Source: a virus. From it: DNA of 64,000 nt. Below, one piece after another: positions 1 through 64,000 of the stretch (positions are counted from its first letter, which is position 1; the number at the start of each line of letters is the position of its first letter). The stretch lies in IMG/VR virus record IMGVR_UViG_3300043466_003540, positions 21,270 through 85,269 of that record. One strand, given 5' to 3'. The notes under the pieces are model-generated. The model was not told where the DNA came from, did no database searches, and saw only the letters and a list, made by a program, of their open reading frames with translations. The position numbers were made by a program, and so were the translations under genes.

Positions 1-120
1 ACTATAGAAGAAAGAGTTATTCAAGTTTTAGAAACTAAAGCCGATAACTTTGAACAAATTGTTAAAGATAAAGACCAGCTTCTCAAACTACTACAAGATG
101 ATAAGACAGGAAACCTATGA
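1..120 (+). CDS. 3' end of an unidentified gene
   Basis: The window opens inside an open frame whose last 39 codons are visible, ending with TGA at 118-120. The tail is charged and probably helical (rich in E, K, D, L). Its stop overlaps the ATG of the next gene as ATGA, so it is translationally coupled to the nuclease gene and belongs to the same recombination operon. Too little is visible to name it. Confidence 0.6.
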   Translation, partial: TIEERVIQVLETKADNFEQIVKDKDQLLKLLQDDKTGNL

Positions 121-1043
121 GTGGAGTTGTTAGATTATCTAACTCAGAAATACAGACATTTAAAGATTGTCGCCGTAGATGGTGGCTAACTTATTACCGT
201 GGATTAAAACCTAAACACCAAGACATGACTGGTCCATTGGCTATGGGAAGTAGAATTCACGCCGCTTTAGATGCTCACTATACGCAAGGCGTTCCTTTGC
301 TTACTGCACACGCAGAATTAATTGAACAAGACAAACAACTTTTACTCCAAGATTTTAGAGATGTATCTAACCTTGAAACAGAAGGTGAGTTAGGTCGCAT
401 TATGCTTGAGGGGTACGAGCAATGGGTAGAAGAAAACGGTATTGACGCCGAGTTAGAGATGATATCTACCGAAGAAACAATTATTGCACCCTTGTTTAAT
501 GGTGAAGTAGAACTTCAAGGAAAACTTGATATGCGTGTTCGTCGTAAAGGCGATGGCGTAAGAATGTTTAGAGACTTTAAAACTGTAGGAGGTTCTTTAT
601 CTGAGTTTGCAAATATGGCTCATATGAATGAACAGGTTATGACATACATGCTTTTAGAGTCTACAAAAAGAGATGAATCGGAAAGAAGTGAAGGCGGAAT
701 ATTTACTCTTCTTAAAAAAGTTCGCAGAACTGCGGCCGCTAAACCTCCTTTCTACGACCAAATAGAAATTCGTCATAACATCTTTACTATGCGTTCTTTC
801 TGGAATAGAATTCACGGAACAATCACAGACTTGATGAGAGTAAGACATGCTTTAGATTCTGGTGAAAGCCACGCATTTAATGCTTATCCAAAAGCAAGTC
901 GTGACTGCAAATGGAAATGCCAATTTTTTACTATCTGCCCAATGTTTGACGACGGAAGCGCCGCTGAACAAGCACTTAGTGAAATGTATGAGGAGACTAA
1001 TCCTTATGCATACTATGAAACAGAGAAAAAAGGAGGCGAGTGA
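117..1043 (+). CDS. Cas4/RecB-like PD-(D/E)XK nuclease with Fe-S cysteines
   Basis: 308-residue protein of the PD-(D/E)XK exonuclease family (RecB C-terminal/Cas4/AddB type). Visible signatures are an N-terminal Cys (C18, in KDCRRRWW), the GxxxH motif (MGSRIH, H48), an Asp near residue 137 followed by the FRDFKT block (D-x-K catalytic core, about 150-155), and a C-terminal cluster SRDCKWKCQFFTIC near 261-275. With C18 the latter probably holds a 4Fe-4S cluster, as in Cas4 and AddB. It probably resects DNA ends to make ssDNA for the annealing proteins encoded just downstream. The ATG overlaps the preceding stop, and only 3 nt separate it from the next gene. Family call is strong; polarity of the exonuclease cannot be told. 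Confidence 0.85.
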   Translation: MSGVVRLSNSEIQTFKDCRRRWWLTYYRGLKPKHQDMTGPLAMGSRIHAALDAHYTQGVPLLTAHAELIEQDKQLLLQDFRDVSNLETEGELGRIMLEGYEQWVEENGIDAELEMISTEETIIAPLFNGEVELQGKLDMRVRRKGDGVRMFRDFKTVGGSLSEFANMAHMNEQVMTYMLLESTKRDESERSEGGIFTLLKKVRRTAAAKPPFYDQIEIRHNIFTMRSFWNRIHGTITDLMRVRHALDSGESHAFNAYPKASRDCKWKCQFFTICPMFDDGSAAEQALSEMYEETNPYAYYETEKKGGE

Positions 1044-1046
1044 CGT

Positions 1047-1826
1047 ATGAGTGAGATTCAACGCTCTCTTACGGTTATGGTGTACGGAGAAAGCAAGGTA
1101 GGTAAATCTACTTTTGCTGTAACTGCTCCATACCCACGACTCATGCTTGACGTCGAGGGTGGGCACCGATTCCTACCTATCGTTGTTAAGTATTGGGATC
1201 CTCTTCGCGAGGAACCACCAATTGCTGATGGAACTTGGGACACTGTTGTAGTTACTGTTCGTGACTATGACACTGTTATTAAGGTGTATCAGTGGTTACA
1301 ACTTGGAAAGCACCACTTTAAGAGTTTGATTATCGATTCAATCTCTGAACTACAAGTGAAGTGTATGGATAGTATCGCTGGCACAGAACAAATGAAGATG
1401 CAGCAATGGGGAGAACTACTTCGTCACATGGGCGGTCTTCTTCGTGACCTTCGCGATTTAACTATGCATGCTACAAATCCTCTTGAAGCAGTTGTACTAA
1501 CTGCTATGTCAAGAACAAGTCAGGATGGAAGACACCGTCCATATCTACAAGGTCAACTAGCAATTCAAGCACCATATTTTTACGACATTCTTGGTGCGTT
1601 GACAGTGGAGCAAATGGCAAACCCAGATCCGCTGCAGCCTCCCTACAAAGTAAGGCGTATGTATGTGGAAAGAACAAATGATTATGAGGCTGGCGAGCGA
1701 GTACAAGGTCGCCTAGGTTCTATAGTCGAACAAGATAAGTTATCAATCGAAGTAATGCTTAATACTATTTTTGGAGTTAAGCAAACTGCTCAAGAAAAAA
1801 CCACTAAAGAAAAGAAAGAGGTATAA
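1047..1826 (+). CDS. Sak4-like RecA-fold ATPase (ssDNA annealing/recombination)
   Basis: 259-residue P-loop NTPase. Walker A is GESKVGKST at residues 14-22 and Walker B is SLIIDS near 93-98. Length and layout match phage Sak4-type single-strand annealing ATPases (AAA_24), which occur with an SSB-like partner. Here a DUF669-type protein follows 3 nt downstream and a Cas4/RecB-like nuclease precedes, giving a complete nuclease-annealase-SSB set. The C-terminus is lysine and glutamate rich. Expected role: loading onto resected ssDNA and promoting annealing or strand exchange during phage replication. Function is inferred from family and context. Confidence 0.8.
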   Translation: MSEIQRSLTVMVYGESKVGKSTFAVTAPYPRLMLDVEGGHRFLPIVVKYWDPLREEPPIADGTWDTVVVTVRDYDTVIKVYQWLQLGKHHFKSLIIDSISELQVKCMDSIAGTEQMKMQQWGELLRHMGGLLRDLRDLTMHATNPLEAVVLTAMSRTSQDGRHRPYLQGQLAIQAPYFYDILGALTVEQMANPDPLQPPYKVRRMYVERTNDYEAGERVQGRLGSIVEQDKLSIEVMLNTIFGVKQTAQEKTTKEKKEV

Positions 1827-1829
1827 CAA

Positions 1830-2342
1830 ATGAGTACTCTAAACTGGGGTGACCTCATCAAAGAAGCAGGCGAATCAGGAAACTATGATCCGCTTCCAGA
1901 TGGCGATTATGATGTTGTAGTTGTAGAAGCTACACACAAAATGACACAGAGTGGCAAAACAATGTTCTCTGTAAAAGCGCAGGTTGAGGGTGGCGCTCAT
2001 AACAAGCGTCTTGTCTGGGACAACTTAGTTGTTTCTCCAGATAGCCCTGCTGCTCTTGGTATCTTTTTCAAAAAGATGCATGCTCTTGGTGTTCCTCGTG
2101 ATTACTTCCTACAGCAACCAGCGCCAACCAATGCTCAAATCGAGCAAATAATTAATGGTAAGCGTTTCCGTGCTCAGGTTGGCACACGTACTTGGAATGG
2201 TTCTAAGAAGAATGAAATCAAGAACTACTACCCAATCGCCGCACAAACTTCTGCAGCACCTACAACTGCAGCAGCACCAGCACCTGCACCAGCACCTGCT
2301 CCAGCGCCAGCACCTGCTGCCGCTCCTGCTGCCCCGTTCTAA
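1830..2342 (+). CDS. DUF669-type ssDNA-binding protein with Pro-Ala tail
   Basis: 170-residue protein with the DUF669-like pattern (LNWGDLI...LPDGDYDVVVVEA...GKTMFSVKAQVEGG...LVWDNLVVSP), an OB-type fold family that partners phage recombinases. Residues 1-130 are the compact domain. The last 40 residues are a low-complexity Pro-Ala linker (repeats of APAPAP) ending in AAPF, which recalls the flexible tail and terminal Pro-Phe of bacterial SSB but lacks the acidic residues. It is last in the recombination operon and is followed by a strong inverted repeat. Likely role: coating and stabilising ssDNA for the Sak4-like ATPase. Confidence 0.75.
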   Translation: MSTLNWGDLIKEAGESGNYDPLPDGDYDVVVVEATHKMTQSGKTMFSVKAQVEGGAHNKRLVWDNLVVSPDSPAALGIFFKKMHALGVPRDYFLQQPAPTNAQIEQIINGKRFRAQVGTRTWNGSKKNEIKNYYPIAAQTSAAPTTAAAPAPAPAPAPAPAPAAAPAAPF

Positions 2343-2356
2343 ATAAAAAATAGAGT

Positions 2357-2405
2357 TTACTAGATGTTGTTGTTGTTCAGGGGAATTACCAACAACATCT
2401 AGTAA
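2357..2405 (+). other. 16-bp hairpin after the recombination operon
   Basis: Perfect inverted repeat: 2357-2372 (TTACTAGATGTTGTTG) pairs with 2390-2405, leaving a 17-nt loop. It lies 15 nt after the stop of the ssDNA-binding protein gene. No T-run follows, so it is not a classical intrinsic terminator. It could stabilise the 3' end, act as a processing site, or be an operator for the downstream gene. Confidence 0.6.
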
Positions 2406-2429
2406 CCATCTTAGATATAAGAGGTTTAT

Positions 2430-3440
2430 ATGAAGGTATTAATTACAGGATGCACAGCCTCTCATGCATCCAGAAATACAAACGATAAAAATCCTTCATT
2501 TGCTGGAATTATTAATATTGCTTTAACTGAATTAGGTTTTGATGTTACTTGGGAAGATCCTTCAGTAACTATGAGTAAAGATTATTTATCTCAATATGAT
2601 TCTGTCTTGGTAGGTATCTCTAAACCAACAGGTATTGCATCTCATAGGGCATACGGGGCGCTGTCTGTAATTAATCACGCTAGTGATTTAGGGACTCTAT
2701 CCCTATTTATGGACACCATTGACCCCCACAAACTTTACTTTAGTTTAGGAGATATATACAGAAAACCTGAATCCTTCTTTGGAAGTTTTTACTCTAAAAA
2801 GCGAGAGTATAAGTTGGCTCAGGAGCCTAAAAACTATGAAAATGTTATAGAGGGCGCTAAGAAACTTTATGGAAATGCTTGGCCTAAAACAATTATTCCA
2901 TCATATCCTTGGTCGAAAGAAGAAGTAGTTACTAAATACATACCTAATGTAGATAGAACAAAATTATTTTTAGTGTCCCCAGACGCCGCTCTTTTAGAAA
3001 TTAATAACCCGATTCAAAACTATGCCGATGGAAATTATTGGTGTATCGATAACCCTAAGACTGATTGGTATCGTAAAGTGTCTGTATCCCTGTCTAATCC
3101 TCAGGTCAACTACAGAGCGACTAAGTGGGAAGGCAATAAAGACATACTCACTAGATTAACTAACTCTATGGGTGCACTAGTTTCAGTCTATAAGTCTGGA
3201 AACCCTTGGTGGTTCCCCACTCTGTCTCAGGCACTATATGTTGGGGTACCAGCAATTACCGACTGGAGACTGACCACAAGTATGGGTCCAGAGTGGTCGA
3301 TGCTTCCAAACTCTATAGAGGAGATGAGCCCTATAGAAAGAGTTGAACTATCTAAAAAGCAAAAAGAGTCTTATATTCAAAATATACCCTCGTGGGAGAG
3401 TGTAAAAGAGAATATCGGAAACATACTGTTACAAAAGTAA
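2430..3440 (+). CDS. GT-B-like glycosyltransferase of unknown target
   Basis: 336 residues. The N-terminus MKVLITGCTASHASR followed by a hydrophobic strand-helix pattern looks Rossmann-like. The C-terminal segment ALVSVYKSGNPWWFPTLSQA with LYVGVPAITDWR (about 250-290) resembles the donor-binding half of GT-B enzymes, where a sugar nucleotide sits against a Pro- and Gly-rich loop. It stands alone between the recombination operon and small accessory genes, away from the main glycosyltransferase cluster, so its substrate may differ; DNA base glycosylation is possible but unproven. ATG preceded by AAGAGG. Confidence 0.45.
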   Translation: MKVLITGCTASHASRNTNDKNPSFAGIINIALTELGFDVTWEDPSVTMSKDYLSQYDSVLVGISKPTGIASHRAYGALSVINHASDLGTLSLFMDTIDPHKLYFSLGDIYRKPESFFGSFYSKKREYKLAQEPKNYENVIEGAKKLYGNAWPKTIIPSYPWSKEEVVTKYIPNVDRTKLFLVSPDAALLEINNPIQNYADGNYWCIDNPKTDWYRKVSVSLSNPQVNYRATKWEGNKDILTRLTNSMGALVSVYKSGNPWWFPTLSQALYVGVPAITDWRLTTSMGPEWSMLPNSIEEMSPIERVELSKKQKESYIQNIPSWESVKENIGNILLQK

Positions 3441-3470
3441 TAAACAAACTAACTAAGAAAGGAACAAAAA

Positions 3471-3902
3471 ATGGCTGATGTAGATATCGCTTGGGTGAAA
3501 GAGCAACTGACAAAAAATAAGACCAGAAGAATTGTTGGTGACTCTGTTTTAACTCTTCTCAAGTCATGGGAAGATGTAAAAGAAAAAAATAAAGAAGAAA
3601 AAGTTGACTACTCTAAAGATATTATTGCTATCTTTGCTAAGTTGTCATTAGGTCACGCTCTTGTAAAAGAAGAAAAGGGCGAAACTTGGGTTCAAGTAAC
3701 TCCTGGCTCAATTGTCTTGGCAGATTACGTTCGAATAAAGTTTGATGCTTTTGATAATAAGAGCGGTAAAGACTTTAATGGAAGAAGAGGTCGCGTTGTA
3801 GGCATTCGCTATGGAGATATTATTGTTAAAAGTGATGACAATAAAACTCCTCTTCTAGACGGAGTCCATTTGAGAGCAGAACAATTAGAAAAGCGCTTGT
3901 AA
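3471..3902 (+). CDS. Hypothetical phage protein with KOW-like segment
   Basis: 143 residues, good ribosome binding site (AAGAAAGGAAC) before the ATG. The N-terminal half is helical and charged. The C-terminal half (about 75-143) is predicted beta rich: GSIVLADYVRIKFDAF, then NGRRGRVVGIRYGDIIVK, which has the G-x-V-x-G-I pattern of small SH3/KOW-type barrels that bind nucleic acid or ribosomal partners. It starts a run of short genes leading to the first WhiB-like gene. Function unknown. Confidence 0.6.
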   Translation: MADVDIAWVKEQLTKNKTRRIVGDSVLTLLKSWEDVKEKNKEEKVDYSKDIIAIFAKLSLGHALVKEEKGETWVQVTPGSIVLADYVRIKFDAFDNKSGKDFNGRRGRVVGIRYGDIIVKSDDNKTPLLDGVHLRAEQLEKRL

Positions 3903-3903
3903 C

Positions 3904-4122
3904 TTGAAAACAGTTACATATAAGTTTTGCGTACCTGGGGATAACCACCAAGAAATTATTGACAACATTAAAGAAGAGATATCTTCTTACCTTGCAATAA
4001 ACTCTGATGACCCACTAAAATACGTTAATTATGAAGTAAGTGTTGAAAGCACCGCTGATAAAAATCTTCCCAAAAAATACAATGCTCTAGTTATAGCGAG
4101 GATAAAAGATGACATCAGGTAA
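3904..4122 (+). CDS. Small hypothetical protein
   Basis: 72 residues from a TTG start directly after the preceding stop (1-nt gap), so translation is probably coupled. Sequence MKTVTYKFCVPGDN then alternating strands and helices, about two beta-alpha-beta units with no recognisable active site. Its 3' end overlaps the DUF6378 gene by 14 nt. No function can be assigned. Confidence 0.5.
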   Translation: MKTVTYKFCVPGDNHQEIIDNIKEEISSYLAINSDDPLKYVNYEVSVESTADKNLPKKYNALVIARIKDDIR

Positions 4123-4438
4123 TGAAGAAGAAACAACGACAACTAGTGAAACTACTACCTTACGTGTTGAAGCGTTGCGAGAGGCTGCCAGAATTATTTC
4201 GGGGGAAAGAAACAAACAGTACGGAGACCCTGAAGATAATTTTGAACGAACAGCAAAAATTTGGTCTGTAACTCTAGGTATTAATATTACCAATGAAGAT
4301 GTTGCAATGATGATGGTTGGGCTTAAAGTGGCTAGGTACGCTTCTAAGTCTGGATTCCAACCTGACACTTGGGTTGATATTGCTGGTTATGCTGCATGTG
4401 GTTATGAAGTAGGAAGTTTGGAGAGCAAGAAAAATTAG
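4109..4438 (+). CDS. DUF6378-type phage protein
   Basis: 109 residues. The core LREAARIISGERNKQYG, DPEDNFERTAKIW, then DVAMMMVGLKVAR and DTWVDIAGYAACGYE is characteristic of DUF6378, an all-helical family widespread in phages and related in style to MazG-like nucleotide pyrophosphohydrolases. The acidic residues around the YGDPEDNF helix are plausible metal ligands. A role in nucleotide-pool control is only a family-level guess. It overlaps the preceding gene by 14 nt, so it is co-translated with it. Confidence 0.75.
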   Translation: MTSGNEEETTTTSETTTLRVEALREAARIISGERNKQYGDPEDNFERTAKIWSVTLGINITNEDVAMMMVGLKVARYASKSGFQPDTWVDIAGYAACGYEVGSLESKKN

Positions 4439-4484
4439 TTAGTAAGTTAATAACCATATAACCAAACTTTAAAAGGAGAGCCAA

Positions 4485-4757
4485 GTGTCTCGTGGACCAT
4501 GGGAATTTGAAGAACCGTTATGCGCAGAAGTGGGTGTAGAGATATTTTACACTGAAGATAAAGATGAAAAGAAAGTGGACTCAATGAGTACATATGTTAT
4601 GGCAAACTCCATATGTAAAAGATGTACTCATAAAGCCGAGTGCGCTGACTGGGCCATTAAAAATGAATTATTTGGTTTTTGGGGAGGGCTAAGCCCCAAG
4701 GACAGAACTAATATAAGGAAGCATCAAAAAATTTCTGTAAATATAGATTTAAAATAA
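4485..4757 (+). CDS. WhiB-like transcription factor (Fe-S, short form)
   Basis: 90 residues. Four Wbl cysteines are present: C13, then ICKRC (C44, C47) and C53, followed by the signature turn GFWGG (64-68) and a short basic tail. These ligate a 4Fe-4S cluster; WhiB proteins bind the host primary sigma factor and redirect transcription. The family is essentially confined to actinobacteria and their phages, so this gene is direct evidence for the host. GTG start at 4485 is supported by AAAAGGAG 7 nt upstream. A second, larger WhiB-like gene lies 0.8 kb downstream. Confidence 0.9.
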   Translation: MSRGPWEFEEPLCAEVGVEIFYTEDKDEKKVDSMSTYVMANSICKRCTHKAECADWAIKNELFGFWGGLSPKDRTNIRKHQKISVNIDLK

Positions 4758-4764
4758 ATCTAGA

Positions 4765-5112
4765 ATGGGAAATACAACTAGAATTGTCCTACTAGATATG
4801 CCTAGAGAGAGGCTATATATGGAAGACGGTTCAATGCTTAGCCCTATGGCTCTTTGCGAACTGTGCTGGATGGAAGAGCACTCCAAATGGGAGCCTCAGA
4901 GTGTGAATGAGGATGGCAACATCCTTGTAAAACTTGTTGGTGTAGATATCCCAGAGATAATAAACACTGGCTCTGTAGATGTCTGCTGTATGTGTGGGTC
5001 GGTAACTATCGCTGGGATATACGAGTTAAAAAAGCAAGAAGAGGTGTATTTTACTAACGATGAGTTTTCCAAAGACTTTGAGTTTAATTTCTACTCTACA
5101 GAAGAGGAATAG
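4765..5112 (+). CDS. Small zinc-binding-type protein with two CxxC motifs
   Basis: 115 residues starting 7 nt after the WhiB stop. Two cysteine knuckles are visible, ALCELCW near residue 31 and DVCCMCGS near 74-78, separated by about 40 residues, as in a split zinc ribbon. The C-terminus is acidic and aromatic. Such small zinc proteins are common beside WhiB-like genes in actinophages. No enzymatic motif; possibly a regulator or a host-takeover protein. Confidence 0.6.
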   Translation: MGNTTRIVLLDMPRERLYMEDGSMLSPMALCELCWMEEHSKWEPQSVNEDGNILVKLVGVDIPEIINTGSVDVCCMCGSVTIAGIYELKKQEEVYFTNDEFSKDFEFNFYSTEEE

Positions 5113-5127
5113 AGCCTAGAAAAACTA

Positions 5128-5466
5128 ATGAAAAAAGACACAAGACCTGGGGAAGAGCTTTGGTGTGAGTGGAATGGTTCTGGCTATGATAAAAAAAACT
5201 CAGAAGCCACCGTTTACTACACACTAGATCACGTAGATATGGATAACGATCTTGTTTCTAGAGCACTAGCATCTGCTATTCAAAGAGATGGAGTTGCTGA
5301 TTCTTTAGGAGATAGTTTTAAGTTAATTGAAAATTGTCAAATTACTAGGGGCTGGTGTGGCATTCTAGAGGAAGAGTTTGAGTACGTTGTCTGCGACGAA
5401 AATTCTGAGACTGAGTATGGTGATATAGTCGAAAATATTGAATTAACTACTTGGATAGAAATATAG
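5128..5466 (+). CDS. Acidic hypothetical protein
   Basis: 112 residues, strongly acidic, 15 nt after the preceding stop. It opens MKKDTRPGEELWCEWNGSGYDK and continues with a mixed alpha/beta pattern (YYTLDHVDMDNDLVSRALASA). Several cysteines are scattered without a clear metal motif. Last gene of the run beginning at 3471. No function recognised. Confidence 0.5.
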   Translation: MKKDTRPGEELWCEWNGSGYDKKNSEATVYYTLDHVDMDNDLVSRALASAIQRDGVADSLGDSFKLIENCQITRGWCGILEEEFEYVVCDENSETEYGDIVENIELTTWIEI

Positions 5467-5508
5467 TAAATATAGTGTTTTAGTCAGTAGATTTATAGTA
5501 CTTTAGTT

Positions 5509-5514
5509 TAAAAT
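5509..5514 (+). promoter_or_regulatory. -10 hexamer TAAAAT for the zinc-ribbon WhiB gene
   Basis: TAAAAT lies 7 nt before the ATG at 5522 with no Shine-Dalgarno between them, so the mRNA probably starts at or next to the start codon (leaderless). The same arrangement recurs at other operon-leading genes in the window. Confidence 0.5.
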
Positions 5515-5521
5515 AGAGTAT

Positions 5522-6046
5522 ATGTGGAAACCAGCAGAAAGCCTTAAATGGCAAAGCGAGTCTTTATGCGCTAAACCAGCCAATAAAAAATATTTAGATT
5601 GGTTCTTCTCTAAAGATTTCTCTGAAAAATATGACGCTAAAAATTTATGTTTTTCTTGTCCTGTAAGAAAAGATTGTTTACAGTGGGCTTTAGAACACAG
5701 ACAAATCTGGGGAATATGGGGAGGCAAAGATGAAATTGAAATTCGCAGAACTCTTTCCGTCTCATATCTTGGGGAAGAGACTCGACGTCGTAGATACCCT
5801 AATTGTCCATTTTGTACTGCAAGACCTAGCAAACTAGAAACATCTGTAGAAAAACTATCAACAACTGGAAGATGGACTACAGCAAAAATTGTTACCTGTA
5901 CCGAGTGTGGCTTTGCTTGGAGAAGTAGAACTAGCGCCAACGCGGTAGAGGCGTACAAGGCTGAAAAAATCGATAAAGCAGCCAAATTAGAGAAGAAAAA
6001 AGAGAAACTAAAGAAGAAAAACAAGCGTAAAAAAGCAGTTTCATAG
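5522..6046 (+). CDS. WhiB-like factor fused to a zinc ribbon and basic tail
   Basis: 174 residues in three parts. Residues 1-75 are a complete Wbl domain with C16, C43, C46, C52 and the GIWGG turn at 64-68. Residues 92-132 form a zinc ribbon (CPFC at 95-98, CTECG at 126-130). Residues 145-174 are almost all Lys, Ala and Glu and end in a basic run. Typical WhiB proteins stop near residue 90-130, so the ribbon plus tail is an added DNA- or RNA-binding module. The leaderless-type promoter just upstream separates its expression from the genes before it. Probably redirects host RNA polymerase. Confidence 0.85.
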   Translation: MWKPAESLKWQSESLCAKPANKKYLDWFFSKDFSEKYDAKNLCFSCPVRKDCLQWALEHRQIWGIWGGKDEIEIRRTLSVSYLGEETRRRRYPNCPFCTARPSKLETSVEKLSTTGRWTTAKIVTCTECGFAWRSRTSANAVEAYKAEKIDKAAKLEKKKEKLKKKNKRKKAVS

Positions 6047-6114
6047 CCCACTTGCTATTTTTTGACACACCTACTAGTATTGCCTCTCAAGAGACAAAAT
6101 GACTAGGAGATAGT

Positions 6115-7257
6115 GTGTTAAAGAATAAAGTACGTATATTAGGTTTAGCGGTAGCGCTAACACTTATTGGTAGTCCAGCATTTGCTGGCTGGGTAGCAGA
6201 TACAGATGCGCAAAGCACAGTATCTCGAATGAACTCAGAAGATTTGCTTCAGACAAGAGCAGATGGTTACTTTGCAATTACTTTAGATGCAATCACATCA
6301 ACACCGCAGATGTCTGGTCTTACAGATGGTCCAACTCCTAAGGCAAAGTATGCAGTTATTGTCGATGGCGTTGTTGACCGCATTGTGACATGGGATGGCT
6401 ACTCACCAAATAGAGTTATCGACTCATACGGAATTATTGTAAAACTTCCTGCTAGTGCTGGCGTTAAGTATGTTGATTCAAATGGTGTGACCAGACTTAA
6501 GCCAATTACTCAGGGGTCGATTGTTTCTGTTTATGTTGCACCTGATGTAAAGGTTACCCCTACATATGGAATTACCCAACTATCTCCTGTAACACTGCCT
6601 ACGGAGCCAACTGGTCCTGCTGTAGCGCAAGCAAACTCACCTGTAGTTACAACTCAGGTACTTAATGCGGACAACTCGGTCTCAATGACTGTTGATGTTG
6701 CTGGTATCCAAGACTTGCCATCTACATCAGTTGTTTCTGTTTACACAGTTACAGATGGTCGCTCAACTACCTCTGTTGGTCTAATGCAGGGGCAAAACAC
6801 CGTAACTATTAATGACCTGCCTCAAGACCAAAATGTCACAGTAAAAACTGTAATCCGAGATACTTTGACAAATACTGAAACTGTAATATCAAACCCTGTA
6901 GTTGCAACTGTTGCTTCAACTGCTCCAGCACCAACTCCAGCCAGAAGTGACACCACAGATAGAGCAACCATTACTGCTCCATCTATCTCTTCTCGAGTTG
7001 TAGATTCTTCAGGTGCTTTATCTGTGGCTATTGCAATGCCTGCAGTTCCAAACTTTGATGCAAGTAAATCTTGGGCAACTCTTATTGTTCGTGATAATAA
7101 ATCTGGCTCAACTACTGCAATTGGAACAGATGGCTCTGCTCAGACTCTAAATGTTGGATCTCTTGGAGAAGGTCGTGATTACACCGTTTCGCTTGTAGTC
7201 CGTGATCTTGCTACAGGACAAGAAACAGTCATTAAGGGTGAGGGCATATCTAAGTAA
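6115..7257 (+). CDS. Secreted protein with Fn3-like domains
   Basis: 380 residues from GTG at 6115, with GACTAGGAGA upstream as ribosome binding site; a TTGACA at 6062-6067 may be its -35. The N-terminus is a classical Sec signal peptide (basic KNK, hydrophobic ILGLAVALTLIG, cleavage after SPAFA near 25). The mature part has a KYAVIVDGVVDRIVTWDGY segment (about 80-110) and two beta-sandwich units near 160-265 and 285-380, the second ending RDLATGQETVIKGEG. No catalytic residues seen. Secretion suggests a cell-surface role, such as superinfection exclusion or envelope remodelling; this is inference. A strong terminator follows. Confidence 0.7.
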   Translation: MLKNKVRILGLAVALTLIGSPAFAGWVADTDAQSTVSRMNSEDLLQTRADGYFAITLDAITSTPQMSGLTDGPTPKAKYAVIVDGVVDRIVTWDGYSPNRVIDSYGIIVKLPASAGVKYVDSNGVTRLKPITQGSIVSVYVAPDVKVTPTYGITQLSPVTLPTEPTGPAVAQANSPVVTTQVLNADNSVSMTVDVAGIQDLPSTSVVSVYTVTDGRSTTSVGLMQGQNTVTINDLPQDQNVTVKTVIRDTLTNTETVISNPVVATVASTAPAPTPARSDTTDRATITAPSISSRVVDSSGALSVAIAMPAVPNFDASKSWATLIVRDNKSGSTTAIGTDGSAQTLNVGSLGEGRDYTVSLVVRDLATGQETVIKGEGISK

Positions 7258-7265
7258 TTTACTCT

Positions 7266-7304
7266 AAAGATAGGGACTACTTATAGAGAGTAGTCCCTAT
7301 TTTT
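7266..7304 (+). terminator. Intrinsic terminator after the secreted-protein gene
   Basis: A perfect 12-bp stem (7270-7281 ATAGGGACTACT with 7289-7300) encloses a 7-nt loop and is followed by TTTT; flanking A and T runs extend the stem. It begins 9 nt after the stop codon. The next promoter starts only 14 nt beyond, so terminator and promoter are back to back. Confidence 0.9.
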
Positions 7305-7317
7305 ATGTATTCCGTGT

Positions 7318-7323
7318 TAAAAT
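7318..7323 (+). promoter_or_regulatory. -10 hexamer TAAAAT of the sugar operon
   Basis: TAAAAT lies 6 nt before the ATG at 7330, directly after the terminator, with no ribosome binding site. This is a leaderless-type start for the glycosyltransferase-epimerase-methyltransferase operon. Confidence 0.55.
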
Positions 7324-7329
7324 TTATAC

Positions 7330-8010
7330 ATGACTCGCTCGGTGATACTAGTTCCATCTAGAACTCGCCCTAAAAGGTTTGTTAGAGCAGTGGAGTCTTT
7401 AAGACAGCACTCAACGGTCTCGGACATAATTGCTTGTTTAGATGAAGACGATCATGCTTTATACCCAAGAATGAGTGGTGTTCAGTACGAGATAGGACCT
7501 AAACCAGAGCAATTAGGTGTAAACGAAAAACTAAATCGTATGGCAAATAAATATATGAATGATTATGACTACATTCTCTGGGCAGCCGATGACACAACTG
7601 TGATGACACCTAAGTGGGATGAAAACCTTATTAATGCAATAAAAGATGTGCCTATGGGTATTTCGTACCCAGATGATTTGGCTCAGAGTGCTCGTTTGCC
7701 TAGCAATGGAACTTGTTTTGATTCAAATATTGTAAAAACTCTTGGATATTTAGCCCCTCCCGAGTTACTACACTTATATATAGATAATTTTTGGAAACTA
7801 TTAGGTGATTTTATGGGAACATTAAGGTATTGCCCTGAAGTTATTTTAGAGCATCACCACTACGCTGTTCGTAAAGCACCTGTTGATGATTTATATGATG
7901 CAATAAACTCTCCTTGGATGTATGAGCGAGATAGAAACGCTTTGGCTAGATATAAAATGACAAATTTTCAAAGTGATATTACAAAATTAAAAGAGGCGAT
8001 TAATAAATGA
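7330..8010 (+). CDS. GT-A-type glycosyltransferase
   Basis: 226 residues. It opens with SVILVPSRTRPKRFVRAVESL, the first beta-alpha unit of GT-A enzymes. ILWAADDTTVMTPKWDE near residue 83-99 supplies a DxD-like acidic metal site. A later HHHYAVRK segment may hold the terminal metal-binding His. The substrate is unknown. It leads a three-gene operon with a sugar-nucleotide epimerase (ATGA overlap) and a methyltransferase, so the set probably makes and transfers a modified sugar. Starts leaderless. Confidence 0.7.
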   Translation: MTRSVILVPSRTRPKRFVRAVESLRQHSTVSDIIACLDEDDHALYPRMSGVQYEIGPKPEQLGVNEKLNRMANKYMNDYDYILWAADDTTVMTPKWDENLINAIKDVPMGISYPDDLAQSARLPSNGTCFDSNIVKTLGYLAPPELLHLYIDNFWKLLGDFMGTLRYCPEVILEHHHYAVRKAPVDDLYDAINSPWMYERDRNALARYKMTNFQSDITKLKEAINK

Positions 8011-9011
8011 AGGTTCTAATAACTGGTGTAGCAGGATTTATGGGAAGTCACTTAGCAGATTCTTTTCTTGCTAAAGGCTACGAGGTTGTAGGAATAGATA
8101 ATTTATTAGGTGGCTATAAAGAAAACGTTCCATCAGGTGTTGACTTTAATAATTTAGATTTAGATAATTTAGAACTGATTCAGCCACTTTTTAAAGATGT
8201 AGATTTGGTAGTGCACAGTGCGTGTACTGCCTATGAAGGACTTTCCGTATTTTCCCCCTCTCTAGTTGTCAGAAACACTATGCAGATAACTACAAACATA
8301 ATGAGTGCTTGTGTAAAGGCAAATGTTAAAAAAATTGTTCACCTATCTTCTATGGCAAGATATGGGACTCAAGATGTAGTTCCATTCGTTGAGTCAATGA
8401 CTCCTAAGCCTCAGGATCCGTATGGGATTGCAAAATATGCGGCTGAACTTATGATAAAAAATATTGCAGATACTCACGGGCTTAATTACGTAATACTGGT
8501 TCCACACAACATTATTGGCCCTAGGCAAAAATTTGATGACCCTTACAGAAACGTAGCCTCGATTATGATAAATAGAATGCTTCAAGGCAAGCAACCTATT
8601 ATCTATGGAAATGGCGAGCAAAAAAGATGCTTTTCATTTATGCAAGATGTCATTGACCCTCTAATGATTGCATGTGAGACCGATGTTGCTCATGGGAGAA
8701 CTATTAATATAGGTCCAGATGAAGAGTTTATTACTATAAATGAGTTGGCCTATAAACTATCAATAATTCTTGATTTTAAGTTAGAGTCAATTTATATGCC
8801 AGGAAGGCCTCAAGAAGTCTTTCACGCTAATTGTTCAGCCAATCTTGCAAGAGAGCTTTTAAATTACAAAACTACTACTTCGTTAGACTCTGGGTTAGTA
8901 GAATTAGTAAATTGGATTAAGTCTAAAGGCGCTAGGGAGTTTAATTATCACCTGCCTCTAGAGTTTGTTACCGACAAAACCCCGAAAACATGGACAGATA
9001 GGCTTATGTAA
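8007..9011 (+). CDS. NAD-dependent sugar-nucleotide epimerase/dehydratase
   Basis: 334 residues, extended short-chain dehydrogenase family. The NAD-binding motif GVAGFMGS is at residues 7-14, the active-site YGIAK (Y-x3-K) near 140-146, and the preceding Ser in HLSSMARYG near 115-120. Length is normal for UDP-glucose 4-epimerase or dTDP-glucose dehydratase relatives; the exact reaction cannot be decided. Its start overlaps the glycosyltransferase stop in ATGA. It probably supplies an altered nucleotide sugar to neighbouring transferases. Confidence 0.85.
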   Translation: MKVLITGVAGFMGSHLADSFLAKGYEVVGIDNLLGGYKENVPSGVDFNNLDLDNLELIQPLFKDVDLVVHSACTAYEGLSVFSPSLVVRNTMQITTNIMSACVKANVKKIVHLSSMARYGTQDVVPFVESMTPKPQDPYGIAKYAAELMIKNIADTHGLNYVILVPHNIIGPRQKFDDPYRNVASIMINRMLQGKQPIIYGNGEQKRCFSFMQDVIDPLMIACETDVAHGRTINIGPDEEFITINELAYKLSIILDFKLESIYMPGRPQEVFHANCSANLARELLNYKTTTSLDSGLVELVNWIKSKGAREFNYHLPLEFVTDKTPKTWTDRLM

Positions 9012-9012
9012 A

Positions 9013-9591
9013 ATGAATAACAAAGAGGTATTTTCTAAAATTTACAAAGAAGACCTCTGGCATGGGGGCTCTGGAGCTGGCTCTAAGATAGAAAATGTAA
9101 AAGAGTATGTAGATGTTTTACAAAAATATATTAATAAACCTGAAATAAAAACTGTGCTTGACCTTGGATGTGGGGACTGGCAGTTCTCTAAGTTTCTTGA
9201 TTTATCATCTGTTTCATACCTAGGTGTAGATGTTGTAGAGTCTGTCATAGAGTCTAACAATAATTCTTACTCTGCTTCTAACGTAGAGTTTATTAGTCAT
9301 GACATAACTACTTATGAAATACCAAAAGTAGATTTAATAATATGCAAAGATGTTCTGCAGCATTTATGTAATAAAGATGTGATTGACATACTTGTAAAAA
9401 TTATTAAGTCTTCAAAATTTTCTTTAGTAACTAATGATTTTGCCTCGGCAGATTTAGTTAATAGAGATATTAATAATGGTGACTATAGATGCCTAGATTT
9501 GTCGCTGAGCCCATTTAATTTAGATGTAACTACTCTTTTAGAGTTTGAAAGGGTTGGTTGGAAACCAAAACGTACTGTAACTCTTAACTAA
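9013..9591 (+). CDS. Class I SAM-dependent methyltransferase
   Basis: 192 residues. The start is set at the ATG 2 nt after the epimerase stop (MNNKEVFSKIY); a longer in-frame start at 8965 would overlap the epimerase needlessly. Motif I is VLDLGCGDWQFS (about 52-63), followed by YLGVDVVES as the acidic loop that holds SAM ribose, and DLIICKDVLQHL as motif IV. This is the pattern of small-molecule or sugar methyltransferases. It may methylate a sugar made in this operon. Its 3' end overlaps the opposing gene by 8 nt. Confidence 0.75.
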   Translation: MNNKEVFSKIYKEDLWHGGSGAGSKIENVKEYVDVLQKYINKPEIKTVLDLGCGDWQFSKFLDLSSVSYLGVDVVESVIESNNNSYSASNVEFISHDITTYEIPKVDLIICKDVLQHLCNKDVIDILVKIIKSSKFSLVTNDFASADLVNRDINNGDYRCLDLSLSPFNLDVTTLLEFERVGWKPKRTVTLN

Positions 9592-10450
9592 AATTAATAA
9601 TAGATTTATATTTTTCTGTTCTATTTTTTTCATCTTTTAGATAGTTAAACCACCATCTAGAGGCCCCAAGATTTTCACTTAATGTGAGTACGCCATATAT
9701 AGTTCTATTGTCTATGTACTGAGGTATCCCTTTGTCTCTGGCAGAGTTAGAAAAAACCATGTACTCCCAGCGGTCTGACTCCTCTAGGTAAGTAAGTTCA
9801 GAGAGATGCTCTCTTTTAATTAGGTAGGTGCAGTGAACGCACATGCACTCAATTAGTCCTTTTACCTCTTGATTTAAAATTTTGTAGTAAACATCTTCTG
9901 CAATAATTGAACCAAAGTCATCTACCTTGTCATGATAGTTTGAGTAATACATACTCATGTGACCTTCTCGCTTAGCAGCCTCTACAGGAGTATCAGCATT
10001 TTCACCGAAAGCAACCGCGTATCTTAAAAATGGGGCAACTATAGGTAGGTCTAGTTTGACTAATTCTTTGAGTGTTTCTGGGAACAAAAAGTTATCTATA
10101 TCTACTACAAAGTAGTATTCACAATCTGTGAGTAAGGCTTGGTTCATACTCTCTTGACGAATTTTTCCTAAGACTCTAAACCTTTCACCATTCCAGAAAT
10201 GAACATCGTACTGCTCTACTTTTTGTGGAACATCTTCGCTGTTGTAGATTAGCCCTTTATATTTATCACCGTACTCTTCTATCCACTCTTCTAAAAGCCC
10301 TTTTGTGTTATCTGTGTTGTTATTAGTTCTGATGTAGATAAATATGTTTTCTTTAGGGTAGTCCCAGTTGTTGAGACTTTCTAGAAATAATGGAAGAACG
10401 GCTTCTTTTTGTTTTACAAGAAGGGCTAAAAATACATTTGGCTGAGTCAT
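9584..10450 (-). CDS. Glycosyltransferase (DxD, procollagen-type GT-A)
   Basis: 288 residues. VFLALLVKQKEAVLPLFLESL and NIFIYIRTNNNTDNT form the N-terminal beta-alpha core. YYFVVDIDNFLFPETL (about 104-119) holds the DxDN metal-binding motif. The combination resembles the GT25/procollagen galactosyltransferase type and Anp1-like enzymes, which matters because the same strand carries collagen-like fibres upstream. Last gene of the minus-strand cluster; its ATG overlaps the preceding stop by one base (TAATG). Confidence 0.65.
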   Translation of the reverse strand: MTQPNVFLALLVKQKEAVLPLFLESLNNWDYPKENIFIYIRTNNNTDNTKGLLEEWIEEYGDKYKGLIYNSEDVPQKVEQYDVHFWNGERFRVLGKIRQESMNQALLTDCEYYFVVDIDNFLFPETLKELVKLDLPIVAPFLRYAVAFGENADTPVEAAKREGHMSMYYSNYHDKVDDFGSIIAEDVYYKILNQEVKGLIECMCVHCTYLIKREHLSELTYLEESDRWEYMVFSNSARDKGIPQYIDNRTIYGVLTLSENLGASRWWFNYLKDEKNRTEKYKSIINFS

Positions 10451-11490
10451 TAGATACCTTGCTTATAAAAAACCATATTATTTATTAATCTGGCATCCGT
10501 TGGATTTCCTATAAGTGCTTTTTCTCCATACTCTACTGCCTTTGCTTTATCACCTAGGTAATGAGCAGATAGCGCTCTCATATCATCTAGCATCCAATTC
10601 CATAGAGCTTCAGATGATAGGTAGTGATTAGTTGGTTGGCATGTAGCAACTAGTTTGCAAGTTTCCCACACCCCACCCCAATCACTTTGTTCATAGTAGC
10701 AACGTACTTTTTCATAATACGCCTCACCGCATGGGTCGATAGAAATTGCTTTATCTGCCCACGTGTGTGCTTCTTCAAGTCTTCCTAAATTTCTGCATGC
10801 TTCAGATGCAAATCTACATACTGCTGCACGTTCCACGAACCAGTCTTTACTAAAATCACTAACTTTTTGAGCGCTACTAATTACTAAATCCCACATCTTG
10901 TAATAGTAATATTCACGACACAGATATACCCAAATTCGATGGTCTTCACCAAACTCTTTACTTGCAGCAATTAACATTGTCATATATTGCCCGCGAGATT
11001 TTGTATTATCTGGTTTGTGGTACATCTTGGTAGGAATAGTGCAACTCATCAAAGGTGTATCAAGGGAAGGAACAAATACTTCATGAATAGGATATTTCCA
11101 ATACACACCATCTCTAGCGTGCAAGCGAGCACCTAGCCAAGTATGACCAGTGTCAAAATCACACCAACCTTTGTTAGCCCCTGGCGCCCAGTGCTCTTTT
11201 ACTTTTTTAAAAAAGTCTTTATCTACTGTTTCATCTAAATCTAAACTTAGACACACATCTATATCTGCTGGTAATAAACTCTGAGCAGTATTTCTTGCAA
11301 CATCAAATCTCCAAGGCTTTACACTTATTTCATAGACAATAATCCCATTGCTTCTTAATATCTCTACTGTTTTATCTGTAGAGCCTGTGTCACAGACTAA
11401 TCTAAAGTCTGCATCTTTAGTGGTGTCTGCCCAACGCTGAGCGTGCTTCTCCTCGTTCAGGGCAATAGCGTATGCGGCAACTTTAATCAT
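10450..11490 (-). CDS. Family-2 glycosyltransferase with TPR-like C-terminus
   Basis: 346 residues. The first 110 are a GT2 domain: VAAYAIALNEEKHAQRW, LVCDTGSTDKTVEIL and the DxD site LSLDLDETVD (near 93-102). Residues about 185-335 are tandem helical pairs (EAHTWADKAISIDPCGEAYY, KAVEYGEKALIGNPTDA), typical TPR repeats that could dock protein partners. A GT2-TPR architecture fits glycosylation of a protein. A TAAATT hexamer 6 nt before the ATG may be its own leaderless promoter. Confidence 0.75.
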   Translation of the reverse strand: MIKVAAYAIALNEEKHAQRWADTTKDADFRLVCDTGSTDKTVEILRSNGIIVYEISVKPWRFDVARNTAQSLLPADIDVCLSLDLDETVDKDFFKKVKEHWAPGANKGWCDFDTGHTWLGARLHARDGVYWKYPIHEVFVPSLDTPLMSCTIPTKMYHKPDNTKSRGQYMTMLIAASKEFGEDHRIWVYLCREYYYYKMWDLVISSAQKVSDFSKDWFVERAAVCRFASEACRNLGRLEEAHTWADKAISIDPCGEAYYEKVRCYYEQSDWGGVWETCKLVATCQPTNHYLSSEALWNWMLDDMRALSAHYLGDKAKAVEYGEKALIGNPTDARLINNMVFYKQGI

Positions 11491-11523
11491 AAGCCTAATT
11501 TATCATGATAAATTTATAAATGT

Positions 11524-12207
11524 CTATAATTCTGGATTGCGTATAAGATCTTTTGGGAATATCATTACTTTCTTATGATGAGCAACTTGAACTCTAGGAT
11601 CTAAAAATATTTTATATCCAGCTTCTTGAGCCTTTCTGCACCAAGAAAAATCTTCAGCAAGTGGGACTAAAAACTCTTCTCCGTTACTACCATGTATTTT
11701 TGAAAAATGAGTCTCAAACCAAGGTCTTTTTATATTTTCAAAAACACCTTGTTTTACACAAATAAACCCAAATCCAGCAGATGATATCTCACGATATTCT
11801 TGTTCTGTAATAATTTTATAAGCAGAAATTTCTTGTCCTGCAGGAGTGTCTATTGCAAACATAGGAGTACCAAATTGATCTATATATATTCCTGAAACTA
11901 TATCTTTATCTGAACTATACATATTCATAAAATCAGCTATAGTCCAAGATATATCAGAATCTATCCAAAAGAATTTATCATATGTAACTTCTCCTCTAAC
12001 TGGAGATTGATTAAATGCGTCTAAAAATTTAGAACCCATTGCTGTAGCTTCTCTAGCAGTACTTACAGCAGAAGAGTACTCATTTAAAAATAAATAGCTA
12101 ATTCCAACGTCTTTAAGATAAGTTATTGTTGAAATTAAACTTTTTACATACTCTGCCTCCATTGATCTTCCTGGAGTTGCAATAAGAACATTAATGTGTT
12201 TTTTCAT
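11524..12207 (-). CDS. GT-A-type glycosyltransferase, paralogue of the 13.7-kb gene
   Basis: 227 residues. It opens INVLIATPGRSMEAEYVKSL; KFFWIDSDISW (about 84-94) is the DxD site, and LAEDFSWCRKAQEAGYKIF plus QVAHHKKV near the end are the acceptor-side acidic and His motifs. The paralogue at 13736-14413 shares VLIATPG, TEYSS/NEYSS, WIDSDI, GFGF, VKQG, IKRPWF and the closing HHK. Two near-copies in one cluster suggest successive additions of like sugars. ATG with AGG 8 nt upstream. Confidence 0.7.
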   Translation of the reverse strand: MKKHINVLIATPGRSMEAEYVKSLISTITYLKDVGISYLFLNEYSSAVSTAREATAMGSKFLDAFNQSPVRGEVTYDKFFWIDSDISWTIADFMNMYSSDKDIVSGIYIDQFGTPMFAIDTPAGQEISAYKIITEQEYREISSAGFGFICVKQGVFENIKRPWFETHFSKIHGSNGEEFLVPLAEDFSWCRKAQEAGYKIFLDPRVQVAHHKKVMIFPKDLIRNPEL

Positions 12208-12242
12208 GTATTTTACCTAAACTATTAGTTAATAACATAGAA

Positions 12243-12761
12243 CTAATTACCAGTAAACTTTGCGATAAATGCTCCTGTAAATTGAAAAAGTTTATAGTCA
12301 ATAATACTATGAAACTTTTCTAAGACTAGCTCAGAGTTCCAGTCTTCTTCCACATGAATCTCATATGGATTATTATTGAAAGCCCCTTGTGGCATATGAG
12401 TTATAGGTATAGATATTATCGCGTACTTTGCTTGTTTAGAACATCTATTCCAAAGTTGAATAGCATCATTTGCTGACATGTGCTCTAAAACATCACCAAA
12501 AATTACTATATCATAATCAAAATTATCGTATACTCTTACGTCTTTTTGATAAACATTATCATATATTGATTTTAAATTAAAATGATCTATATATGGTTGC
12601 CAAACTTCTATTGCATCAATAACAATGTTAGAATTTATAAATGATTTTATAAATTCTCCATAAGTTCCTTCTCCAGCACCAACGTCTAAAATATTTTTAG
12701 GTTTAATCTGCTTAATTTTCTTAAGCAGCCAACTTTTATTTTCTGGGTGTGAAGAAGGCAT
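12243..12761 (-). CDS. Class I SAM-dependent methyltransferase
   Basis: 172 residues. NILDVGAGEGTYGEF (about 19-33) is motif I. DAIEVWQPYIDHF gives the ribose-binding acidic residue, and DIVIFGDVLEHM (about 81-92) is motif IV of the Methyltransf_11-like group. Short but complete. It is embedded among glycosyltransferases, with its ATG overlapping the previous stop by one base, so a sugar or glycan methylation role is likely. The target is not determinable. Confidence 0.75.
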   Translation of the reverse strand: MPSSHPENKSWLLKKIKQIKPKNILDVGAGEGTYGEFIKSFINSNIVIDAIEVWQPYIDHFNLKSIYDNVYQKDVRVYDNFDYDIVIFGDVLEHMSANDAIQLWNRCSKQAKYAIISIPITHMPQGAFNNNPYEIHVEEDWNSELVLEKFHSIIDYKLFQFTGAFIAKFTGN

Positions 12762-13681
12762 TATTTAACCTGATCTGGAAGAGATTCTAATATCTTAATC
12801 CACTCATATTTTCTAGTTTCCCAGCTATAGTGTTTATTAAAAAAATCAGATTGCTCTTTAATAAATTCTTGATTTTCAAGTGACCAATAATTATTTATAG
12901 TCTCTTCTAGTGCCTTGGCGTAATTTGCAATAAGAATTTTGGCATCTGCTTGAATTGGAACTAGCTTTGCATATATAGAACCTGTTTCTGGTAATCCTCC
13001 AATGTTTGTTGTAACTAAGTTACATCCAGCTGCGCCTGCTTCTATCATGGAAAGACAGGCTGTCTCTTCAAAAATACAAGGATAAGCAAAGATATGAGCT
13101 TTTTGAAGAGCTAAGATAACATCTTTATGTGGAGCATATCCGATATAGTTAACATTTTTCATACTGCGAGCGCGATCAAAAAGTTGCTCATATTTATTAC
13201 CTTCATACTCTACATATTCTTGGCCATATATCTGAGTAGAAGAATAAATATCTAATTCTATATCATCTCTGTTTAAAAGCTCAAAAGAGTCAAGTAAAAC
13301 ATCTAAACCACGATATGGCATAGAAGTATATATAAGTTTTATTTTTTCTTTTGGCTTTTCTACATAACTAATTGATTCTATTGCATTTCTAACTACATAC
13401 GCATTTTCTAGATGAATTTGATGAATATAACGAAATTTTTCATGCTGCCAGTGTGAGACATACACATATGCATCTATTAATCTATTAAAATATTTATCTT
13501 TAATTCCTTGAACAACACTTTGATTCGCGGGGATATGCTGCCATAAGATATTGCGCTTATCCATATCAACTAAATCTCTATAACACTTAGAATTAATGAT
13601 GTTTACATTATACTTATCAAGATCAACATATTTTGCTAGGTTTTCTAGCATAATATCTTCTCCACCTTTAGGGTCAATCAT
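12761..13681 (-). CDS. GT-B glycosyltransferase (GT4-like), short N-terminus
   Basis: 306 residues. The acceptor half begins unusually late: MIDPKGGEDIMLENLAKY already contains the Gly-Gly loop, so the first beta strand of a normal GT4 is missing. An in-frame stop immediately precedes the ATG, ruling out a longer product. The donor half is intact: KLIYTSMPYRGLDVLLDS, FAYPCIFEETACLSMIEA and GCNLVTTNIGGLPET are the usual retaining GT4 blocks, with E-x7-E near 225-233. Either an N-terminal truncation or a compact lineage. Confidence 0.75.
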   Translation of the reverse strand: MIDPKGGEDIMLENLAKYVDLDKYNVNIINSKCYRDLVDMDKRNILWQHIPANQSVVQGIKDKYFNRLIDAYVYVSHWQHEKFRYIHQIHLENAYVVRNAIESISYVEKPKEKIKLIYTSMPYRGLDVLLDSFELLNRDDIELDIYSSTQIYGQEYVEYEGNKYEQLFDRARSMKNVNYIGYAPHKDVILALQKAHIFAYPCIFEETACLSMIEAGAAGCNLVTTNIGGLPETGSIYAKLVPIQADAKILIANYAKALEETINNYWSLENQEFIKEQSDFFNKHYSWETRKYEWIKILESLPDQVK

Positions 13682-13735
13682 CTAGTTTCCTCTCTAAACT
13701 TTAGTATTTATTATTTACTTAAAATAACTTTAGTG

Positions 13736-14413
13736 CTACTTTGGCCACTCAATTTTAACTTGCTTGTGATGATTTACTCTAACAAGTGGATCTACCCATA
13801 TAGTAACTCCCATCCTGTGAACTTTTTCACACCAGGAAAGATCTTCTCCCATTAAAGGAAATTTATACTCTACAGCACCAGTTTCTTCATTTATTACTTC
13901 TACTTCCGTTTGTGAAAACCAAGGACGCTTTATTTTTTCAAATATACCTTGTTTTACAGCTAAAAATCCAAAACCAACTCCTCTTACAGCAAAAGGTTTT
14001 TTTCTTGACATTATTTCTTCTTTTGTCATCCCTCCACGTAAAACCTTTGGGTACACTGTCACTTCTTCATTTGCAAGCATGTAACAGCCAGAAACAACTT
14101 CAACGTCATTACTAAGTAACTTATGTACGTCCTCTGGTTCCCACTCGATGTCGGAGTCGATCCAAAGTATTCGATCGTAACTATATAATCCATGGCCTGG
14201 ACGAGAGTCATTAGGATCTTGATACCCTAGTCCTCCGATAGTTTTCTCTCTTGCGTCAGCAACTAAAGATGAGTACTCAGTTAAAAAATTCCAAGTAATT
14301 TGGTTTTGATCAAAAAAGTAAATAGTTTTTGCAAGACTACGCACATAAGCTTGTTGCATTGAGTGCCCAGGTGTGGCTATAAGTACATTAAAATGAGGTA
14401 TTTGTGTGTCCAT
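13736..14413 (-). CDS. GT-A-type glycosyltransferase
   Basis: 225 residues from the ATG at 14413 (MDTQIPHFNVLIATPGHS). This start leaves a 4-nt gap to the preceding gene and has GGAGG 12 nt upstream; a GTG at 14443 would overlap that gene. RILWIDSDIEWEPEDV is the DxD site, LMGEDLSWCEKVHR the acidic acceptor motif, and RVNHHKQVKIEW the terminal His pair. Clear paralogue of the gene at 11524-12207. Substrate unknown. Confidence 0.7.
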   Translation of the reverse strand: MDTQIPHFNVLIATPGHSMQQAYVRSLAKTIYFFDQNQITWNFLTEYSSLVADAREKTIGGLGYQDPNDSRPGHGLYSYDRILWIDSDIEWEPEDVHKLLSNDVEVVSGCYMLANEEVTVYPKVLRGGMTKEEIMSRKKPFAVRGVGFGFLAVKQGIFEKIKRPWFSQTEVEVINEETGAVEYKFPLMGEDLSWCEKVHRMGVTIWVDPLVRVNHHKQVKIEWPK

Positions 14414-14417
14414 AAAT

Positions 14418-15173
14418 TTAGTTATCCTCCGATATATTTCCACCTTTAAAAGTGTAAGTTCCTACATGGTCTAAGACTATTGTTGGGTCAACGTATACTT
14501 TTCCACCAATATTTTGCCAACGACGACAAAACGTGTAGTCCTCGCTGAGATACCTTCCATTATCAATCATGGTATCAAAAATAGCGTATTTTGACATTCC
14601 TTTCTGAGACTCTTCATCATAAACCTCTGGAATATAGCGTGTTTCAGGATAACTTTTTATAAGTTTTTCTATAACTGGTCTTTTAATAAGCATAAAACCA
14701 GTAGCACCATCATATATTTCTAATAATCCATTTTCAGTTGTGCTAGAAGTACTAGTTAACTTATTTACACCTGAAGAATAGCGAATTGCATTAGACTGTA
14801 GCGTTTTAACATCATTTGACGCAGAGCTAGCCATTTTTTGCCAATCTATCATTTTTGTAGGATACGCTCCAGTAATAACGTCTTTATTCATGCTAATCAT
14901 CTTAAATACATCGTCTGGATTAAAGTTTATATCAGCATCAATAAACATTAGGTGGGTTGCTGGAGTTTGTAGAAAAGTAAAAACAAGATCATTTCTTGCT
15001 CTTGTGATTAAACTTTCATTAGAGCGTGTAAAGTATCCTAACTTCATTCCATACTGTGCTGACTTAGAAACTAGTTGAAGTAAGGACTGTACGTATTTTT
15101 CATTTACTAGTCCACCGTAGCACGGTGTCGCGACAAACAAAGTTGTACTACGTATAGTGTCCAATTTTAGCAT
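14418..15173 (-). CDS. GT-A-type glycosyltransferase, first gene of the cluster
   Basis: 251 residues. TLFVATPCYGGLVNEKYV is the nucleotide-binding start, HLMFIDADINFNPDDV (about 85-100) the DxD site, and SEDYTFCRRWQNIGGKVYVD near the end the acidic acceptor motif, followed by ILDHVGTYTF. It is related to its two downstream neighbours but more distant. A TACTAT hexamer lies 6 nt before the ATG with no ribosome binding site, so the glycosyltransferase operon may have its own leaderless promoter directly behind the propeller genes. Confidence 0.7.
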   Translation of the reverse strand: MLKLDTIRSTTLFVATPCYGGLVNEKYVQSLLQLVSKSAQYGMKLGYFTRSNESLITRARNDLVFTFLQTPATHLMFIDADINFNPDDVFKMISMNKDVITGAYPTKMIDWQKMASSASNDVKTLQSNAIRYSSGVNKLTSTSSTTENGLLEIYDGATGFMLIKRPVIEKLIKSYPETRYIPEVYDEESQKGMSKYAIFDTMIDNGRYLSEDYTFCRRWQNIGGKVYVDPTIVLDHVGTYTFKGGNISEDN

Positions 15174-15179
15174 GTAGAT

Positions 15180-15185
15180 ATAGTA
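15180..15185 (-). promoter_or_regulatory. -10 hexamer TACTAT of the glycosyltransferase operon
   Basis: On the minus strand TACTAT is followed by 6 nt and the ATG at 15173, with no Shine-Dalgarno. It lies in the 39-bp gap between the last propeller gene and the glycosyltransferases, allowing separate control of the two blocks. Confidence 0.45.
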
Positions 15186-15212
15186 TCATAAACTATGCTA
15201 AATATCATAATA

Positions 15213-18029
15213 TTAGGTTTTAATCCAAGGAGTGTATCCTACTGGAGCCTCTATAGGAGTAAGTACATGGTAAGTTTTAGGGATAGATTTGCTGTTTTTA
15301 GCCATGTAAAGTGACTGGTTTGATCCTCCTGCGATAATCCAAGAGTTATTCCCATACGCTACCCTAGAAACAGGCTCAAGTGTGTCCGCGCCTGCGTACG
15401 AGTATACCTGTGTTGTCCAGTTTATTCCATCTAAAGACGTTCTTACTCCTCCATTTAAGCTTACCAAAATAAATATTCCATCTCCGTAGGCTATTGAAGA
15501 AATACCTAACGTTATAGGAATGTTAGAGTTTTGCGTGTTCCACGTCACACCGTTATCCGTTGAGGTCCTTAGCGCTCCTCCTGCACCTCCTGCGGCCCAC
15601 ACACCATTTCCATATGCAACCGAGCTAATCGCACTGGTTCCAAACTGTGAAGTTTGCGTATTCCAGTTAAGCGCGTCAGTTGAAGTTCTTAACGTTCCAC
15701 TAGCACCCACCGCAATGAAAGTTCCATTTCCATAAGCAACTGCACATATAGTACTTGAACCAAATTGTGACGTCTGCGTATTCCAGTTAAGCGCGTCAGT
15801 CGAGGAGTGCAGCATACCTTGTATTCCTACAGCAACCCATACTCCATTTCCATACGCGACTGACTGGACAGCTGATGTGCCAAAGTTAGGTCCATAAGAT
15901 CTCCAGTTTATAGTGTCAGTTGAGGAGCGCAGTTTTCCACTCGCACCTGCCGCAACAAAAATTCCATTTCCATATGCAACCGAGTTAATCCCACTTGTTC
16001 CAAACTCTGAAGTTTGTGTATTCCAGTTTATAGTGTCAGTTGAGGTCCGCAGCGTTCCCCCCGCGCCTCCCAAGACCCACGTTCCGTTTGCATACGCAAC
16101 GGCTACGATCGAACTTGTTCCAAACTGTGACGTTTGCGTGTTCCAGGTCACACCGCCGTTTGTTGAAGTTCTTAACGTTCCTGCGCTTCCTCCCGCAACC
16201 CACGTGCCGTTACCATACGCAACAGCACTAATTCCACTTGAACCGCCAAACTCTGAAGTTTGCGTATTCCAGTTAAGCGTGTCAGTTGAGGTCCGCAGTG
16301 TTCCTGCAAATCCTGTCGCTACCCACACACCACCTCCATACCCAACTGCATCGATAGTAAGAGTACTTCCAAAATTAGTACCGTATCCTATCCAAGTTAT
16401 AGCATTGTTAGTTGATGTTCTTGTAGTTCCACCACTTCCTCCAAGTAACCAAGTTCCATTTCCGTACGCAACACCAAGAATATCACTTGTACCAAAGTTA
16501 GGAGTCTGAGTATTCCATGTTACACCGTTATCAGTTGAGGTCCGTAGTCCTCCAGAAAAAGACGCTGCAGTCCACACACCATTACCATAAGAAACGGCGT
16601 TTAAACTACTTGTAGTATTAGAAGTACGCGTGGTCCACGTAACACCATCAGGTGAAGTTCTTATCGCTCCTCCTGCTCCTGTCGCTATAAAGACACCATT
16701 ACCATAAGAAACGGCGTTTAAACTACTTGTAGTATTAGAAGTACGCGTGGTCCACGTAACACCGTTATTCGTTGAAGTTCTTATCGCTCCTCCTGCTCCT
16801 CCCACTACAAAGACACCATTACCATATGCAACAGAGCGAATATCACTGGTTCCAAACGTTGACGTCTGCGTATTCCACGTCACACCGTTATTCGTTGAAT
16901 TTCTTAACGCTCCACCCGCACCCACCGCTACCCACGTGCCGTTGCCATACGCAATTGCACTAATTATACTAGTTCCAAACTGTGAAGTTTGCGTATTCCA
17001 GTTAAGCGTGTCAGTTGAGGTCCGCAGCGTTCCCCCTGCGCCTCCTACAACCCATACTCCATTTCCATACGCGACTGCATAAATAATACTTGAACCAAAT
17101 TGTGACGTCTGCGTATTCCAGTTAAGCGCGTCAGTTGAAGTTCTTAACGTTCCACTCGCACCTCCAGCTACCCAGACACCGTTGCCGTACGCAACCGCAG
17201 ATATGGCAGTTGCACCAAACTGATTTCCATGAGCGTTCCAAACAGTTATGTTTGTTGAAGTTCTTAACGTTCCTGCTTGTCCTCCAGCTACCCACGTGCC
17301 GTTTCCATACGTGATAGCACGAATTCCAGTTGTTCCAAACTGTGACGTTTGCGTGTTCCAGTTTATTGCATCAGTAGACGTTCTTAATACCGCCGAGTCT
17401 CCTCCCACTACAAAAACTCCATTACCATAGGCAACTGAAGAAATTGAAGTTCCACCGAACTGTGAAGTTTGCGTATTCCACGTCACACCGTTATCCGTTG
17501 AGGTCCTTAGCGCTCCTCCTGCGCCTACCGCAACATAAATTCCATTACCATAGGCAGTTGAAAAAATAGTACTTGAACCAAAATTAACTCCGTAATTAAT
17601 CCAGTTTACCGCATTATCTAGTGATGTTTTTGCATTTCCTCCGTCTCCCACCAAAAGCCAAGCTCCATTACCATATGCAGCAGAACAAATTCCATTTGCA
17701 CCGAACTGTGAAGTTTGCGTATTCCACGTCACACCGTTATCCGTTGAGGTCCTTAGCGCTCCTCCTGCACCTGCTGCTATATATGTCCCATTACCATAAG
17801 CAACAGAATTAATAATACTTAAGCCAATAGTATGATTAACTGAAGACCAAGTAGAGTAATAAGGAATTATTTTACCAAGTCTAGAATTTGAGTTAATAGT
17901 TTGAGTAGTACTTAAATTTAACCAGCCTGGTCCTGGTGAACCTAATGAACTTTTTCTATATATAACACTACCAGTCTTGTACACTACTTCTTTTTTAGAA
18001 TCTTGATTATTCATTTTATTTTCATCCAT
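15213..18029 (-). CDS. Asp-box propeller protein, 21 repeats
   Basis: 938 residues. After an N-terminal stretch of about 70 (YKTGSVIYRKSSLGSPGPGW) come 21 repeats of 39-44 residues, each with AYGNG-x-W/F-x-A-x-G, then G-L-R-T-S-T-D, and the Asp-box S-x-D-x-G-x-x-W (STDNGVTW). Asp-boxes mark beta-propeller blades as in sialidases and Ycf48-like proteins. 21 equals three times seven. The protein ends in TPWIKT. No sialidase catalytic residues are recognisable, so it is more likely a receptor-binding or decorative fibre than an enzyme. Its start overlaps the 3' end of the next repeat gene by 19 nt. Confidence 0.75.
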   Translation of the reverse strand: MDENKMNNQDSKKEVVYKTGSVIYRKSSLGSPGPGWLNLSTTQTINSNSRLGKIIPYYSTWSSVNHTIGLSIINSVAYGNGTYIAAGAGGALRTSTDNGVTWNTQTSQFGANGICSAAYGNGAWLLVGDGGNAKTSLDNAVNWINYGVNFGSSTIFSTAYGNGIYVAVGAGGALRTSTDNGVTWNTQTSQFGGTSISSVAYGNGVFVVGGDSAVLRTSTDAINWNTQTSQFGTTGIRAITYGNGTWVAGGQAGTLRTSTNITVWNAHGNQFGATAISAVAYGNGVWVAGGASGTLRTSTDALNWNTQTSQFGSSIIYAVAYGNGVWVVGGAGGTLRTSTDTLNWNTQTSQFGTSIISAIAYGNGTWVAVGAGGALRNSTNNGVTWNTQTSTFGTSDIRSVAYGNGVFVVGGAGGAIRTSTNNGVTWTTRTSNTTSSLNAVSYGNGVFIATGAGGAIRTSPDGVTWTTRTSNTTSSLNAVSYGNGVWTAASFSGGLRTSTDNGVTWNTQTPNFGTSDILGVAYGNGTWLLGGSGGTTRTSTNNAITWIGYGTNFGSTLTIDAVGYGGGVWVATGFAGTLRTSTDTLNWNTQTSEFGGSSGISAVAYGNGTWVAGGSAGTLRTSTNGGVTWNTQTSQFGTSSIVAVAYANGTWVLGGAGGTLRTSTDTINWNTQTSEFGTSGINSVAYGNGIFVAAGASGKLRSSTDTINWRSYGPNFGTSAVQSVAYGNGVWVAVGIQGMLHSSTDALNWNTQTSQFGSSTICAVAYGNGTFIAVGASGTLRTSTDALNWNTQTSQFGTSAISSVAYGNGVWAAGGAGGALRTSTDNGVTWNTQNSNIPITLGISSIAYGDGIFILVSLNGGVRTSLDGINWTTQVYSYAGADTLEPVSRVAYGNNSWIIAGGSNQSLYMAKNSKSIPKTYHVLTPIEAPVGYTPWIKT

Positions 18030-21000
18030 CCATATACACCATTACCGAGATATGTATTAGGTGTTTTAAAAGTAGTTAATATTTTTGTTGTTGCAATTAC
18101 GCCCAGTCCAACTACAACCCATGCATTATTACCATAAGCTGCATCGTAAACTATCGAATTTATATTATTTAATGATATCTGCGTATTCCAGTTAAGTGCA
18201 TCCGTAGAAATCATAATTCCTTGACTGTTTATTCCTCCTAATAACCACTTATTATCTGCGTATGTTAAAGCATAACTGGCTATTTGTCCTGATGTATACG
18301 TTTTTGGGATAGACCAGTTTATAAGGTTAGTAGAAGTTTGTATAGTATCATCTGCGTTAATTGAAGCTACTGCCCAAATTCCATTTCCATACGCTATTTT
18401 AGAAATTCCTGTTACTAAATAGTTTAAAGTTGTTTGCGTGTTCCACGTCACACCGTTATCAGTTGAGGTACGTAATCCTCCACCTACACCTCCAAAAACC
18501 CACGTGCCGTTTCCGTAGGCAACAGAGCATATAGTTGCGCTGTAATTAGATGTCTGTGTTGTCCACGTCACACCGTTATCCGTTGATGTTCTTACACTTG
18601 CTGAACTACCGACAGCAATCCACGCGCCATTACCATACGCAACAGCACATATGGCTGTAAAAAATGTAGAAGTTCGCGTAGTCCATGTAATACCATTTTC
18701 TGATGTTCTTAAAGCTGTACCCGCGCCTACAGCAACGAAAGTTCCATTTCCATAAGCAATTGAAAAAATAGTACTTGAACCAAACTGTGAAGTTTGCGTA
18801 TTCCAGTTAAGTTCATCTGTTGACGTACGCAGTACTCCTGATGCACCTCCAGCTACCCAGACACCGTTGCCGTACGCAACCGCACATATATTTAGTCCAC
18901 TTCCATCATTTAAAAATTTTAAATTTGCTAAAGAAGAATTAGAAAGTTTATTAGAAAAATTACTATCAACTTTAACTACGCTTCCATCAAGTTTTACCCA
19001 TGAACTTCCTGGTGAGTCAATACCAAATACTATTTCACCTGTATCATAGTAGTTTTTTCTTATATTTTTATTCATTGTGTCCATCCAACAATAGATAGAT
19101 TTGGGTCTATAGGTTGATTATAGCCCACTAATAAGTCAGATCTGTACAAGTGCCCTTGAGTAAGTGCTACCCATGTATTATTTCCATAGGCAACTGCGTT
19201 AAAGCTGCTTGAGCCAGTATAATGTTGTGTATTCCATGTCACACCGTTATCCGTTGATGTTCTTATCTTATTGACAGGCTCAGCACTACTTACAATTGTC
19301 CATAAGCCATCTCCATAGGCAACTGATTGAACTTTACCATTTTTAAATCCTGATTCTCTAGTTGTCCAATTAACTGCATCACTTGAAATACTAATTGTAC
19401 CAAATGTATCTCCTCCTGCTATCCACACGCCATTTCCATATGCAATAGAGCGAATATCACTGGTTCCAAACGTTGACGTCTGCGTATTCCACGTCACACC
19501 GTTATTCGTTGAGGTCCGCAGTGTTCCACCTGCGCCTACCGCTGTCCACGTGCCGTTACCATATGCAACAGAGCGAATTATACTAGATCCAAACTGTGAT
19601 GTTTGTTGCGTCCAGACTATTAGATCAGTTGAAGTTTTTAAAGTTCCACCATCACCAGCTGCTACGTACACTCCATTGCCGTAGGCAGAAGACTGAATAG
19701 TAGAAGATCCAAATTGAATTCCATAAGCATACCAATTGAGTGCATCAGTAGATGTTCTTAACGCTCCACCCGCACCTGCTGCAGCAAAAATTCCATTTCC
19801 ATATGCAACCGAGCTAATCGCACTGGTTCCAAACTGTGAAGTTTGCGTATTCCAGTTAAGCGCGTCAGTTGAAGTTCTTAACGTTCCACTCGCACCTCCA
19901 GCAACCCAAATTCCATTACTATAAGTAATTGACTGGATTACAGCTCCACCAAACTGTGAAGTTTGCGTATTCCATGTTATCGCATTATCAGTTGAGGTCC
20001 GCAGCGTTCCCCCCGCGCCTCCCAAGACCCACGTTCCGTTTGCATACGCAACAGCACTAATTCCACTTGATCCAAAGTTAGAAGTTCGTGTGGTCCAAAA
20101 AATTGAGTCAGTAGAAGAAAAAAGTTGACCAGAGCTGTTACCAGCTAAAAATATTCCATTACCATAAGATACAACGCATGTACTAGGAGAAGAAGAAAAA
20201 TTTGAACCATGAGTGTACCAGTCTATAGCGTTACTTGAAATTCGCGTTGCAAAGTTAGCAGAAATTATAAATATACCATTTCCATAAGCAGATGCTGTTA
20301 TGGTGCTACTACCTAATGGAGATGTTCTGGTAACCCATGTTAGTCCATCAGTAGAAGTTCTATAATTTCCACTAGACGCAGCAAGAAAAAATATTCCATT
20401 ACCATAAAGTAAAGAGTTAATATTGTTAGCACCGTAGTTAGATGCCTGCGTAGTCCACGTAACACCGTTATCCGTTGATGTTCTTATGCTGTTAGTTCCA
20501 CCACTGGTAAATCCTCCTGCTACCCATGTGTTATTACCATAGGCAACTTTATCCAAACTACTTGTAGTATTAGAAGTACGCGTGGTCCACGTAACACCAT
20601 CAGGTGAAGTTCTTATCGCTCCACCTATACCCACCGCAACAAAAATTCCATTTCCATATGCAACCGAGCTAATCCCACTTGAACCAAATTGTGACGTTTG
20701 CGTATTCCAGTTAAGCGCGTCAGTTGAAGTTCTTAACGTTCCACTCGCACCTCCAGCTACCCAGACACCGTTGCCGTACGCGACTGACTGGACAGCTGAT
20801 GTGCCAAAGTTAGGTCCATATTGATACCACGTCACACCGTTATCCGTTGACGTTCTCATCATACCACTAGGTCCAGCAGCTACGAATAAACCGTTACCAT
20901 ATCCGATAGAGCTAATCACACTTGTACCAAAACCAGTCTGTGTTGTCCACGTCACACCGTTATCCGTTGATGTTCTTATCATTCCTCCATTTCCTCCAGC

Positions 21001-23345
21001 TGCCCACGTGCCGTTGCCGTACGCGACTGACTGGATTGCAGTTGTAGTATTAGAAGTACGCGTGGTCCACGTAACACCATCAGGTGAAGTTCTTATCGCT
21101 CCTCCTGCTCCTCCTGCTATAAAGACACCATTTCCATATGCAACCGAGCTAATCGCACTGGTTCCAAACGTTGACGTCTGCGTGTTCCAGGTCACACCGC
21201 CGTTTGTTGAAGTTCTTAACGTTCCTGCTTGTCCTCCAGCTACCCAAGTGCCGTTTCCATATGCAATAGCGTTGATTCCAGTTGTTCCAAACTGTGAAGT
21301 TTGTGTATTCCAGATCACACCGTTATCCGTTGAGGTCCGCAGTGTTCCACCTGCGCCTACCGCTGTCCACGTGCCATTCCCATACGCAACCGCACATATA
21401 GTACTTGAACCAAAGTTAGAGGTCTGCAGTGTCCATGAAATTCCATCAACAGAGGTTCTTATTGAAGTTCCTGAAGTTGCCACCCAGACGCTGTTTCCAA
21501 AGGCAGAATATGTTACTCCACTTGGATTATGTCTTCTTTGCCAGTAAATTGAATCACTTGACGATATTAAGGCACTTGAAGTTCCAGCTACCCACGTGCC
21601 GCTACCGTATGCAACAGCGGATAAAGCTGCAGACGAGCCTAAGTCTATGGTTCCGTTATTTCTCCAAGTAGTACCATCATCAGTTGACGCTTGTATCACT
21701 CCACCCGTAATTGCAGCAACAAAAGTTCCATTACCAAAACTTAATTGAATAGCTTGCTGCCCATTTAATCCAGCACTTTGCGTATCAGTCCAAGTAGCAC
21801 CGTTGTCTGTTGATATAACGTATTGTCTATCACCTGTGCCTGCATGTGAAACTAGCCAAACTCCATTTCCATATGCAATACTACATATACCTGTTCTATC
21901 TACTCCAACTAAATTCCAGTTTTGTGCACTATCTGTTGAGGTCCGCAGAGCTCCGGCACTGTACCCTGCTATCCACACGCCATTTCCATACGCAACTGAA
22001 TGAATAGTAGATGAGCCAGAACCAAGTTCTTTCCATTTTACAAGATTTCCAGTTGATATAGCCATAACACCTGAAGTTCCACCTACAACCCACAGTCCAT
22101 TTCCATATGCAATTGATTGTAAACCACTTGAACCTGAAAGTTTTATCGGAGGCATCGTTGAAACCCAGGTAACAGCGTTTGTAGATGTGCGCATAGATGG
22201 AGCGGAGCCTCCTAGCACAGCAAAAGTTCCATTTCCATACGTAATAGATGTAAAAGTAGTTGTAGAAAAAGAGTTAGATGAAACCCACACTACGCCTGGG
22301 TTAGTTGATGATGAAATTGTACCTCCGTCTCCCGCCGCAACAAAAATTCCATTACCATACGCAATTGAAATGATACCGCTTGAACCAAACTGTGACGTTT
22401 GCGTGTTCCAGTTTATTGCATCAGTAGACGTTCTTAACGTTCCTGCGCTTCCTCCTGCAACCCAGACACCGTTGCCGTACGCAACGGCTGCAATAGCAGT
22501 TGCACCAAACTGTGAAGTTTGCGTGTTCCATGTTAGTGCATCAGTAGACGTTCTTAACGTTCCTGCGCTTCCTACCGCAGCAAAAATTCCATTTCCATAT
22601 GCAATGGATTGAATTAAAGTTGAACCAAACTGTGACGTTTGCGTGTTCCAGTTTATTGCATCAGTAGACGTTCTTAACGTTCCTGCGCTTCCTACCGCAG
22701 CAAAAATTCCATTTCCATATGCAACCGAGAAAATAGTAGTTGAACCAAACTGTGAAGTTTGCGTGTTCCATGTTAGTGCATCAGTAGACGTTCTTAACGT
22801 TCCACTTGCACCCACCGCGACCCACGTGCCGTTTCCGTATGCAATTGAAGTTATGGCAGTTGTGCCAAAGTTAGATCCGTATCCTCTCCACGTCACACCA
22901 CTATCAGTAGATGTTCTTACTGCTCCACTATTACCTCCTGCAACCCAGATACCATTACCGTAAAAAATAGAGTTTAAAGTACTTGTATTTGAAGTAGTTG
23001 GTTGACTCCATGTGTATAAATTATCTGAGCGTAACAGTATTCCAAGTACACCTGTCGCTACCCACACACCATTTCCATACGCGACTGCATGAATACCTGA
23101 AGAAGTATTAGTTCCAATTGCACTCCATGTAGTCTCTACAGTTGATACTCTAAAGAATCCAGAAGCACCTGCCGCTACAAAAACGCCATTTCCATATGAA
23201 AGTGTATTAATGTTATTAGCGGTAGAAGTATAAGATGATGGAACATTCCATACTGTCCCACCGTTAGTTGATATGAATAAACTTCCTTGTCCCCCACCAG
23301 CTACCCACACTCCGTTTCCATATGTAACAGAAGATAGTACTTGAG
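15290..23345 (-). repeat. Array of 63 coding repeats of about 120 bp
   Basis: Three adjoining genes carry 63 units of 115-135 bp in the same orientation. Many are nearly identical at the DNA level: the strings specifying TSTDALNWNTQTSQFG and AYGNGVWVAGG recur repeatedly, within and between genes. Others are strongly diverged, so the array looks shaped by unequal recombination and gene conversion. Units per gene are 35 (19072-23580), 7 (18011-19084) and 21 (15213-18029). Confidence 0.9.
18011..19084 (-). CDS. Asp-box propeller protein, 7 repeats
   Basis: 357 residues. About 65 N-terminal residues contain YYDTGEIVFGIDSPGSSW, like the start of the 938-residue neighbour. Exactly seven AYGNG/Asp-box repeats follow (the sixth and seventh degenerate to TYADN and AYGNN), and the tail is GNGVYGWMKIK. 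Seven repeats is what a single closed seven-bladed propeller needs. The gene overlaps both neighbours (13 nt upstream, 19 nt downstream), so the three are translated as a unit. Probably a minor tail or fibre component. Confidence 0.75.
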   Translation of the reverse strand: MDTMNKNIRKNYYDTGEIVFGIDSPGSSWVKLDGSVVKVDSNFSNKLSNSSLANLKFLNDGSGLNICAVAYGNGVWVAGGASGVLRTSTDELNWNTQTSQFGSSTIFSIAYGNGTFVAVGAGTALRTSENGITWTTRTSTFFTAICAVAYGNGAWIAVGSSASVRTSTDNGVTWTTQTSNYSATICSVAYGNGTWVFGGVGGGLRTSTDNGVTWNTQTTLNYLVTGISKIAYGNGIWAVASINADDTIQTSTNLINWSIPKTYTSGQIASYALTYADNKWLLGGINSQGIMISTDALNWNTQISLNNINSIVYDAAYGNNAWVVVGLGVIATTKILTTFKTPNTYLGNGVYGWMKIK

Positions 23346-23580
23346 TCTTACTTATTGTTTCTCTAGCCCAAAGCTGGCCTGTTGCTACAGAAGACTTACT
23401 TGATCTTTTACTAAAAGTATATGACTCATCAACAGAAGACAATGAAAAATCCTCGGGTTCAAATCCTTTAAGAAAAAAGCGTAAATAACCTTGTCTTTCA
23501 TTCTGTAAAGTTGTAGGGTTATACTCACCGTTAACTATTTCGGTGTTATTATTAAATCCATCTTCCCTACCATAATTCAT
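19072..23580 (-). CDS. Asp-box propeller protein, 35 repeats
   Basis: 1502 residues, the largest gene in the window. A unique head of about 85 residues (with GYLRFFLKGFEPEDFSLSS) is followed by 35 AYGNG/Asp-box repeats and the tail SIVGWTQ. Thirty-five is five times seven. Repeats near 5-8, 17-23 and 28-32 are nearly identical; repeats 9-16 and 24-27 are diverged. Cys occurs only in a few repeats at the same position (TICAVAYG), so disulphides are unlikely. Expected to be a long bead-string adhesin on the virion. ATG start. Confidence 0.75.
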   Translation of the reverse strand: MNYGREDGFNNNTEIVNGEYNPTTLQNERQGYLRFFLKGFEPEDFSLSSVDESYTFSKRSSKSSVATGQLWARETISKTQVLSSVTYGNGVWVAGGGQGSLFISTNGGTVWNVPSSYTSTANNINTLSYGNGVFVAAGASGFFRVSTVETTWSAIGTNTSSGIHAVAYGNGVWVATGVLGILLRSDNLYTWSQPTTSNTSTLNSIFYGNGIWVAGGNSGAVRTSTDSGVTWRGYGSNFGTTAITSIAYGNGTWVAVGASGTLRTSTDALTWNTQTSQFGSTTIFSVAYGNGIFAAVGSAGTLRTSTDAINWNTQTSQFGSTLIQSIAYGNGIFAAVGSAGTLRTSTDALTWNTQTSQFGATAIAAVAYGNGVWVAGGSAGTLRTSTDAINWNTQTSQFGSSGIISIAYGNGIFVAAGDGGTISSSTNPGVVWVSSNSFSTTTFTSITYGNGTFAVLGGSAPSMRTSTNAVTWVSTMPPIKLSGSSGLQSIAYGNGLWVVGGTSGVMAISTGNLVKWKELGSGSSTIHSVAYGNGVWIAGYSAGALRTSTDSAQNWNLVGVDRTGICSIAYGNGVWLVSHAGTGDRQYVISTDNGATWTDTQSAGLNGQQAIQLSFGNGTFVAAITGGVIQASTDDGTTWRNNGTIDLGSSAALSAVAYGSGTWVAGTSSALISSSDSIYWQRRHNPSGVTYSAFGNSVWVATSGTSIRTSVDGISWTLQTSNFGSSTICAVAYGNGTWTAVGAGGTLRTSTDNGVIWNTQTSQFGTTGINAIAYGNGTWVAGGQAGTLRTSTNGGVTWNTQTSTFGTSAISSVAYGNGVFIAGGAGGAIRTSPDGVTWTTRTSNTTTAIQSVAYGNGTWAAGGNGGMIRTSTDNGVTWTTQTGFGTSVISSIGYGNGLFVAAGPSGMMRTSTDNGVTWYQYGPNFGTSAVQSVAYGNGVWVAGGASGTLRTSTDALNWNTQTSQFGSSGISSVAYGNGIFVAVGIGGAIRTSPDGVTWTTRTSNTTSSLDKVAYGNNTWVAGGFTSGGTNSIRTSTDNGVTWTTQASNYGANNINSLLYGNGIFFLAASSGNYRTSTDGLTWVTRTSPLGSSTITASAYGNGIFIISANFATRISSNAIDWYTHGSNFSSSPSTCVVSYGNGIFLAGNSSGQLFSSTDSIFWTTRTSNFGSSGISAVAYANGTWVLGGAGGTLRTSTDNAITWNTQTSQFGGAVIQSITYSNGIWVAGGASGTLRTSTDALNWNTQTSQFGTSAISSVAYGNGIFAAAGAGGALRTSTDALNWYAYGIQFGSSTIQSSAYGNGVYVAAGDGGTLKTSTDLIVWTQQTSQFGSSIIRSVAYGNGTWTAVGAGGTLRTSTNNGVTWNTQTSTFGTSDIRSIAYGNGVWIAGGDTFGTISISSDAVNWTTRESGFKNGKVQSVAYGDGLWTIVSSAEPVNKIRTSTDNGVTWNTQHYTGSSSFNAVAYGNNTWVALTQGHLYRSDLLVGYNQPIDPNLSIVGWTQ

Positions 23581-23599
23581 TAAAAGACTCCTTTATAGA

Positions 23600-23980
23600 T
23601 TAAAAGTCTCCACCAAAAGCTATAACGTTAAAAGATTCTGAATTATTAGTTGTTGCTCTAAGTGAATGCCCAGAAGGTAACATAAAATTATTATAGGTAG
23701 ATGTGGATGAAAACACAGCTTGAGTAGTAGATGGAGTAACAGCAGTCACCATAACTTCTTGAAGTAAATAGTATGTTGAACCAGTGTATACCCATAGACG
23801 TACTACTCCCGCGGTTGTAGTTCCCGTCGAGACGATGTTGATCTCGTCGATGCGTGAGCCGCTTGCTCCTGCGGTGAACACGGTACCTACGTTGGTAGGT
23901 GAGGTACGCGAAGTGTCGGCTGTTGCAATATTAGCTGCCGAGACGCGAACAGTCGCGGCAAAATTTGGTGCTGCTGCCAT
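23600..23980 (-). CDS. Small structural protein, tail or fibre associated
   Basis: 126 residues, beta rich with many Thr, Ser and Ala. It begins MAAAPNFAATVRVSAANIAT and includes TGTTTAGVVRLWVYTGSTYYLL near the middle, ending AFGGDF. The pattern is that of a small immunoglobulin-like or jelly-roll virion protein. It sits between the collagen-like fibres and the propeller proteins with 19-25 nt spacing, in the same direction. AAAGGAAAA precedes the ATG. Exact role unknown. Confidence 0.6.
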   Translation of the reverse strand: MAAAPNFAATVRVSAANIATADTSRTSPTNVGTVFTAGASGSRIDEINIVSTGTTTAGVVRLWVYTGSTYYLLQEVMVTAVTPSTTQAVFSSTSTYNNFMLPSGHSLRATTNNSESFNVIAFGGDF

Positions 23981-24005
23981 TTTTTATTTTTCCTTTTCTG
24001 TTAGT

Positions 24006-25298
<1,293 letters not shown>

Positions 25299-25364
25299 AT
25301 TACTCTCTTACTTCAGCAAAAGGATGGCACTACTATACTACAAATTTGAACTTTCTATATAAAA

Positions 25365-25398
25365 AAACTGCCCACCTTCGTGAAAAGATGGGCAGTTT
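25365..25398 (-). terminator. Intrinsic terminator between two collagen-like fibres
   Basis: Arms 25365-25378 and 25385-25398 form a 14-bp stem with a 6-nt loop. The single non-Watson-Crick position is a G-U wobble only in minus-strand RNA, where the stem is followed by a run of seven T. It ends transcription after the 712-residue fibre gene; the next fibre needs its own promoter (TATAGT upstream of 25298). Confidence 0.85.
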
Positions 25399-25414
25399 CT
25401 ACCTAATATTTAGG

Positions 25415-27562
<2,148 letters not shown>

Positions 27563-27655
27563 TCATTTCACTCGAGTGGGATGATTCCCAAAGCCAATTT
27601 TACCCTAAATAAAAAAGGTGATTAAAATAAAATTAAACTCTAAATTCTTATTAAA

Positions 27656-29845
<2,190 letters not shown>

Positions 29846-29861
29846 TTTTTAACAGCTCCTT

Positions 29862-32162
<2,301 letters not shown>

Positions 32163-32308
32163 TAAATCTCCAAAATACTCTCACTCGAACACGTCTGAAC
32201 GAGATAAAACTAAGCAGGTCTTTGCCTATTCTACAAGATTTTTAGTACTCTTACTTTTTATTTTATAAAAAAGTGTTTATAAATCTACCTTTATTATAGA
32301 GCACTTTT

Positions 32309-33511
32309 CTACCTGCTAGCTGGGATAATGCTTATATCTCTGCGAGGGTCATACCCTTCACCGATAACCATTGTTAAAACTCCAGCAGGAGATTCGAGCC
32401 CTGTTCTATCTCTAAACCAAGCAGAGCCAGGATCTAGAGTCGGGCACTGCGCCCAGAAGCGAGGACCAATGTCCATACTTTTAAAGTGGTGGTAGTGGCC
32501 AGATAACCAAACATCGCAGTTGCCTAGCGCTGTTTGTCCCGCCGCTTGACCTGAAAGATATTTAATTGGGTCTCTAGATTGATGACCATGGAATAAGCCG
32601 AGCATAGTTCCATTTATATTTATTGCTAAAGTTTGATGGTCACTTTCTGGATATCTAAACTCAACGTGGGCTAAATTTGGATTCTCTGCGCAAGCATCTT
32701 GCACAGCGCTAGCAATTTCTGTGTTCCAACCATCTGCTGGATTAGCCACTACTTGCCTAGTTACCTCGTCATGGTTTCCGTTAACTACTGGGACAACTAC
32801 TCTGTCTGATATCTCAGCAAATGCTTTTATCTGAGACATTAATAGTCTACGGGCAACTCTTGTTTGCTCTGTGAGCCCTAAATCTGATGAAGCCTGACCT
32901 TGTAGTTTTCCATGCTGAGAAACATTTCCTTCTACATGGTCTCCTAATAATGCAATCACAGTTGTTCCTAGGCTTCTACCTATCTTGCGTAACTCTTTTA
33001 ATCTATGGACTCCACCCTCAGTAGTTTGATGAATTCTTGCTACTGATTCTAAAGTCCCCCCGCCGCTACCTTTTTTACCAATTTGTTGGTCACTGGGAGC
33101 AAAGACAAAAGCAAACTCTCCCGCTACTTTTGTTTCTCTAGCGGCAGGTCTCCATTTTTTTATGTCCTCTATAAGTTTTTCTAAATCTAAATCATTTTCT
33201 TTTCTTATCATCTCGGCTGCAACTACATTTATTCTTGCCGACTCTAACCACTCACCGTCATATCTTTGCCATCTAGATCTACGAACCGAGCGAACAATCC
33301 AGTCCTTTGGGTCTAAATTAAATTCTTTTAAAATTTCTATTGCATCTGGCAAGTTTCCTTCTGATCTAGGAATAGATACTAGGTATCCGCCAGCCTCATC
33401 TATCTCCATGCGGGGACGCCACGCTTCTGGAGTATTATTTTTTCTTATATCCGAGCCCGACTCTCCAGGAGATATAAGTGCGGCTAACCTTTCAGCCATA
33501 GACTCAGTCAT
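32309..33511 (-). CDS. Calcineurin-like metallophosphoesterase (Mre11-type fold)
   Basis: 400 residues. The two-metal phosphoesterase motifs are complete: FAPSDQQIG (about 132), ALLGDHVEGN (about 190), VVNGNHDEVTR (about 245), GLFHGHQS (about 309) and LSGHYHHF (about 335). A 120-residue N-terminal extension (IVRSVRRSRWQRYDGEWLE) is shared by actinophage relatives. Probably a nuclease or nucleotide phosphodiesterase for DNA metabolism. The gene overlaps the HTH gene upstream by 8 nt; this pairing is common in actinophages. Confidence 0.85.
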   Translation of the reverse strand: MTESMAERLAALISPGESGSDIRKNNTPEAWRPRMEIDEAGGYLVSIPRSEGNLPDAIEILKEFNLDPKDWIVRSVRRSRWQRYDGEWLESARINVVAAEMIRKENDLDLEKLIEDIKKWRPAARETKVAGEFAFVFAPSDQQIGKKGSGGGTLESVARIHQTTEGGVHRLKELRKIGRSLGTTVIALLGDHVEGNVSQHGKLQGQASSDLGLTEQTRVARRLLMSQIKAFAEISDRVVVPVVNGNHDEVTRQVVANPADGWNTEIASAVQDACAENPNLAHVEFRYPESDHQTLAININGTMLGLFHGHQSRDPIKYLSGQAAGQTALGNCDVWLSGHYHHFKSMDIGPRFWAQCPTLDPGSAWFRDRTGLESPAGVLTMVIGEGYDPRRDISIIPASR

Positions 33512-33809
33512 TATTTTTTTCTAACTTATCGTTTAAATGTTTTTTTAATTGATTAGTTTTCCCTATAAAACATCTACAGGCTCTTGCTCTGTGAAGTCTT
33601 ACTGAAGCAAATGCAATGTTATGGCCTTCACTAGATATAATCTCATGAATCTTTAAATTGGATACAGACCCGTTACCAGCTTTAGTAGAAAAGATTGCTT
33701 CTAAAGCCTCACGATCTTCATCACTTACTGTAAGTAATAATCTAGATACCCCACAAGGAAGGCCTGGTTCAGACCTAGTTGCTGTTTTTAGCTTCTCCGA
33801 TAGGCTCAT
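33504..33809 (-). CDS. Small helix-turn-helix DNA-binding protein
   Basis: 101 residues. A GLPCGVSRLL segment, then a helix-rich stretch SDEDREALEAIFS, and an HTH-like SSEGHNIAFASVRLHRARAC near 62-80. This matches a small actinophage family encoded directly before the phosphoesterase, sometimes proposed as a small terminase or regulator. The ATG lies next to a pair of inverted repeats (33811-33880) that could be its operator. Role in DNA binding is likely; target unknown. Confidence 0.6.
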   Translation of the reverse strand: MSLSEKLKTATRSEPGLPCGVSRLLLTVSDEDREALEAIFSTKAGNGSVSNLKIHEIISSEGHNIAFASVRLHRARACRCFIGKTNQLKKHLNDKLEKNND

Positions 33810-33810
33810 T

Positions 33811-33880
33811 TTAAAGTACCCCTTTCATATGTAAGTAAGTGTTCGTGTAAGTAAACACTGTTTTCATACGGGTACTTTAA
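33811..33880. promoter_or_regulatory. Nested inverted repeats upstream of the HTH gene
   Basis: Eleven-base arms TTAAAGTACCC (33811-33821) and GGGTACTTTAA (33870-33880) flank an inner pair AGTGTT (33839-33844) and AACACT (33854-33859). They fill the space directly before the HTH start codon. A further hairpin GTGCTA/TAGCAC (33887-33892 with 33901-33906) follows. The layout suits an operator or a structured leader. Confidence 0.5.
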
Positions 33881-33936
33881 CGGTAAGTGCTACTTTTTCA
33901 TAGCACCTAAGCAAACTTTTTTTCGGCGTGTCCTTT

Positions 33937-34275
33937 TTATGCTAAGTTGTTCTTTTTTGCCTCTACAGATGCTTGATGATTTGTATCTATCATCCCGAGG
34001 ACAAGTTCTTTGATAATCTTAACTTCTGTCATCATTTGATTATTGGTTTTGTCTATGGAGTTAACCCTGTCAGCCATAGACTGACCGCCATTAGGCCAAA
34101 GTTGGTATTCGACTTTATCCATTCTCTCTGATAGAGTTCTACCTTCTCCATCTACCCCAATGGAGCCATCTATCCTTTTTGCTATTTTGTAAACTGAATA
34201 CATAAAAATACAAAGGGCTGAGATTGCTCCTGTTATACCTACTATTTCATACCAAACTTGAGTACCATTGAACAT
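33937..34275 (-). CDS. Membrane protein with coiled coil (DUF2746-like, possible holin)
   Basis: 112 residues. One transmembrane helix at about 10-30 (IVGITGAISALCIFMYSVY), then a basic stop-transfer KIAKR, a Gly-rich link, and a coiled-coil or amphipathic region to the C-terminus (LSERMDKVEYQLW, NQMMTEVKIIKELVLG). This topology resembles DUF2746-type actinophage membrane proteins, sometimes listed as holins. It stands apart from the endolysin, so the lysis role is uncertain. It faces the primase operon across a 200-bp gap. Confidence 0.55.
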   Translation of the reverse strand: MFNGTQVWYEIVGITGAISALCIFMYSVYKIAKRIDGSIGVDGEGRTLSERMDKVEYQLWPNGGQSMADRVNSIDKTNNQMMTEVKIIKELVLGMIDTNHQASVEAKKNNLA

Positions 34276-34483
34276 GAAGTGGGAGCACCTATCTGACTAT
34301 TGTTATAGTGACTTTTGACTAATGGTCTAATTTTGACATATATTTGGGTATCTTATTTTTTTATATTGGCGAGTCTCTTCCCTTTTTGTTTTAAAAGCTC
34401 TATAGTTTTAATATTGCGTAAATGGTTCAAATTTATCAAAACCTGGTCTATAGTTCGTCAACGATTTGTGTAAGGAAGGGGCC
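34276..34483. promoter_or_regulatory. Divergent intergenic region before the primase operon
   Basis: 208 bp, AT-rich, between the minus-strand membrane protein and the plus-strand HTH gene. A TTGACA at 34333-34338 is followed by several T-rich -10 candidates, none at ideal spacing. AAGGAAGGGG at 34472-34481 is the ribosome binding site of the HTH gene. No additional open frame of interest seen. Confidence 0.4.
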
Positions 34484-34714
34484 GTGGCTTTGATACAAGG
34501 ACAAAAAAGACTAAGCATAAGAGCCACTGCTCTAAGATACGGAATACCATCTAGAGTTGTTGCCAGAGCGGTATGGCTCGGAGAATTAAGTGCAATTAAA
34601 ACAACTACTGAAACTGGAAGAGAAAGAGTTTATATTCTTATTCAAGATGCGGATAACTGGTTTTCTTCACTACCAATTACTCTAGAAACTGCTTATGTAA
34701 GTGGGTCAAAATGA
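34484..34714 (+). CDS. Small HTH protein (excisionase/MerR-like)
   Basis: 76 residues from GTG at 34484, chosen because the strong AAGGAAGGGG motif lies just upstream; the longer TTG start at 34466 would put that motif inside the coding region. RLSIRATALRYGIPSRVVARAVWLGEL has the pattern of a winged-helix excisionase or MerR-type domain, followed by ERVYILIQDADNWFSSL. It overlaps the primase by ATGA. Possibly a replication-origin or operon regulator. Confidence 0.65.
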   Translation: MALIQGQKRLSIRATALRYGIPSRVVARAVWLGELSAIKTTTETGRERVYILIQDADNWFSSLPITLETAYVSGSK

Positions 34715-37329
34715 GTACATGGGAGTACGCAAATAACAGACTTGCACCAGGGGCGCAATGGTATGCAGAACAAGGTTGGAAAATTCTTCCATGTTATGGA
34801 ATAGCAAATGGAAGATGTAGTTGTAACTCTTCACACGCAGAACCAAAAGATACTGGTAAACACCCAGCAATAAATCAATGGAACACATCTGCTACATCTG
34901 ATGTAAATAAAGTTTCTGAATGGTGGGCGTCTCAACCTGATTACAACATTGGTGTTTTCTGTCGTCCTAGTGGATTTTTAGTAATTGATATTGACCCACG
35001 TGCTGGTGGCCCAGAATCATTTGAAAAGTTTGAAGAGCTGATTGAAGGAGCACTTCCACCAACTGTAGAAGCGATAACTGGTGAATACACAATTGGTGGC
35101 GGAAAAGCCATGCGTGGTCGTCACTTATTTTACAAGTGCAGTGAGTCAGAAGATTTAGTTGGAAACTTAAATAAACAAGGCTTAAAAGGCGTTGATATTA
35201 AGCACAATGGTTATGTTCTTATTGCACCTTCTAGACACTTTTCAGGTCACTGTTATGAGTGGGTAAAGGGCAAGGGCCCTCATGAAATGGAAATGGCTCA
35301 AGCGCCAGAAGAGCTACTAAGTGTTTTAAGAAAAAGAACAAAGAGGTCTAGCGGTACTGATGTTGGTACTGGAGATTGGTCTTCAATATTTGAAGATTTA
35401 GAGTACTCAGGTAAAAAAGTTGATATTGATAAAGTTCTTGAAGAAGGTATTGAAGAAGGTAACCGTGCAGTCGGTCTTTATGAACTTGCTTGTGCACTTG
35501 CAAATAAGTTTCCTGTAAATACTGAAGCAGGTCGTCTTGCTGTTGAGTCTTTGATGATTCGATTCAATGCTGAAAAAGTTAAGCCTCCTATGCCACTTGA
35601 GGGAACTAACAGCGTAATGATGCACACTCGACGTGCAATTGATTTTGTTATAAAAAATCCTAAATCAAATAGAGTATGGCCTGGGCTTCAAGAATGGTCT
35701 GTACGTTCTCAAGAAGAATCTAGAGCGTCTTCAAAGGGAACATCTGTAGAAAAAATAACACCAGTTTTGGGAGTTGTTCATCCTCCTACTCCTAGCACTA
35801 GAAATAGTGCAATAACTAGTTCTATTGAAAGTGGCTACACAAACGACCAAGTTTTATCTGCTAAGAATTTAGACATCCCTCAAGATACGGATGCGATATC
35901 TGTTGAAGATGGTGGAGAAGAAGGTAAGCGAAGTCTTACAGATATTGGAAATGGTCGTAGATTAGTAGATACTTTTAGAGATGTAGTTAGGTATACACCT
36001 GGTTTAGGCTGGTTTCATTGGAATAATGGTTACTGGAAACCAGATGCCGAAGGCTTAGAAGTTAAAGAGTTATCAAAAATGATTCCTACTCTTATTGCCA
36101 GCGAGATTGTTAAATATGATGACCCAGATAAACAAGGCGAAGTTATTAAGTGGGCTCAGCAAACAAAATCAATTGGTCGTCTTCGCTCTGCAATTGAAGC
36201 AGGAAACTCTGACCCTAGAATTAATAGATATGTAGAAGAGTGGGACAAGGATGAAAATTTATTAGGTGTAATGAATGGTGTTATTGACCTTAAAACAGGA
36301 GAGTTGTTAAAGAATCGTCCTGACCTATTTATAACTAGAAGAGCACCAGTTGGATACATTGTTGGTCAAAGAAATGTCCGTTGGGAACAATTCTTAGACT
36401 TTGCTACTAATGGAGATAAAGAGTTCCAAGAGTGGTTACAACGTGCTGCTGGTTACTCTCTCACTGGTTCTAGAAAATATGATGTTATGTTTCTAGTTTA
36501 CGGTCCTGCTGGTTCTGGTAAGAATACTTTTGTTGAAGCACTAGTTAAGTGTTTAGGTACCCAGCAATATGCTTGGCCTTTGGACTCAAGTATTCTTGCG
36601 CAAAATGATGGTAGAGCAAATAGCCAAGACCTTTACCACTGGGCTGAGTTGCGTGGACGTCGAATGGTGTGGGTAGATGAGTTACCTGAGTCTGAAAGAC
36701 TAAAAGAAAACTCAGTTAAGAAATTAACTGGTTCTTCTGAAATCTCTGCTCGTTCTCCTGGTGAAAAACCTTTTACTTTTAGTTCTCGTGCAAAACTATG
36801 GGTAAGTACTAATCACAGACCAGTAATTACTGATGATGCTATGTGGAGACGTATTAGACCAGTTCCATTTTTGCATGTGCCAGAAAGTCCTGACCCAGAG
36901 TTAAAAGAATACATATTTGACCCAGATGGTGCACTCAGTGCTGTTCTTGCTTGGGCAGTAGAAGGAGCAATTAAAGTTTTAGGCTCTGGCTCTAAAGATG
37001 GTCTTGGTTGGTGTCGAGTTGTTAGCGAAGCGGCCGAGATATATAGAAAGAATGAAGACAGAATTGGTTTGTTCTTAAATGAAGAGACTAATGAAAATGC
37101 GGGCTCTACTTTATCTGTAAAAACGCTTTACACTGTTTACAGAGCATGGAGTGAAGAACGTGGAGAAAAGCCACTTACTCAGATTGCATTCCACAGAAAA
37201 CTTATGGATAGAAACTTAACTATTGTTGGTTCTGGTTCTCAAGCAACAGTTGGTGGACGTTCTCTCATTCCGAGAGCAGTTCCTTCTGGAGAAGTAGATT
37301 GGTCTGTTGCATCTAGATTTGCTAGATAA
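34711..37329 (+). CDS. Bifunctional primase-polymerase / SF3 helicase
   Basis: 872 residues, the replication protein of the window. The N-terminal prim-pol (AEP) domain covers about 1-200: WYAEQGWKILPC, then FLVIDIDPRAGG (catalytic D-x-D near 90) and RGRHLFYKC (His of the AEP core). A linker to about 400 is followed by a D5-type domain with NGYWKPD. The SF3 helicase has Walker A GPAGSGKNT near 597-605, Walker B MVWVDELPE near 652 and motif C WVSTNHRP near 700. The primase-helicase unwinds and primes phage DNA. Start overlaps the HTH gene; it converges on the terminase with a 20-bp gap. Confidence 0.92.
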   Translation: MSTWEYANNRLAPGAQWYAEQGWKILPCYGIANGRCSCNSSHAEPKDTGKHPAINQWNTSATSDVNKVSEWWASQPDYNIGVFCRPSGFLVIDIDPRAGGPESFEKFEELIEGALPPTVEAITGEYTIGGGKAMRGRHLFYKCSESEDLVGNLNKQGLKGVDIKHNGYVLIAPSRHFSGHCYEWVKGKGPHEMEMAQAPEELLSVLRKRTKRSSGTDVGTGDWSSIFEDLEYSGKKVDIDKVLEEGIEEGNRAVGLYELACALANKFPVNTEAGRLAVESLMIRFNAEKVKPPMPLEGTNSVMMHTRRAIDFVIKNPKSNRVWPGLQEWSVRSQEESRASSKGTSVEKITPVLGVVHPPTPSTRNSAITSSIESGYTNDQVLSAKNLDIPQDTDAISVEDGGEEGKRSLTDIGNGRRLVDTFRDVVRYTPGLGWFHWNNGYWKPDAEGLEVKELSKMIPTLIASEIVKYDDPDKQGEVIKWAQQTKSIGRLRSAIEAGNSDPRINRYVEEWDKDENLLGVMNGVIDLKTGELLKNRPDLFITRRAPVGYIVGQRNVRWEQFLDFATNGDKEFQEWLQRAAGYSLTGSRKYDVMFLVYGPAGSGKNTFVEALVKCLGTQQYAWPLDSSILAQNDGRANSQDLYHWAELRGRRMVWVDELPESERLKENSVKKLTGSSEISARSPGEKPFTFSSRAKLWVSTNHRPVITDDAMWRRIRPVPFLHVPESPDPELKEYIFDPDGALSAVLAWAVEGAIKVLGSGSKDGLGWCRVVSEAAEIYRKNEDRIGLFLNEETNENAGSTLSVKTLYTVYRAWSEERGEKPLTQIAFHRKLMDRNLTIVGSGSQATVGGRSLIPRAVPSGEVDWSVASRFAR

Positions 37330-37349
37330 CTTTTAATGCTAAATAAATT

Positions 37350-38768
37350 TTAATTAGCCTTAAAAACCCTAGACCCACCACTTCTTCCACCTGAACCGCC
37401 TCTAAAACTTGGGAGTCTTCTGGCGGCTGGAGATTTTGCGGTTAACTTTCCACCAATAAATCCTTTAGGTGGTTTAATAAGTAAAGCCGTTAAAGCATGG
37501 ACTAAAGCGTCTACTCTATCTGGAGACTTTCCTTCACCAGGAATCCATGCAGTCATTTGGTCTTCTAACTCTGCAATGTATCCAATATGATGAACTCTTT
37601 CTTGTTCATATGCAAGAACTACTGGCTCTGCTCTAAGTTGTTTTCCATGCTTAGAGTGAACTTCAAATACTTTTACGTTGGGGTCAATAGCATTAATAGC
37701 ATTAGTAACTAGTGCTCCACCTTGATTTACTTCTGCTACAACTGGTGCCCCCCAGCGTCTAGCCATCTCTACAACTTTATTTGCCCACACTTCTGGGGAA
37801 CCGTGGATGGTTGCATCCTCTAAAACCCAAGCGTGACGTTTATATAAATCTCTATCAGCAGTAGATGCAACTACAACAATTCCACAGGAGTCCCGAGGAT
37901 TTTCTGCAACGGAGGGGTCAACGCCAATAACTCTTAAAGGAGTGTGAGGTGGTAAAACATTTTGTCTAGCCTTACTTATCATCTCTATTGTCCACAATGC
38001 ACCTTCAATGGAGTCAAGCATTTCTCCATAGAGTTCCTGCTTTGCTAGCCGTGTGCCTTCGTAAACTCCCATAATTGTGTCTAGATATGCAGAGCTCAAG
38101 TTTCCAGAGTTATCCATAGTAGAGCCTCTAGTAACAACAACTTTCTTACCTTTCTTTTCTTCTTCTAACAAAGAGTAAAGAAGCGGTACACGCTTAGGAG
38201 TTGTTGTAATCATAATTTGTGGGTTAGCACCTAAACGAGTTCCCACACGTAAGTTATCAAAAGCAGTCATACCAGCAGCATCTGGAGTCTGTCTCCATGC
38301 GGCTACTTCGTCCCCCCAAGCATGTGTAAATTGGGGTCCACGAAGTGAGTCTGGTTCATCAGCAGTAAAACAGGTTGCAGTATTTCCGTTAGGCCAAGTC
38401 AATCGACGTTTAGATGGTTCATACAATGGACGCTCACTTGGTGGAGTCACATTCATAATTCCTGATTCACCTTCAACAAGAACGTCACGCACATCTGCTG
38501 CAGTACGAGCAACAAGTGCAAAACGTCTTTGACCAGTGTTTGTGTACTTTGCTGTCTCTCTTACCCACTCAGCTGCTGCTCTTGTTTTTCCAGCACCACG
38601 ACCAGCAAGATAAATCCAAATATTCCAATCACCTTCAGGGGATTGTTGTTCTGGACGTGCCCAAGAGTGCCAATCCCAGAGAAGAACTTCTGGGTCTAAG
38701 TCAGCAAGTATTGCAGCTTTTTCTTCTGGAGAAAGAAGAGATATCTTCTCCATAAAACTTTGTCCCAT
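37350..38768 (-). CDS. terL: Terminase large subunit
   Basis: 472 residues, normal for TerL. ATPase motor: Walker A GRGAGKT at 56-62, Walker B region THAWGDEVAAW near 148-158, coupling motif ITTTPK near 185. RNase-H-like nuclease: GVDPSVAENPRDSCG near 283-297, an Asp/Glu near VVAEVNQGG, and the final acidic PDRVDALVHAL near 430. It packages DNA into proheads and cuts it. The gene order TerS-like then TerL with 2-nt spacing supports the call. The C-terminus is Gly, Ser and Arg rich. Confidence 0.92.
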   Translation of the reverse strand: MGQSFMEKISLLSPEEKAAILADLDPEVLLWDWHSWARPEQQSPEGDWNIWIYLAGRGAGKTRAAAEWVRETAKYTNTGQRRFALVARTAADVRDVLVEGESGIMNVTPPSERPLYEPSKRRLTWPNGNTATCFTADEPDSLRGPQFTHAWGDEVAAWRQTPDAAGMTAFDNLRVGTRLGANPQIMITTTPKRVPLLYSLLEEEKKGKKVVVTRGSTMDNSGNLSSAYLDTIMGVYEGTRLAKQELYGEMLDSIEGALWTIEMISKARQNVLPPHTPLRVIGVDPSVAENPRDSCGIVVVASTADRDLYKRHAWVLEDATIHGSPEVWANKVVEMARRWGAPVVAEVNQGGALVTNAINAIDPNVKVFEVHSKHGKQLRAEPVVLAYEQERVHHIGYIAELEDQMTAWIPGEGKSPDRVDALVHALTALLIKPPKGFIGGKLTAKSPAARRLPSFRGGSGGRSGGSRVFKAN

Positions 38769-38770
38769 AC

Positions 38771-39238
38771 TTAAACTCTACTCGCTCTACTAAGACTTCT
38801 TTGTACTCCATAATATAAAGGAGCCGCGGAATTGAGCCCTAATCCCTTTGCTAAATCTTGTAAAGAAAATCCATTTATATATTCTTTTGTAAGTTGATTA
38901 TGATAAAAAACAGATCCACCATCTTCTTTTGCTTTTTTTATTCTCTCTATTGCATTAGGCAATTCTGATATATCTGCTTTTCTCTCTTGTTTAATGCTTG
39001 AGATAGAGACTTTTTCCATGATAATTCTTCGTCTAATTCCAGGGTATGCAACTTTGAGTGCTTTTGCTAGTTCAGGAAGATTCCCGTCTAAAGAAGAAAA
39101 CTCAACTAAAAGTCTTGTGTACTCTCTACTTGCTCTATGAGCAGGAGTGTCTTGTTTTCTTGAGCCGTAAGCCTTTTTTGCCAGTGGAAAAAGTGCTTCA
39201 ATTTTAACCTTATATTCGGCTACTAGCTCTGAACTCAT
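38771..39238 (-). CDS. DNA-binding protein, candidate small terminase subunit
   Basis: 155 residues. Two helix-turn-helix-like segments are visible: GNLPELAKALKVAYPGIRRR (about 54-73) and YINGFSLQDLAKGLGLNSAA (about 118-137). It is encoded 2 nt before TerL, the usual position of TerS, but the sequence is not one I recognise as a TerS family. A role in recognising the packaging site is therefore contextual inference. Confidence 0.55.
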   Translation of the reverse strand: MSSELVAEYKVKIEALFPLAKKAYGSRKQDTPAHRASREYTRLLVEFSSLDGNLPELAKALKVAYPGIRRRIIMEKVSISSIKQERKADISELPNAIERIKKAKEDGGSVFYHNQLTKEYINGFSLQDLAKGLGLNSAAPLYYGVQRSLSRASRV

Positions 39239-39335
39239 TATTCTCCATTATGCTTATTGTATCTATAGCATACTAGAGATTTTAGGCTACGGGTTTTACG
39301 ACTCGCTAGGCAATATATTTTTAGTATAAAAGCTA

Positions 39336-39521
39336 TTATTCTTCTTTTTCAGCTTTTTCTCTAATTCCTATAGTGGCAAACCACAGGGCGACTGAGGCTA
39401 TTGTTACATACCCTACAACTGTTTTTGCACTGCCCTCTAGTACAACCCAGGCGACAAAAAAACCAAGAAATGTAAAGTTTTCATTTAGAGCTGCAAAGCC
39501 CCATTTCTTTAGCGATTTCAT
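39336..39521 (-). CDS. Small membrane protein
   Basis: 61 residues from ATG at 39521 (MKSLKKWGFAALNENF), preferred over a TTG at 39557 that would overlap the upstream gene by 28 nt. Two hydrophobic segments (FTFLGFFVAWVVL and VGYVTIASVALWFATIG) suggest a hairpin of two transmembrane helices, with a charged REKAEKEE tail. It follows the surface-protein gene after 7 nt. It may be a holin-like or exclusion protein. Confidence 0.55.
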   Translation of the reverse strand: MKSLKKWGFAALNENFTFLGFFVAWVVLEGSAKTVVGYVTIASVALWFATIGIREKAEKEE

Positions 39522-39528
39522 ATTCCTA

Positions 39529-42168
39529 TTATACCTTTCTTCTATATGCTGTACCAAGAATTATCTGGCCAGCAATTACGGTTACAACTACGATGTCTTC
39601 TGCTTTTTCACGTTCTGGTATAGACATGTCAGCACCCATGTTAAGTAGTGCCTTGCCTAATTCACATTTTTCTTCTTCTGTTAATCCTTCAATTGCTTCA
39701 TCTGGATTAAAACAAGCAGCAATTGCACCTGCTAGTGCTGCTGGACTTTCTAATACAAGCAGTGCAGATGCCACCTCTGCTTGAATAACTACTGGATTAC
39801 CATTTGCATCTTCTCTTACCTCTACTGGAATTGTTGGAGGAAGGTCGCGATACTCAAGCCCTGCTGCTTCTATGTTGGCAGCAGTTACTGGTTCCCCCTC
39901 TGCTGATGAGATTAATACATCTGCAACTAAATCTTTTTCTACTAAAGTAAATTTACCGTCTTCGTTTAATGCTTCTGATAGATTAACAACTTCAGAAGTT
40001 GTTATTTCTCCATCTGCAGAAAGCATTTCTGTAATAAATTCTGCTTCCGCTTCTGTTATTCCGCCCTCTGATAATGTAGATGAGACCTCAGCGGCAATCT
40101 CTGCAGACACTTCTCCACCTTCAGCAATTGCTTCTAGTACTGCAGAAACTTCAGACGCGTCTAAACCACTATCACTAATTAAATCAGTAATAATTTCTTG
40201 AACATCTTCTACAGAAAGGTTTGCATTACTTTCTGATATTTCTTCAATAGATACTTCGCTTTCTTCAAATACAGCCTCTACTTCTTCTGCAGGAGTATCT
40301 ACTGGTTCTGTGTCTACTGGTTCTGTGTCTACTGGTTCTGTGTCTACTGGTTCTGTATCAACTGGTTCTGTGTCTACTGGTTCTGTGTCTACTGGTTCTG
40401 TATCAACTGGTTCTGTGTCTACTGGTTCTGTGTCTACTGGTTCTGTATCTACAGGGGTTGTGTCAACAGGAGTTGTATCTATTGGAGTTGTATCTATTGG
40501 GGAACTATTTCCACCAGTAGTTAAATTGGAGCCTTGTGGTGCGGGTACAGAAATAACAGTCTCAGTATATTGACTTACAGGTCCAGACCAATTAGCAACT
40601 CTAACTGTATAGGTAGCGCCTTCTGTCAAACCAGTTAATTGAATAGATGCTGGTGCACCATCTGTATTATATGTTCCACCTTCGTATGGATTTTCTGCAT
40701 CTGGATCATCTGTTACTACTTGATAAAACCAAGTGTTTGCTGTGTATCCTTCAGGTAAAGACGGTGTAATAGTTGCAGTAGTTCCTGCAACAATTGGAGT
40801 TAAAATTATTGGGGCAGGGGTTGGAATGTTGTTATTAATTGCAGTAACTAATTGACTTGATTTAGTGTTTAATGATGACTCAAGAGATGTCTTTGTTGAT
40901 ACCGCTGAGTTTACGGTATTAGTTAAAGATGTTGTGTTAATAGCATTTATTGCTGACGTGTTTGTAGTGTTCTGGGCAACGACTGGGGTAAGGCTTGAGT
41001 TTAATTGTGCAATCGTTACATTTGCTGCGTCAACCGCTGCCTGAACTGTTTCTGTGTTTGGATCCACATACGGAGTAAATGCTGCACCTTGACTTATTTG
41101 TCCAGCAAAGCCTGCTCCAGCATTAGTATCTGTAATTGGAATGAGTGCACCGTTGGTTGTTTCTCTAACATTAAATCTCGCTTGATTTGGTATTGGTCCA
41201 TTAGCAGTTACATTTGCTATCCATGCACCATCATTTGGATTCACATCAGCATTAAATCTTATTTGAACCATCTGCGTAGAAGCATCTTGTTGAGGAAAAG
41301 GTCTAAGGTCCCAGGCAATATCTAAACTTGTACCAGTTGTTGCATAAGTAATTCCAGTTCCTGTGCTCCAAGTAGTCCAGTCCCATCCAGCAATAGATAC
41401 TGACGGTGCGCCTGGAGTTGTATGGTAAACCCATCCTTCATTTGTTCCAAATGTTATTGTTGCATTTGATCCAACGAATACATTGTTGTAAACAGTTCCA
41501 CCCATTTGCATTCCGAACGGAAGATTCATTTGAACACCAGCATCATCTACTCCAGCCAAAACATTTGTGCTAGTTCCAATAGTGGCTTGTAAATTATTGA
41601 CTGCTGTTTGAGCAGCATCAATAGCAAGGTTTGCCTGAGTTAATTCGGTTTGAGCAGTTGCTTGAGCTGTAGACGCTTCTGTTTTTGCTGCAACAGCTTC
41701 AGATATTGCTGTCTGAGCCTCTGTTATTTGTGTTGTTACATTACTTATAGCTGTAGTTGCAACAGTTATTGTAGCCTTTGCATCTTGAACTACTTGAGAA
41801 CTTTGATTTATCGGAGTAACAGATAAGTCAACATTATTAATAGTATTAATTGCAGTTTGAACATTATTTATTTCTGCATTAGCCAAAGATATTTTTGATG
41901 CTAATTCTGAGGTGATAGATTGTGCTTGAGAGTATTCTGTTTGTGCTTGTGCCACTTCTACTGCCGCGCTATCTGTGGCTGTGATAGCCTGCTGAACCTC
42001 TATAGTGGCAGTTGAAAGGGCAGAGTTAACTGCTTGTTGAGCAGGGCTTACAATAACTTGCTCTTGGTTATCTGTAGCCTTGGCATTATCTGGCGACATT
42101 ATTGAAAAAACTGTAATACATAGACTTATACCAATAAACAAGAAAACTTTGCGTTTAAAGTTAGTCAA
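39529..42168 (-). CDS. Large secreted, membrane-anchored surface protein
   Basis: 879 residues from a TTG start preceded by GGGGGA. Order: signal peptide (KRKVFLFIGISLCITVFS); an Ala-, Thr- and Gln-rich coiled-coil region, about 35-200; a beta domain with VFVGSNATITFGTNEGWVYH and GWDWTTW, nidogen-like in style, about 205-360; a second helical region; an Fn3-like domain, about 465-550; ten VDTEP pentapeptides; acidic EF-hand-like helices (EITTSEVVNLSEALNEDGKF), about 640-760; and a C-terminal membrane anchor VVVTVIAGQIILGTA. It would span the host envelope, perhaps as an exclusion or adhesion protein. A TATAAT and a 9-bp hairpin precede it. Confidence 0.65.
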   Translation of the reverse strand: MTNFKRKVFLFIGISLCITVFSIMSPDNAKATDNQEQVIVSPAQQAVNSALSTATIEVQQAITATDSAAVEVAQAQTEYSQAQSITSELASKISLANAEINNVQTAINTINNVDLSVTPINQSSQVVQDAKATITVATTAISNVTTQITEAQTAISEAVAAKTEASTAQATAQTELTQANLAIDAAQTAVNNLQATIGTSTNVLAGVDDAGVQMNLPFGMQMGGTVYNNVFVGSNATITFGTNEGWVYHTTPGAPSVSIAGWDWTTWSTGTGITYATTGTSLDIAWDLRPFPQQDASTQMVQIRFNADVNPNDGAWIANVTANGPIPNQARFNVRETTNGALIPITDTNAGAGFAGQISQGAAFTPYVDPNTETVQAAVDAANVTIAQLNSSLTPVVAQNTTNTSAINAINTTSLTNTVNSAVSTKTSLESSLNTKSSQLVTAINNNIPTPAPIILTPIVAGTTATITPSLPEGYTANTWFYQVVTDDPDAENPYEGGTYNTDGAPASIQLTGLTEGATYTVRVANWSGPVSQYTETVISVPAPQGSNLTTGGNSSPIDTTPIDTTPVDTTPVDTEPVDTEPVDTEPVDTEPVDTEPVDTEPVDTEPVDTEPVDTEPVDTEPVDTPAEEVEAVFEESEVSIEEISESNANLSVEDVQEIITDLISDSGLDASEVSAVLEAIAEGGEVSAEIAAEVSSTLSEGGITEAEAEFITEMLSADGEITTSEVVNLSEALNEDGKFTLVEKDLVADVLISSAEGEPVTAANIEAAGLEYRDLPPTIPVEVREDANGNPVVIQAEVASALLVLESPAALAGAIAACFNPDEAIEGLTEEEKCELGKALLNMGADMSIPEREKAEDIVVVTVIAGQIILGTAYRRKV
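40298..40456 (-). repeat. Ten 15-bp tandem repeats encoding VDTEP
   Basis: Ten tandem 15-bp units (plus-strand ACTGGTTCTGTGTCT with small variants) encode a Val-Asp-Thr-Glu-Pro spacer, flanked by degenerate DTTP units. Near-identity makes the tract prone to slippage, so its length probably varies between relatives. It acts as an extended, acidic stalk. Confidence 0.9.
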
Positions 42169-42203
42169 TCAGAGTCCCCCAGGGGTAGGGTTTTATGTCT
42201 TAT

Positions 42204-42226
42204 TAATTTAGTTTTTTACTAAATTA
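42204..42226 (-). promoter_or_regulatory. Leader hairpin of the surface-protein gene
   Basis: TAATTTAGT and ACTAAATTA form a 9-bp stem with a 5-nt T loop in plus-strand reading. On the minus strand it lies a few bases downstream of a TATAAT (about 42234-42239), so it falls in the 5' leader of the surface-protein mRNA and could stabilise or regulate it. Confidence 0.5.
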
Positions 42227-42250
42227 CTCCCTAATTATACTTTACGTTAT

Positions 42251-42907
42251 TTATTTCCTTAAATAAATATGTCGTACAGTTGATGCATACCACTTAACTC
42301 CACCTAAAACTGTCTTTACCCCATCGCTATTAAGTTTTTCTGCAATTGATTTATAAGAAAGACCTAAATCTCTATCAGAAGATATTCTATCTGAAATTGA
42401 TTTATCTACTAAAGGTAGTGGTCCTAAATCAACACCCCATACTTTTTTATTATCACGTCTATCTTGATGAACATCTTTTTGCCGAAGTGAAATCATTCCA
42501 CGTTCCATCTCTGCCATTGCAGACATAATGGTTACAACAAAACGACCTTGGTACGTAGCAGTATCTAAACCAAGATCAAGAAGTGCTAGACGCCAGCCGT
42601 ACTTATGTGAACGATCGACAATGCTAAGAAAGTCTCTAGTAGAACGAGCAAGTCTGTCGAGACGTGTAACAAACAAAGCCTCTGCTTCACCTTTATCAAG
42701 ACTCTCTAATGCAGCAGTTAATACAGGTCGCCCAGTGATATTTTTTCCTGAACGACCTTCTTCACGAAGCATCTCTACCTCATACCCCTGAGACTCTGCT
42801 GCATACTTAAGTTGTTTTTCCTGAGCATCTAGACTGACCCCGTCGTCAACCTGCATTTGAGTAGATACTCTTGCATAGCAATAAGCTATCTTTTTATTTT
42901 CTGTCAT
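42251..42907 (-). CDS. Serine recombinase (resolvase/invertase family)
   Basis: 218 residues. The catalytic serine is S15 in YCYARVSTQMQ. The Arg-rich active-site segment is intact (EALFVTRLDRLARSTRDFL near 75-95, and AMAEMERGMISLRQ near 129-142). A C-terminal DNA-binding part with LSYKSIAEKLNSDGVKT and a final WYASTVRHIY follows. It is far smaller than large serine integrases, closer to resolvases and invertases, so phage integration is uncertain; DNA inversion or dimer resolution are alternatives. Its neighbours are the surface protein and a membrane protein. Confidence 0.85.
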   Translation of the reverse strand: MTENKKIAYCYARVSTQMQVDDGVSLDAQEKQLKYAAESQGYEVEMLREEGRSGKNITGRPVLTAALESLDKGEAEALFVTRLDRLARSTRDFLSIVDRSHKYGWRLALLDLGLDTATYQGRFVVTIMSAMAEMERGMISLRQKDVHQDRRDNKKVWGVDLGPLPLVDKSISDRISSDRDLGLSYKSIAEKLNSDGVKTVLGGVKWYASTVRHIYLRK

Positions 42908-42970
42908 AGAAAAAACAACCCTTCTCTAGATATGCTTTATATGCTATTAATATAGAATCGGTATACAAGA

Positions 42971-43222
42971 CTATTCTTCGTCTTTTACAACCTTGAAGTT
43001 CTTTGCCTTAGCAAATCGATTCATAGCATCGTTATAGGTGTCTTCTAAGGTAGCCTTTTTTAATTTCTTTTTGCCCTTAAATAATGCAGGGACAGATTTT
43101 AGAAGTGCAACTGAAAGTGCAAGTACAAAAAACCCAATTAGCAATACAAGTAGCCAACCTAAAGAGAACATAGCCAACTTAAAGGCAATCTCGAAAGGTT
43201 GTGTCCAGTTATCTAGATTCAT
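42971..43222 (-). CDS. Small membrane protein
   Basis: 83 residues. One long hydrophobic stretch at about 14-44 (IAFKLAMFSLGWLLVLLIGF, then FVLALSVALL), a basic KGKKKLKK and a charged, helical C-terminus. The start overlaps the methyltransferase stop by one base (TAATG), so the two are coupled. No known family. Confidence 0.55.
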   Translation of the reverse strand: MNLDNWTQPFEIAFKLAMFSLGWLLVLLIGFFVLALSVALLKSVPALFKGKKKLKKATLEDTYNDAMNRFAKAKNFKVVKDEE

Positions 43223-43968
43223 TATTTCCTTCTCTCGTCATGTGTTTTGTTTAGTCTTTCATTGGCTAGTTCGCAGTATTCACTGCTTACTTCGCTACCA
43301 ACGAAATTTCTATTGAATAAAGCAGCCATTTTTGCTGTCGTTCCGCTTCCCATAAATGGGTCATAGACAGTGGCTCCCTCGTCACTCCAACTAAGGATGT
43401 GGTCTTGCGCTAAAGATTCAGGGAATGGGGCAGGGTGCTTCACTCCGTTAAAAGATGTTGTGTACTTCCAGATATTGTTTCTAGGTGAAAAATCTGGAAC
43501 TGGGTTTTTAAGTTTTCCAGAGAAATCCTTAAAGCCAGCCCACTTATTTGGTTTATCGCAGATAAGGTGTTTAGGAACCTGACCTTTGGCAAAGACAAAC
43601 ATATACTCAAAGATTTGCGTATAACGGTTACTTATTGAACTTGCTGGGTAGGCAGGGCTGTTCTTTTCGTAAATCATTGTGTCGTGGAGTTTGAAACCAA
43701 TGTCCTTGAAAAAGAGTGCTTGTCGGAAACTTGTCCCAGTTTCGGAGCCAGCGATGACTGCATCACCAACAACCCACACAAGCATTCCGTTATCTGCTGT
43801 AACTCTATATAGTTCTTTGGCTATGGTCTCGAAATCAAAAGAGTAACCGTTGTACTTGCGTAAATTGTCATAAGGAGGAGATGTGACTGTTAGGTCAATA
43901 AAACCATCAGGCATACGAGCCATTGTTGCTAAACAGTCTTCATTATGGATTTTATTGAGCATATTCAT
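43222..43968 (-). CDS. DNA methyltransferase, probably N4-cytosine
   Basis: 248 residues, beta-class arrangement. The catalytic motif IV is TSPPY at 29-33, a form typical of N4-cytosine enzymes, while N6-adenine enzymes usually have DPPY. Motif I, DPFMGSGTTAKMA, comes near the C-terminus (about 210), followed by FVGSEVSSEY. The central region is the likely target-recognition part. No restriction partner is adjacent, so it is an orphan enzyme that probably protects phage DNA. The mRNA seems leaderless and a palindrome covers its -10 hexamer. Confidence 0.85.
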   Translation of the reverse strand: MNMLNKIHNEDCLATMARMPDGFIDLTVTSPPYDNLRKYNGYSFDFETIAKELYRVTADNGMLVWVVGDAVIAGSETGTSFRQALFFKDIGFKLHDTMIYEKNSPAYPASSISNRYTQIFEYMFVFAKGQVPKHLICDKPNKWAGFKDFSGKLKNPVPDFSPRNNIWKYTTSFNGVKHPAPFPESLAQDHILSWSDEGATVYDPFMGSGTTAKMAALFNRNFVGSEVSSEYCELANERLNKTHDERRK

Positions 43969-43970
43969 GA

Positions 43971-43983
43971 CTGTATCATACAG
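43971..43983 (-). promoter_or_regulatory. Palindrome over the -10 hexamer of the methyltransferase
   Basis: CTGTATCATACAG has six-base arms around a central C. On the minus strand it contains TATGAT (43975-43980), which lies 6 nt before the ATG at 43968. A protein bound to the palindrome would block initiation, so this is a candidate operator on a leaderless promoter. Confidence 0.5.
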
Positions 43984-44100
43984 ACTTAGACTTAAAACTG
44001 TACATTTAATAGCCTCCCCTAGGGAGATTTCTTAAGTGTCACATTGGACGATTTCTTACCTTTACACGCTCAATCTGAGGGTAAAACTGTCTATTGACAA

Positions 44101-44967
44101 TTAGAAGGTTATACTCCCGTTCGCTGTAAACTGGTAAATTCTATATCCGCCTGATGTTGTAACAGTTGGTGAACCAGTTGTTGCGGTTGCTAGAGGGAAA
44201 CTGTCTGCATATCTAATTGCTACAAATCCTGAACCGCCTGCTCTGCTTGCATAAGTAGTGCCGCCTTCTGCACCGCCACCACCGCCGCCACCACCAGTGT
44301 TTACTCCGCCAGCAGTACCTAGGCCTCCAAAAGCATTACCGCCGTTACCGCCTCCGCTTCCACCACCGCTTCCGCCACCTCCGCCACCTGAACCACCACC
44401 ACCGCCTGCGTATCCAACAGAACTTCCTGTTATAGATGATGAAGTTCCAGCACCACCAGTGCCACCGGTACCTCCATTGCCACTGTCACCAGAGCCACCA
44501 GCGCCCCCGCCACCAGCACCTCTGTCATTAGCGCCGTTACCACCACTGTTCCCCTGTGAAGGAGAAACAGAAGGAGTATTACCAGCACCTCCAACAGGAG
44601 AACCACCGCCGTTAGTCCAACCACCGCCGCCGCCTGAACCGCCAGCCGCACCTGCAACTCCCACTTGTCCATTAATGCCTGCGCCACCGCGGCCACCGCC
44701 AGCGGAAGAAATAGATCCAAATACTGATGCATTTCCATTGTTTCCGTTACCAGTAGAACCAGCACCGCCAGCACCAACAGTTACAGTTAAAGGTGTTCCA
44801 GCAGTTACTGCAAGACCTGTTGCAGTTCTAAAACCACCTGCGCCACCTCCACCAGCGCGACCTCCAGAGCCGCCACTTGCACCACCTCCGACTACAAGAT
44901 ACTCAACGTTGGGCGTAACCATACGTGAGCCTTTACCGTGAGATGATGTGTTTCCTAGGATTGGCAT
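44101..44967 (-). CDS. Glycine-rich tail fibre, MPILG family
   Basis: 288 residues. N-terminal motif MPILGNTSSHGKGS, then VEYLVVGGGASGG, and about 190 residues of Gly-rich sequence (GGGG with N, A, S), closing with TGSPTVTTSGGYRIYQF and ANGSITF. The Gly-rich body would form polyglycine-II-like or stacked helices, as in other phage adhesins. The MPILG start recurs in several fibres of the window and is probably the docking segment. It follows the MAHWAEID-type gene by 14 nt. Confidence 0.8.
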   Translation of the reverse strand: MPILGNTSSHGKGSRMVTPNVEYLVVGGGASGGSGGRAGGGGAGGFRTATGLAVTAGTPLTVTVGAGGAGSTGNGNNGNASVFGSISSAGGGRGGAGINGQVGVAGAAGGSGGGGGWTNGGGSPVGGAGNTPSVSPSQGNSGGNGANDRGAGGGGAGGSGDSGNGGTGGTGGAGTSSSITGSSVGYAGGGGGSGGGGGGSGGGSGGGNGGNAFGGLGTAGGVNTGGGGGGGGAEGGTTYASRAGGSGFVAIRYADSFPLATATTGSPTVTTSGGYRIYQFTANGSITF

Positions 44968-44981
44968 AGGCTTATTTTATC

Positions 44982-45314
44982 CTAACTTATTTGTGGAGGC
45001 GCGGTGTGCTCTTCGTTACCGCACTCCCAAAGACATGTGTCCTCGTTTAGTGTTTCCTCGTCATGACAGCTAGCTTTAGGCGGGATAAACGCATCGCGCT
45101 CGGAGTCATATGAATACCCGATACCCGCGTAGTTTTTTCTTAAAGGTGTTCCACCGTTTGTGTGAACTCCGCCTTGTGTGTTGTAACTTGTCTTAACCCA
45201 GGTTCCACCTAGGTTGTCGATGAGCCACTGATAGCCTTCGTCGGCGTCATTGTTAGATCCGACGGTTACACGAAGAACGATTCCGTCCTCGTCTATTTCT
45301 GCCCAATGTGCCAT
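44982..45314 (-). CDS. Fibre-associated protein of the MAHWAEID type
   Basis: 110 residues. MAHWAEIDEDGIVLRV, DEGYQWLIDNLGGTW, LRKNYAGIGYSYD and FIPPK are hallmarks of a small protein found beside fibre genes in T4-like aquatic phages, where an assembly or structural role is presumed. The C-terminus is acidic with several Cys. AAGGAG precedes the ATG, and a TATAAA promoter element lies in the 46-bp gap upstream. It is paired with the downstream Gly-rich fibre. Confidence 0.8.
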   Translation of the reverse strand: MAHWAEIDEDGIVLRVTVGSNNDADEGYQWLIDNLGGTWVKTSYNTQGGVHTNGGTPLRKNYAGIGYSYDSERDAFIPPKASCHDEETLNEDTCLWECGNEEHTAPPQIS

Positions 45315-45360
45315 TTTGTCTCCTTATTGAAACGATTGCTAGTCCTATTTTATACTGTTT

Positions 45361-46203
45361 TTAGAACGTGATGCTTCCGTTAGCTGTAAAAGTGTATAGA
45401 CGATAACTTCCGCTTGTTGTAACTGTCGGTGAGCCTGTTGTAGATGCGGCAGTAGGGTAAGAAGAAAGAAATGCAACTATGACAACACCAGAGCCACCTG
45501 CTCCTGAGTCACCCATTCCATTTTGTCTTTGCGCACCGCCTCCACCACCAGTATTTGCAGCTCCTGGACTTGCATTAGAAAACGCAGCTGGGTCAGCATT
45601 TCCACCACCACCTGTTCCACCTAATCCACGGTTACCACTGGTTGCAGCTCCACCGCCTCCGCCTGCATAAGTTATTCCATTTATTGACCAAGTTGCTCCA
45701 TTGCCACCGTTACCTGCGTTTCCTGAGCCGCTTGCGCCAACGGCTCCAGCTCCACCACCTCCGCCACCAGCGTTACCGTCACCGCTACCACCATTGTTTC
45801 CTTGTGAAGGAGAAGTTGAAGGAGTATTACCAGCACCACCAGCGGAAGTTACATTGCCAGCACCACCTCCGCCAGAACCACCAGCAAGACCAATTCTTTC
45901 GCCGCCGTTATCTCCACCGCCACCACCACCACCAGCAGAACTATATGTAAATGCAGAACTAGCGCTGCCTGAACGTCCACCTTGTTGACCTGTTGTTCTA
46001 GCTGCTGCACCGCCGCCTACAACAATTGTGTAAGTAGTTCCCTTTACTCCACTTAAATTTGAAAAAGTTCTGTATCCACCAGCTCCACCACCACCAGCCC
46101 AATAAACACCACCTGAACCACCACCACCAACTACAAGTAACTCGACAGGGGTATTTAAGAAAGATTTGCTATTCTGAGAAGCAGAAGTTCCTAAAAGTGG
46201 CAC
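45361..46203 (-). CDS. Glycine-rich tail fibre, MPILG family
   Basis: 280 residues. It starts MPLLGTSASQNSKSF, then VELLVVGGGGSGGVYW, a long GGGG-rich body and the same end as its 44.1-kb paralogue (TGSPTVTTSGSYRLYTF, ANGSITF). The shared ends with a variable body imply module exchange. Transcription is likely from intergenic element copy 1, with TATAAT at 46228-46233 and AAAGGA near the start codon. Confidence 0.8.
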   Translation of the reverse strand: MPLLGTSASQNSKSFLNTPVELLVVGGGGSGGVYWAGGGGAGGYRTFSNLSGVKGTTYTIVVGGGAAARTTGQQGGRSGSASSAFTYSSAGGGGGGGDNGGERIGLAGGSGGGGAGNVTSAGGAGNTPSTSPSQGNNGGSGDGNAGGGGGGAGAVGASGSGNAGNGGNGATWSINGITYAGGGGGAATSGNRGLGGTGGGGNADPAAFSNASPGAANTGGGGGAQRQNGMGDSGAGGSGVVIVAFLSSYPTAASTTGSPTVTTSGSYRLYTFTANGSITF

Positions 46204-46227
46204 GGGAATCCTTTGTTTAGATAGCTA

Positions 46228-46310
46228 ATTATAGCGCAGTTTAAAAATGCGTTTTTTCGCGCTCTCGTTCCGTTAGAGGAGGCAGCAGAGAGTAAAAAAG
46301 GGGGGAGGGG
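46228..46310 (-). promoter_or_regulatory. Intergenic punctuation element, copy 1
   Basis: Minus-strand order: C/T-rich tract (about 46276-46310), core containing GCGCGAAAAAACGCATTTT (about 46243-46274), then TATAAT (46228-46233) 17 bp after AAAAAC. It lies between the 46.3-kb gene and the Gly-rich fibre it probably drives. Confidence 0.75.
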
Positions 46311-46311
46311 G

Positions 46312-47040
46312 TTATTTGTACTCTTTGACAGTTCTAAATTGAGATTTGTATGAGTCAAAAAACTTTGTGCGTAAGAGAGTTGTTACTTTGTTTTGCTGTA
46401 GTAACTCTTCGTTATTTCCTATTGTCATTTCCCAGGACTCGCGTTTAAATGGAATTACCTGTGCCATAGGAGTGCCTGCAGGGATTAGCCCTTCGTATGT
46501 GTGGTCTTTAAGCACAAAAGGGAAGTTAACAGGGGCGGTGTAAGTGTCGGTATCTACTACCCCATCTAGTATTGTAAAGACTGATTTGCGATGAACTGGC
46601 GCTGTAAACATAACTGAGTATCCAGGAGGTGTAGTTATGCTCCATGGATTAATCCATTTAGGGTATGAAAAACCATTTGCAAGAGGGTGTTCTGGGGCTT
46701 GCTCAACTGGGTGAAATTGTATTGGCCCATATGATGGCCACTCGTACCAAGGTACCTTTATCTTTTTCTTTCTACCTGTACTTTTACTTATCGACGTTCC
46801 ATCTTTTTGTGATACATAAACATCAACGTACGTAGTCAAAATATAGCCTGCAGTAATAGAGTCGAAGACTGGCATACAACGTTTTAACGTACCAGTTGTC
46901 ATTCCATTTCCGTCAGGAGTTTTTTCACCTGTAATATATGACTCCATATTTTTATACCAGTCAGGTACAAAAGATGTTGCAGGCTTAGGTATATATTCTT
47001 CAGGTACACCGAAAGTATCGGTAAAAACAATGTTTGTCAT
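46312..47040 (-). CDS. Conserved phage protein of unknown function (DUF6065-like)
   Basis: 242 residues. It opens TNIVFTDTFGVPEEYIPKP and has VPDWYKNME near 26-34, then PWYEWPSYGPIQFHPVEQ, INPWSITTPPGYSVMFTAP and GTPMAQVIPFKRESWEM. The Pro- and aromatic-rich pattern resembles a family (DUF6065-like) found in aquatic T4-like phages, perhaps a small beta barrel. Its Trp and Pro blocks are well conserved in style, but no catalytic residues are obvious. TATAGT upstream may be its promoter. Confidence 0.65.
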   Translation of the reverse strand: MTNIVFTDTFGVPEEYIPKPATSFVPDWYKNMESYITGEKTPDGNGMTTGTLKRCMPVFDSITAGYILTTYVDVYVSQKDGTSISKSTGRKKKIKVPWYEWPSYGPIQFHPVEQAPEHPLANGFSYPKWINPWSITTPPGYSVMFTAPVHRKSVFTILDGVVDTDTYTAPVNFPFVLKDHTYEGLIPAGTPMAQVIPFKRESWEMTIGNNEELLQQNKVTTLLRTKFFDSYKSQFRTVKEYK

Positions 47041-47095
47041 AGTACGTCTTTTCTATTGTGAGCTAAGTCTACGCAAGAAAACTATACTATTACAT

Positions 47096-47395
47096 TTATT
47101 CTTCAGTTGGTGCTACAACATCCCAAGAGCCAGTTGTTTCGTTCCAAGTATAAAGCCCATCTTTAGGCATAGGAACTGGAGCGTTCCATGTCTTTGTAGC
47201 TCTATCAAAGGTCCATGATGCAAAGGGACGAGGTGAGATAAACATCTCTCCGTCATAGTCCCAGCCGATTCCTGCAGGATCTGACTCGGTGTACTCGACG
47301 CACGTATGTCCTGTCACGTCCTCGGCGATATCCCTAGACTCCGCTACGATAACGTTTGTTACCTTTGTGTTCTCAATAACCGCGTATGTACCCAT
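47096..47395 (-). CDS. Small fibre-associated protein
   Basis: 99 residues. MGTYAVIENTKVTNVIVAES, then GWDYDGEMFISPRPFASW, FDRATKTWNAPVPMP and TWNETTGSWDV. The opening and the Trp-rich repeats are typical of small phage proteins that accompany fibre genes, and parallel the 44.98-kb protein in layout. A TATAAT (47433-47438) and AAAGGAAAAG precede the ATG. It is downstream of a Gly-rich fibre and may aid fibre assembly. Confidence 0.7.
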   Translation of the reverse strand: MGTYAVIENTKVTNVIVAESRDIAEDVTGHTCVEYTESDPAGIGWDYDGEMFISPRPFASWTFDRATKTWNAPVPMPKDGLYTWNETTGSWDVVAPTEE

Positions 47396-47477
47396 ATCTT
47401 TTCCTTTCGTACTTGTTAATTTTATCGCTAAAATTATAATCTTACTTTACATATCCTAAAAATAAATGATATGCTAG

Positions 47478-48302
47478 TTAGGCAGAATATATTACTACCT
47501 GTCCGTTTGATCCAGCTCCACCATCGCCACCTCTACCTTGTTCTACGCTAATAAAAAAGTAACCACCGCCGCCTCCACCTCCGCCACCGCCTACAGTTCC
47601 TGCGTTACCAGCATTAGCACTTACAGGTGAGTTAGTGCTATTTTGGTAAAAGCCACTTCCTCCATTTCCCGCGTTTCCTCCGCCAGTTCCACCGTTTCTT
47701 TTAGCTGAGACAAGTCTGCTTCCAGAGGCAAAAGCTCCGCCTCCGCCACCGCCTCCACCATATAAGGAAACAGCGTAGTTAGGTAGTCCTGCTACGTCAA
47801 TAGCAAAGTTTCCAGTGGAATTTGCTCCTCCATTATCACCGTTATTTCCTAACGCACTTGAGGTTGAGTAGTTACCACCGTTACCACCACTTCCACCAGA
47901 TGCTGTAAATGATTTTTCAATATTAGAGCTTCCATTGCCACCACTTCCACCGTTCTGCGTAACAGTGGCAACGTTACTTCCTCCGTTTGCAGTTACCAAA
48001 TCAACAGAGTTAGGTGATGTAATCTTTGATGTCCCAGACGCACCTGCTACAGTAACAGAGTATGTCTGTCCTGCTGTTACAGGGATGATTGCTGCTGCTG
48101 CTCCACCTGCACCTCCGCCTCCACCACCAGATAGACTTCCATTATTACTTATAGAGCTTCCTGATCCTCCTCCACCAATTGTAACTACAACTATGCTACT
48201 CACTCCCGCAGGTACGGTCCAGTTTTGGGTGTTGTTAGCAGTTAGCGCAAGTGAGTACACTGGTTGCACATATCCAGAACTTACTGTTCCTAAAATTGGC
48301 AT
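47478..48302 (-). CDS. Glycine-rich tail fibre, MPILG family
   Basis: 274 residues. The N-terminus MPILGTVSSGYVQPVYSLAL is followed by WTVPAGVSSIVVVTIGGGGS, a form frequent in Gly-rich phage adhesins, then GGGG-rich repeats and a short end GQVVIYSA. It lacks the GSPTVTTSG tail of the 44- and 45-kb paralogues but shares its end with the 48.97-kb paralogue. AAGGAGT lies before the ATG, and intergenic element copy 2 with TATAAT is upstream. Confidence 0.8.
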   Translation of the reverse strand: MPILGTVSSGYVQPVYSLALTANNTQNWTVPAGVSSIVVVTIGGGGSGSSISNNGSLSGGGGGGAGGAAAAIIPVTAGQTYSVTVAGASGTSKITSPNSVDLVTANGGSNVATVTQNGGSGGNGSSNIEKSFTASGGSGGNGGNYSTSSALGNNGDNGGANSTGNFAIDVAGLPNYAVSLYGGGGGGGGAFASGSRLVSAKRNGGTGGGNAGNGGSGFYQNSTNSPVSANAGNAGTVGGGGGGGGGGYFFISVEQGRGGDGGAGSNGQVVIYSA

Positions 48303-48323
48303 GTTACTCCTTAAAGATGCTTA

Positions 48324-48417
48324 ATTATACCTTAGATTAAAAATGCGTTTTTCCGCGCTCCCTTTCCGTAAGGAGAAGAAAAAGAAGAAGAGGATGAAAA
48401 AAGGAGGGGGAAGGTGG
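48324..48417 (-). promoter_or_regulatory. Intergenic punctuation element, copy 2
   Basis: TATAAT at 48324-48329, 17-bp spacer, then the core at about 48339-48370 (one mismatch, GCGCGGAAAAACG), then a purine-rich plus-strand tract (C/T-rich on the minus strand) to 48417. It drives the Gly-rich fibre at 48302 and directly abuts the opposing promoter of the 48.4-kb gene. Confidence 0.75.
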
Positions 48418-48423
48418 TATGAT
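48418..48423 (+). promoter_or_regulatory. -10 hexamer TATGAT of the YkgJ-like gene
   Basis: TATGAT lies 6 nt before the ATG at 48430, with the G-rich tract immediately upstream and no Shine-Dalgarno between, again a leaderless-type start. Confidence 0.5.
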
Positions 48424-48429
48424 TTCATA

Positions 48430-48897
48430 ATGAGCAATAAAGTAAAGTTAGAGTTAAAACCAGTGCAACGTAGTTGTGGTGATTGCACGAAGTGCTGCGA
48501 AGGTTATCTGACAGGAAGTGCACACGGGCACGAGTTCTATCCAGGTCGTCCATGTCACTTTATTGCTATTGGAACAGGATGCACTATTTACTCACAGCGG
48601 CCAAAGGAACCGTGCGTCTCGTTTAAGTGCGAGTGGCTGGATAACTCTGAGTTTCCCGAGTGGTTAAAACCTAACCAGGTTAATGCGATAGTTATGCGAA
48701 AGAAGCTTCCTGATACGGATATCGAGTTTCTATCTCTCGTTGAGGCAGGCAATACTCTTGACTCAAGAACATTGACGTGGATACTTATGTACGCGTTGCG
48801 TAAGCAGTTAAATCTTATGTGGGCTGTTGACGGCGCTAAAAACTGGATAGGCACCCCTGATTTTCTTGCAGAGATGGCAAAGGAACACAACAAGTAA
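48430..48897 (+). CDS. YkgJ-type cysteine-cluster protein
   Basis: 155 residues from ATG at 48430. The upstream in-frame extension falls in the repeat element and is not credible protein. CGDCTKCCEGYL (C-x2-C-x2-CC) near 16-25, then PGRPCHF, GCTIYSQRP and CVSFKCEWL give eight or more Cys in the pattern of YkgJ-like zinc or Fe-S binding proteins. The function in phages is unknown. A paralogue lies at 55446-55919, also next to an MPILG fibre, which hints at a fibre-related modification or maturation role. Confidence 0.8.
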   Translation: MSNKVKLELKPVQRSCGDCTKCCEGYLTGSAHGHEFYPGRPCHFIAIGTGCTIYSQRPKEPCVSFKCEWLDNSEFPEWLKPNQVNAIVMRKKLPDTDIEFLSLVEAGNTLDSRTLTWILMYALRKQLNLMWAVDGAKNWIGTPDFLAEMAKEHNK

Positions 48898-48971
48898 AAT
48901 TACTTATTTAGTAGCAGGTTCTTAAATATTTTATTTGAATTTGTCTGACCTGCGGTGAAAGATTTATGTTA

Positions 48972-49871
48972 TTACTTAACGTAGATGATTACCTGTCCAG
49001 CTTGTCCTGCCCCGGCGTTTGTTCCGTCTCCTACGTTTCCAGCGTCAGTGGAAGGAGTTCCTGCACCGCCACCACCGCCTCCTCCACCACCAATAATATT
49101 AGCACCGTTTCCGATGTTACCGGTCGATCCGGCGTTAGTAGTAGCGTTACCGCCGTTACCTCCGCTTCCGCCACCGTTGCTTGATGACCCACCGTTATTT
49201 AGTCCTGCTCCGTTACGACCAGAAGCACCTGACCCTCCACCCGCTCCGCCGGAGCCTATCTGTTTATTGACTGTTCCTGCTCCTGGAAGTGTCATGCTTA
49301 GGTTAATTGCGGTGTTGTTTGATATGGCCGCGCTCCCTTGTGCTGTTGCGCTATCTCCACCTGCCTGCGGTGAAGCGGAGTTATACACTACGTTTGCGCT
49401 GATACTACCGACAGTTCCTCCGGCAGAAGGACCACCTGTTCTAGTTGCATAGTTACTAGTACCTCCTCCACCACCGTTAACTGTTATCAGGCTGCTGCTG
49501 TTATTAGAAAATGAACTTTGTCCACCTGTACCACCGTTATATGGTACAAAACCTTTAGTACCGCCAGTGCCACCTGCACCAACGACTATAGGATAAGTTG
49601 CTCCAGGAGTTAATGTCACATCTTGGGCAGCGGCAACAATTCCAGACGCACCGCCACCACCTCCCGATGCACCAGTGTTATAAGTTTGGAATTTAGTATT
49701 TAAGTTTCCAACGTTTCCGCCAGCACCTCCGCCACCTCCGCCACTAATAATAAAAATTGCCACCTGCGTTGCAGTATTAGGCATAGTGAATGTTCCAGAT
49801 GCATTAAATGTTTGATAAAGTGTGTACGAAGGATCAACGTATCCCGACGCAGATGTTCCTAGGATTGGCAT
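48972..49871 (-). CDS. Glycine-rich tail fibre, MPILG family
   Basis: 299 residues. N-terminus MPILGTSASGYVDPSYTL, then GTFTMPNTATQVAIFIISGG, a GGGG-rich body and the end GQVIIYVK, closely like the 47.5-kb fibre. It faces the YkgJ-like gene tail to tail across 74 bp. AAGGAG precedes the ATG, and intergenic element copy 3 with TATAAT lies upstream. Confidence 0.8.
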   Translation of the reverse strand: MPILGTSASGYVDPSYTLYQTFNASGTFTMPNTATQVAIFIISGGGGGGAGGNVGNLNTKFQTYNTGASGGGGGASGIVAAAQDVTLTPGATYPIVVGAGGTGGTKGFVPYNGGTGGQSSFSNNSSSLITVNGGGGGTSNYATRTGGPSAGGTVGSISANVVYNSASPQAGGDSATAQGSAAISNNTAINLSMTLPGAGTVNKQIGSGGAGGGSGASGRNGAGLNNGGSSSNGGGSGGNGGNATTNAGSTGNIGNGANIIGGGGGGGGGAGTPSTDAGNVGDGTNAGAGQAGQVIIYVK

Positions 49872-49891
49872 GAAACTCCTTAAAGAAGTTA

Positions 49892-49938
49892 ATTATACCT
49901 TGCTTTGAAAATCTGTTTTTTCGCGCTCTCGTTCCGTA
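49892..49938 (-). promoter_or_regulatory. Intergenic punctuation element, copy 3
   Basis: TATAAT at 49892-49897, exactly 17 bp from AAAAAC (plus-strand GTTTTT, 49915-49920), inside a core at about 49907-49938 with two mismatches to the consensus. It starts directly at the stop of the 50.1-kb gene and drives the Gly-rich fibre at 49871. Confidence 0.75.
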
Positions 49939-50178
49939 CTAAGAAAGAGAATCGGGATAATTAACTAGGTTATCGAGAAGGAGGAGGTTAAGGAGATTGG
50001 GAGGGAGGGAGTGACCAATTTTTTGGTGGGCGTTAAGGTGGTCAATCATTTCTTGCGTTGACTCTGCATTAAAGGAAACTTCTAACTCGTCACCAAAGTA
50101 ACACATTGCGCATACAAGGCCGCGACCAGCGATGGAGTAAACATAAACATCCGACTCGCCAAACTTAGAATAAATCAT
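49939..50178 (-). CDS. Small protein with CxxC and His pair
   Basis: 79 residues. LVCAMCYFGDELEVSF near 22-37 and MIDHLNAHQKIGH near 44-56 place two Cys and several His like a C2H2-type zinc site. The C-terminus is Leu and Asn rich. Divergent from the 50.2-kb gene across only 30 bp, in which both -10 hexamers (TATACT here) lie 6-7 nt from their starts. Function unknown. Confidence 0.6.
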   Translation of the reverse strand: MIYSKFGESDVYVYSIAGRGLVCAMCYFGDELEVSFNAESTQEMIDHLNAHQKIGHSLPPNLLNLLLLDNLVNYPDSLS

Positions 50179-50184
50179 ATATCC

Positions 50185-50190
50185 AGTATA
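50185..50190 (-). promoter_or_regulatory. -10 hexamer TATACT, half of a divergent pair
   Basis: Minus-strand TATACT with 6 nt to the ATG at 50178 and no Shine-Dalgarno. The opposing TAAGAT lies 5 bp away, so the two polymerases would compete for the same DNA. Confidence 0.5.
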
Positions 50191-50195
50191 TCAGT

Positions 50196-50201
50196 TAAGA
50201 T
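50196..50201 (+). promoter_or_regulatory. -10 hexamer TAAGAT, other half of the pair
   Basis: TAAGAT with 7 nt to the ATG at 50209 and no Shine-Dalgarno, forming a back-to-back leaderless pair with the hexamer at 50185-50190. Confidence 0.45.
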
Positions 50202-50208
50202 TTCTAGT

Positions 50209-50523
50209 ATGGATGACATGGAAGACTTCGAGTATCTCTCGGATGACGAGGCGGATGATTTTGTAGAACGCATGATTGAGGCTGGAATTTTAATAGAAGA
50301 TGGTTTTGATGAAGATGGGGAACTCACTTACACATATAACTTTGAGTTAATGAAAATTCTACTTCCTGAAATGTACGATGAAATTATGAATGGAATAAAC
50401 GATAATTTAATTGATTTGTATGAAATGGGTCTTATCAAAATTGAATATAACGAAGATCTTAAAGCAGTGTTCTCTGCTACTGAAGAAGGATTGATATTTT
50501 TTAAAAACCAAGGATATGAATAA
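50209..50523 (+). CDS. Acidic hypothetical protein
   Basis: 104 residues, very acidic at the start (MDDMEDFEYLSDDEADDFVE), then an alpha/beta pattern with YTYNFELMKILLPEMYDEIM and EYNEDLKAVFSATEEGLIFF. The latter resembles the wing and last helix of winged-helix domains. A small acidic protein with this layout could be a DNA mimic or a host-protein inhibitor; this is speculation. It has its own leaderless-type promoter. Confidence 0.6.
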   Translation: MDDMEDFEYLSDDEADDFVERMIEAGILIEDGFDEDGELTYTYNFELMKILLPEMYDEIMNGINDNLIDLYEMGLIKIEYNEDLKAVFSATEEGLIFFKNQGYE

Positions 50524-50531
50524 AAGTAATT

Positions 50532-50694
50532 CGGATATACGCAGGTGGGTTTCTTATAGCCTAACCGTAAGTTAGGCTCCCCTCTTGTCCAATCATGGGC
50601 TATAGCTCGCATCCCACGTATATCCTTGCCCATTGTTATAGGTTTCCAGCGTCTTTAGTCTTTTGCTAAAGTACGGGGCTCATCGCAACCCCTA
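50532..50694 (-). ncRNA. Structured RNA with pseudoknot, possible HEARO/omega-RNA relative
   Basis: This 160-bp stretch has no credible gene but dense pairing. In minus-strand reading: hairpin AGGGG-N10-CCCC (50675-50692), hairpin CTTTAG/CTAAAG (50653-50671), helix ATGGGC (50628-50633) with GCCCAT (50595-50600), long-range helix GGATATACG (50617-50625) with CGTATATCC (50533-50541), and an 8-bp hairpin GCCTAAC/GTTAGGC (50558-50578). The ATGGGC and GGATATACG helices interlock as a pseudoknot. The 3' motif GAAACCCACCTGCG recalls my memory of HEARO (IscB guide RNA), but no IscB gene is adjacent. Confidence 0.5.
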
Positions 50695-50709
50695 TCGGTA
50701 AAAAGAATA

Positions 50710-50865
50710 CTATAGTCTTTTTACAAGTTTGGCAACATAAGCAAGGACTTCAGTAGGGCTCAAAGAGATATCAATTTCTAATTGCTCTATCTGAGTAGCC
50801 AACGCTTGTTTGTCTACGTGATTATCTTTGCATCCCCAGCCGTATTTAGGCTCTAATTTATTCAT
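50710..50865 (-). CDS. Small protein coupled to the C5-methyltransferase
   Basis: 51 residues. ATG at 50865 overlaps the stop of the methyltransferase C-terminal gene as ATGA. MNKLEPKYGWGCKDNHVDKQ is followed by a helical ALATQIEQLEIDISLSP and EVLAYVAKLVKRL. It is the last gene of the methyltransferase operon; its 3' end overlaps an A/T-rich hairpin (50698-50706 with 50716-50724) that could terminate transcription. Coupling and composition support a real gene; function unknown. Confidence 0.6.
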   Translation of the reverse strand: MNKLEPKYGWGCKDNHVDKQALATQIEQLEIDISLSPTEVLAYVAKLVKRL

Positions 50866-51410
50866 AATCTTCTCCCTATCCACTCAACGACATTTGCTGT
50901 AACTGCATTTCCCATTTGTTTATATCTAGCAGAGTCTGATTGATCGCCAGTCCAGTCATCTGGAAAACCTTGTAGTCTCTCGCACTCTCTAGGAGTGAGT
51001 CTTCTTACTATTGTTGAAAAATTAACTGCCTGATGTGAGATTGTGTCAACGGTATATGCAGGAGCGCCAGCCTCTGCTATTCCTAATCCATTTTGTTTTT
51101 TATCAATTTCTCTTGCATCTTGAATAGGTGTAACTGATACAGCGTGAGGAGAAGATGTGTCTACAGTAAACATTGGGTCAGTCACTTCTCCATACCCTTT
51201 CCCTTGAGGACCAGCGGTATCTGCTCTACCAATTACAGTATTTTGAATAGAGTGAACAATTGTTACTACTGCTCTGGAGTCTCCACTATTATCAAAAGCA
51301 TTCAAAGTAGGACAAATAACTCTCTCGCGCCATACTTCTGGCGGAAGTGTTCCATCTTCATATCTTGCACCACTTCTAATTACTTTGACGAACCACGATG
51401 TCTGTGACAT
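50862..51410 (-). CDS. C5-cytosine methyltransferase, C-terminal part
   Basis: 182 residues. TSWFVKVIRSGARYEDGTLP and WRERVICPTLNAFDNSG form a target-recognition region, and the end holds motif IX (RLTPRECERLQGFPDDW, about 137-153) and motif X (RYKQMGNAVTANVVEWI). The catalytic Cys is not here but in the preceding gene, whose 3' end overlaps this one by 35 nt in a different frame. The ATG at 51410 allows independent translation. Either a genuine split enzyme or the result of a frameshift; a single fusion product would need a +1 shift. Confidence 0.8.
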   Translation of the reverse strand: MSQTSWFVKVIRSGARYEDGTLPPEVWRERVICPTLNAFDNSGDSRAVVTIVHSIQNTVIGRADTAGPQGKGYGEVTDPMFTVDTSSPHAVSVTPIQDAREIDKKQNGLGIAEAGAPAYTVDTISHQAVNFSTIVRRLTPRECERLQGFPDDWTGDQSDSARYKQMGNAVTANVVEWIGRRL

Positions 51411-52104
51411 CTTTATAGTCCCTCGCCTTCAAAGTGGATGCAACAGTATCTACTTCGTAGTCTCCGAACCCTCGCATCCTTGCAACAGTGCTTTTTCCAG
51501 CGCTGGTGGAAGAGTTTTTCCGCGACGAGTTGCTCGGCGCATTATCCCCTCGCAGGCTTTCGGACTCAATAAGTATCGGGGATTTACTTCTGTCTCCAAC
51601 ACTTCCAACAATGAAGACTCGACGACGACGTTGGGGGACTCCGAAGAATTGCGAATCCAAAACTCGCCATTCGATGTGGCTATACCCTGCGTTGGCCATT
51701 TCAGAGATGACGACTCCAAAATCGCGTCCTTCGTTGCTTGATAAAAGTCCTGGCACATTTTCCAAGACGATAGTGTGTGCTTTGACTTCCTGCGCAAATC
51801 GTATTGCGTCCCAGAAGAGTCCACTTCTTGCCCCAGCGATACCAGCACGCTTTCCAGCGACGCTGACGTCTTGGCAAGGGAATCCTCCGCAGACGATGTC
51901 AACTTTTCCAATTAAATCACTCTCCTTTGCCCACTCTATTGCTGTCTTAACATCATCATGTAATGGAATGTCAGGCCAATGTTTTTTTAATATCTTCTGA
52001 GCATTTTTATCTATCTCTACTTGACCAACACAAGTGTGCCCTGCTTTTTCAAAGCCAAGATCGAAACCACCAACGCCAGCGAATAAAGAAACGAATGTGC
52101 TCAT
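51376..52104 (-). CDS. C5-cytosine methyltransferase, catalytic part
   Basis: 242 residues. Motif I FAGVGGFDLGFE (8-19), catalytic PCQ in GFPCQDVS (C77), ENV in VLENVPG (115-117) and QRRR in FGVPQRRRRVF (158-162) are all intact. The C-terminal 70 residues are Ser rich and begin a recognition region (MRGFGDYEVDTVASTLKARD). Motifs IX and X are missing and are found in the gene on either side. The ATG overlaps the previous gene as ATGA. It should methylate C5 of cytosine once it assembles with a partner. Confidence 0.88.
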   Translation of the reverse strand: MSTFVSLFAGVGGFDLGFEKAGHTCVGQVEIDKNAQKILKKHWPDIPLHDDVKTAIEWAKESDLIGKVDIVCGGFPCQDVSVAGKRAGIAGARSGLFWDAIRFAQEVKAHTIVLENVPGLLSSNEGRDFGVVISEMANAGYSHIEWRVLDSQFFGVPQRRRRVFIVGSVGDRSKSPILIESESLRGDNAPSNSSRKNSSTSAGKSTVARMRGFGDYEVDTVASTLKARDYKDVTDIVVRQSN

Positions 52105-52382
52105 ATTCGATTACCTAACCATGTTGCAACATTGACAGTTACAGCATTACCTAGTTGTTTGTACCTGTGCGTATCTGCTTGGGTACTAGTCCATCCTAAA
52201 GGAAACCCCTGCAGAGTTTCGCACTCTTCAGGGGTGATTCTTCGAATATTTTCTGTGGCAACCATGGACATGTTGAGCCCACCTGTTCCCATAAAACTGG
52301 TCAGCGTATTTATTGTTTGCCCTTGAATCCTAAACCCGTCTGAGCGATGAGGATGAAAAACAATTACATCTTCTTGTATCAA
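52101..52382 (-). CDS. Second C5-methyltransferase C-terminal module
   Basis: 93 residues from TTG at 52382, overlapping the HTH gene stop by 4 nt. INTLTSFMGTGGLNMSM is a recognition-region remnant, and RRITPEECETLQGFPLGW (motif IX) plus RYKQLGNAVTVNVATWL (motif X) are clear. So the operon holds one catalytic part and two different C-terminal modules. They could be alternative specificity partners, or the remains of two former enzymes after a deletion. Confidence 0.8.
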   Translation of the reverse strand: MIQEDVIVFHPHRSDGFRIQGQTINTLTSFMGTGGLNMSMVATENIRRITPEECETLQGFPLGWTSTQADTHRYKQLGNAVTVNVATWLGNRI

Positions 52383-52963
52383 GACTGCAAGACGTATCTG
52401 TTTTTATCTAAGATTGGTTTGTAGCAAATACTCTTTCCATCATGACTAGTAATGTAACCATATCTAGCCATACGAAAACGAAGAGCACTTGGAGAGACAC
52501 CTAAGCGCTTACCTAAGTGTCGGACACTTACTCCTTCAACGGTAATGGCATGGTTAATTAACTCGGTGTACTGCTCTGCTTCTTTTCTAAAATTAGGAGA
52601 GTGTGAGCGTACCTTTTGAGCACTAGGCTTGAGTTCTAATAACTTAGAGAGAGTTTGTTCTGAAGGCTCGGTAATAACTCTTGGTTGCTTAACCTCTTTT
52701 AAAGGCAGTGCAGGAACAGAGAAGTCAGTAGATACTTTAGAAGAACTTAAATGTTTATAGCGTCCTTCAATAATTTGACGAACTCGTTCTCTACTAGAGA
52801 TGCCTGCTGCATCTGCAATACTTTGAAGACTCCAAGACGCTGCTCTTAACTCTTTAATGTAAGCATTACGAAGTTCTAAGTCAGATGCAATCTTTTTAAA
52901 ATTTTCATATACCTCTTCAGGCAATTTTGCATTCGTCTTTGTATATCCTTGGGGCGTCTTCAT
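52379..52963 (-). CDS. DNA-binding protein with two HTH segments
   Basis: 194 residues from ATG at 52963 with AAAGG 9 nt upstream; a longer start at 53002 is less likely. N-terminal HTH: AASWSLQSIADAAGISSRER (about 40-59). C-terminal HTH: VSVRHLGKRLGVSPSALRFR (about 147-166). A Pro- and Lys-rich linker joins them. It heads the methyltransferase operon with a 4-nt overlap and is the obvious candidate to regulate it. Reminiscent of sigma-region-4-like or recombinase-type HTH pairs, but not identified. Confidence 0.65.
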   Translation of the reverse strand: MKTPQGYTKTNAKLPEEVYENFKKIASDLELRNAYIKELRAASWSLQSIADAAGISSRERVRQIIEGRYKHLSSSKVSTDFSVPALPLKEVKQPRVITEPSEQTLSKLLELKPSAQKVRSHSPNFRKEAEQYTELINHAITVEGVSVRHLGKRLGVSPSALRFRMARYGYITSHDGKSICYKPILDKNRYVLQS

Positions 52964-53062
52964 ATGTACTACCTTTTCTCTCTCTTTTGTTATTAGAGGC
53001 AAAGGGTATCAGGGGCTTTACAAAAAGTGCAAACTGAGCTATCTTCCTGACTTTTTAAGCGT

Positions 53063-53091
53063 TTGACAAAGGCTATTCGTGTTTGTACCCT
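53063..53091 (+). promoter_or_regulatory. Promoter TTGACA-N17-TACCCT, leaderless start
   Basis: TTGACA (53063-53068) and TACCCT (53086-53091) are separated by exactly 17 bp, and the ATG at 53098 follows after 6 nt. This is the clearest complete promoter in the window and it leaves no room for a ribosome binding site. Confidence 0.75.
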
Positions 53092-53097
53092 ACCTGC

Positions 53098-53217
53098 ATG
53101 GGCAAAAAAGATAGGCTGTATGAAGATGGGGCAGGTCCTACCCTTGCAAGAATATTACTAAGAGCCTTGATGATTTCAGTAGTGATGTGGCTAATTCAAA
53201 GAATTACTAACTCTTAA
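53098..53217 (+). CDS. 39-residue membrane protein with its own promoter
   Basis: 39 residues. MGKKDRLYEDGAGP is followed by a single hydrophobic helix ARILLRALMISVVMWLIQ and a short polar end. The gene is isolated on the plus strand between minus-strand genes, and its reality is supported by a full promoter with consensus -35 positioned for a leaderless transcript. A one-helix peptide of this type could be a holin-like or host membrane-targeting factor. Confidence 0.65.
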   Translation: MGKKDRLYEDGAGPTLARILLRALMISVVMWLIQRITNS

Positions 53218-53223
53218 AGCCTA

Positions 53224-53424
53224 TTACTCTTTAGACTCTCCACTATACAAAGAGACACTATCAACAAGATTAATCACTCTATTTGTTACGTATCCGCCTT
53301 CTTTATCTAACTTATCTTTAGCGGATTGTTCACTCTCTGCAATGACTTGAATAATCATAGTTACTGCATATGTGTAGCACTTAGTTGAGTCTTTTTCTTT
53401 TGTCTTAATGTCTTGCTTTGCCAT
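53224..53424 (-). CDS. Small hypothetical protein
   Basis: 66 residues. A charged start (MAKQDIKTKEKDSTKC), then CYTYAVTMIIQVIAESEQSA and KDKLDKEGGYVTNRVINLVD, an alpha/beta pattern like a small ferredoxin-like fold. GAAGGAAG is 9 nt before the ATG, and intergenic element copy 4 is upstream. It converges on the 39-residue plus-strand gene with a 6-bp gap. Function unknown. Confidence 0.55.
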   Translation of the reverse strand: MAKQDIKTKEKDSTKCYTYAVTMIIQVIAESEQSAKDKLDKEGGYVTNRVINLVDSVSLYSGESKE

Positions 53425-53453
53425 AGTAGATTCTTCCTTCGTAGGAGTTATTG

Positions 53454-53548
53454 ATTGAAGAGTAGCAGAGAAATGCGTTTTTTCGCGCTCCCTTTCCGTA
53501 AGAGGAATCGGAAGAGAAAAAAAAGGGGGGGGGAGAGGGGGGAAGGGT
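53454..53548 (-). promoter_or_regulatory. Intergenic punctuation element, copy 4
   Basis: The core (about 53470-53500) matches the consensus; TTCAAT at 53454-53459 sits at the same 17-bp distance as TATAAT in copies 1-3. On the plus strand the flank is a purine tract with runs of nine and six G (about 53501-53548), C-rich on the minus strand. Confidence 0.7.
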
Positions 53549-53564
53549 GGTTGTTAGACATAAT

Positions 53565-54446
53565 TTATATAATTTTATCGTTTTTTAAATTATTACATAA
53601 AGCATGGGTAGGTCTAACATTACTTAAAAAATCAGGTCCCCCCTTAGATACTGGAATTACATGGTCAATTTGAAGACTTTCTCGCCAACGCTCCGAGCCA
53701 ACTTTTCTTGAAAGAGTGATATCAATCTCTTTATTGCATAAATAACAAACAATTCCGTACATTTCTATGACATCTTTTTCATTATATTTTTCATAGCCAT
53801 TGGATCGTTTCTTTGCTCTTTGTCTCATGACTGCGCGGGAGGCTGCTCCAGGGTTTTTTCTATTCCATTCTTTTGCAAGAAATTTTGCATGTTCAGGGTT
53901 TTCTTCACGCCATTTTTTATTTTGAAGTCTTTTCTTTTCTTTTTGCTCTGGAGTTAGCAACTTACGATAACCATTTAAACGACGCTGTTTCTCGTACTCT
54001 CTTCTTCTAAGATTTCTATTTATTCTATTTTTTTCTTTTTTTGCATTTTTATCAAATTTTTTATTTTCTTGTAAAGCCTCTATATGTTGATTTTTTAGAT
54101 ATTTATGCAGTTGTTTTTTCTGCTCTACTGTTAGTTTTTTATTGTACTTTTTTAGATTATTAGTTTCTATAGCAACAGATAATTGTATAGTGGCAATGAG
54201 TCTTTTTTCGTATTTATCTACTCTGGCAATTGTTTGACGAATATTACGACTATAATTTGCCTTTGCTTTATCGCAAACTTTGCAGTGAAGTCTTATAAAA
54301 GAATTTTTTACTTTTGATGAGTTATATAAATAAAAATACTCTTTTGTATGAGGTTTTTCTACCCCGCAAGTTTTACATTTATATAATAAAAAACCTAGTT
54401 TTTTGTCGATAAATTCAAGATTTACCGAGTTACTTGCTTGAGTCAT
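53565..54446 (-). CDS. HNH endonuclease with N-terminal zinc finger
   Basis: 293 residues from ATG at 54446 (another at 54452). Upstream in-frame codons run into the repeat element and are rejected. YKCKTCGVEKPHTKEYF and LHCKVCDKAKANY near 24-60 form a C4 zinc finger. A long Lys-, Arg- and Gln-rich helical middle follows. The C-terminal HNH has CYLCNKEIDI, LQIDHVIPVSKGG (the catalytic DH near 260) and LCNNLKNDKII. This is the build of free-standing homing endonucleases or packaging-associated HNH proteins. Its promoter is intergenic element copy 5. Confidence 0.88.
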   Translation of the reverse strand: MTQASNSVNLEFIDKKLGFLLYKCKTCGVEKPHTKEYFYLYNSSKVKNSFIRLHCKVCDKAKANYSRNIRQTIARVDKYEKRLIATIQLSVAIETNNLKKYNKKLTVEQKKQLHKYLKNQHIEALQENKKFDKNAKKEKNRINRNLRRREYEKQRRLNGYRKLLTPEQKEKKRLQNKKWREENPEHAKFLAKEWNRKNPGAASRAVMRQRAKKRSNGYEKYNEKDVIEMYGIVCYLCNKEIDITLSRKVGSERWRESLQIDHVIPVSKGGPDFLSNVRPTHALCNNLKNDKII

Positions 54447-54453
54447 AGGCATA

Positions 54454-54541
54454 ACTATATAACTAAATAACAAAAAATGCGTTTTTTCGCGCTCTCTGTC
54501 CGTAAACGGAAGAAGAGGCAAAGAATAAATTTGGGGGGAGG
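54454..54541 (-). promoter_or_regulatory. Intergenic punctuation element, copy 5
   Basis: The core at about 54473-54504 is a perfect match to the consensus. The -10 is shifted: TATATA (54456-54461) or TATAGT (54454-54459), which would place the transcription start at the ATG of the HNH gene. The flank on the other side is purine rich with GGGGGG near 54533. Confidence 0.65.
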
Positions 54542-54637
54542 TTAGTTGAGGGTGTTGATGTCTCGGTAGGGACAGGTGGTGCTTGCAAGTTTGCAGGGGG
54601 TCTTTGCGTTAGGGTCGCAGACTGTGCACTCTGTCAT
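54542..54637 (-). CDS. 31-residue cysteine-rich peptide
   Basis: 31 residues. The ATG at 54637 overlaps the preceding stop as ATGA. MTECTVCDPNAKTPCKLAS and TTCPYRD place four Cys in a small zinc-knuckle-like pattern. Its size is minimal, but the coupled start and the ordered Cys spacing beside another Cys protein support expression. It ends just before element copy 5. Confidence 0.5.
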   Translation of the reverse strand: MTECTVCDPNAKTPCKLASTTCPYRDINTLN

Positions 54638-54846
54638 TTAATTTCTTTTTCTATGATTTGAATTGTTGAGCAAGGGTAGGCAAAACCGCACTCCGTACAT
54701 CTTTTGCTTAGTCCTGATTTTCCTCGCATCTTTTTACCTGTGAGGACGTAGGTGTGTAGTTCTGCTATTTCTTGAAGAGTCTTTCTATATTCAATTGGAA
54801 AGGTTTCTTTAGTGCTAATGCTTTCTAATAATTCTGTGTGTGTCAT
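54634..54846 (-). CDS. Small zinc-ribbon-like protein
   Basis: 70 residues. A helical N-terminus (TELLESISTKETFPIEYRKT) precedes CTECGFAYPCSTIQI near 50-64, with the CxxC and third Cys of a partial zinc finger. Small proteins of this type, ending in a C-x2-C-x5-C motif, are frequent in actinophages. It is 9 nt from the gene before it and overlaps the 31-residue gene after it. Confidence 0.6.
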   Translation of the reverse strand: MTHTELLESISTKETFPIEYRKTLQEIAELHTYVLTGKKMRGKSGLSKRCTECGFAYPCSTIQIIEKEIK

Positions 54847-54855
54847 TGTGTCTAC

Positions 54856-55107
54856 TTATTCTCTTTCTTTTTGTGGAACAACACCAAAATCAACAATAAC
54901 ATGATAGGCAACTTCCATGTAAACAGTCGCATTTGAAATAAGGTCTTCTGGACTATGAAGTTCGTTTTTGTTCTGAACTCCCCAATTTCTTTGCAGATAC
55001 TCTTTAAGTCCAGGAACAAGTCTGTCTACAAACTCATCGGAGGTCATATAACCTTTGTTGCGCAAAGATGTGTCAGTAATTATGTCGCTTACTTTTTTGT
55101 TCTTCAT
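54856..55107 (-). CDS. Hypothetical protein
   Basis: 83 residues from ATG at 55107 (a TTG two codons earlier is possible). MKNKKVSDIITDTSLRNKGY, then FVDRLVPGLKEYLQRNWGV, and a helical C-terminus. Only 8 nt separate the ATG from the GATACT hexamer of element copy 6, so it may be read as a leaderless transcript. Leads a three-gene set of small proteins. No known family. Confidence 0.5.
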   Translation of the reverse strand: MKNKKVSDIITDTSLRNKGYMTSDEFVDRLVPGLKEYLQRNWGVQNKNELHSPEDLISNATVYMEVAYHVIVDFGVVPQKERE

Positions 55108-55115
55108 ATTCAAAC

Positions 55116-55160
55116 AGTATCACCCTAGAGAGCAAAAAGTCTTTTTTCGCGCTCGAGGGC
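55116..55160 (-). promoter_or_regulatory. Intergenic punctuation element, copy 6 (diverged)
   Basis: The core at about 55133-55160 keeps GCGCGAAAAAA but changes the next bases to GACTTTTT. A GATACT hexamer at 55116-55121 is 19 bp from AAAAAG. The polypurine flank seen in copies 1, 2, 4 and 5 is short here. Confidence 0.6.
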
Positions 55161-55185
55161 AGTTATAGGGGTTAGGTAATAGGTA

Positions 55186-55191
55186 TAAAAT
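55186..55191 (+). promoter_or_regulatory. -10 hexamer TAAAAT, leaderless start
   Basis: TAAAATAGAGTA directly precedes the ATG at 55198 (6 nt after TAAAAT). The same twelve bases precede the WhiB gene at 5522, with one extra T. No Shine-Dalgarno. Confidence 0.5.
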
Positions 55192-55197
55192 AGAGTA

Positions 55198-55404
55198 ATG
55201 GCAATGACGTATGGGCTTATCTCACCGATAATTTCTACCGATTACTGCGACATGTGCCCGTCTCTTGCAGCGGTCAAGGCTGAGATACAGAACAAGATTA
55301 TCTTTTTATGCGATATCCATGCCTTCGTTCACAGTGACACAATTTGGGAGGCAGCAACGGCGGTCTATGACCGTTTAGATATTTTGCCGCCTAAGCCTGA
55401 GTAA
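55198..55404 (+). CDS. DUF7455-like zinc protein
   Basis: 68 residues. TDYCDMCPSLAAVKAEI, then KIIFLCDIHAFVHSD, gives the C-x2-C ... C-x2-H zinc site of DUF7455-type actinobacterial proteins. The paralogue at 60321-60548 has the more canonical YCDRC ... FCGHH form. The role is unknown, but the family supports an actinobacterial host. It reads from a leaderless-type promoter, divergent from element copy 6. Confidence 0.7.
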   Translation: MAMTYGLISPIISTDYCDMCPSLAAVKAEIQNKIIFLCDIHAFVHSDTIWEAATAVYDRLDILPPKPE

Positions 55405-55445
55405 GCGTTTTGCTCGCTTTAGTTTTTACTAAAATAATGTAGTTG

Positions 55446-55919
55446 TTACCATAATTCTAAATTTAATTCTTTAACTTTAAATGTGTAGTTTAGGGCATTA
55501 CAAAACTCTTCCGAGCCTGCCCAGTTTAATTGGTTGTCTTTTTTCCATACAGCATTAAATTTGTTAATAGTAACGTACTCTAGTATATTTTCAAAAGAAG
55601 AATTATTAAATCTTGGCTCACATTGTGTAACTCTAAGATATTTGAACTTTTTTCGTATATTTTCAATTATTCTAAAACTAGTTTCCTGAGAGTCTAGGAT
55701 AAATCCTATAGATGTTGGTTTCATGAATTCTGGAATATCGTTATTAGTAAGCCATTCACATTTGTAAACAGTACAGTTGTTTGGTTTATTCAAATAAATA
55801 CTACAACAACTATCCTTAATATAAGAACAAGGATTTCCTGCAAAAATTTTTATACCGTTAATACTACCAGGAATATAACCTTCACAGCATTTAGTGCATG
55901 TTCCGCACTGTTTAGTCAT
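55446..55919 (-). CDS. YkgJ-type cysteine-cluster protein
   Basis: 157 residues. CGTCTKCCEGYIPG at the start, NPCSYIKDSCCSIYLNKP and CTVYKCEWLTN match the 48.4-kb paralogue, including the KCEWL block. Over ten Cys suggest a bound metal or Fe-S centre. It starts 4 nt after the stop of the propeller-type fibre at 55924, so the two are one transcript. The double occurrence next to fibres is notable; biochemical role unknown. Confidence 0.8.
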   Translation of the reverse strand: MTKQCGTCTKCCEGYIPGSINGIKIFAGNPCSYIKDSCCSIYLNKPNNCTVYKCEWLTNNDIPEFMKPTSIGFILDSQETSFRIIENIRKKFKYLRVTQCEPRFNNSSFENILEYVTINKFNAVWKKDNQLNWAGSEEFCNALNYTFKVKELNLELW

Positions 55920-55923
55920 TTTA

Positions 55924-57558
55924 TTAGAGGGTTATAGTTTCTGCAGAACCCGCACCATTTGAAGCAGTAAATGTTTCAGTAGTCATAGTTGGTGAACCTG
56001 CGTCTGCAGTTAAAGTTGGTGTAGTGGTATTAGTTGTTATTGACGTTTCTGTTGAAGTTGCAGATGCATAATTAAATCCACGACCACCTACTGTAATTGA
56101 GCCTGTTTTTGTTCCGTCTGTTGGAAGAGCAAAAAGTAAAGTATCATAACTTGTTCCACCAGAAAGTTGATTTTGCCAACTTCCTACAAGTATACGACCT
56201 GTTGAATCAATTGCAATACCGTAATTTGAAACACTTCCTGATACCGATGAAGAAATTCTACGAGTCCACTGATTAGTGCCAGAAGAATTATACTTTGTTA
56301 CAAAACCTGCTAATTGTTGGCTAACACCCTTTGATGCATTAACTGTAGTATTTGTACCTGATATATAAATATTTCCTGAAGAATCGCCGTAAATACCGCC
56401 GTATGGATAGTCACTATTAGCATTTGCAGAACCTAAAGCATCAACTAGTTTTTCCCACTGTAGTGTTCCTGAAGAATTAAACTTTGCAATGTAAGAAAGA
56501 CCTCCACCGCCTTGTCCAGCAACATACACGTTGTTTGATGAATCAGCCCATACCCCATAGTACTCAAAGTAACTTCCTCCTGGGTCACTTCTAAGGTTTG
56601 ACCAAGAGATAGTTGTTAAATCAGCAGATATTTTTGCAAGAAAACCTCTCATAGGATTACCATTATTACCACGTCCAGCAACAAGAATACTTCCAGAACT
56701 ATCTATAAATAGTCTATTTGGGTTTATAAACCACGATGTTGTGTAACCTTGTTTTGCTAACGTTGTTCCTGAAGAGTCTATTTTATATAACGTTAGTCTA
56801 TTAAAAGAGCCATCGTAGTATGAACCAGCAGCATAAACGTTATTTGAAGCGTCAACTGCTAACCCAATTATAGATGATGAGTTTCCAGGACTTCCAACAA
56901 TTGTTCTTGTCCACTGCATTACTCCAGAAGAATTAAGTTTTGTAACATAACCTTTATCGCCAGGTGTTCCTGGAGTAATTGTTGAGGCAAGACCAGTAAT
57001 ATAAACATCACCAGTTGATGAAACTGCTATTTGTTGTACATCATAATATTTGAGGACACCAGAATTAGTAAGTTTTTTCTGCCATTGCAGTGTTCCTGAA
57101 GAATTATATTTTGCTATACCAATACCCATTACAGCACCAACGTTAGTATAACTGCTGTATCCAATATAAGAATTACCAGAAGAATCTGATGTTACATAAC
57201 CTGTCTGTTCCTCCTCGGAACTTCCGTATATAGCAGCAGCATAGTAACCAACTGGTGACACAGAACTTGACGCAGAAGAAGCGCTTGAACTAACTCCGTA
57301 GGATGTTGTAGCGCTAACTGTAAATGTATACGCGGTTCCAGTAGTTAACCCAGTTACGGTAATCGGAGACGTTGTGTTAGAACCAGTTATTCCACCAGGA
57401 GATGATGTTGCAACATAGGTAACTGTGCCACCTTTGCCTGTGTATGAAGGAGCGGTGAATGCCACGGTCGCACTGGTGGACCCAGCTGCTGCGACAGCGC
57501 CAATCGTCGGTGCTCCTGGCTTTCCACCTCCGCCAGAGACGGATCCGAGAATTGGCAT
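55924..57558 (-). CDS. MPILG fibre with Fn3 domain and 7-repeat SBBP propeller
   Basis: 544 residues. N-terminal docking motif MPILGSVSGGGGKPGAP; one Fn3 domain (about 17-105: ATVAFTAPSYTGKGG, GLTTGTAYTFTVSAT); then seven SBBP-like propeller repeats with D-x-S-x-[GN]-x-[VI]-Y signatures (DSSGNSYIG, SSTGDVYITG, DASNNVYAAG, DSSGSILVAG, DSSNNVYVAG, DSSGNIYISG, DSTGRILVGS). A C-terminal tail with GSPTMTTETFTASNGAG resembles the Gly-rich fibre ends. Probably a receptor-binding adhesin. It follows a small coiled-coil partner gene by 30 nt. Confidence 0.8.
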   Translation of the reverse strand: MPILGSVSGGGGKPGAPTIGAVAAAGSTSATVAFTAPSYTGKGGTVTYVATSSPGGITGSNTTSPITVTGLTTGTAYTFTVSATTSYGVSSSASSASSSVSPVGYYAAAIYGSSEEEQTGYVTSDSSGNSYIGYSSYTNVGAVMGIGIAKYNSSGTLQWQKKLTNSGVLKYYDVQQIAVSSTGDVYITGLASTITPGTPGDKGYVTKLNSSGVMQWTRTIVGSPGNSSSIIGLAVDASNNVYAAGSYYDGSFNRLTLYKIDSSGTTLAKQGYTTSWFINPNRLFIDSSGSILVAGRGNNGNPMRGFLAKISADLTTISWSNLRSDPGGSYFEYYGVWADSSNNVYVAGQGGGGLSYIAKFNSSGTLQWEKLVDALGSANANSDYPYGGIYGDSSGNIYISGTNTTVNASKGVSQQLAGFVTKYNSSGTNQWTRRISSSVSGSVSNYGIAIDSTGRILVGSWQNQLSGGTSYDTLLFALPTDGTKTGSITVGGRGFNYASATSTETSITTNTTTPTLTADAGSPTMTTETFTASNGAGSAETITL

Positions 57559-57588
57559 GTTATCTCCTGTTGTTTATCTCTAAATTAC

Positions 57589-57819
57589 TTACTTGCTTAA
57601 CGCAGCAATTTCCTCGGCTGTTAAACCAAGAGCTGCAAGTTTTGCTGTTGCTGAAGCCTTAATTTCTGCTTTTGCAGCTTCTTCTTGAGCAATACGTTCT
57701 TGTGCTTCTTCAAGTGAAGCCTGATGTATTGCTGCAATTGATGCAGACTCTGGGTTAGTGGTTACGTATGTTACTTCGCCTGTCTCGCAGTTATAAATAG
57801 TTTCTACTATATCAGTCAT
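57589..57819 (-). CDS. Small coiled-coil fibre-partner protein
   Basis: 76 residues from the second ATG at 57819, which has AGGAG at the better distance. TDIVETIYNCETGEVTYVTT is followed by a long Ala- and Glu-rich helix (ASLEEAQERIAQEEAAKAEI) and the end KLAALGLTAEEIAALSK. The same build occurs in 58541-58756. Each precedes or follows a fibre gene, so an assembly-chaperone or stalk role is plausible. Confidence 0.6.
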   Translation of the reverse strand: MTDIVETIYNCETGEVTYVTTNPESASIAAIHQASLEEAQERIAQEEAAKAEIKASATAKLAALGLTAEEIAALSK

Positions 57820-57827
57820 CATATCTC

Positions 57828-58538
57828 CTATAGGTAAGCGTAAAGATCAATAGTTGAAGAGTTGCCAGAGCCTGCAGCACCAGCAGGAAAGAAAGTTAGC
57901 GAGGTTATTGCTGCAGCACTTCCTAGTGTATGCGTTCCAGTTGACCAGGTAGGTGTTGTTACACCAGCATTTCCATCATAGTTTGACCAACCCATCATGG
58001 CTTTTTGTGTTTTAACCATACCTGAACTTGGAAAATCTACTATGGCATTAAAAACTGCTCCACTTCCAAGGAATCTATTTACGTACCAAAAACTATTTGG
58101 TTGGGTGTGTAATGCTCCGCCAGCAGGGTTTTGTAAAAGAACAAAAGGACTTGATGCATTATATCCAAGAAGAAGAGTTATGTAAGAAGCAGCAGTAATT
58201 CCGTTAAATGTAACTCCAAGACCAGGTTGTTGAGCACTTGCTGTTCCGTAAATTACAGCACGTAACGACTTATGTGTTGGAATGCTTGAAAATGTTATTG
58301 CACCTGATGTTACTGTTGTTGATGCAATAAGAGAAAAAGGAGCAGAAGAAGGAGTAGCCCACGCAAAATCCATGTCAGTGTTAGTTGCCTTAGTTAGTGT
58401 CTGGCCTGTTGTGCCACCCTTGAGATCTAATAAAGAAGTATCAATGGCGGTTCCCAGTGAACGTATCGCCGCTGCTCCGTCCTTAACGGCTGATGAATCA
58501 TCCGGTGTTGTCCACCCAAAATTACTGGTCGTTGCCAT
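57828..58538 (-). CDS. Tail protein, MATTxNFGW family
   Basis: 236 residues. The first 70 (MATTSNFGWTTPDDSSAVKD, then AIRSLGTAIDTSLLDLKGGT, then TKATNTDMDFAW) are nearly identical to the 58.8-kb paralogue. The rest diverges into a different beta-rich tip (LIASTTVTSGAITFSSIP). A constant N-terminus with a variable tip is typical of interchangeable adhesins. It is 8 nt upstream of the small coiled-coil gene. Confidence 0.75.
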   Translation of the reverse strand: MATTSNFGWTTPDDSSAVKDGAAAIRSLGTAIDTSLLDLKGGTTGQTLTKATNTDMDFAWATPSSAPFSLIASTTVTSGAITFSSIPTHKSLRAVIYGTASAQQPGLGVTFNGITAASYITLLLGYNASSPFVLLQNPAGGALHTQPNSFWYVNRFLGSGAVFNAIVDFPSSGMVKTQKAMMGWSNYDGNAGVTTPTWSTGTHTLGSAAAITSLTFFPAGAAGSGNSSTIDLYAYL

Positions 58539-58540
58539 TA

Positions 58541-58756
58541 TTAGTTACCACCTAACAGTAGTTGTGCTTCTTCTTGAGTAATTCCTAGGCGGTCTAGCAA
58601 CAATTGTTTTTGTTCAGCTTTAGCCTGTTCTTCTGTAATACGTGTAGCTAATGCTGCTTGATGCAACTCGTATTGAGCAAATTCTTCATCATTCATTTCT
58701 CTTTGAATGAATTCTCCAGTTTCTACATTTATAATACGTGTATTTGGCCTAGTCAT
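58541..58756 (-). CDS. Small coiled-coil fibre-partner protein
   Basis: 71 residues. NTRIINVETGEFIQREMNDE, then a charged helix AALATRITEEQAKAEQKQLL, and the end LDRLGITQEEAQLLLGGN. Similar in plan to 57589-57819, including the xLGxTxEE C-terminal turn. It lies between the two MATTxNFGW genes (2 nt after one, 11 nt before the other). A fibre assembly factor is the best guess. Confidence 0.6.
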   Translation of the reverse strand: MTRPNTRIINVETGEFIQREMNDEEFAQYELHQAALATRITEEQAKAEQKQLLLDRLGITQEEAQLLLGGN

Positions 58757-58767
58757 TTATATTCTCC

Positions 58768-59472
58768 TTATTTTACTCCATATAGAAAAAAGTTTCCAGC
58801 AGTTAAAGTCTGAGTTGTAACAAAGTCAATCCTAGTAATTGCAGTATTTGACGGAGTGTCAGAACCATTTGCACTAAAGGCTCCATTATTAATATGGGCA
58901 ATTGTATTAGCTCTTGATTCAACATAGAACTGAGTTGATTGTGATGATGTTGATGCGTATCTGTATACTTTAATAACACTTGTAAAAGCATTTCTACCAC
59001 TAGGATTTAAAATATTTCCTCCTACAGTAAGTAGTGGAAGCCCTACTCCAGTATTACCTGCTGATAATGTACCGCCACTGTTTAACCATTGATTACTATA
59101 ATAATTAGTATTAGTTTGACTATTATTTAATGACATTGTGACAGACATATTAGTGGTTAGATTTTGTAGTCCATTTATATATATGTACAAATCAACATAA
59201 GTTTGATTTATATTATTAAAAGTAATAGTGTTTGTACCGCTTGTGTTGATAGAACTTGCTAATAAAGTCATACCACCGCTAGATGAGGTAGTCCATGAAA
59301 AATCCATGTCTGTATTTGTAGCCTTTGATAAGACTTGACCTGTCGTGCCACCTTTAAGGTCTAATAGAGAAGTGTCAATGGCTGTGCCTAAGGAGCGGAT
59401 GGCGGAGGCGCCATCTTTAACGGCTGATGAATCGTCCGGCGTGGACCAGCCGAAGTTGGTAGTTGTTGCCAT
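58768..59472 (-). CDS. Tail protein, MATTxNFGW family
   Basis: 234 residues. MATTTNFGWSTPDDSSAVKD opens an N-terminal module almost the same as in 57828-58538. The tip (TLLASSINTSGTNTITFNNI, NSQTNTNYYSNQWLNSGG, TAGNFFLYGVK) is unrelated to that of its paralogue but resembles common phage tail-tip domains. It starts 20 nt after a 41-residue MLVLGTASS protein. Confidence 0.75.
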   Translation of the reverse strand: MATTTNFGWSTPDDSSAVKDGASAIRSLGTAIDTSLLDLKGGTTGQVLSKATNTDMDFSWTTSSSGGMTLLASSINTSGTNTITFNNINQTYVDLYIYINGLQNLTTNMSVTMSLNNSQTNTNYYSNQWLNSGGTLSAGNTGVGLPLLTVGGNILNPSGRNAFTSVIKVYRYASTSSQSTQFYVESRANTIAHINNGAFSANGSDTPSNTAITRIDFVTTQTLTAGNFFLYGVK

Positions 59473-59491
59473 GGTTATCTATTCCTTATGG

Positions 59492-59617
59492 TTAAATTTT
59501 AACGGTTGAAGACCATGTAGCCGATGAAGGCACCTGTCCCCATTGCAATGAAGGTGAAACCTTTTCCCAAGTGGTTGGTACCTGTGAACTTGATGAAGCT
59601 GTTCCTAGTACTAGCAT
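59492..59617 (-). CDS. 41-residue protein with MPILG-like start
   Basis: 41 residues from ATG at 59617 with a strong AAAGGAG site 7 nt upstream. MLVLGTASSSSQVPTTWEKV matches the MPILGTxSS docking motif of the fibres but then stops after SATWSSTVKI. It is either a fibre reduced to its N-terminal anchor or a small cap protein. First gene of the fibre operon, divergent from the Mom-like gene. Confidence 0.6.
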   Translation of the reverse strand: MLVLGTASSSSQVPTTWEKVSPSLQWGQVPSSATWSSTVKI

Positions 59618-59703
59618 GTCAGTCTCCTTTATTAAGTCTCTATTTTACACCAAGTTTTTTCTTTGTCTTTGTGCGTTTACGCTGAACATGGAGAAGTTTC
59701 CGG

Positions 59704-59709
59704 TACGCT
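59704..59709 (+). promoter_or_regulatory. -10 hexamer TACGCT of the Mom-like gene
   Basis: TACGCT lies 7 nt before the ATG at 59717, without a ribosome binding site or a strong -35. It is listed because it fits the leaderless spacing seen elsewhere and supports the shorter start. Confidence 0.35.
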
Positions 59710-59716
59710 TTTCTGT

Positions 59717-60343
59717 ATGGGGCTGAGAGAAAGTTATGAAGTAAAAGAAATTACTTATCAGCAAGCAATGGAAGTTGTGGTTGAAAAACATTATTTACAT
59801 CGTAAGTGCCCTGTGAGCCATGCGTATGGGTTATTTGAAAAGGTTGGGGGTGAGTTGGTTGGGGTGGTCACATATGGGGTCAGCCCTTCATCTACGCTCT
59901 TAAAAGGTATATGTGGACCTGAAGAGGCTAAGAATGTCTATGAGTTAAATAGATTATGGGTAGATGACAAGGTTGCCAAGAACGGGGAGAGTTTTTTAAT
60001 TGCTAACACCATGTGCTTATTAGATAGGCAGATTATTGTCTCATTCGCTGATACATCCCAGGGGCACAGAGGGGTTGTTTATCAGGCCGCAAACTTTATT
60101 TACACAGGACTTTCAGCAAAGTTTAAAGATCCGAAGGTTGTAGGTAAAGAAAATATGCACCACGCTACATATGCAAACGGATTAACTAATGCTCAAGTAA
60201 TTGAGAAGTTTGGCGCAGAGAATGTTACTTTTGTAGATAGACCACGTAAACATAGATACATATACTTTAATTGTGATAAAAGACGTAAGAAAGAATTAGT
60301 TAAAAAGTTAAAATATAAAACTATTCCGTATCCAAAAGTCTAG
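59717..60343 (+). CDS. Mom-like DNA-modification acyltransferase (GNAT fold)
   Basis: 208 residues from ATG at 59717 (MGLRESYEVKEITYQQA). The TTG at 59663 is less likely. Landmarks match phage Mu Mom and its actinophage relatives: EKHYLHRKCPVSHAYGLF near 23-40, LVGVVTYG, YELNRLWVDD near 76-85, NGESFLIANTM, IIVSFADTSQGHRGVVYQAA and FIYTGLS. Mom modifies adenine in DNA to a carbamoylmethyl form that resists restriction. Together with the methyltransferases this gives the phage several anti-restriction layers. The end overlaps the opposing DUF7455-like gene by 23 nt. Confidence 0.75.
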   Translation: MGLRESYEVKEITYQQAMEVVVEKHYLHRKCPVSHAYGLFEKVGGELVGVVTYGVSPSSTLLKGICGPEEAKNVYELNRLWVDDKVAKNGESFLIANTMCLLDRQIIVSFADTSQGHRGVVYQAANFIYTGLSAKFKDPKVVGKENMHHATYANGLTNAQVIEKFGAENVTFVDRPRKHRYIYFNCDKRRKKELVKKLKYKTIPYPKV

Positions 60344-60548
60344 GTTTTTCTTCCTCTTTTGAATCGGAGTGACCATAGATGTTAAGTGCTAAATCAACTA
60401 ATGTATCTTCGTATTTAGAGAAGTGGTGTCCGCAAAAATACAAATCTCCACTGCTAAGTGAAACTAAAAAATAAGCCTTAGCAACACAACGATCGCAATA
60501 ATCGTGAGGTGTTATTACTTTATCGACAACGCCAGTTTCTGTGCTCAT
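60321..60548 (-). CDS. DUF7455-like zinc protein
   Basis: 75 residues. HDYCDRCVAKAYFLVSLSSG and DLYFCGHHFSKYEDTL give the canonical C-x2-C ... C-x2-H zinc site of the DUF7455 family known from actinobacteria and their phages. The end is charged. The ATG overlaps the DUF3039 gene stop by 4 nt, so they are co-expressed. The function of the family is unknown. Confidence 0.75.
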   Translation of the reverse strand: MSTETGVVDKVITPHDYCDRCVAKAYFLVSLSSGDLYFCGHHFSKYEDTLVDLALNIYGHSDSKEEEKPRLLDTE

Positions 60549-60775
60549 AAATCACCCATCTGCTCAAATATGTCTTTGCATTCTGGACAAACGGGGTATT
60601 TGTCTGGATCTCTGGAAGGAATCCAAACTTTACCACAGAGAGCAATACAGGGGAATCCATTAACTAATGCTTCGGTAATACTCTCTTTATCAACGTAGTG
60701 AGCGAAACGATCGTGATCACCATTCTCACTATAAGTTTTAGAATCTGTGGATGTATCAAACATCGAATCGCTCAT
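60545..60775 (-). CDS. DUF3039 zinc protein
   Basis: 76 residues. DHDRFAHYVDKESITEALVN, then GFPCIALCGKVWIPSRDPDK and YPVCPECKDIFEQ are the textbook DUF3039 pattern, with four Cys as likely zinc ligands. DUF3039 is near-universal in actinobacteria and of unknown function. Its presence on a phage is strong host evidence and may indicate a captured host gene. Confidence 0.88.
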   Translation of the reverse strand: MSDSMFDTSTDSKTYSENGDHDRFAHYVDKESITEALVNGFPCIALCGKVWIPSRDPDKYPVCPECKDIFEQMGDL

Positions 60776-60799
60776 AGGTAAAGTTTATCTCTTATTTAA

Positions 60800-60873
60800 T
60801 GGAGCGAATGGAGAGAATCGAACTCTCACTATCTGCTTGGAAGGCAGAAGTTCTACCATTGAACTACATTCGC
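60800..60873 (-). tRNA. tRNA-Gly (anticodon UCC)
   Basis: 74 nt with CCA encoded. Acceptor GCGAATG pairs with CATTCGC; D arm GTTC-AATGGTA-GAAC; anticodon stem TCTGC/GCAGA with loop CTTCCAA, giving UCC; T arm GAGAG-TTCGATT-CTCTC; discriminator U. A Gly tRNA reading GGA and GGG suits a phage with very Gly-rich fibres. It lies between the DUF3039 and FmdB-like genes on the same strand. Confidence 0.95.
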
Positions 60874-60885
60874 AAGAACAGTATT

Positions 60886-61068
60886 CTAGCGTCCTCCAGT
60901 AGAGTAAAAGCCACTTCCTTTAAACATAACTCCAGGTGTTGAATAAACTCTTTTTAACTGCGCTTGACATTCAGGAGCAGAGCATAAAAAGTCTGTTTGT
61001 TCTTCATTCATAGATCTTTCTTGAATGACTCTATGCCCTGTTTCGCAGACGTATTCGTATGTAGCCAT
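60886..61068 (-). CDS. FmdB-type zinc-ribbon protein
   Basis: 60 residues. MATYEYVCETGHRVIQERSM, then FLCSAPECQAQLKRVYS and GVMFKGSGFYSTGGR match the FmdB/CxxC regulatory family, including the FKGxGFY end, although the first knuckle has only one Cys. Small putative regulators of this type are common in actinobacteria and their phages. Confidence 0.85.
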   Translation of the reverse strand: MATYEYVCETGHRVIQERSMNEEQTDFLCSAPECQAQLKRVYSTPGVMFKGSGFYSTGGR

Positions 61069-61103
61069 AATATAAATTTATTTAATGTTTACTTTACTTT
61101 TTA

Positions 61104-61511
61104 TTATTTACCTGATTGTTTACGTTTTGACTCTAGTAGTGCAAAGTCTTTAATTTTAGTTTCTCCCATGTAGCCCCAAGCGTATCCATCAGCAATGAGT
61201 GCTTCATTGACAGATTGCTCTGCTCCATCAACAAAAAGCCAACCAAGAACACGACCATACTTTTCAGTAGAGTCTGGCTTCTGAGTACGAATAACAACGA
61301 CAGATGCTTTAGCAAGAATATCCTTTAGTCTTTGCTTAGATTCAAGTCCTAAAGCCTTTTCTTTTTTATCTGTAGTGCGAGATTCTGGGGTATCAATACC
61401 AGCAAGACGTACTCTCTGAGAGTAAGCAATGTTAAAACCTAAATCAATGTCAACATCAATCGTGTCTCCATCAACTACATTAGAAACTTTTTTTACGCGA
61501 TACTCGTACAT
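61104..61511 (-). CDS. Thermonuclease (SNase family)
   Basis: 135 residues. VVDGDTIDVDIDLG (D14, D16, D21), VRLAGIDTPES (R35, D40, E43) and EKYGRVLGWLF (R87) supply the calcium and catalytic residues of staphylococcal nuclease, in the same spacing as the model enzyme. EALIADGYAWGYMG closes the barrel. No signal peptide, so it acts inside the cell, perhaps degrading host nucleic acid. It lies 3 nt after a 40-residue zinc-finger gene. Confidence 0.9.
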   Translation of the reverse strand: MYEYRVKKVSNVVDGDTIDVDIDLGFNIAYSQRVRLAGIDTPESRTTDKKEKALGLESKQRLKDILAKASVVVIRTQKPDSTEKYGRVLGWLFVDGAEQSVNEALIADGYAWGYMGETKIKDFALLESKRKQSGK

Positions 61512-61514
61512 AAT

Positions 61515-61637
61515 TTATGAATACTCTTCCTCTAGATGTTTTTGTTCACACATACGTGCTAAATTTTGGACAACGTAACGTTTTTTGCACAAAGCACATA
61601 GCCAAGGCTTAATACGTTCTTCGTCACTATTTACCAC
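61515..61637 (-). CDS. 40-residue zinc-finger protein
   Basis: 40 residues from GTG at 61637, overlapping the endolysin stop by 11 nt. KPWLCALCKKRYVVQNLARM and CEQKH give a C-x2-C ... C-x3-H zinc finger filling most of the protein. The Cys spacing and the tight packing between endolysin and nuclease support it as real. Function unknown. Confidence 0.6.
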   Translation of the reverse strand: MVNSDEERIKPWLCALCKKRYVVQNLARMCEQKHLEEEYS

Positions 61638-62217
61638 AAGTCGGGCACTTAGTTACTTTTTTACTTGTTGATTTTGAAACTGGTGCTGATGCTGGTGCTG
61701 ATGCTGCGGCTCCTGCACCCTTAAACTTAGGACGACCAAAACCAACAATTGAAATCATTACGCCAGCCTTGTTCTTTTTAAAAGCACGAAGTTGCTTACA
61801 AACTTCTCCGCCATTTCTTTGGCTTCCAGATTTTTTTGAAGATGTATTTCCTTCAATACACCAAACGGTTCCATCTTCATTATCTTTTACAACAATTCCA
61901 ACGTGACTAATCCGGTCAACACCATCTGATGGAAAATCAAAATAGGCAATATCTCCTGGTTCTGGATCTGCAATGTCTCCATCAATCCATGCGCCTTTTT
62001 TCTTAAATGCTGCTGCACCACCTGGAGTGTAAACAGTATTAGGAACTTTTACCTCTGCTTCGTTTGCACACCAGTTAACAAAACTTCCGCACCATGGTTG
62101 AAAGTTAGCCTTCATAAAAGCGCCATACTTTGTTTCGTTATCTTTAGGACCTTCAATAGTTCCTAGTTCGGCTGTAGCAACTTCAATTAAACGAGCTGCT
62201 GTTCCTTGCTCTGCCAT
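61627..62217 (-). CDS. CHAP-domain endolysin
   Basis: 196 residues. The CHAP catalytic Cys is C43 in QPWCGSFVNWC, the His is H105 in RISHVGIVV, and an acidic residue follows in WCIEGN. GDIAYFDFPSDG precedes the His as usual. The domain runs to about 160, followed by an Ala-, Pro- and Ser-rich linker and a small KCPTCGK knuckle that may bind zinc or the wall. It should cleave peptidoglycan peptide bonds. Its neighbours are a two-helix membrane protein and a lipoprotein, making a lysis cassette. Confidence 0.9.
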   Translation of the reverse strand: MAEQGTAARLIEVATAELGTIEGPKDNETKYGAFMKANFQPWCGSFVNWCANEAEVKVPNTVYTPGGAAAFKKKGAWIDGDIADPEPGDIAYFDFPSDGVDRISHVGIVVKDNEDGTVWCIEGNTSSKKSGSQRNGGEVCKQLRAFKKNKAGVMISIVGFGRPKFKGAGAAASAPASAPVSKSTSKKVTKCPTCGK

Positions 62218-62219
62218 TA

Positions 62220-62294
62220 CTACATACCTCCCTTAGGCTTTTTTGTTGGTTTTGGTTTTGGAATACCACGTCCACATCCGCATGTTGCACACAT
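62220..62294 (-). CDS. 24-residue Cys- and Lys-rich peptide
   Basis: 24 residues. MCATCGCGRGIPKPKPTKKP ends KGGM, with the stop only 2 nt before the endolysin ATG. A stop codon at 62296-62298 ends the upstream gene immediately before. Short MCxxCGC peptides occur next to structural genes in aquatic phages. Real expression is plausible but not certain. Confidence 0.5.
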   Translation of the reverse strand: MCATCGCGRGIPKPKPTKKPKGGM

Positions 62295-62295
62295 A

Positions 62296-62703
62296 TTATT
62301 TATCCCAATCTGTATCAACTGGTTGTTCTTCTGGCATTGCGCCATCTGGTTTAGCCGCTAGACGTGCAGCGGTTGCATCAATTTCTGCTTCAAGTTTTTT
62401 ATCTGCCTGAGTGTTTTTTGCATCCATCTCTTTGTTAGCAAGTTGGGCAGACATAATGTCTTTAGCACCAGAGTTGCCAATCAAAAGACCTGCAAGAGTT
62501 CCTGTAATAAATGTTGCAACTGAGCCAAGAACGTTAAAGAACATTTTGTCGTTCTCTGATTGAGTTCCGATTGGCTGGCTAACAAATAAAAGACCATACA
62601 GAATTCCTACTGATGTAAGGAATAGAATTGAACCTAATGTAATGCCTAAAATAAATTTTAAGCGTGCATCTAAATCTTGTGGCGTTAGTTTTTGTCTAGC
62701 CAT
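62296..62703 (-). CDS. Two-helix membrane protein, candidate holin
   Basis: 135 residues. Transmembrane helices at about 17-40 (FILGITLGSILFLTSVGILY) and 57-77 (VLGSVATFITGTLAGLLIG), then a charged, Lys- and Ala-rich helix and an acidic end. Size, topology and position just before the endolysin suit a holin. It overlaps the lipoprotein gene by 8 nt. The family is not identified. Confidence 0.7.
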   Translation of the reverse strand: MARQKLTPQDLDARLKFILGITLGSILFLTSVGILYGLLFVSQPIGTQSENDKMFFNVLGSVATFITGTLAGLLIGNSGAKDIMSAQLANKEMDAKNTQADKKLEAEIDATAARLAAKPDGAMPEEQPVDTDWDK

Positions 62704-62920
62704 TGCTTGTTCCCCCTGTTGTATCTACGTCTGAATTTGGATTTATTTCAAGTGTGTCTTTTGTGCATGTTCCAGATGCTTCGCAGATTGGAGGATTGCA
62801 TTCAGCATTTTTCCAATTTTCTGGGTTTTGACAAGGATATCTATAGAAACCCTGATACCCACAACTAGATAACAGTAGGGCGCTCAAAGCAATGCCTACT
62901 AGAAATTTGACTTTGGACAT
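62696..62920 (-). CDS. Phage lipoprotein of the YRYPCQ type
   Basis: 74 residues. A lipoprotein signal (KVKFLVGIALSALLLSSC, lipobox LSSC with Cys about 20), then YRYPCQNPENWKNAECNPP and ICEASGTCTKDTLEI, a sequence style widespread in T4-like aquatic phages. Five further Cys could form disulphides outside the membrane. By position it may be spanin-like or protect against superinfection. The ribosome binding site is buried in a hairpin. Confidence 0.8.
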   Translation of the reverse strand: MSKVKFLVGIALSALLLSSCGYQGFYRYPCQNPENWKNAECNPPICEASGTCTKDTLEINPNSDVDTTGGTSNG

Positions 62921-62923
62921 CAG

Positions 62924-62968
62924 TCTTTCCTTCCACTTAAAACACTATTGTACAAGCGGAAGGAAAGA
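62924..62968 (-). promoter_or_regulatory. Hairpin covering the lipoprotein ribosome binding site
   Basis: Arms 62924-62934 and 62958-62968 form a perfect 11-bp stem. In the minus-strand RNA the 3' arm GGAAGGAAAGA contains the Shine-Dalgarno sequence 8 nt before the ATG at 62920. The 23-nt loop holds TACAAT (62947-62952), a possible -10; RNA begun there would lack the 5' arm and leave the site open. Confidence 0.65.
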
Positions 62969-62983
62969 GTGATTTTATGAAGT

Positions 62984-63367
62984 TTAAAGAGTTCCCTCTT
63001 CTAGAAGGACGAAGCCATGCTCTCTGTCATACATTCTGTAGTCAGCACTAACTAACTCAAAACGCTCTTTAACTGCCCCTATTACTACATCTTTATCTAG
63101 GGAACCGCAGGTATAGAGGTCAAACTGAAGCCTTGCTGGGGATTCCTCATCCCAGACGTGGAAAGCAATATGACTGGTTTCTATACCAACAATTGCTGTA
63201 ACGCCTCTGTTACCAGGTGCGTCTACATAAGTCGCGTGAGGTCCCATAAGAATTTTCATTCCTACTCTATCAACCAAATCTTTAAGAAAAGATACCGCGT
63301 CTTCTGTACTTGCTAAAGAATTATTTACTCTAGCGTTGATAAGTATATGTTTGTGTTCGACAGACAT
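62984..63367 (-). CDS. SpeD-like pyruvoyl decarboxylase
   Basis: 127 residues. GIETSHIAFHVWDEE holds the Ser (S65) that should become the pyruvoyl group after self-cleavage, with H66 and H70; FDLYTCGSL has the conserved Cys (C87). This is the small bacterial AdoMet decarboxylase type. The residue before the Ser is Thr rather than the usual Glu, so autocleavage or substrate may differ; some SpeD homologues are known to have become ornithine or arginine decarboxylases. A polyamine supply for packaging or modification is likely. The ATG overlaps the previous stop. Confidence 0.75.
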   Translation of the reverse strand: MSVEHKHILINARVNNSLASTEDAVSFLKDLVDRVGMKILMGPHATYVDAPGNRGVTAIVGIETSHIAFHVWDEESPARLQFDLYTCGSLDKDVVIGAVKERFELVSADYRMYDREHGFVLLEEGTL

Positions 63368-63474
63368 TACTTAACTTTTGTCTTCTTCTTAACTTTTACT
63401 GCACGCTTTTCTTTAAGAGTTGATTGTGCAGGCTTCTTCTTTTTAGTAGGTTCTTTTTGTTCTTTGTTAGCCAT
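63367..63474 (-). CDS. 35-residue Lys-rich protein
   Basis: 35 residues, half of them Lys or Arg: MANKEQKEPTKKKKPAQSTL followed by KEKRAVKVKKK. The stop shares a base with the SpeD ATG (TAATG), and AAGGAG precedes the start. Short MANKEQ-type basic proteins are recurrent in actinophages. It may bind nucleic acid; pairing with a polyamine enzyme suggests DNA charge neutralisation. Confidence 0.7.
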   Translation of the reverse strand: MANKEQKEPTKKKKPAQSTLKEKRAVKVKKKTKVK

Positions 63475-63591
63475 TTGAATTCTCCTTAATTAGTCGTACC
63501 TCACTTGCAGCCGTGACTCTGCGTGAGGGCTAGGTTGCATTAGCGTTTGGAAAAGCATACATGCTTAGTGAGTAAGTAATGTGAAAAAACT

Positions 63592-64000
63592 CTAGAGTGT
63601 CGAATCTGTGTTGCGATTCTTTCCTGGCATCCAAAGAATATCGCCGACTTCTTGATTAGACCATCTGGCAAGTACGAATAATAAATCAGATAGGCGATTA
63701 AGGTATTTGGCTGTAAGAGGATTTACTCCTGCTCCAAACTGACTGATTGCTCTCCAAGTCTCTCGCTCTGCCCTACGAACAACTGTCCTAGCAACATGCA
63801 ACTGAGCACTCGTTGGGGTGCCAGATGGAAGTACAAATGATTGAAGTGGAGCAAGGGATGCGTTGTATTTATCAATCATGGACTCTAACCAAGTTATTTG
63901 CTCTTCTGTAATTCTTAAAGGTTCATACTCTGGACTATCAACAACTGGAGTACATAGGTCAGCACCAACATCAAATAAGTCGTTTTGTATTACTGTAAGT
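63592..64000 (-). CDS. Cob(I)alamin adenosyltransferase (PduO type), 3' part
   Basis: The open frame continues to the window edge, so the N-terminus is missing; 136 residues are visible. IQNDLFDVGADLCTP, LRITEEQITWLESMIDKYN, FVLPSGTPTSAQLHVART, then RRAERETW and NPLTAKYLNRLSDLLFVLAR are the ATP- and cobalamin-binding blocks of PduO-type enzymes, which convert cob(I)alamin to adenosylcobalamin. The C-terminal end VGDILWMPGKNR is also typical. On a phage it may feed a B12-dependent ribonucleotide reductase outside the window. The ATP-binding N-terminal motif cannot be checked. Confidence 0.85.
   Translation of the reverse strand, partial: LTVIQNDLFDVGADLCTPVVDSPEYEPLRITEEQITWLESMIDKYNASLAPLQSFVLPSGTPTSAQLHVARTVVRRAERETWRAISQFGAGVNPLTAKYLNRLSDLLFVLARWSNQEVGDILWMPGKNRNTDSTL

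Follow-up and report, generated by a model that had tools for sequence, protein, structure and literature searches.

Within the window, a 64,000-nucleotide stretch of viral DNA (IMG/VR record IMGVR_UViG_3300043466_003540, positions 21,270 to 85,269), three neighboring genes on the minus strand encode repeat proteins of very different length: P0003 (19072-23580, 1502 aa), P0002 (18011-19084, 357 aa), and P0001 (15213-18029, 938 aa). Each protein consists of an N-terminal stretch (80, 64, and 71 aa, respectively) followed by an array of Asp-box/Ycf48-like propeller blades (19075-23340, 18014-18892, and 15216-17816, respectively). The triplet is preceded by a small conserved gene of 126 aa (23600-23980, minus strand) that precedes it also in the related contigs L042 and L131 and marks a syntenic operon. 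Upstream lie four collagen-like fiber genes (24006-32162, minus strand; Pfam Collagen), which give the locus a virion-surface context, and glycosyltransferase genes complete the neighborhood. The phage host is probably an actinobacterium, and we regard the propeller proteins as putative adhesins. Three other IMG/VR contigs carry the 9-kb propeller region without a single base difference, and because its longest exact repeat is only 98 bp, 150-bp reads could resolve it.

The blades are four-stranded units of approximately 40 aa with an S-x-D-x-G-x-T-W Asp-box in the blade alignment, and many of those in P0001 and P0003 are near-identical. A regular-expression split checked by eye gave 35, 7, and 21 blades for P0003, P0002, and P0001, and an iterated blade HMM agreed; the counts reported in an earlier note on this DNA are thus borne out, at the same coordinates. 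The final blade of each protein lacks both the Asp-box and the D strand and was counted through its A-B hairpin (YGNG turn). Blade spacing stays at 36 to 45 aa across the whole arrays, and the blade HMM found no linker at blades 7|8, 14|15, or the later corresponding boundaries in the window. The earlier note put the chance of three multiples of seven at 1 in 343, which is somewhat generous. Since the fold itself dictates seven blades in a single-ring protein, only the counts of 35 and 21 are informative, and we arrive at about 1 in 49.

P0002 was modeled with AF2 from a 35-sequence alignment. The model has seven A strands and a pLDDT of 80.9 overall, exceeding 90 in the greater part of the array. 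Its best Foldseek match was the seven-bladed photosystem II assembly factor Ycf48 (5ojr; E 9e-13, TM 0.75), spanning the whole target, and a profile search of PDB sequences also found Ycf48/HCF136, with an E value of 2.8e-11 to 8am5_S. This supports the earlier proposal that the repeats are Asp-box propeller blades with seven as the closed unit, and that P0003, P0001, and P0002 are best read as five, three, and one complete propellers, respectively. P0001 modeled from its single sequence gave an all-beta object with weak solenoid-like matches, all at E ≥3, which is what a beta-solenoid or another non-propeller fold would have in its favor; that model is, however, uninformative (pLDDT 45), and with relatives aligned the same blade is predicted as a propeller at pLDDT >90 with a Ycf48 match, in agreement with the sequence profiles. 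We consider a non-propeller fold extremely improbable. An actinobacterial phage homologue (DSL-LC01) carries the annotation of photosystem II assembly factor. We rejected orthology with Ycf48 for the window proteins, which are homologues only and sit in a phage structural-gene context beside collagen-like fibers; no photosystem genes were noticed in the window.

Homologue counts settle the rule of seven far better than chance arithmetic. In other viral contigs, relatives supplied 52 complete one-array ORFs, of which 41 contain exactly seven blades; the six-blade ones show a degenerate seventh. Longer relatives have 14, 14, 7+7, 7+7, 21, and 28 blades, and two more reach 21 and 35 once degenerate blades are added by eye. 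The same-operon triplet, 35/7/21 here, is 28/7/7 in L042 and 7/7/7 in L131, so that orthologous operons differ by 7, 14, 21, and 28 blades. The exception is an orthologue with four blades (L050), which breaks the rule unless it is misassembled. The expectation that homologue counts would be multiples of seven therefore holds broadly, with this one case against it.

No lag-7 similarity was found among the window blades, and identical DNA tracts in the region reach at most 98 bp, shorter than one blade, and do not clearly favor shifts of seven. On these grounds we rejected duplication of seven-blade blocks as the recent mode of growth. Blade count is kept while, judged from these tracts, sequence is exchanged at the sub-blade scale. 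Of the earlier proposal that whole propellers are gained or lost, the part that stands is that relatives change in sevens; recent copying of whole seven-blade blocks is not seen. Sub-blade exchange and the four-blade orthologue are what one would expect if the number drifted by single blades, giving mixed six-, seven-, and eight-bladed rings and multiples of seven in the window by luck, and a 15-blade fungal protein has been predicted as rings of seven and eight (PMC9218822). Such drift is already disfavored by the dominance of sevens across many unrelated contigs, by the clearly countable long arrays of 14, 21, 28, or 35, and by the operon differences given above, and we hold it to be improbable.

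We also looked at how the chain may be distributed among the rings. A rare D-strand variant with a glycine four residues after the conserved tryptophan of the blade (W-x-x-x-G, hereafter the mark) occurs zero times in P0002, four times in P0001, and eight times in P0003, which equals 2(k-1) for k = 1, 3, and 5 rings. All marks lie on the minus strand. In P0001, putative entries at blades 2 (17589-17603) and 5 (17226-17240) pair with exits at blades 16 (15891-15905) and 12 (16380-16394), respectively. In P0003, the entries at blades 2 (23113-23127), 4 (22876-22890), 12 (21904-21918), and 14 (21652-21666) would be answered by exits at blades 30 (19720-19734), 11 (22021-22035), 26 (20206-20220), and 21 (20815-20829). 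The segments between marks group into exact sevens without crossing, with one solution for each of the two proteins; of the other uniform ring sizes from five to nine, none parses.

The unique parse of P0001 (minus strand throughout, as for P0003) suggests an innermost ring of blades 6-12 (16359-17207), around it a middle ring (15873-17570) made of blades 3-5 (17208-17570) and 13-16 (15873-16358), and an outer ring (15216-17816) made of blades 1-2 (17571-17816) and 17-21 (15216-15872). For P0003, the parse predicts two uninterrupted rings, blades 5-11 (22009-22857) and blades 15-21 (20797-21627). A third ring (20185-21891) would be formed around the latter by blades 13-14 (21628-21891) and 22-26 (20185-20796), a fourth (19702-23097) by blades 3-4 (22858-23097), 12 (21892-22008), and 27-30 (19702-20184), and the outer ring (19075-23340) by blades 1-2 (23098-23340) and 31-35 (19075-19701).

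Marks placed at random parse in 1.05% of draws for P0001 (exact 51/4845) and in 0.031% for P0003. Among 97 column/residue features, W-x-x-x-G alone parses in either protein, and when blade order was shuffled and 175 features were allowed, some feature parsed both proteins in 5 of 48,000 shuffles, a test that corrects for the choice of feature, though not for all the other choices involved. The rule was drawn up with some hindsight, as aromatic-G variants were seen in P0001 first and the definition was then widened for P0003. Elsewhere, a glycine at W+4 is rare, found in 21 of 666 blades. A search for other phages carrying the marks returned only copies of this phage. In GTDB, the P0001 query matched no relative, and the two matches of a motif search both lacked blades. 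Mapping the blades of seven-blade orthologues onto P0001 and P0003 did not locate the outer ring because the blades are homogenized.

These patterns suggest that P0001 and P0003 contain rings inserted in rings. The chain would build part of a ring, cross to a neighboring ring, complete that neighbor, with any further rings inside it, and return to finish the first. A chain that leaves and re-enters rings in this way needs 2(k-1) crossings for k rings, and its blade number would have to be divisible by seven no matter where a ring is inserted. Each entry would be answered by an exit seven, or a multiple of seven, blades later. The W-x-x-x-G variant would sit in the D strand that immediately precedes a crossing; a probable reason is that the rim-to-rim contact of two rings brings the two crossing strands together, with two-fold symmetry making them equivalent.

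The earlier note pictured instead a string of complete propellers. On that view the rings would be sequential (1-7, 8-14, 15-21, and so on), and the marks would be rim-to-rim contact patches between rings or topologically meaningless. Such an arrangement makes chain crossings unnecessary, and clear sequential cases occur among the relatives: in L046 a linker follows blade 7 of 14, L084 and L100 are 7+7, and in L094 blades 7 and 14 are degenerate. We found no sign of it in P0001 or P0003. P0001 shows no mark, linker, or degenerate blade at blades 7 or 14, only two of the eight P0003 marks (blades 14 and 21) fall at multiples of seven, and no seven-blade phase was found in blade typicality in the window arrays. 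Sequential rings also do not predict the number of marks, their modulo-seven pairing, or the absence of crossing. We regard them as the less probable arrangement, though one to be taken seriously.

Two further arrays look like independent cases of nesting with other marks, to judge by their blade sequences. In the 28-blade protein of L042, short blades (1, 10, and 19) and C-D insertions (blades 8, 17, and 26) give a unique parse with a chance of 0.17%; these blades were picked visually, and scanning L042 for features automatically yielded no single one that parses. In L045/L047, the 14-blade array carries linker insertions after blades 2 and 9. We rejected the idea that two adjacent genes in L045/L047 share an outer degenerate ring as one frameshifted protein, since each gene has a stop and a start of its own.

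Taken together, we think it fairly probable that these are virion-surface proteins of a tailed phage with five, one, and three seven-bladed Ycf48/Asp-box rings, nested in the two large ones. The stronger version of nesting, for which we judge the chances about even, is that the 35-blade chain runs through five seven-bladed propellers arranged as a tree, that the W-x-x-x-G marks are paired open and close brackets, and that any blade boundary can take in a whole ring with the rule of seven intact. If the marks are junction brackets, the ring membership of long arrays could be read from sequence and directly tested, and a phage could enlarge an adhesin by whole-propeller quanta at any point in the array, even as sequence exchange among the blades continues.

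Ycf48/HCF136, the best match by structure and by PDB sequence profile, shares with the window proteins the seven-bladed Asp-box propeller with blades of approximately 40 aa. It is, however, a single, non-repetitive ring, whereas the phage proteins contain as many as five rings, with near-identical blades, and a photosystem function is not implied. The triple propellers of DDB1 and CPSF160 have a non-linear topology of the kind proposed here from sequence marks, but they are eukaryotic WD40 proteins that include a helical domain; their blades have diverged, they are not repetitive, and they do not have five rings. We know of no junction mark shared with them. In CPSF160, bP3 is formed by three discontinuous regions (PMC5760199). 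Another comparison is with the highly repetitive propellers (WRAP and others; Pereira and Lupas 2022), defined by a median blade identity >60% and including arrays of 15 and 47 blades (PMC9218822). Like the window proteins, they have very similar blades beyond one ring, and the Asp-box group is among them; unlike the sevens found here, the 15-blade case was predicted as seven- plus eight-bladed and the 47-blade case could not be resolved, and a search of that paper's text turned up neither phage nor nesting. Finally, phage BNR/Asp-box structural proteins (cyanophage gp7-like baseplate initiators, phrog_8700, and DUF6242) belong to the same blade family and are likewise tailed phage structural genes, but mostly have one or two rings where counted, next to which the window proteins are unusually long and homogeneous.

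The three propeller genes of the window lie on the minus strand and encode arrays of Asp-box blades numbering 35 in P0003 (19072-23580), 7 in P0002 (18011-19084), and 21 in P0001 (15213-18029). These counts, already proposed in the earlier note, were borne out both by an inspected regular-expression search and by an iterated blade HMM. AlphaFold2, run on P0002 with 34 relatives, gave a model with seven A strands at a pLDDT of 80.9 (>90 across most of the array), for which the best PDB match was Ycf48 (E 9e-13, TM 0.75 over the target). The family profile also recovered Ycf48 and HCF136 from PDB sequences.

The terminase of the 85-kb source virus record is nearest to those of Actinomycetia phage DSL-LC01 (76% identity) and Microbacterium phages, and an actinobacterial host is therefore likely. 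Along the minus strand, four consecutive collagen-like (G-x-T/N-G-A-T) genes (24006-32162) are followed by a 126-aa gene, P0003, P0002, P0001, and glycosyltransferase-like genes; collagen-like genes likewise adjoin a propeller gene in DSL-LC01. The seven-gene run directly after the propellers (9584-15173, minus strand), which includes glycosyltransferases, a TPR/glycosyltransferase protein, and a methyltransferase-like protein, might glycosylate fibres, and similar genes come after the propellers in three other viral loci (L042, L043, and L050). This gene neighbourhood suggests that the propeller proteins may be adhesins. The 9-kb propeller region showed zero differences in three further IMG/VR contigs. 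A 544-aa protein encoded at 55924-57558 combines an fn3 domain with an SBBP beta-propeller repeat (Pfam) and lacks a PHROG match; it is a further propeller-type protein of the same phage from a different family.

On other viral contigs, the HMM assigned exactly seven blades to 41 of the 52 complete single-array ORFs of relatives, and the five with six carry a degenerate seventh at one end. In single-ring relatives, blade 1 follows an N-terminal half-blade that supplies a D strand (HMM positions 28-40), and the last blade is limited to strands A-C, so ring closure looks like the velcro type. Long arrays had HMM counts of 14 (twice in L046), 7+7 (L084 and L100), 21 (L094), and 28 (L042), and two more reached 21 (L065) and 35 (L086) once degenerate blades were added by eye. 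We recognized the operon elsewhere by the small gene ahead of it and the glycosyltransferase-like genes behind. With blade counts of 35/7/21 in the window, 28/7/7 in L042, and 7/7/7 in L131, related phages differ by 7, 14, 21, and 28 blades; at the end of L043 the reading is at least 7/7. There is one clear exception to the rule of seven: in the P0001 orthologue of L050 (L050:366-1103), conserved N- and C-terminal parts flank an array of only four blades. Because this short contig begins within a run of near-identical blades, the count is possibly an assembly collapse, or else a real exception.

Recent growth by copying seven-blade blocks was rejected: blades seven apart are no more similar than other pairs, and the longest exact shared DNA tract, at 98 bp, is shorter than one blade. 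Such tracts link all three propeller genes, with shifts of seven not clearly favoured. Small patches of sequence are exchanged while blade count is held fixed. In both long genes (15213-18029 and 19072-23580), blades that lie 10-11 apart show elevated similarity, which rings of seven do not explain.

The majority D-strand form is W-[NT]-T-[QR]-T, and twelve blades instead carry a glycine four residues after the tryptophan: blades 2, 5, 12, and 16 of P0001, blades 2, 4, 11, 12, 14, 21, 26, and 30 of P0003, and none of P0002. For k rings (three, five, and one, respectively), the number of marks is 2(k-1). Taking each mark as a passage of the chain between rings and forbidding ring segments to cross, the P0001 segments (2, 3, 7, 4, and 5 blades) group as 2+5, 3+4, and 7, and those of P0003 (2, 2, 7, 1, 2, 7, 5, 4, and 5) as 2+5, 2+1+4, 7, 2+5, and 7. 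Each protein has a single solution at ring size seven, and uniform sizes of 5, 6, 8, and 9 all fail; equal numbers of randomly placed marks succeed in 1.05% (P0001) and 0.031% (P0003) of cases. Since the mark was defined partly post hoc, from aromatic-glycine variants of P0001 and then widened for P0003, we tested every alignment column and residue. Only the W+4 glycine, among 97 usable features, parsed in either protein. When blade order was shuffled, some feature parsed both proteins in 1 of 3,000 shuffles in a first run and in 5 of 48,000 with 175 features (residues and classes). The W+4 glycine is scarce in relatives (21 of 666 blades), and the marks were found in this phage only.

Other features point to nesting in relatives. 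In the 28-blade protein of L042, the C strand is short in blades 1, 10, and 19, and blades 8, 17, and 26 have a C-D insertion. Treated as crossings, these blades allow a single parse, into {2-8}, {11-17}, and {20-26} plus an outer ring {1,9,10,18,19,27,28}, which would be one hub with three satellites. Six random marks would parse by chance in 0.17% of cases, the actual marks having been picked by eye, and an automatic single-feature scan of this protein did not recover the nested parse. Linker insertions follow blades 2 and 9 in a 14-blade array of L045 and L047, and as crossings they would place {3-9} within {1,2,10-14}; from close relatives with just two marks, this alone hints weakly at nesting. 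In the same loci (L045:7789-13105 and L047:4214-9497), seven-blade rings built from near-identical blades seem to be set between degenerate blade-like segments of another type, as if modules had been plugged into an older propeller-like scaffold across two adjacent genes. Sequential beads also occur, in L046 (linker after blade 7), L084, L100, and L094 (blades 7 and 14 degenerate).

The putative crossing linkers equal ordinary D-to-A linkers in length, and the Asp-box turn is mostly intact in marked blades. In the simplest geometry, two rings would meet rim to rim, with the D strands of the entry blade and of the inserted ring's last blade side by side about a two-fold axis, each passing the chain on to the centre of the opposite ring. 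This two-fold relation would explain why entry and exit share one mark. A closed seven-blade unit could then be inserted at any blade boundary with both rings staying complete, so that counts would remain multiples of seven.

Highly repetitive propellers have been described from different superfamilies, among them a 15-blade array and a 47-blade one left unresolved (PMC9218822). Our search of open-licence papers turned up no account of phage propellers nested in one another. DDB1 and CPSF160 hold three seven-bladed rings in one chain with a non-linear topology (PMC5760199); in those proteins this arrangement is known, and for P0001 and P0003 nesting is predicted from marks in the sequence.
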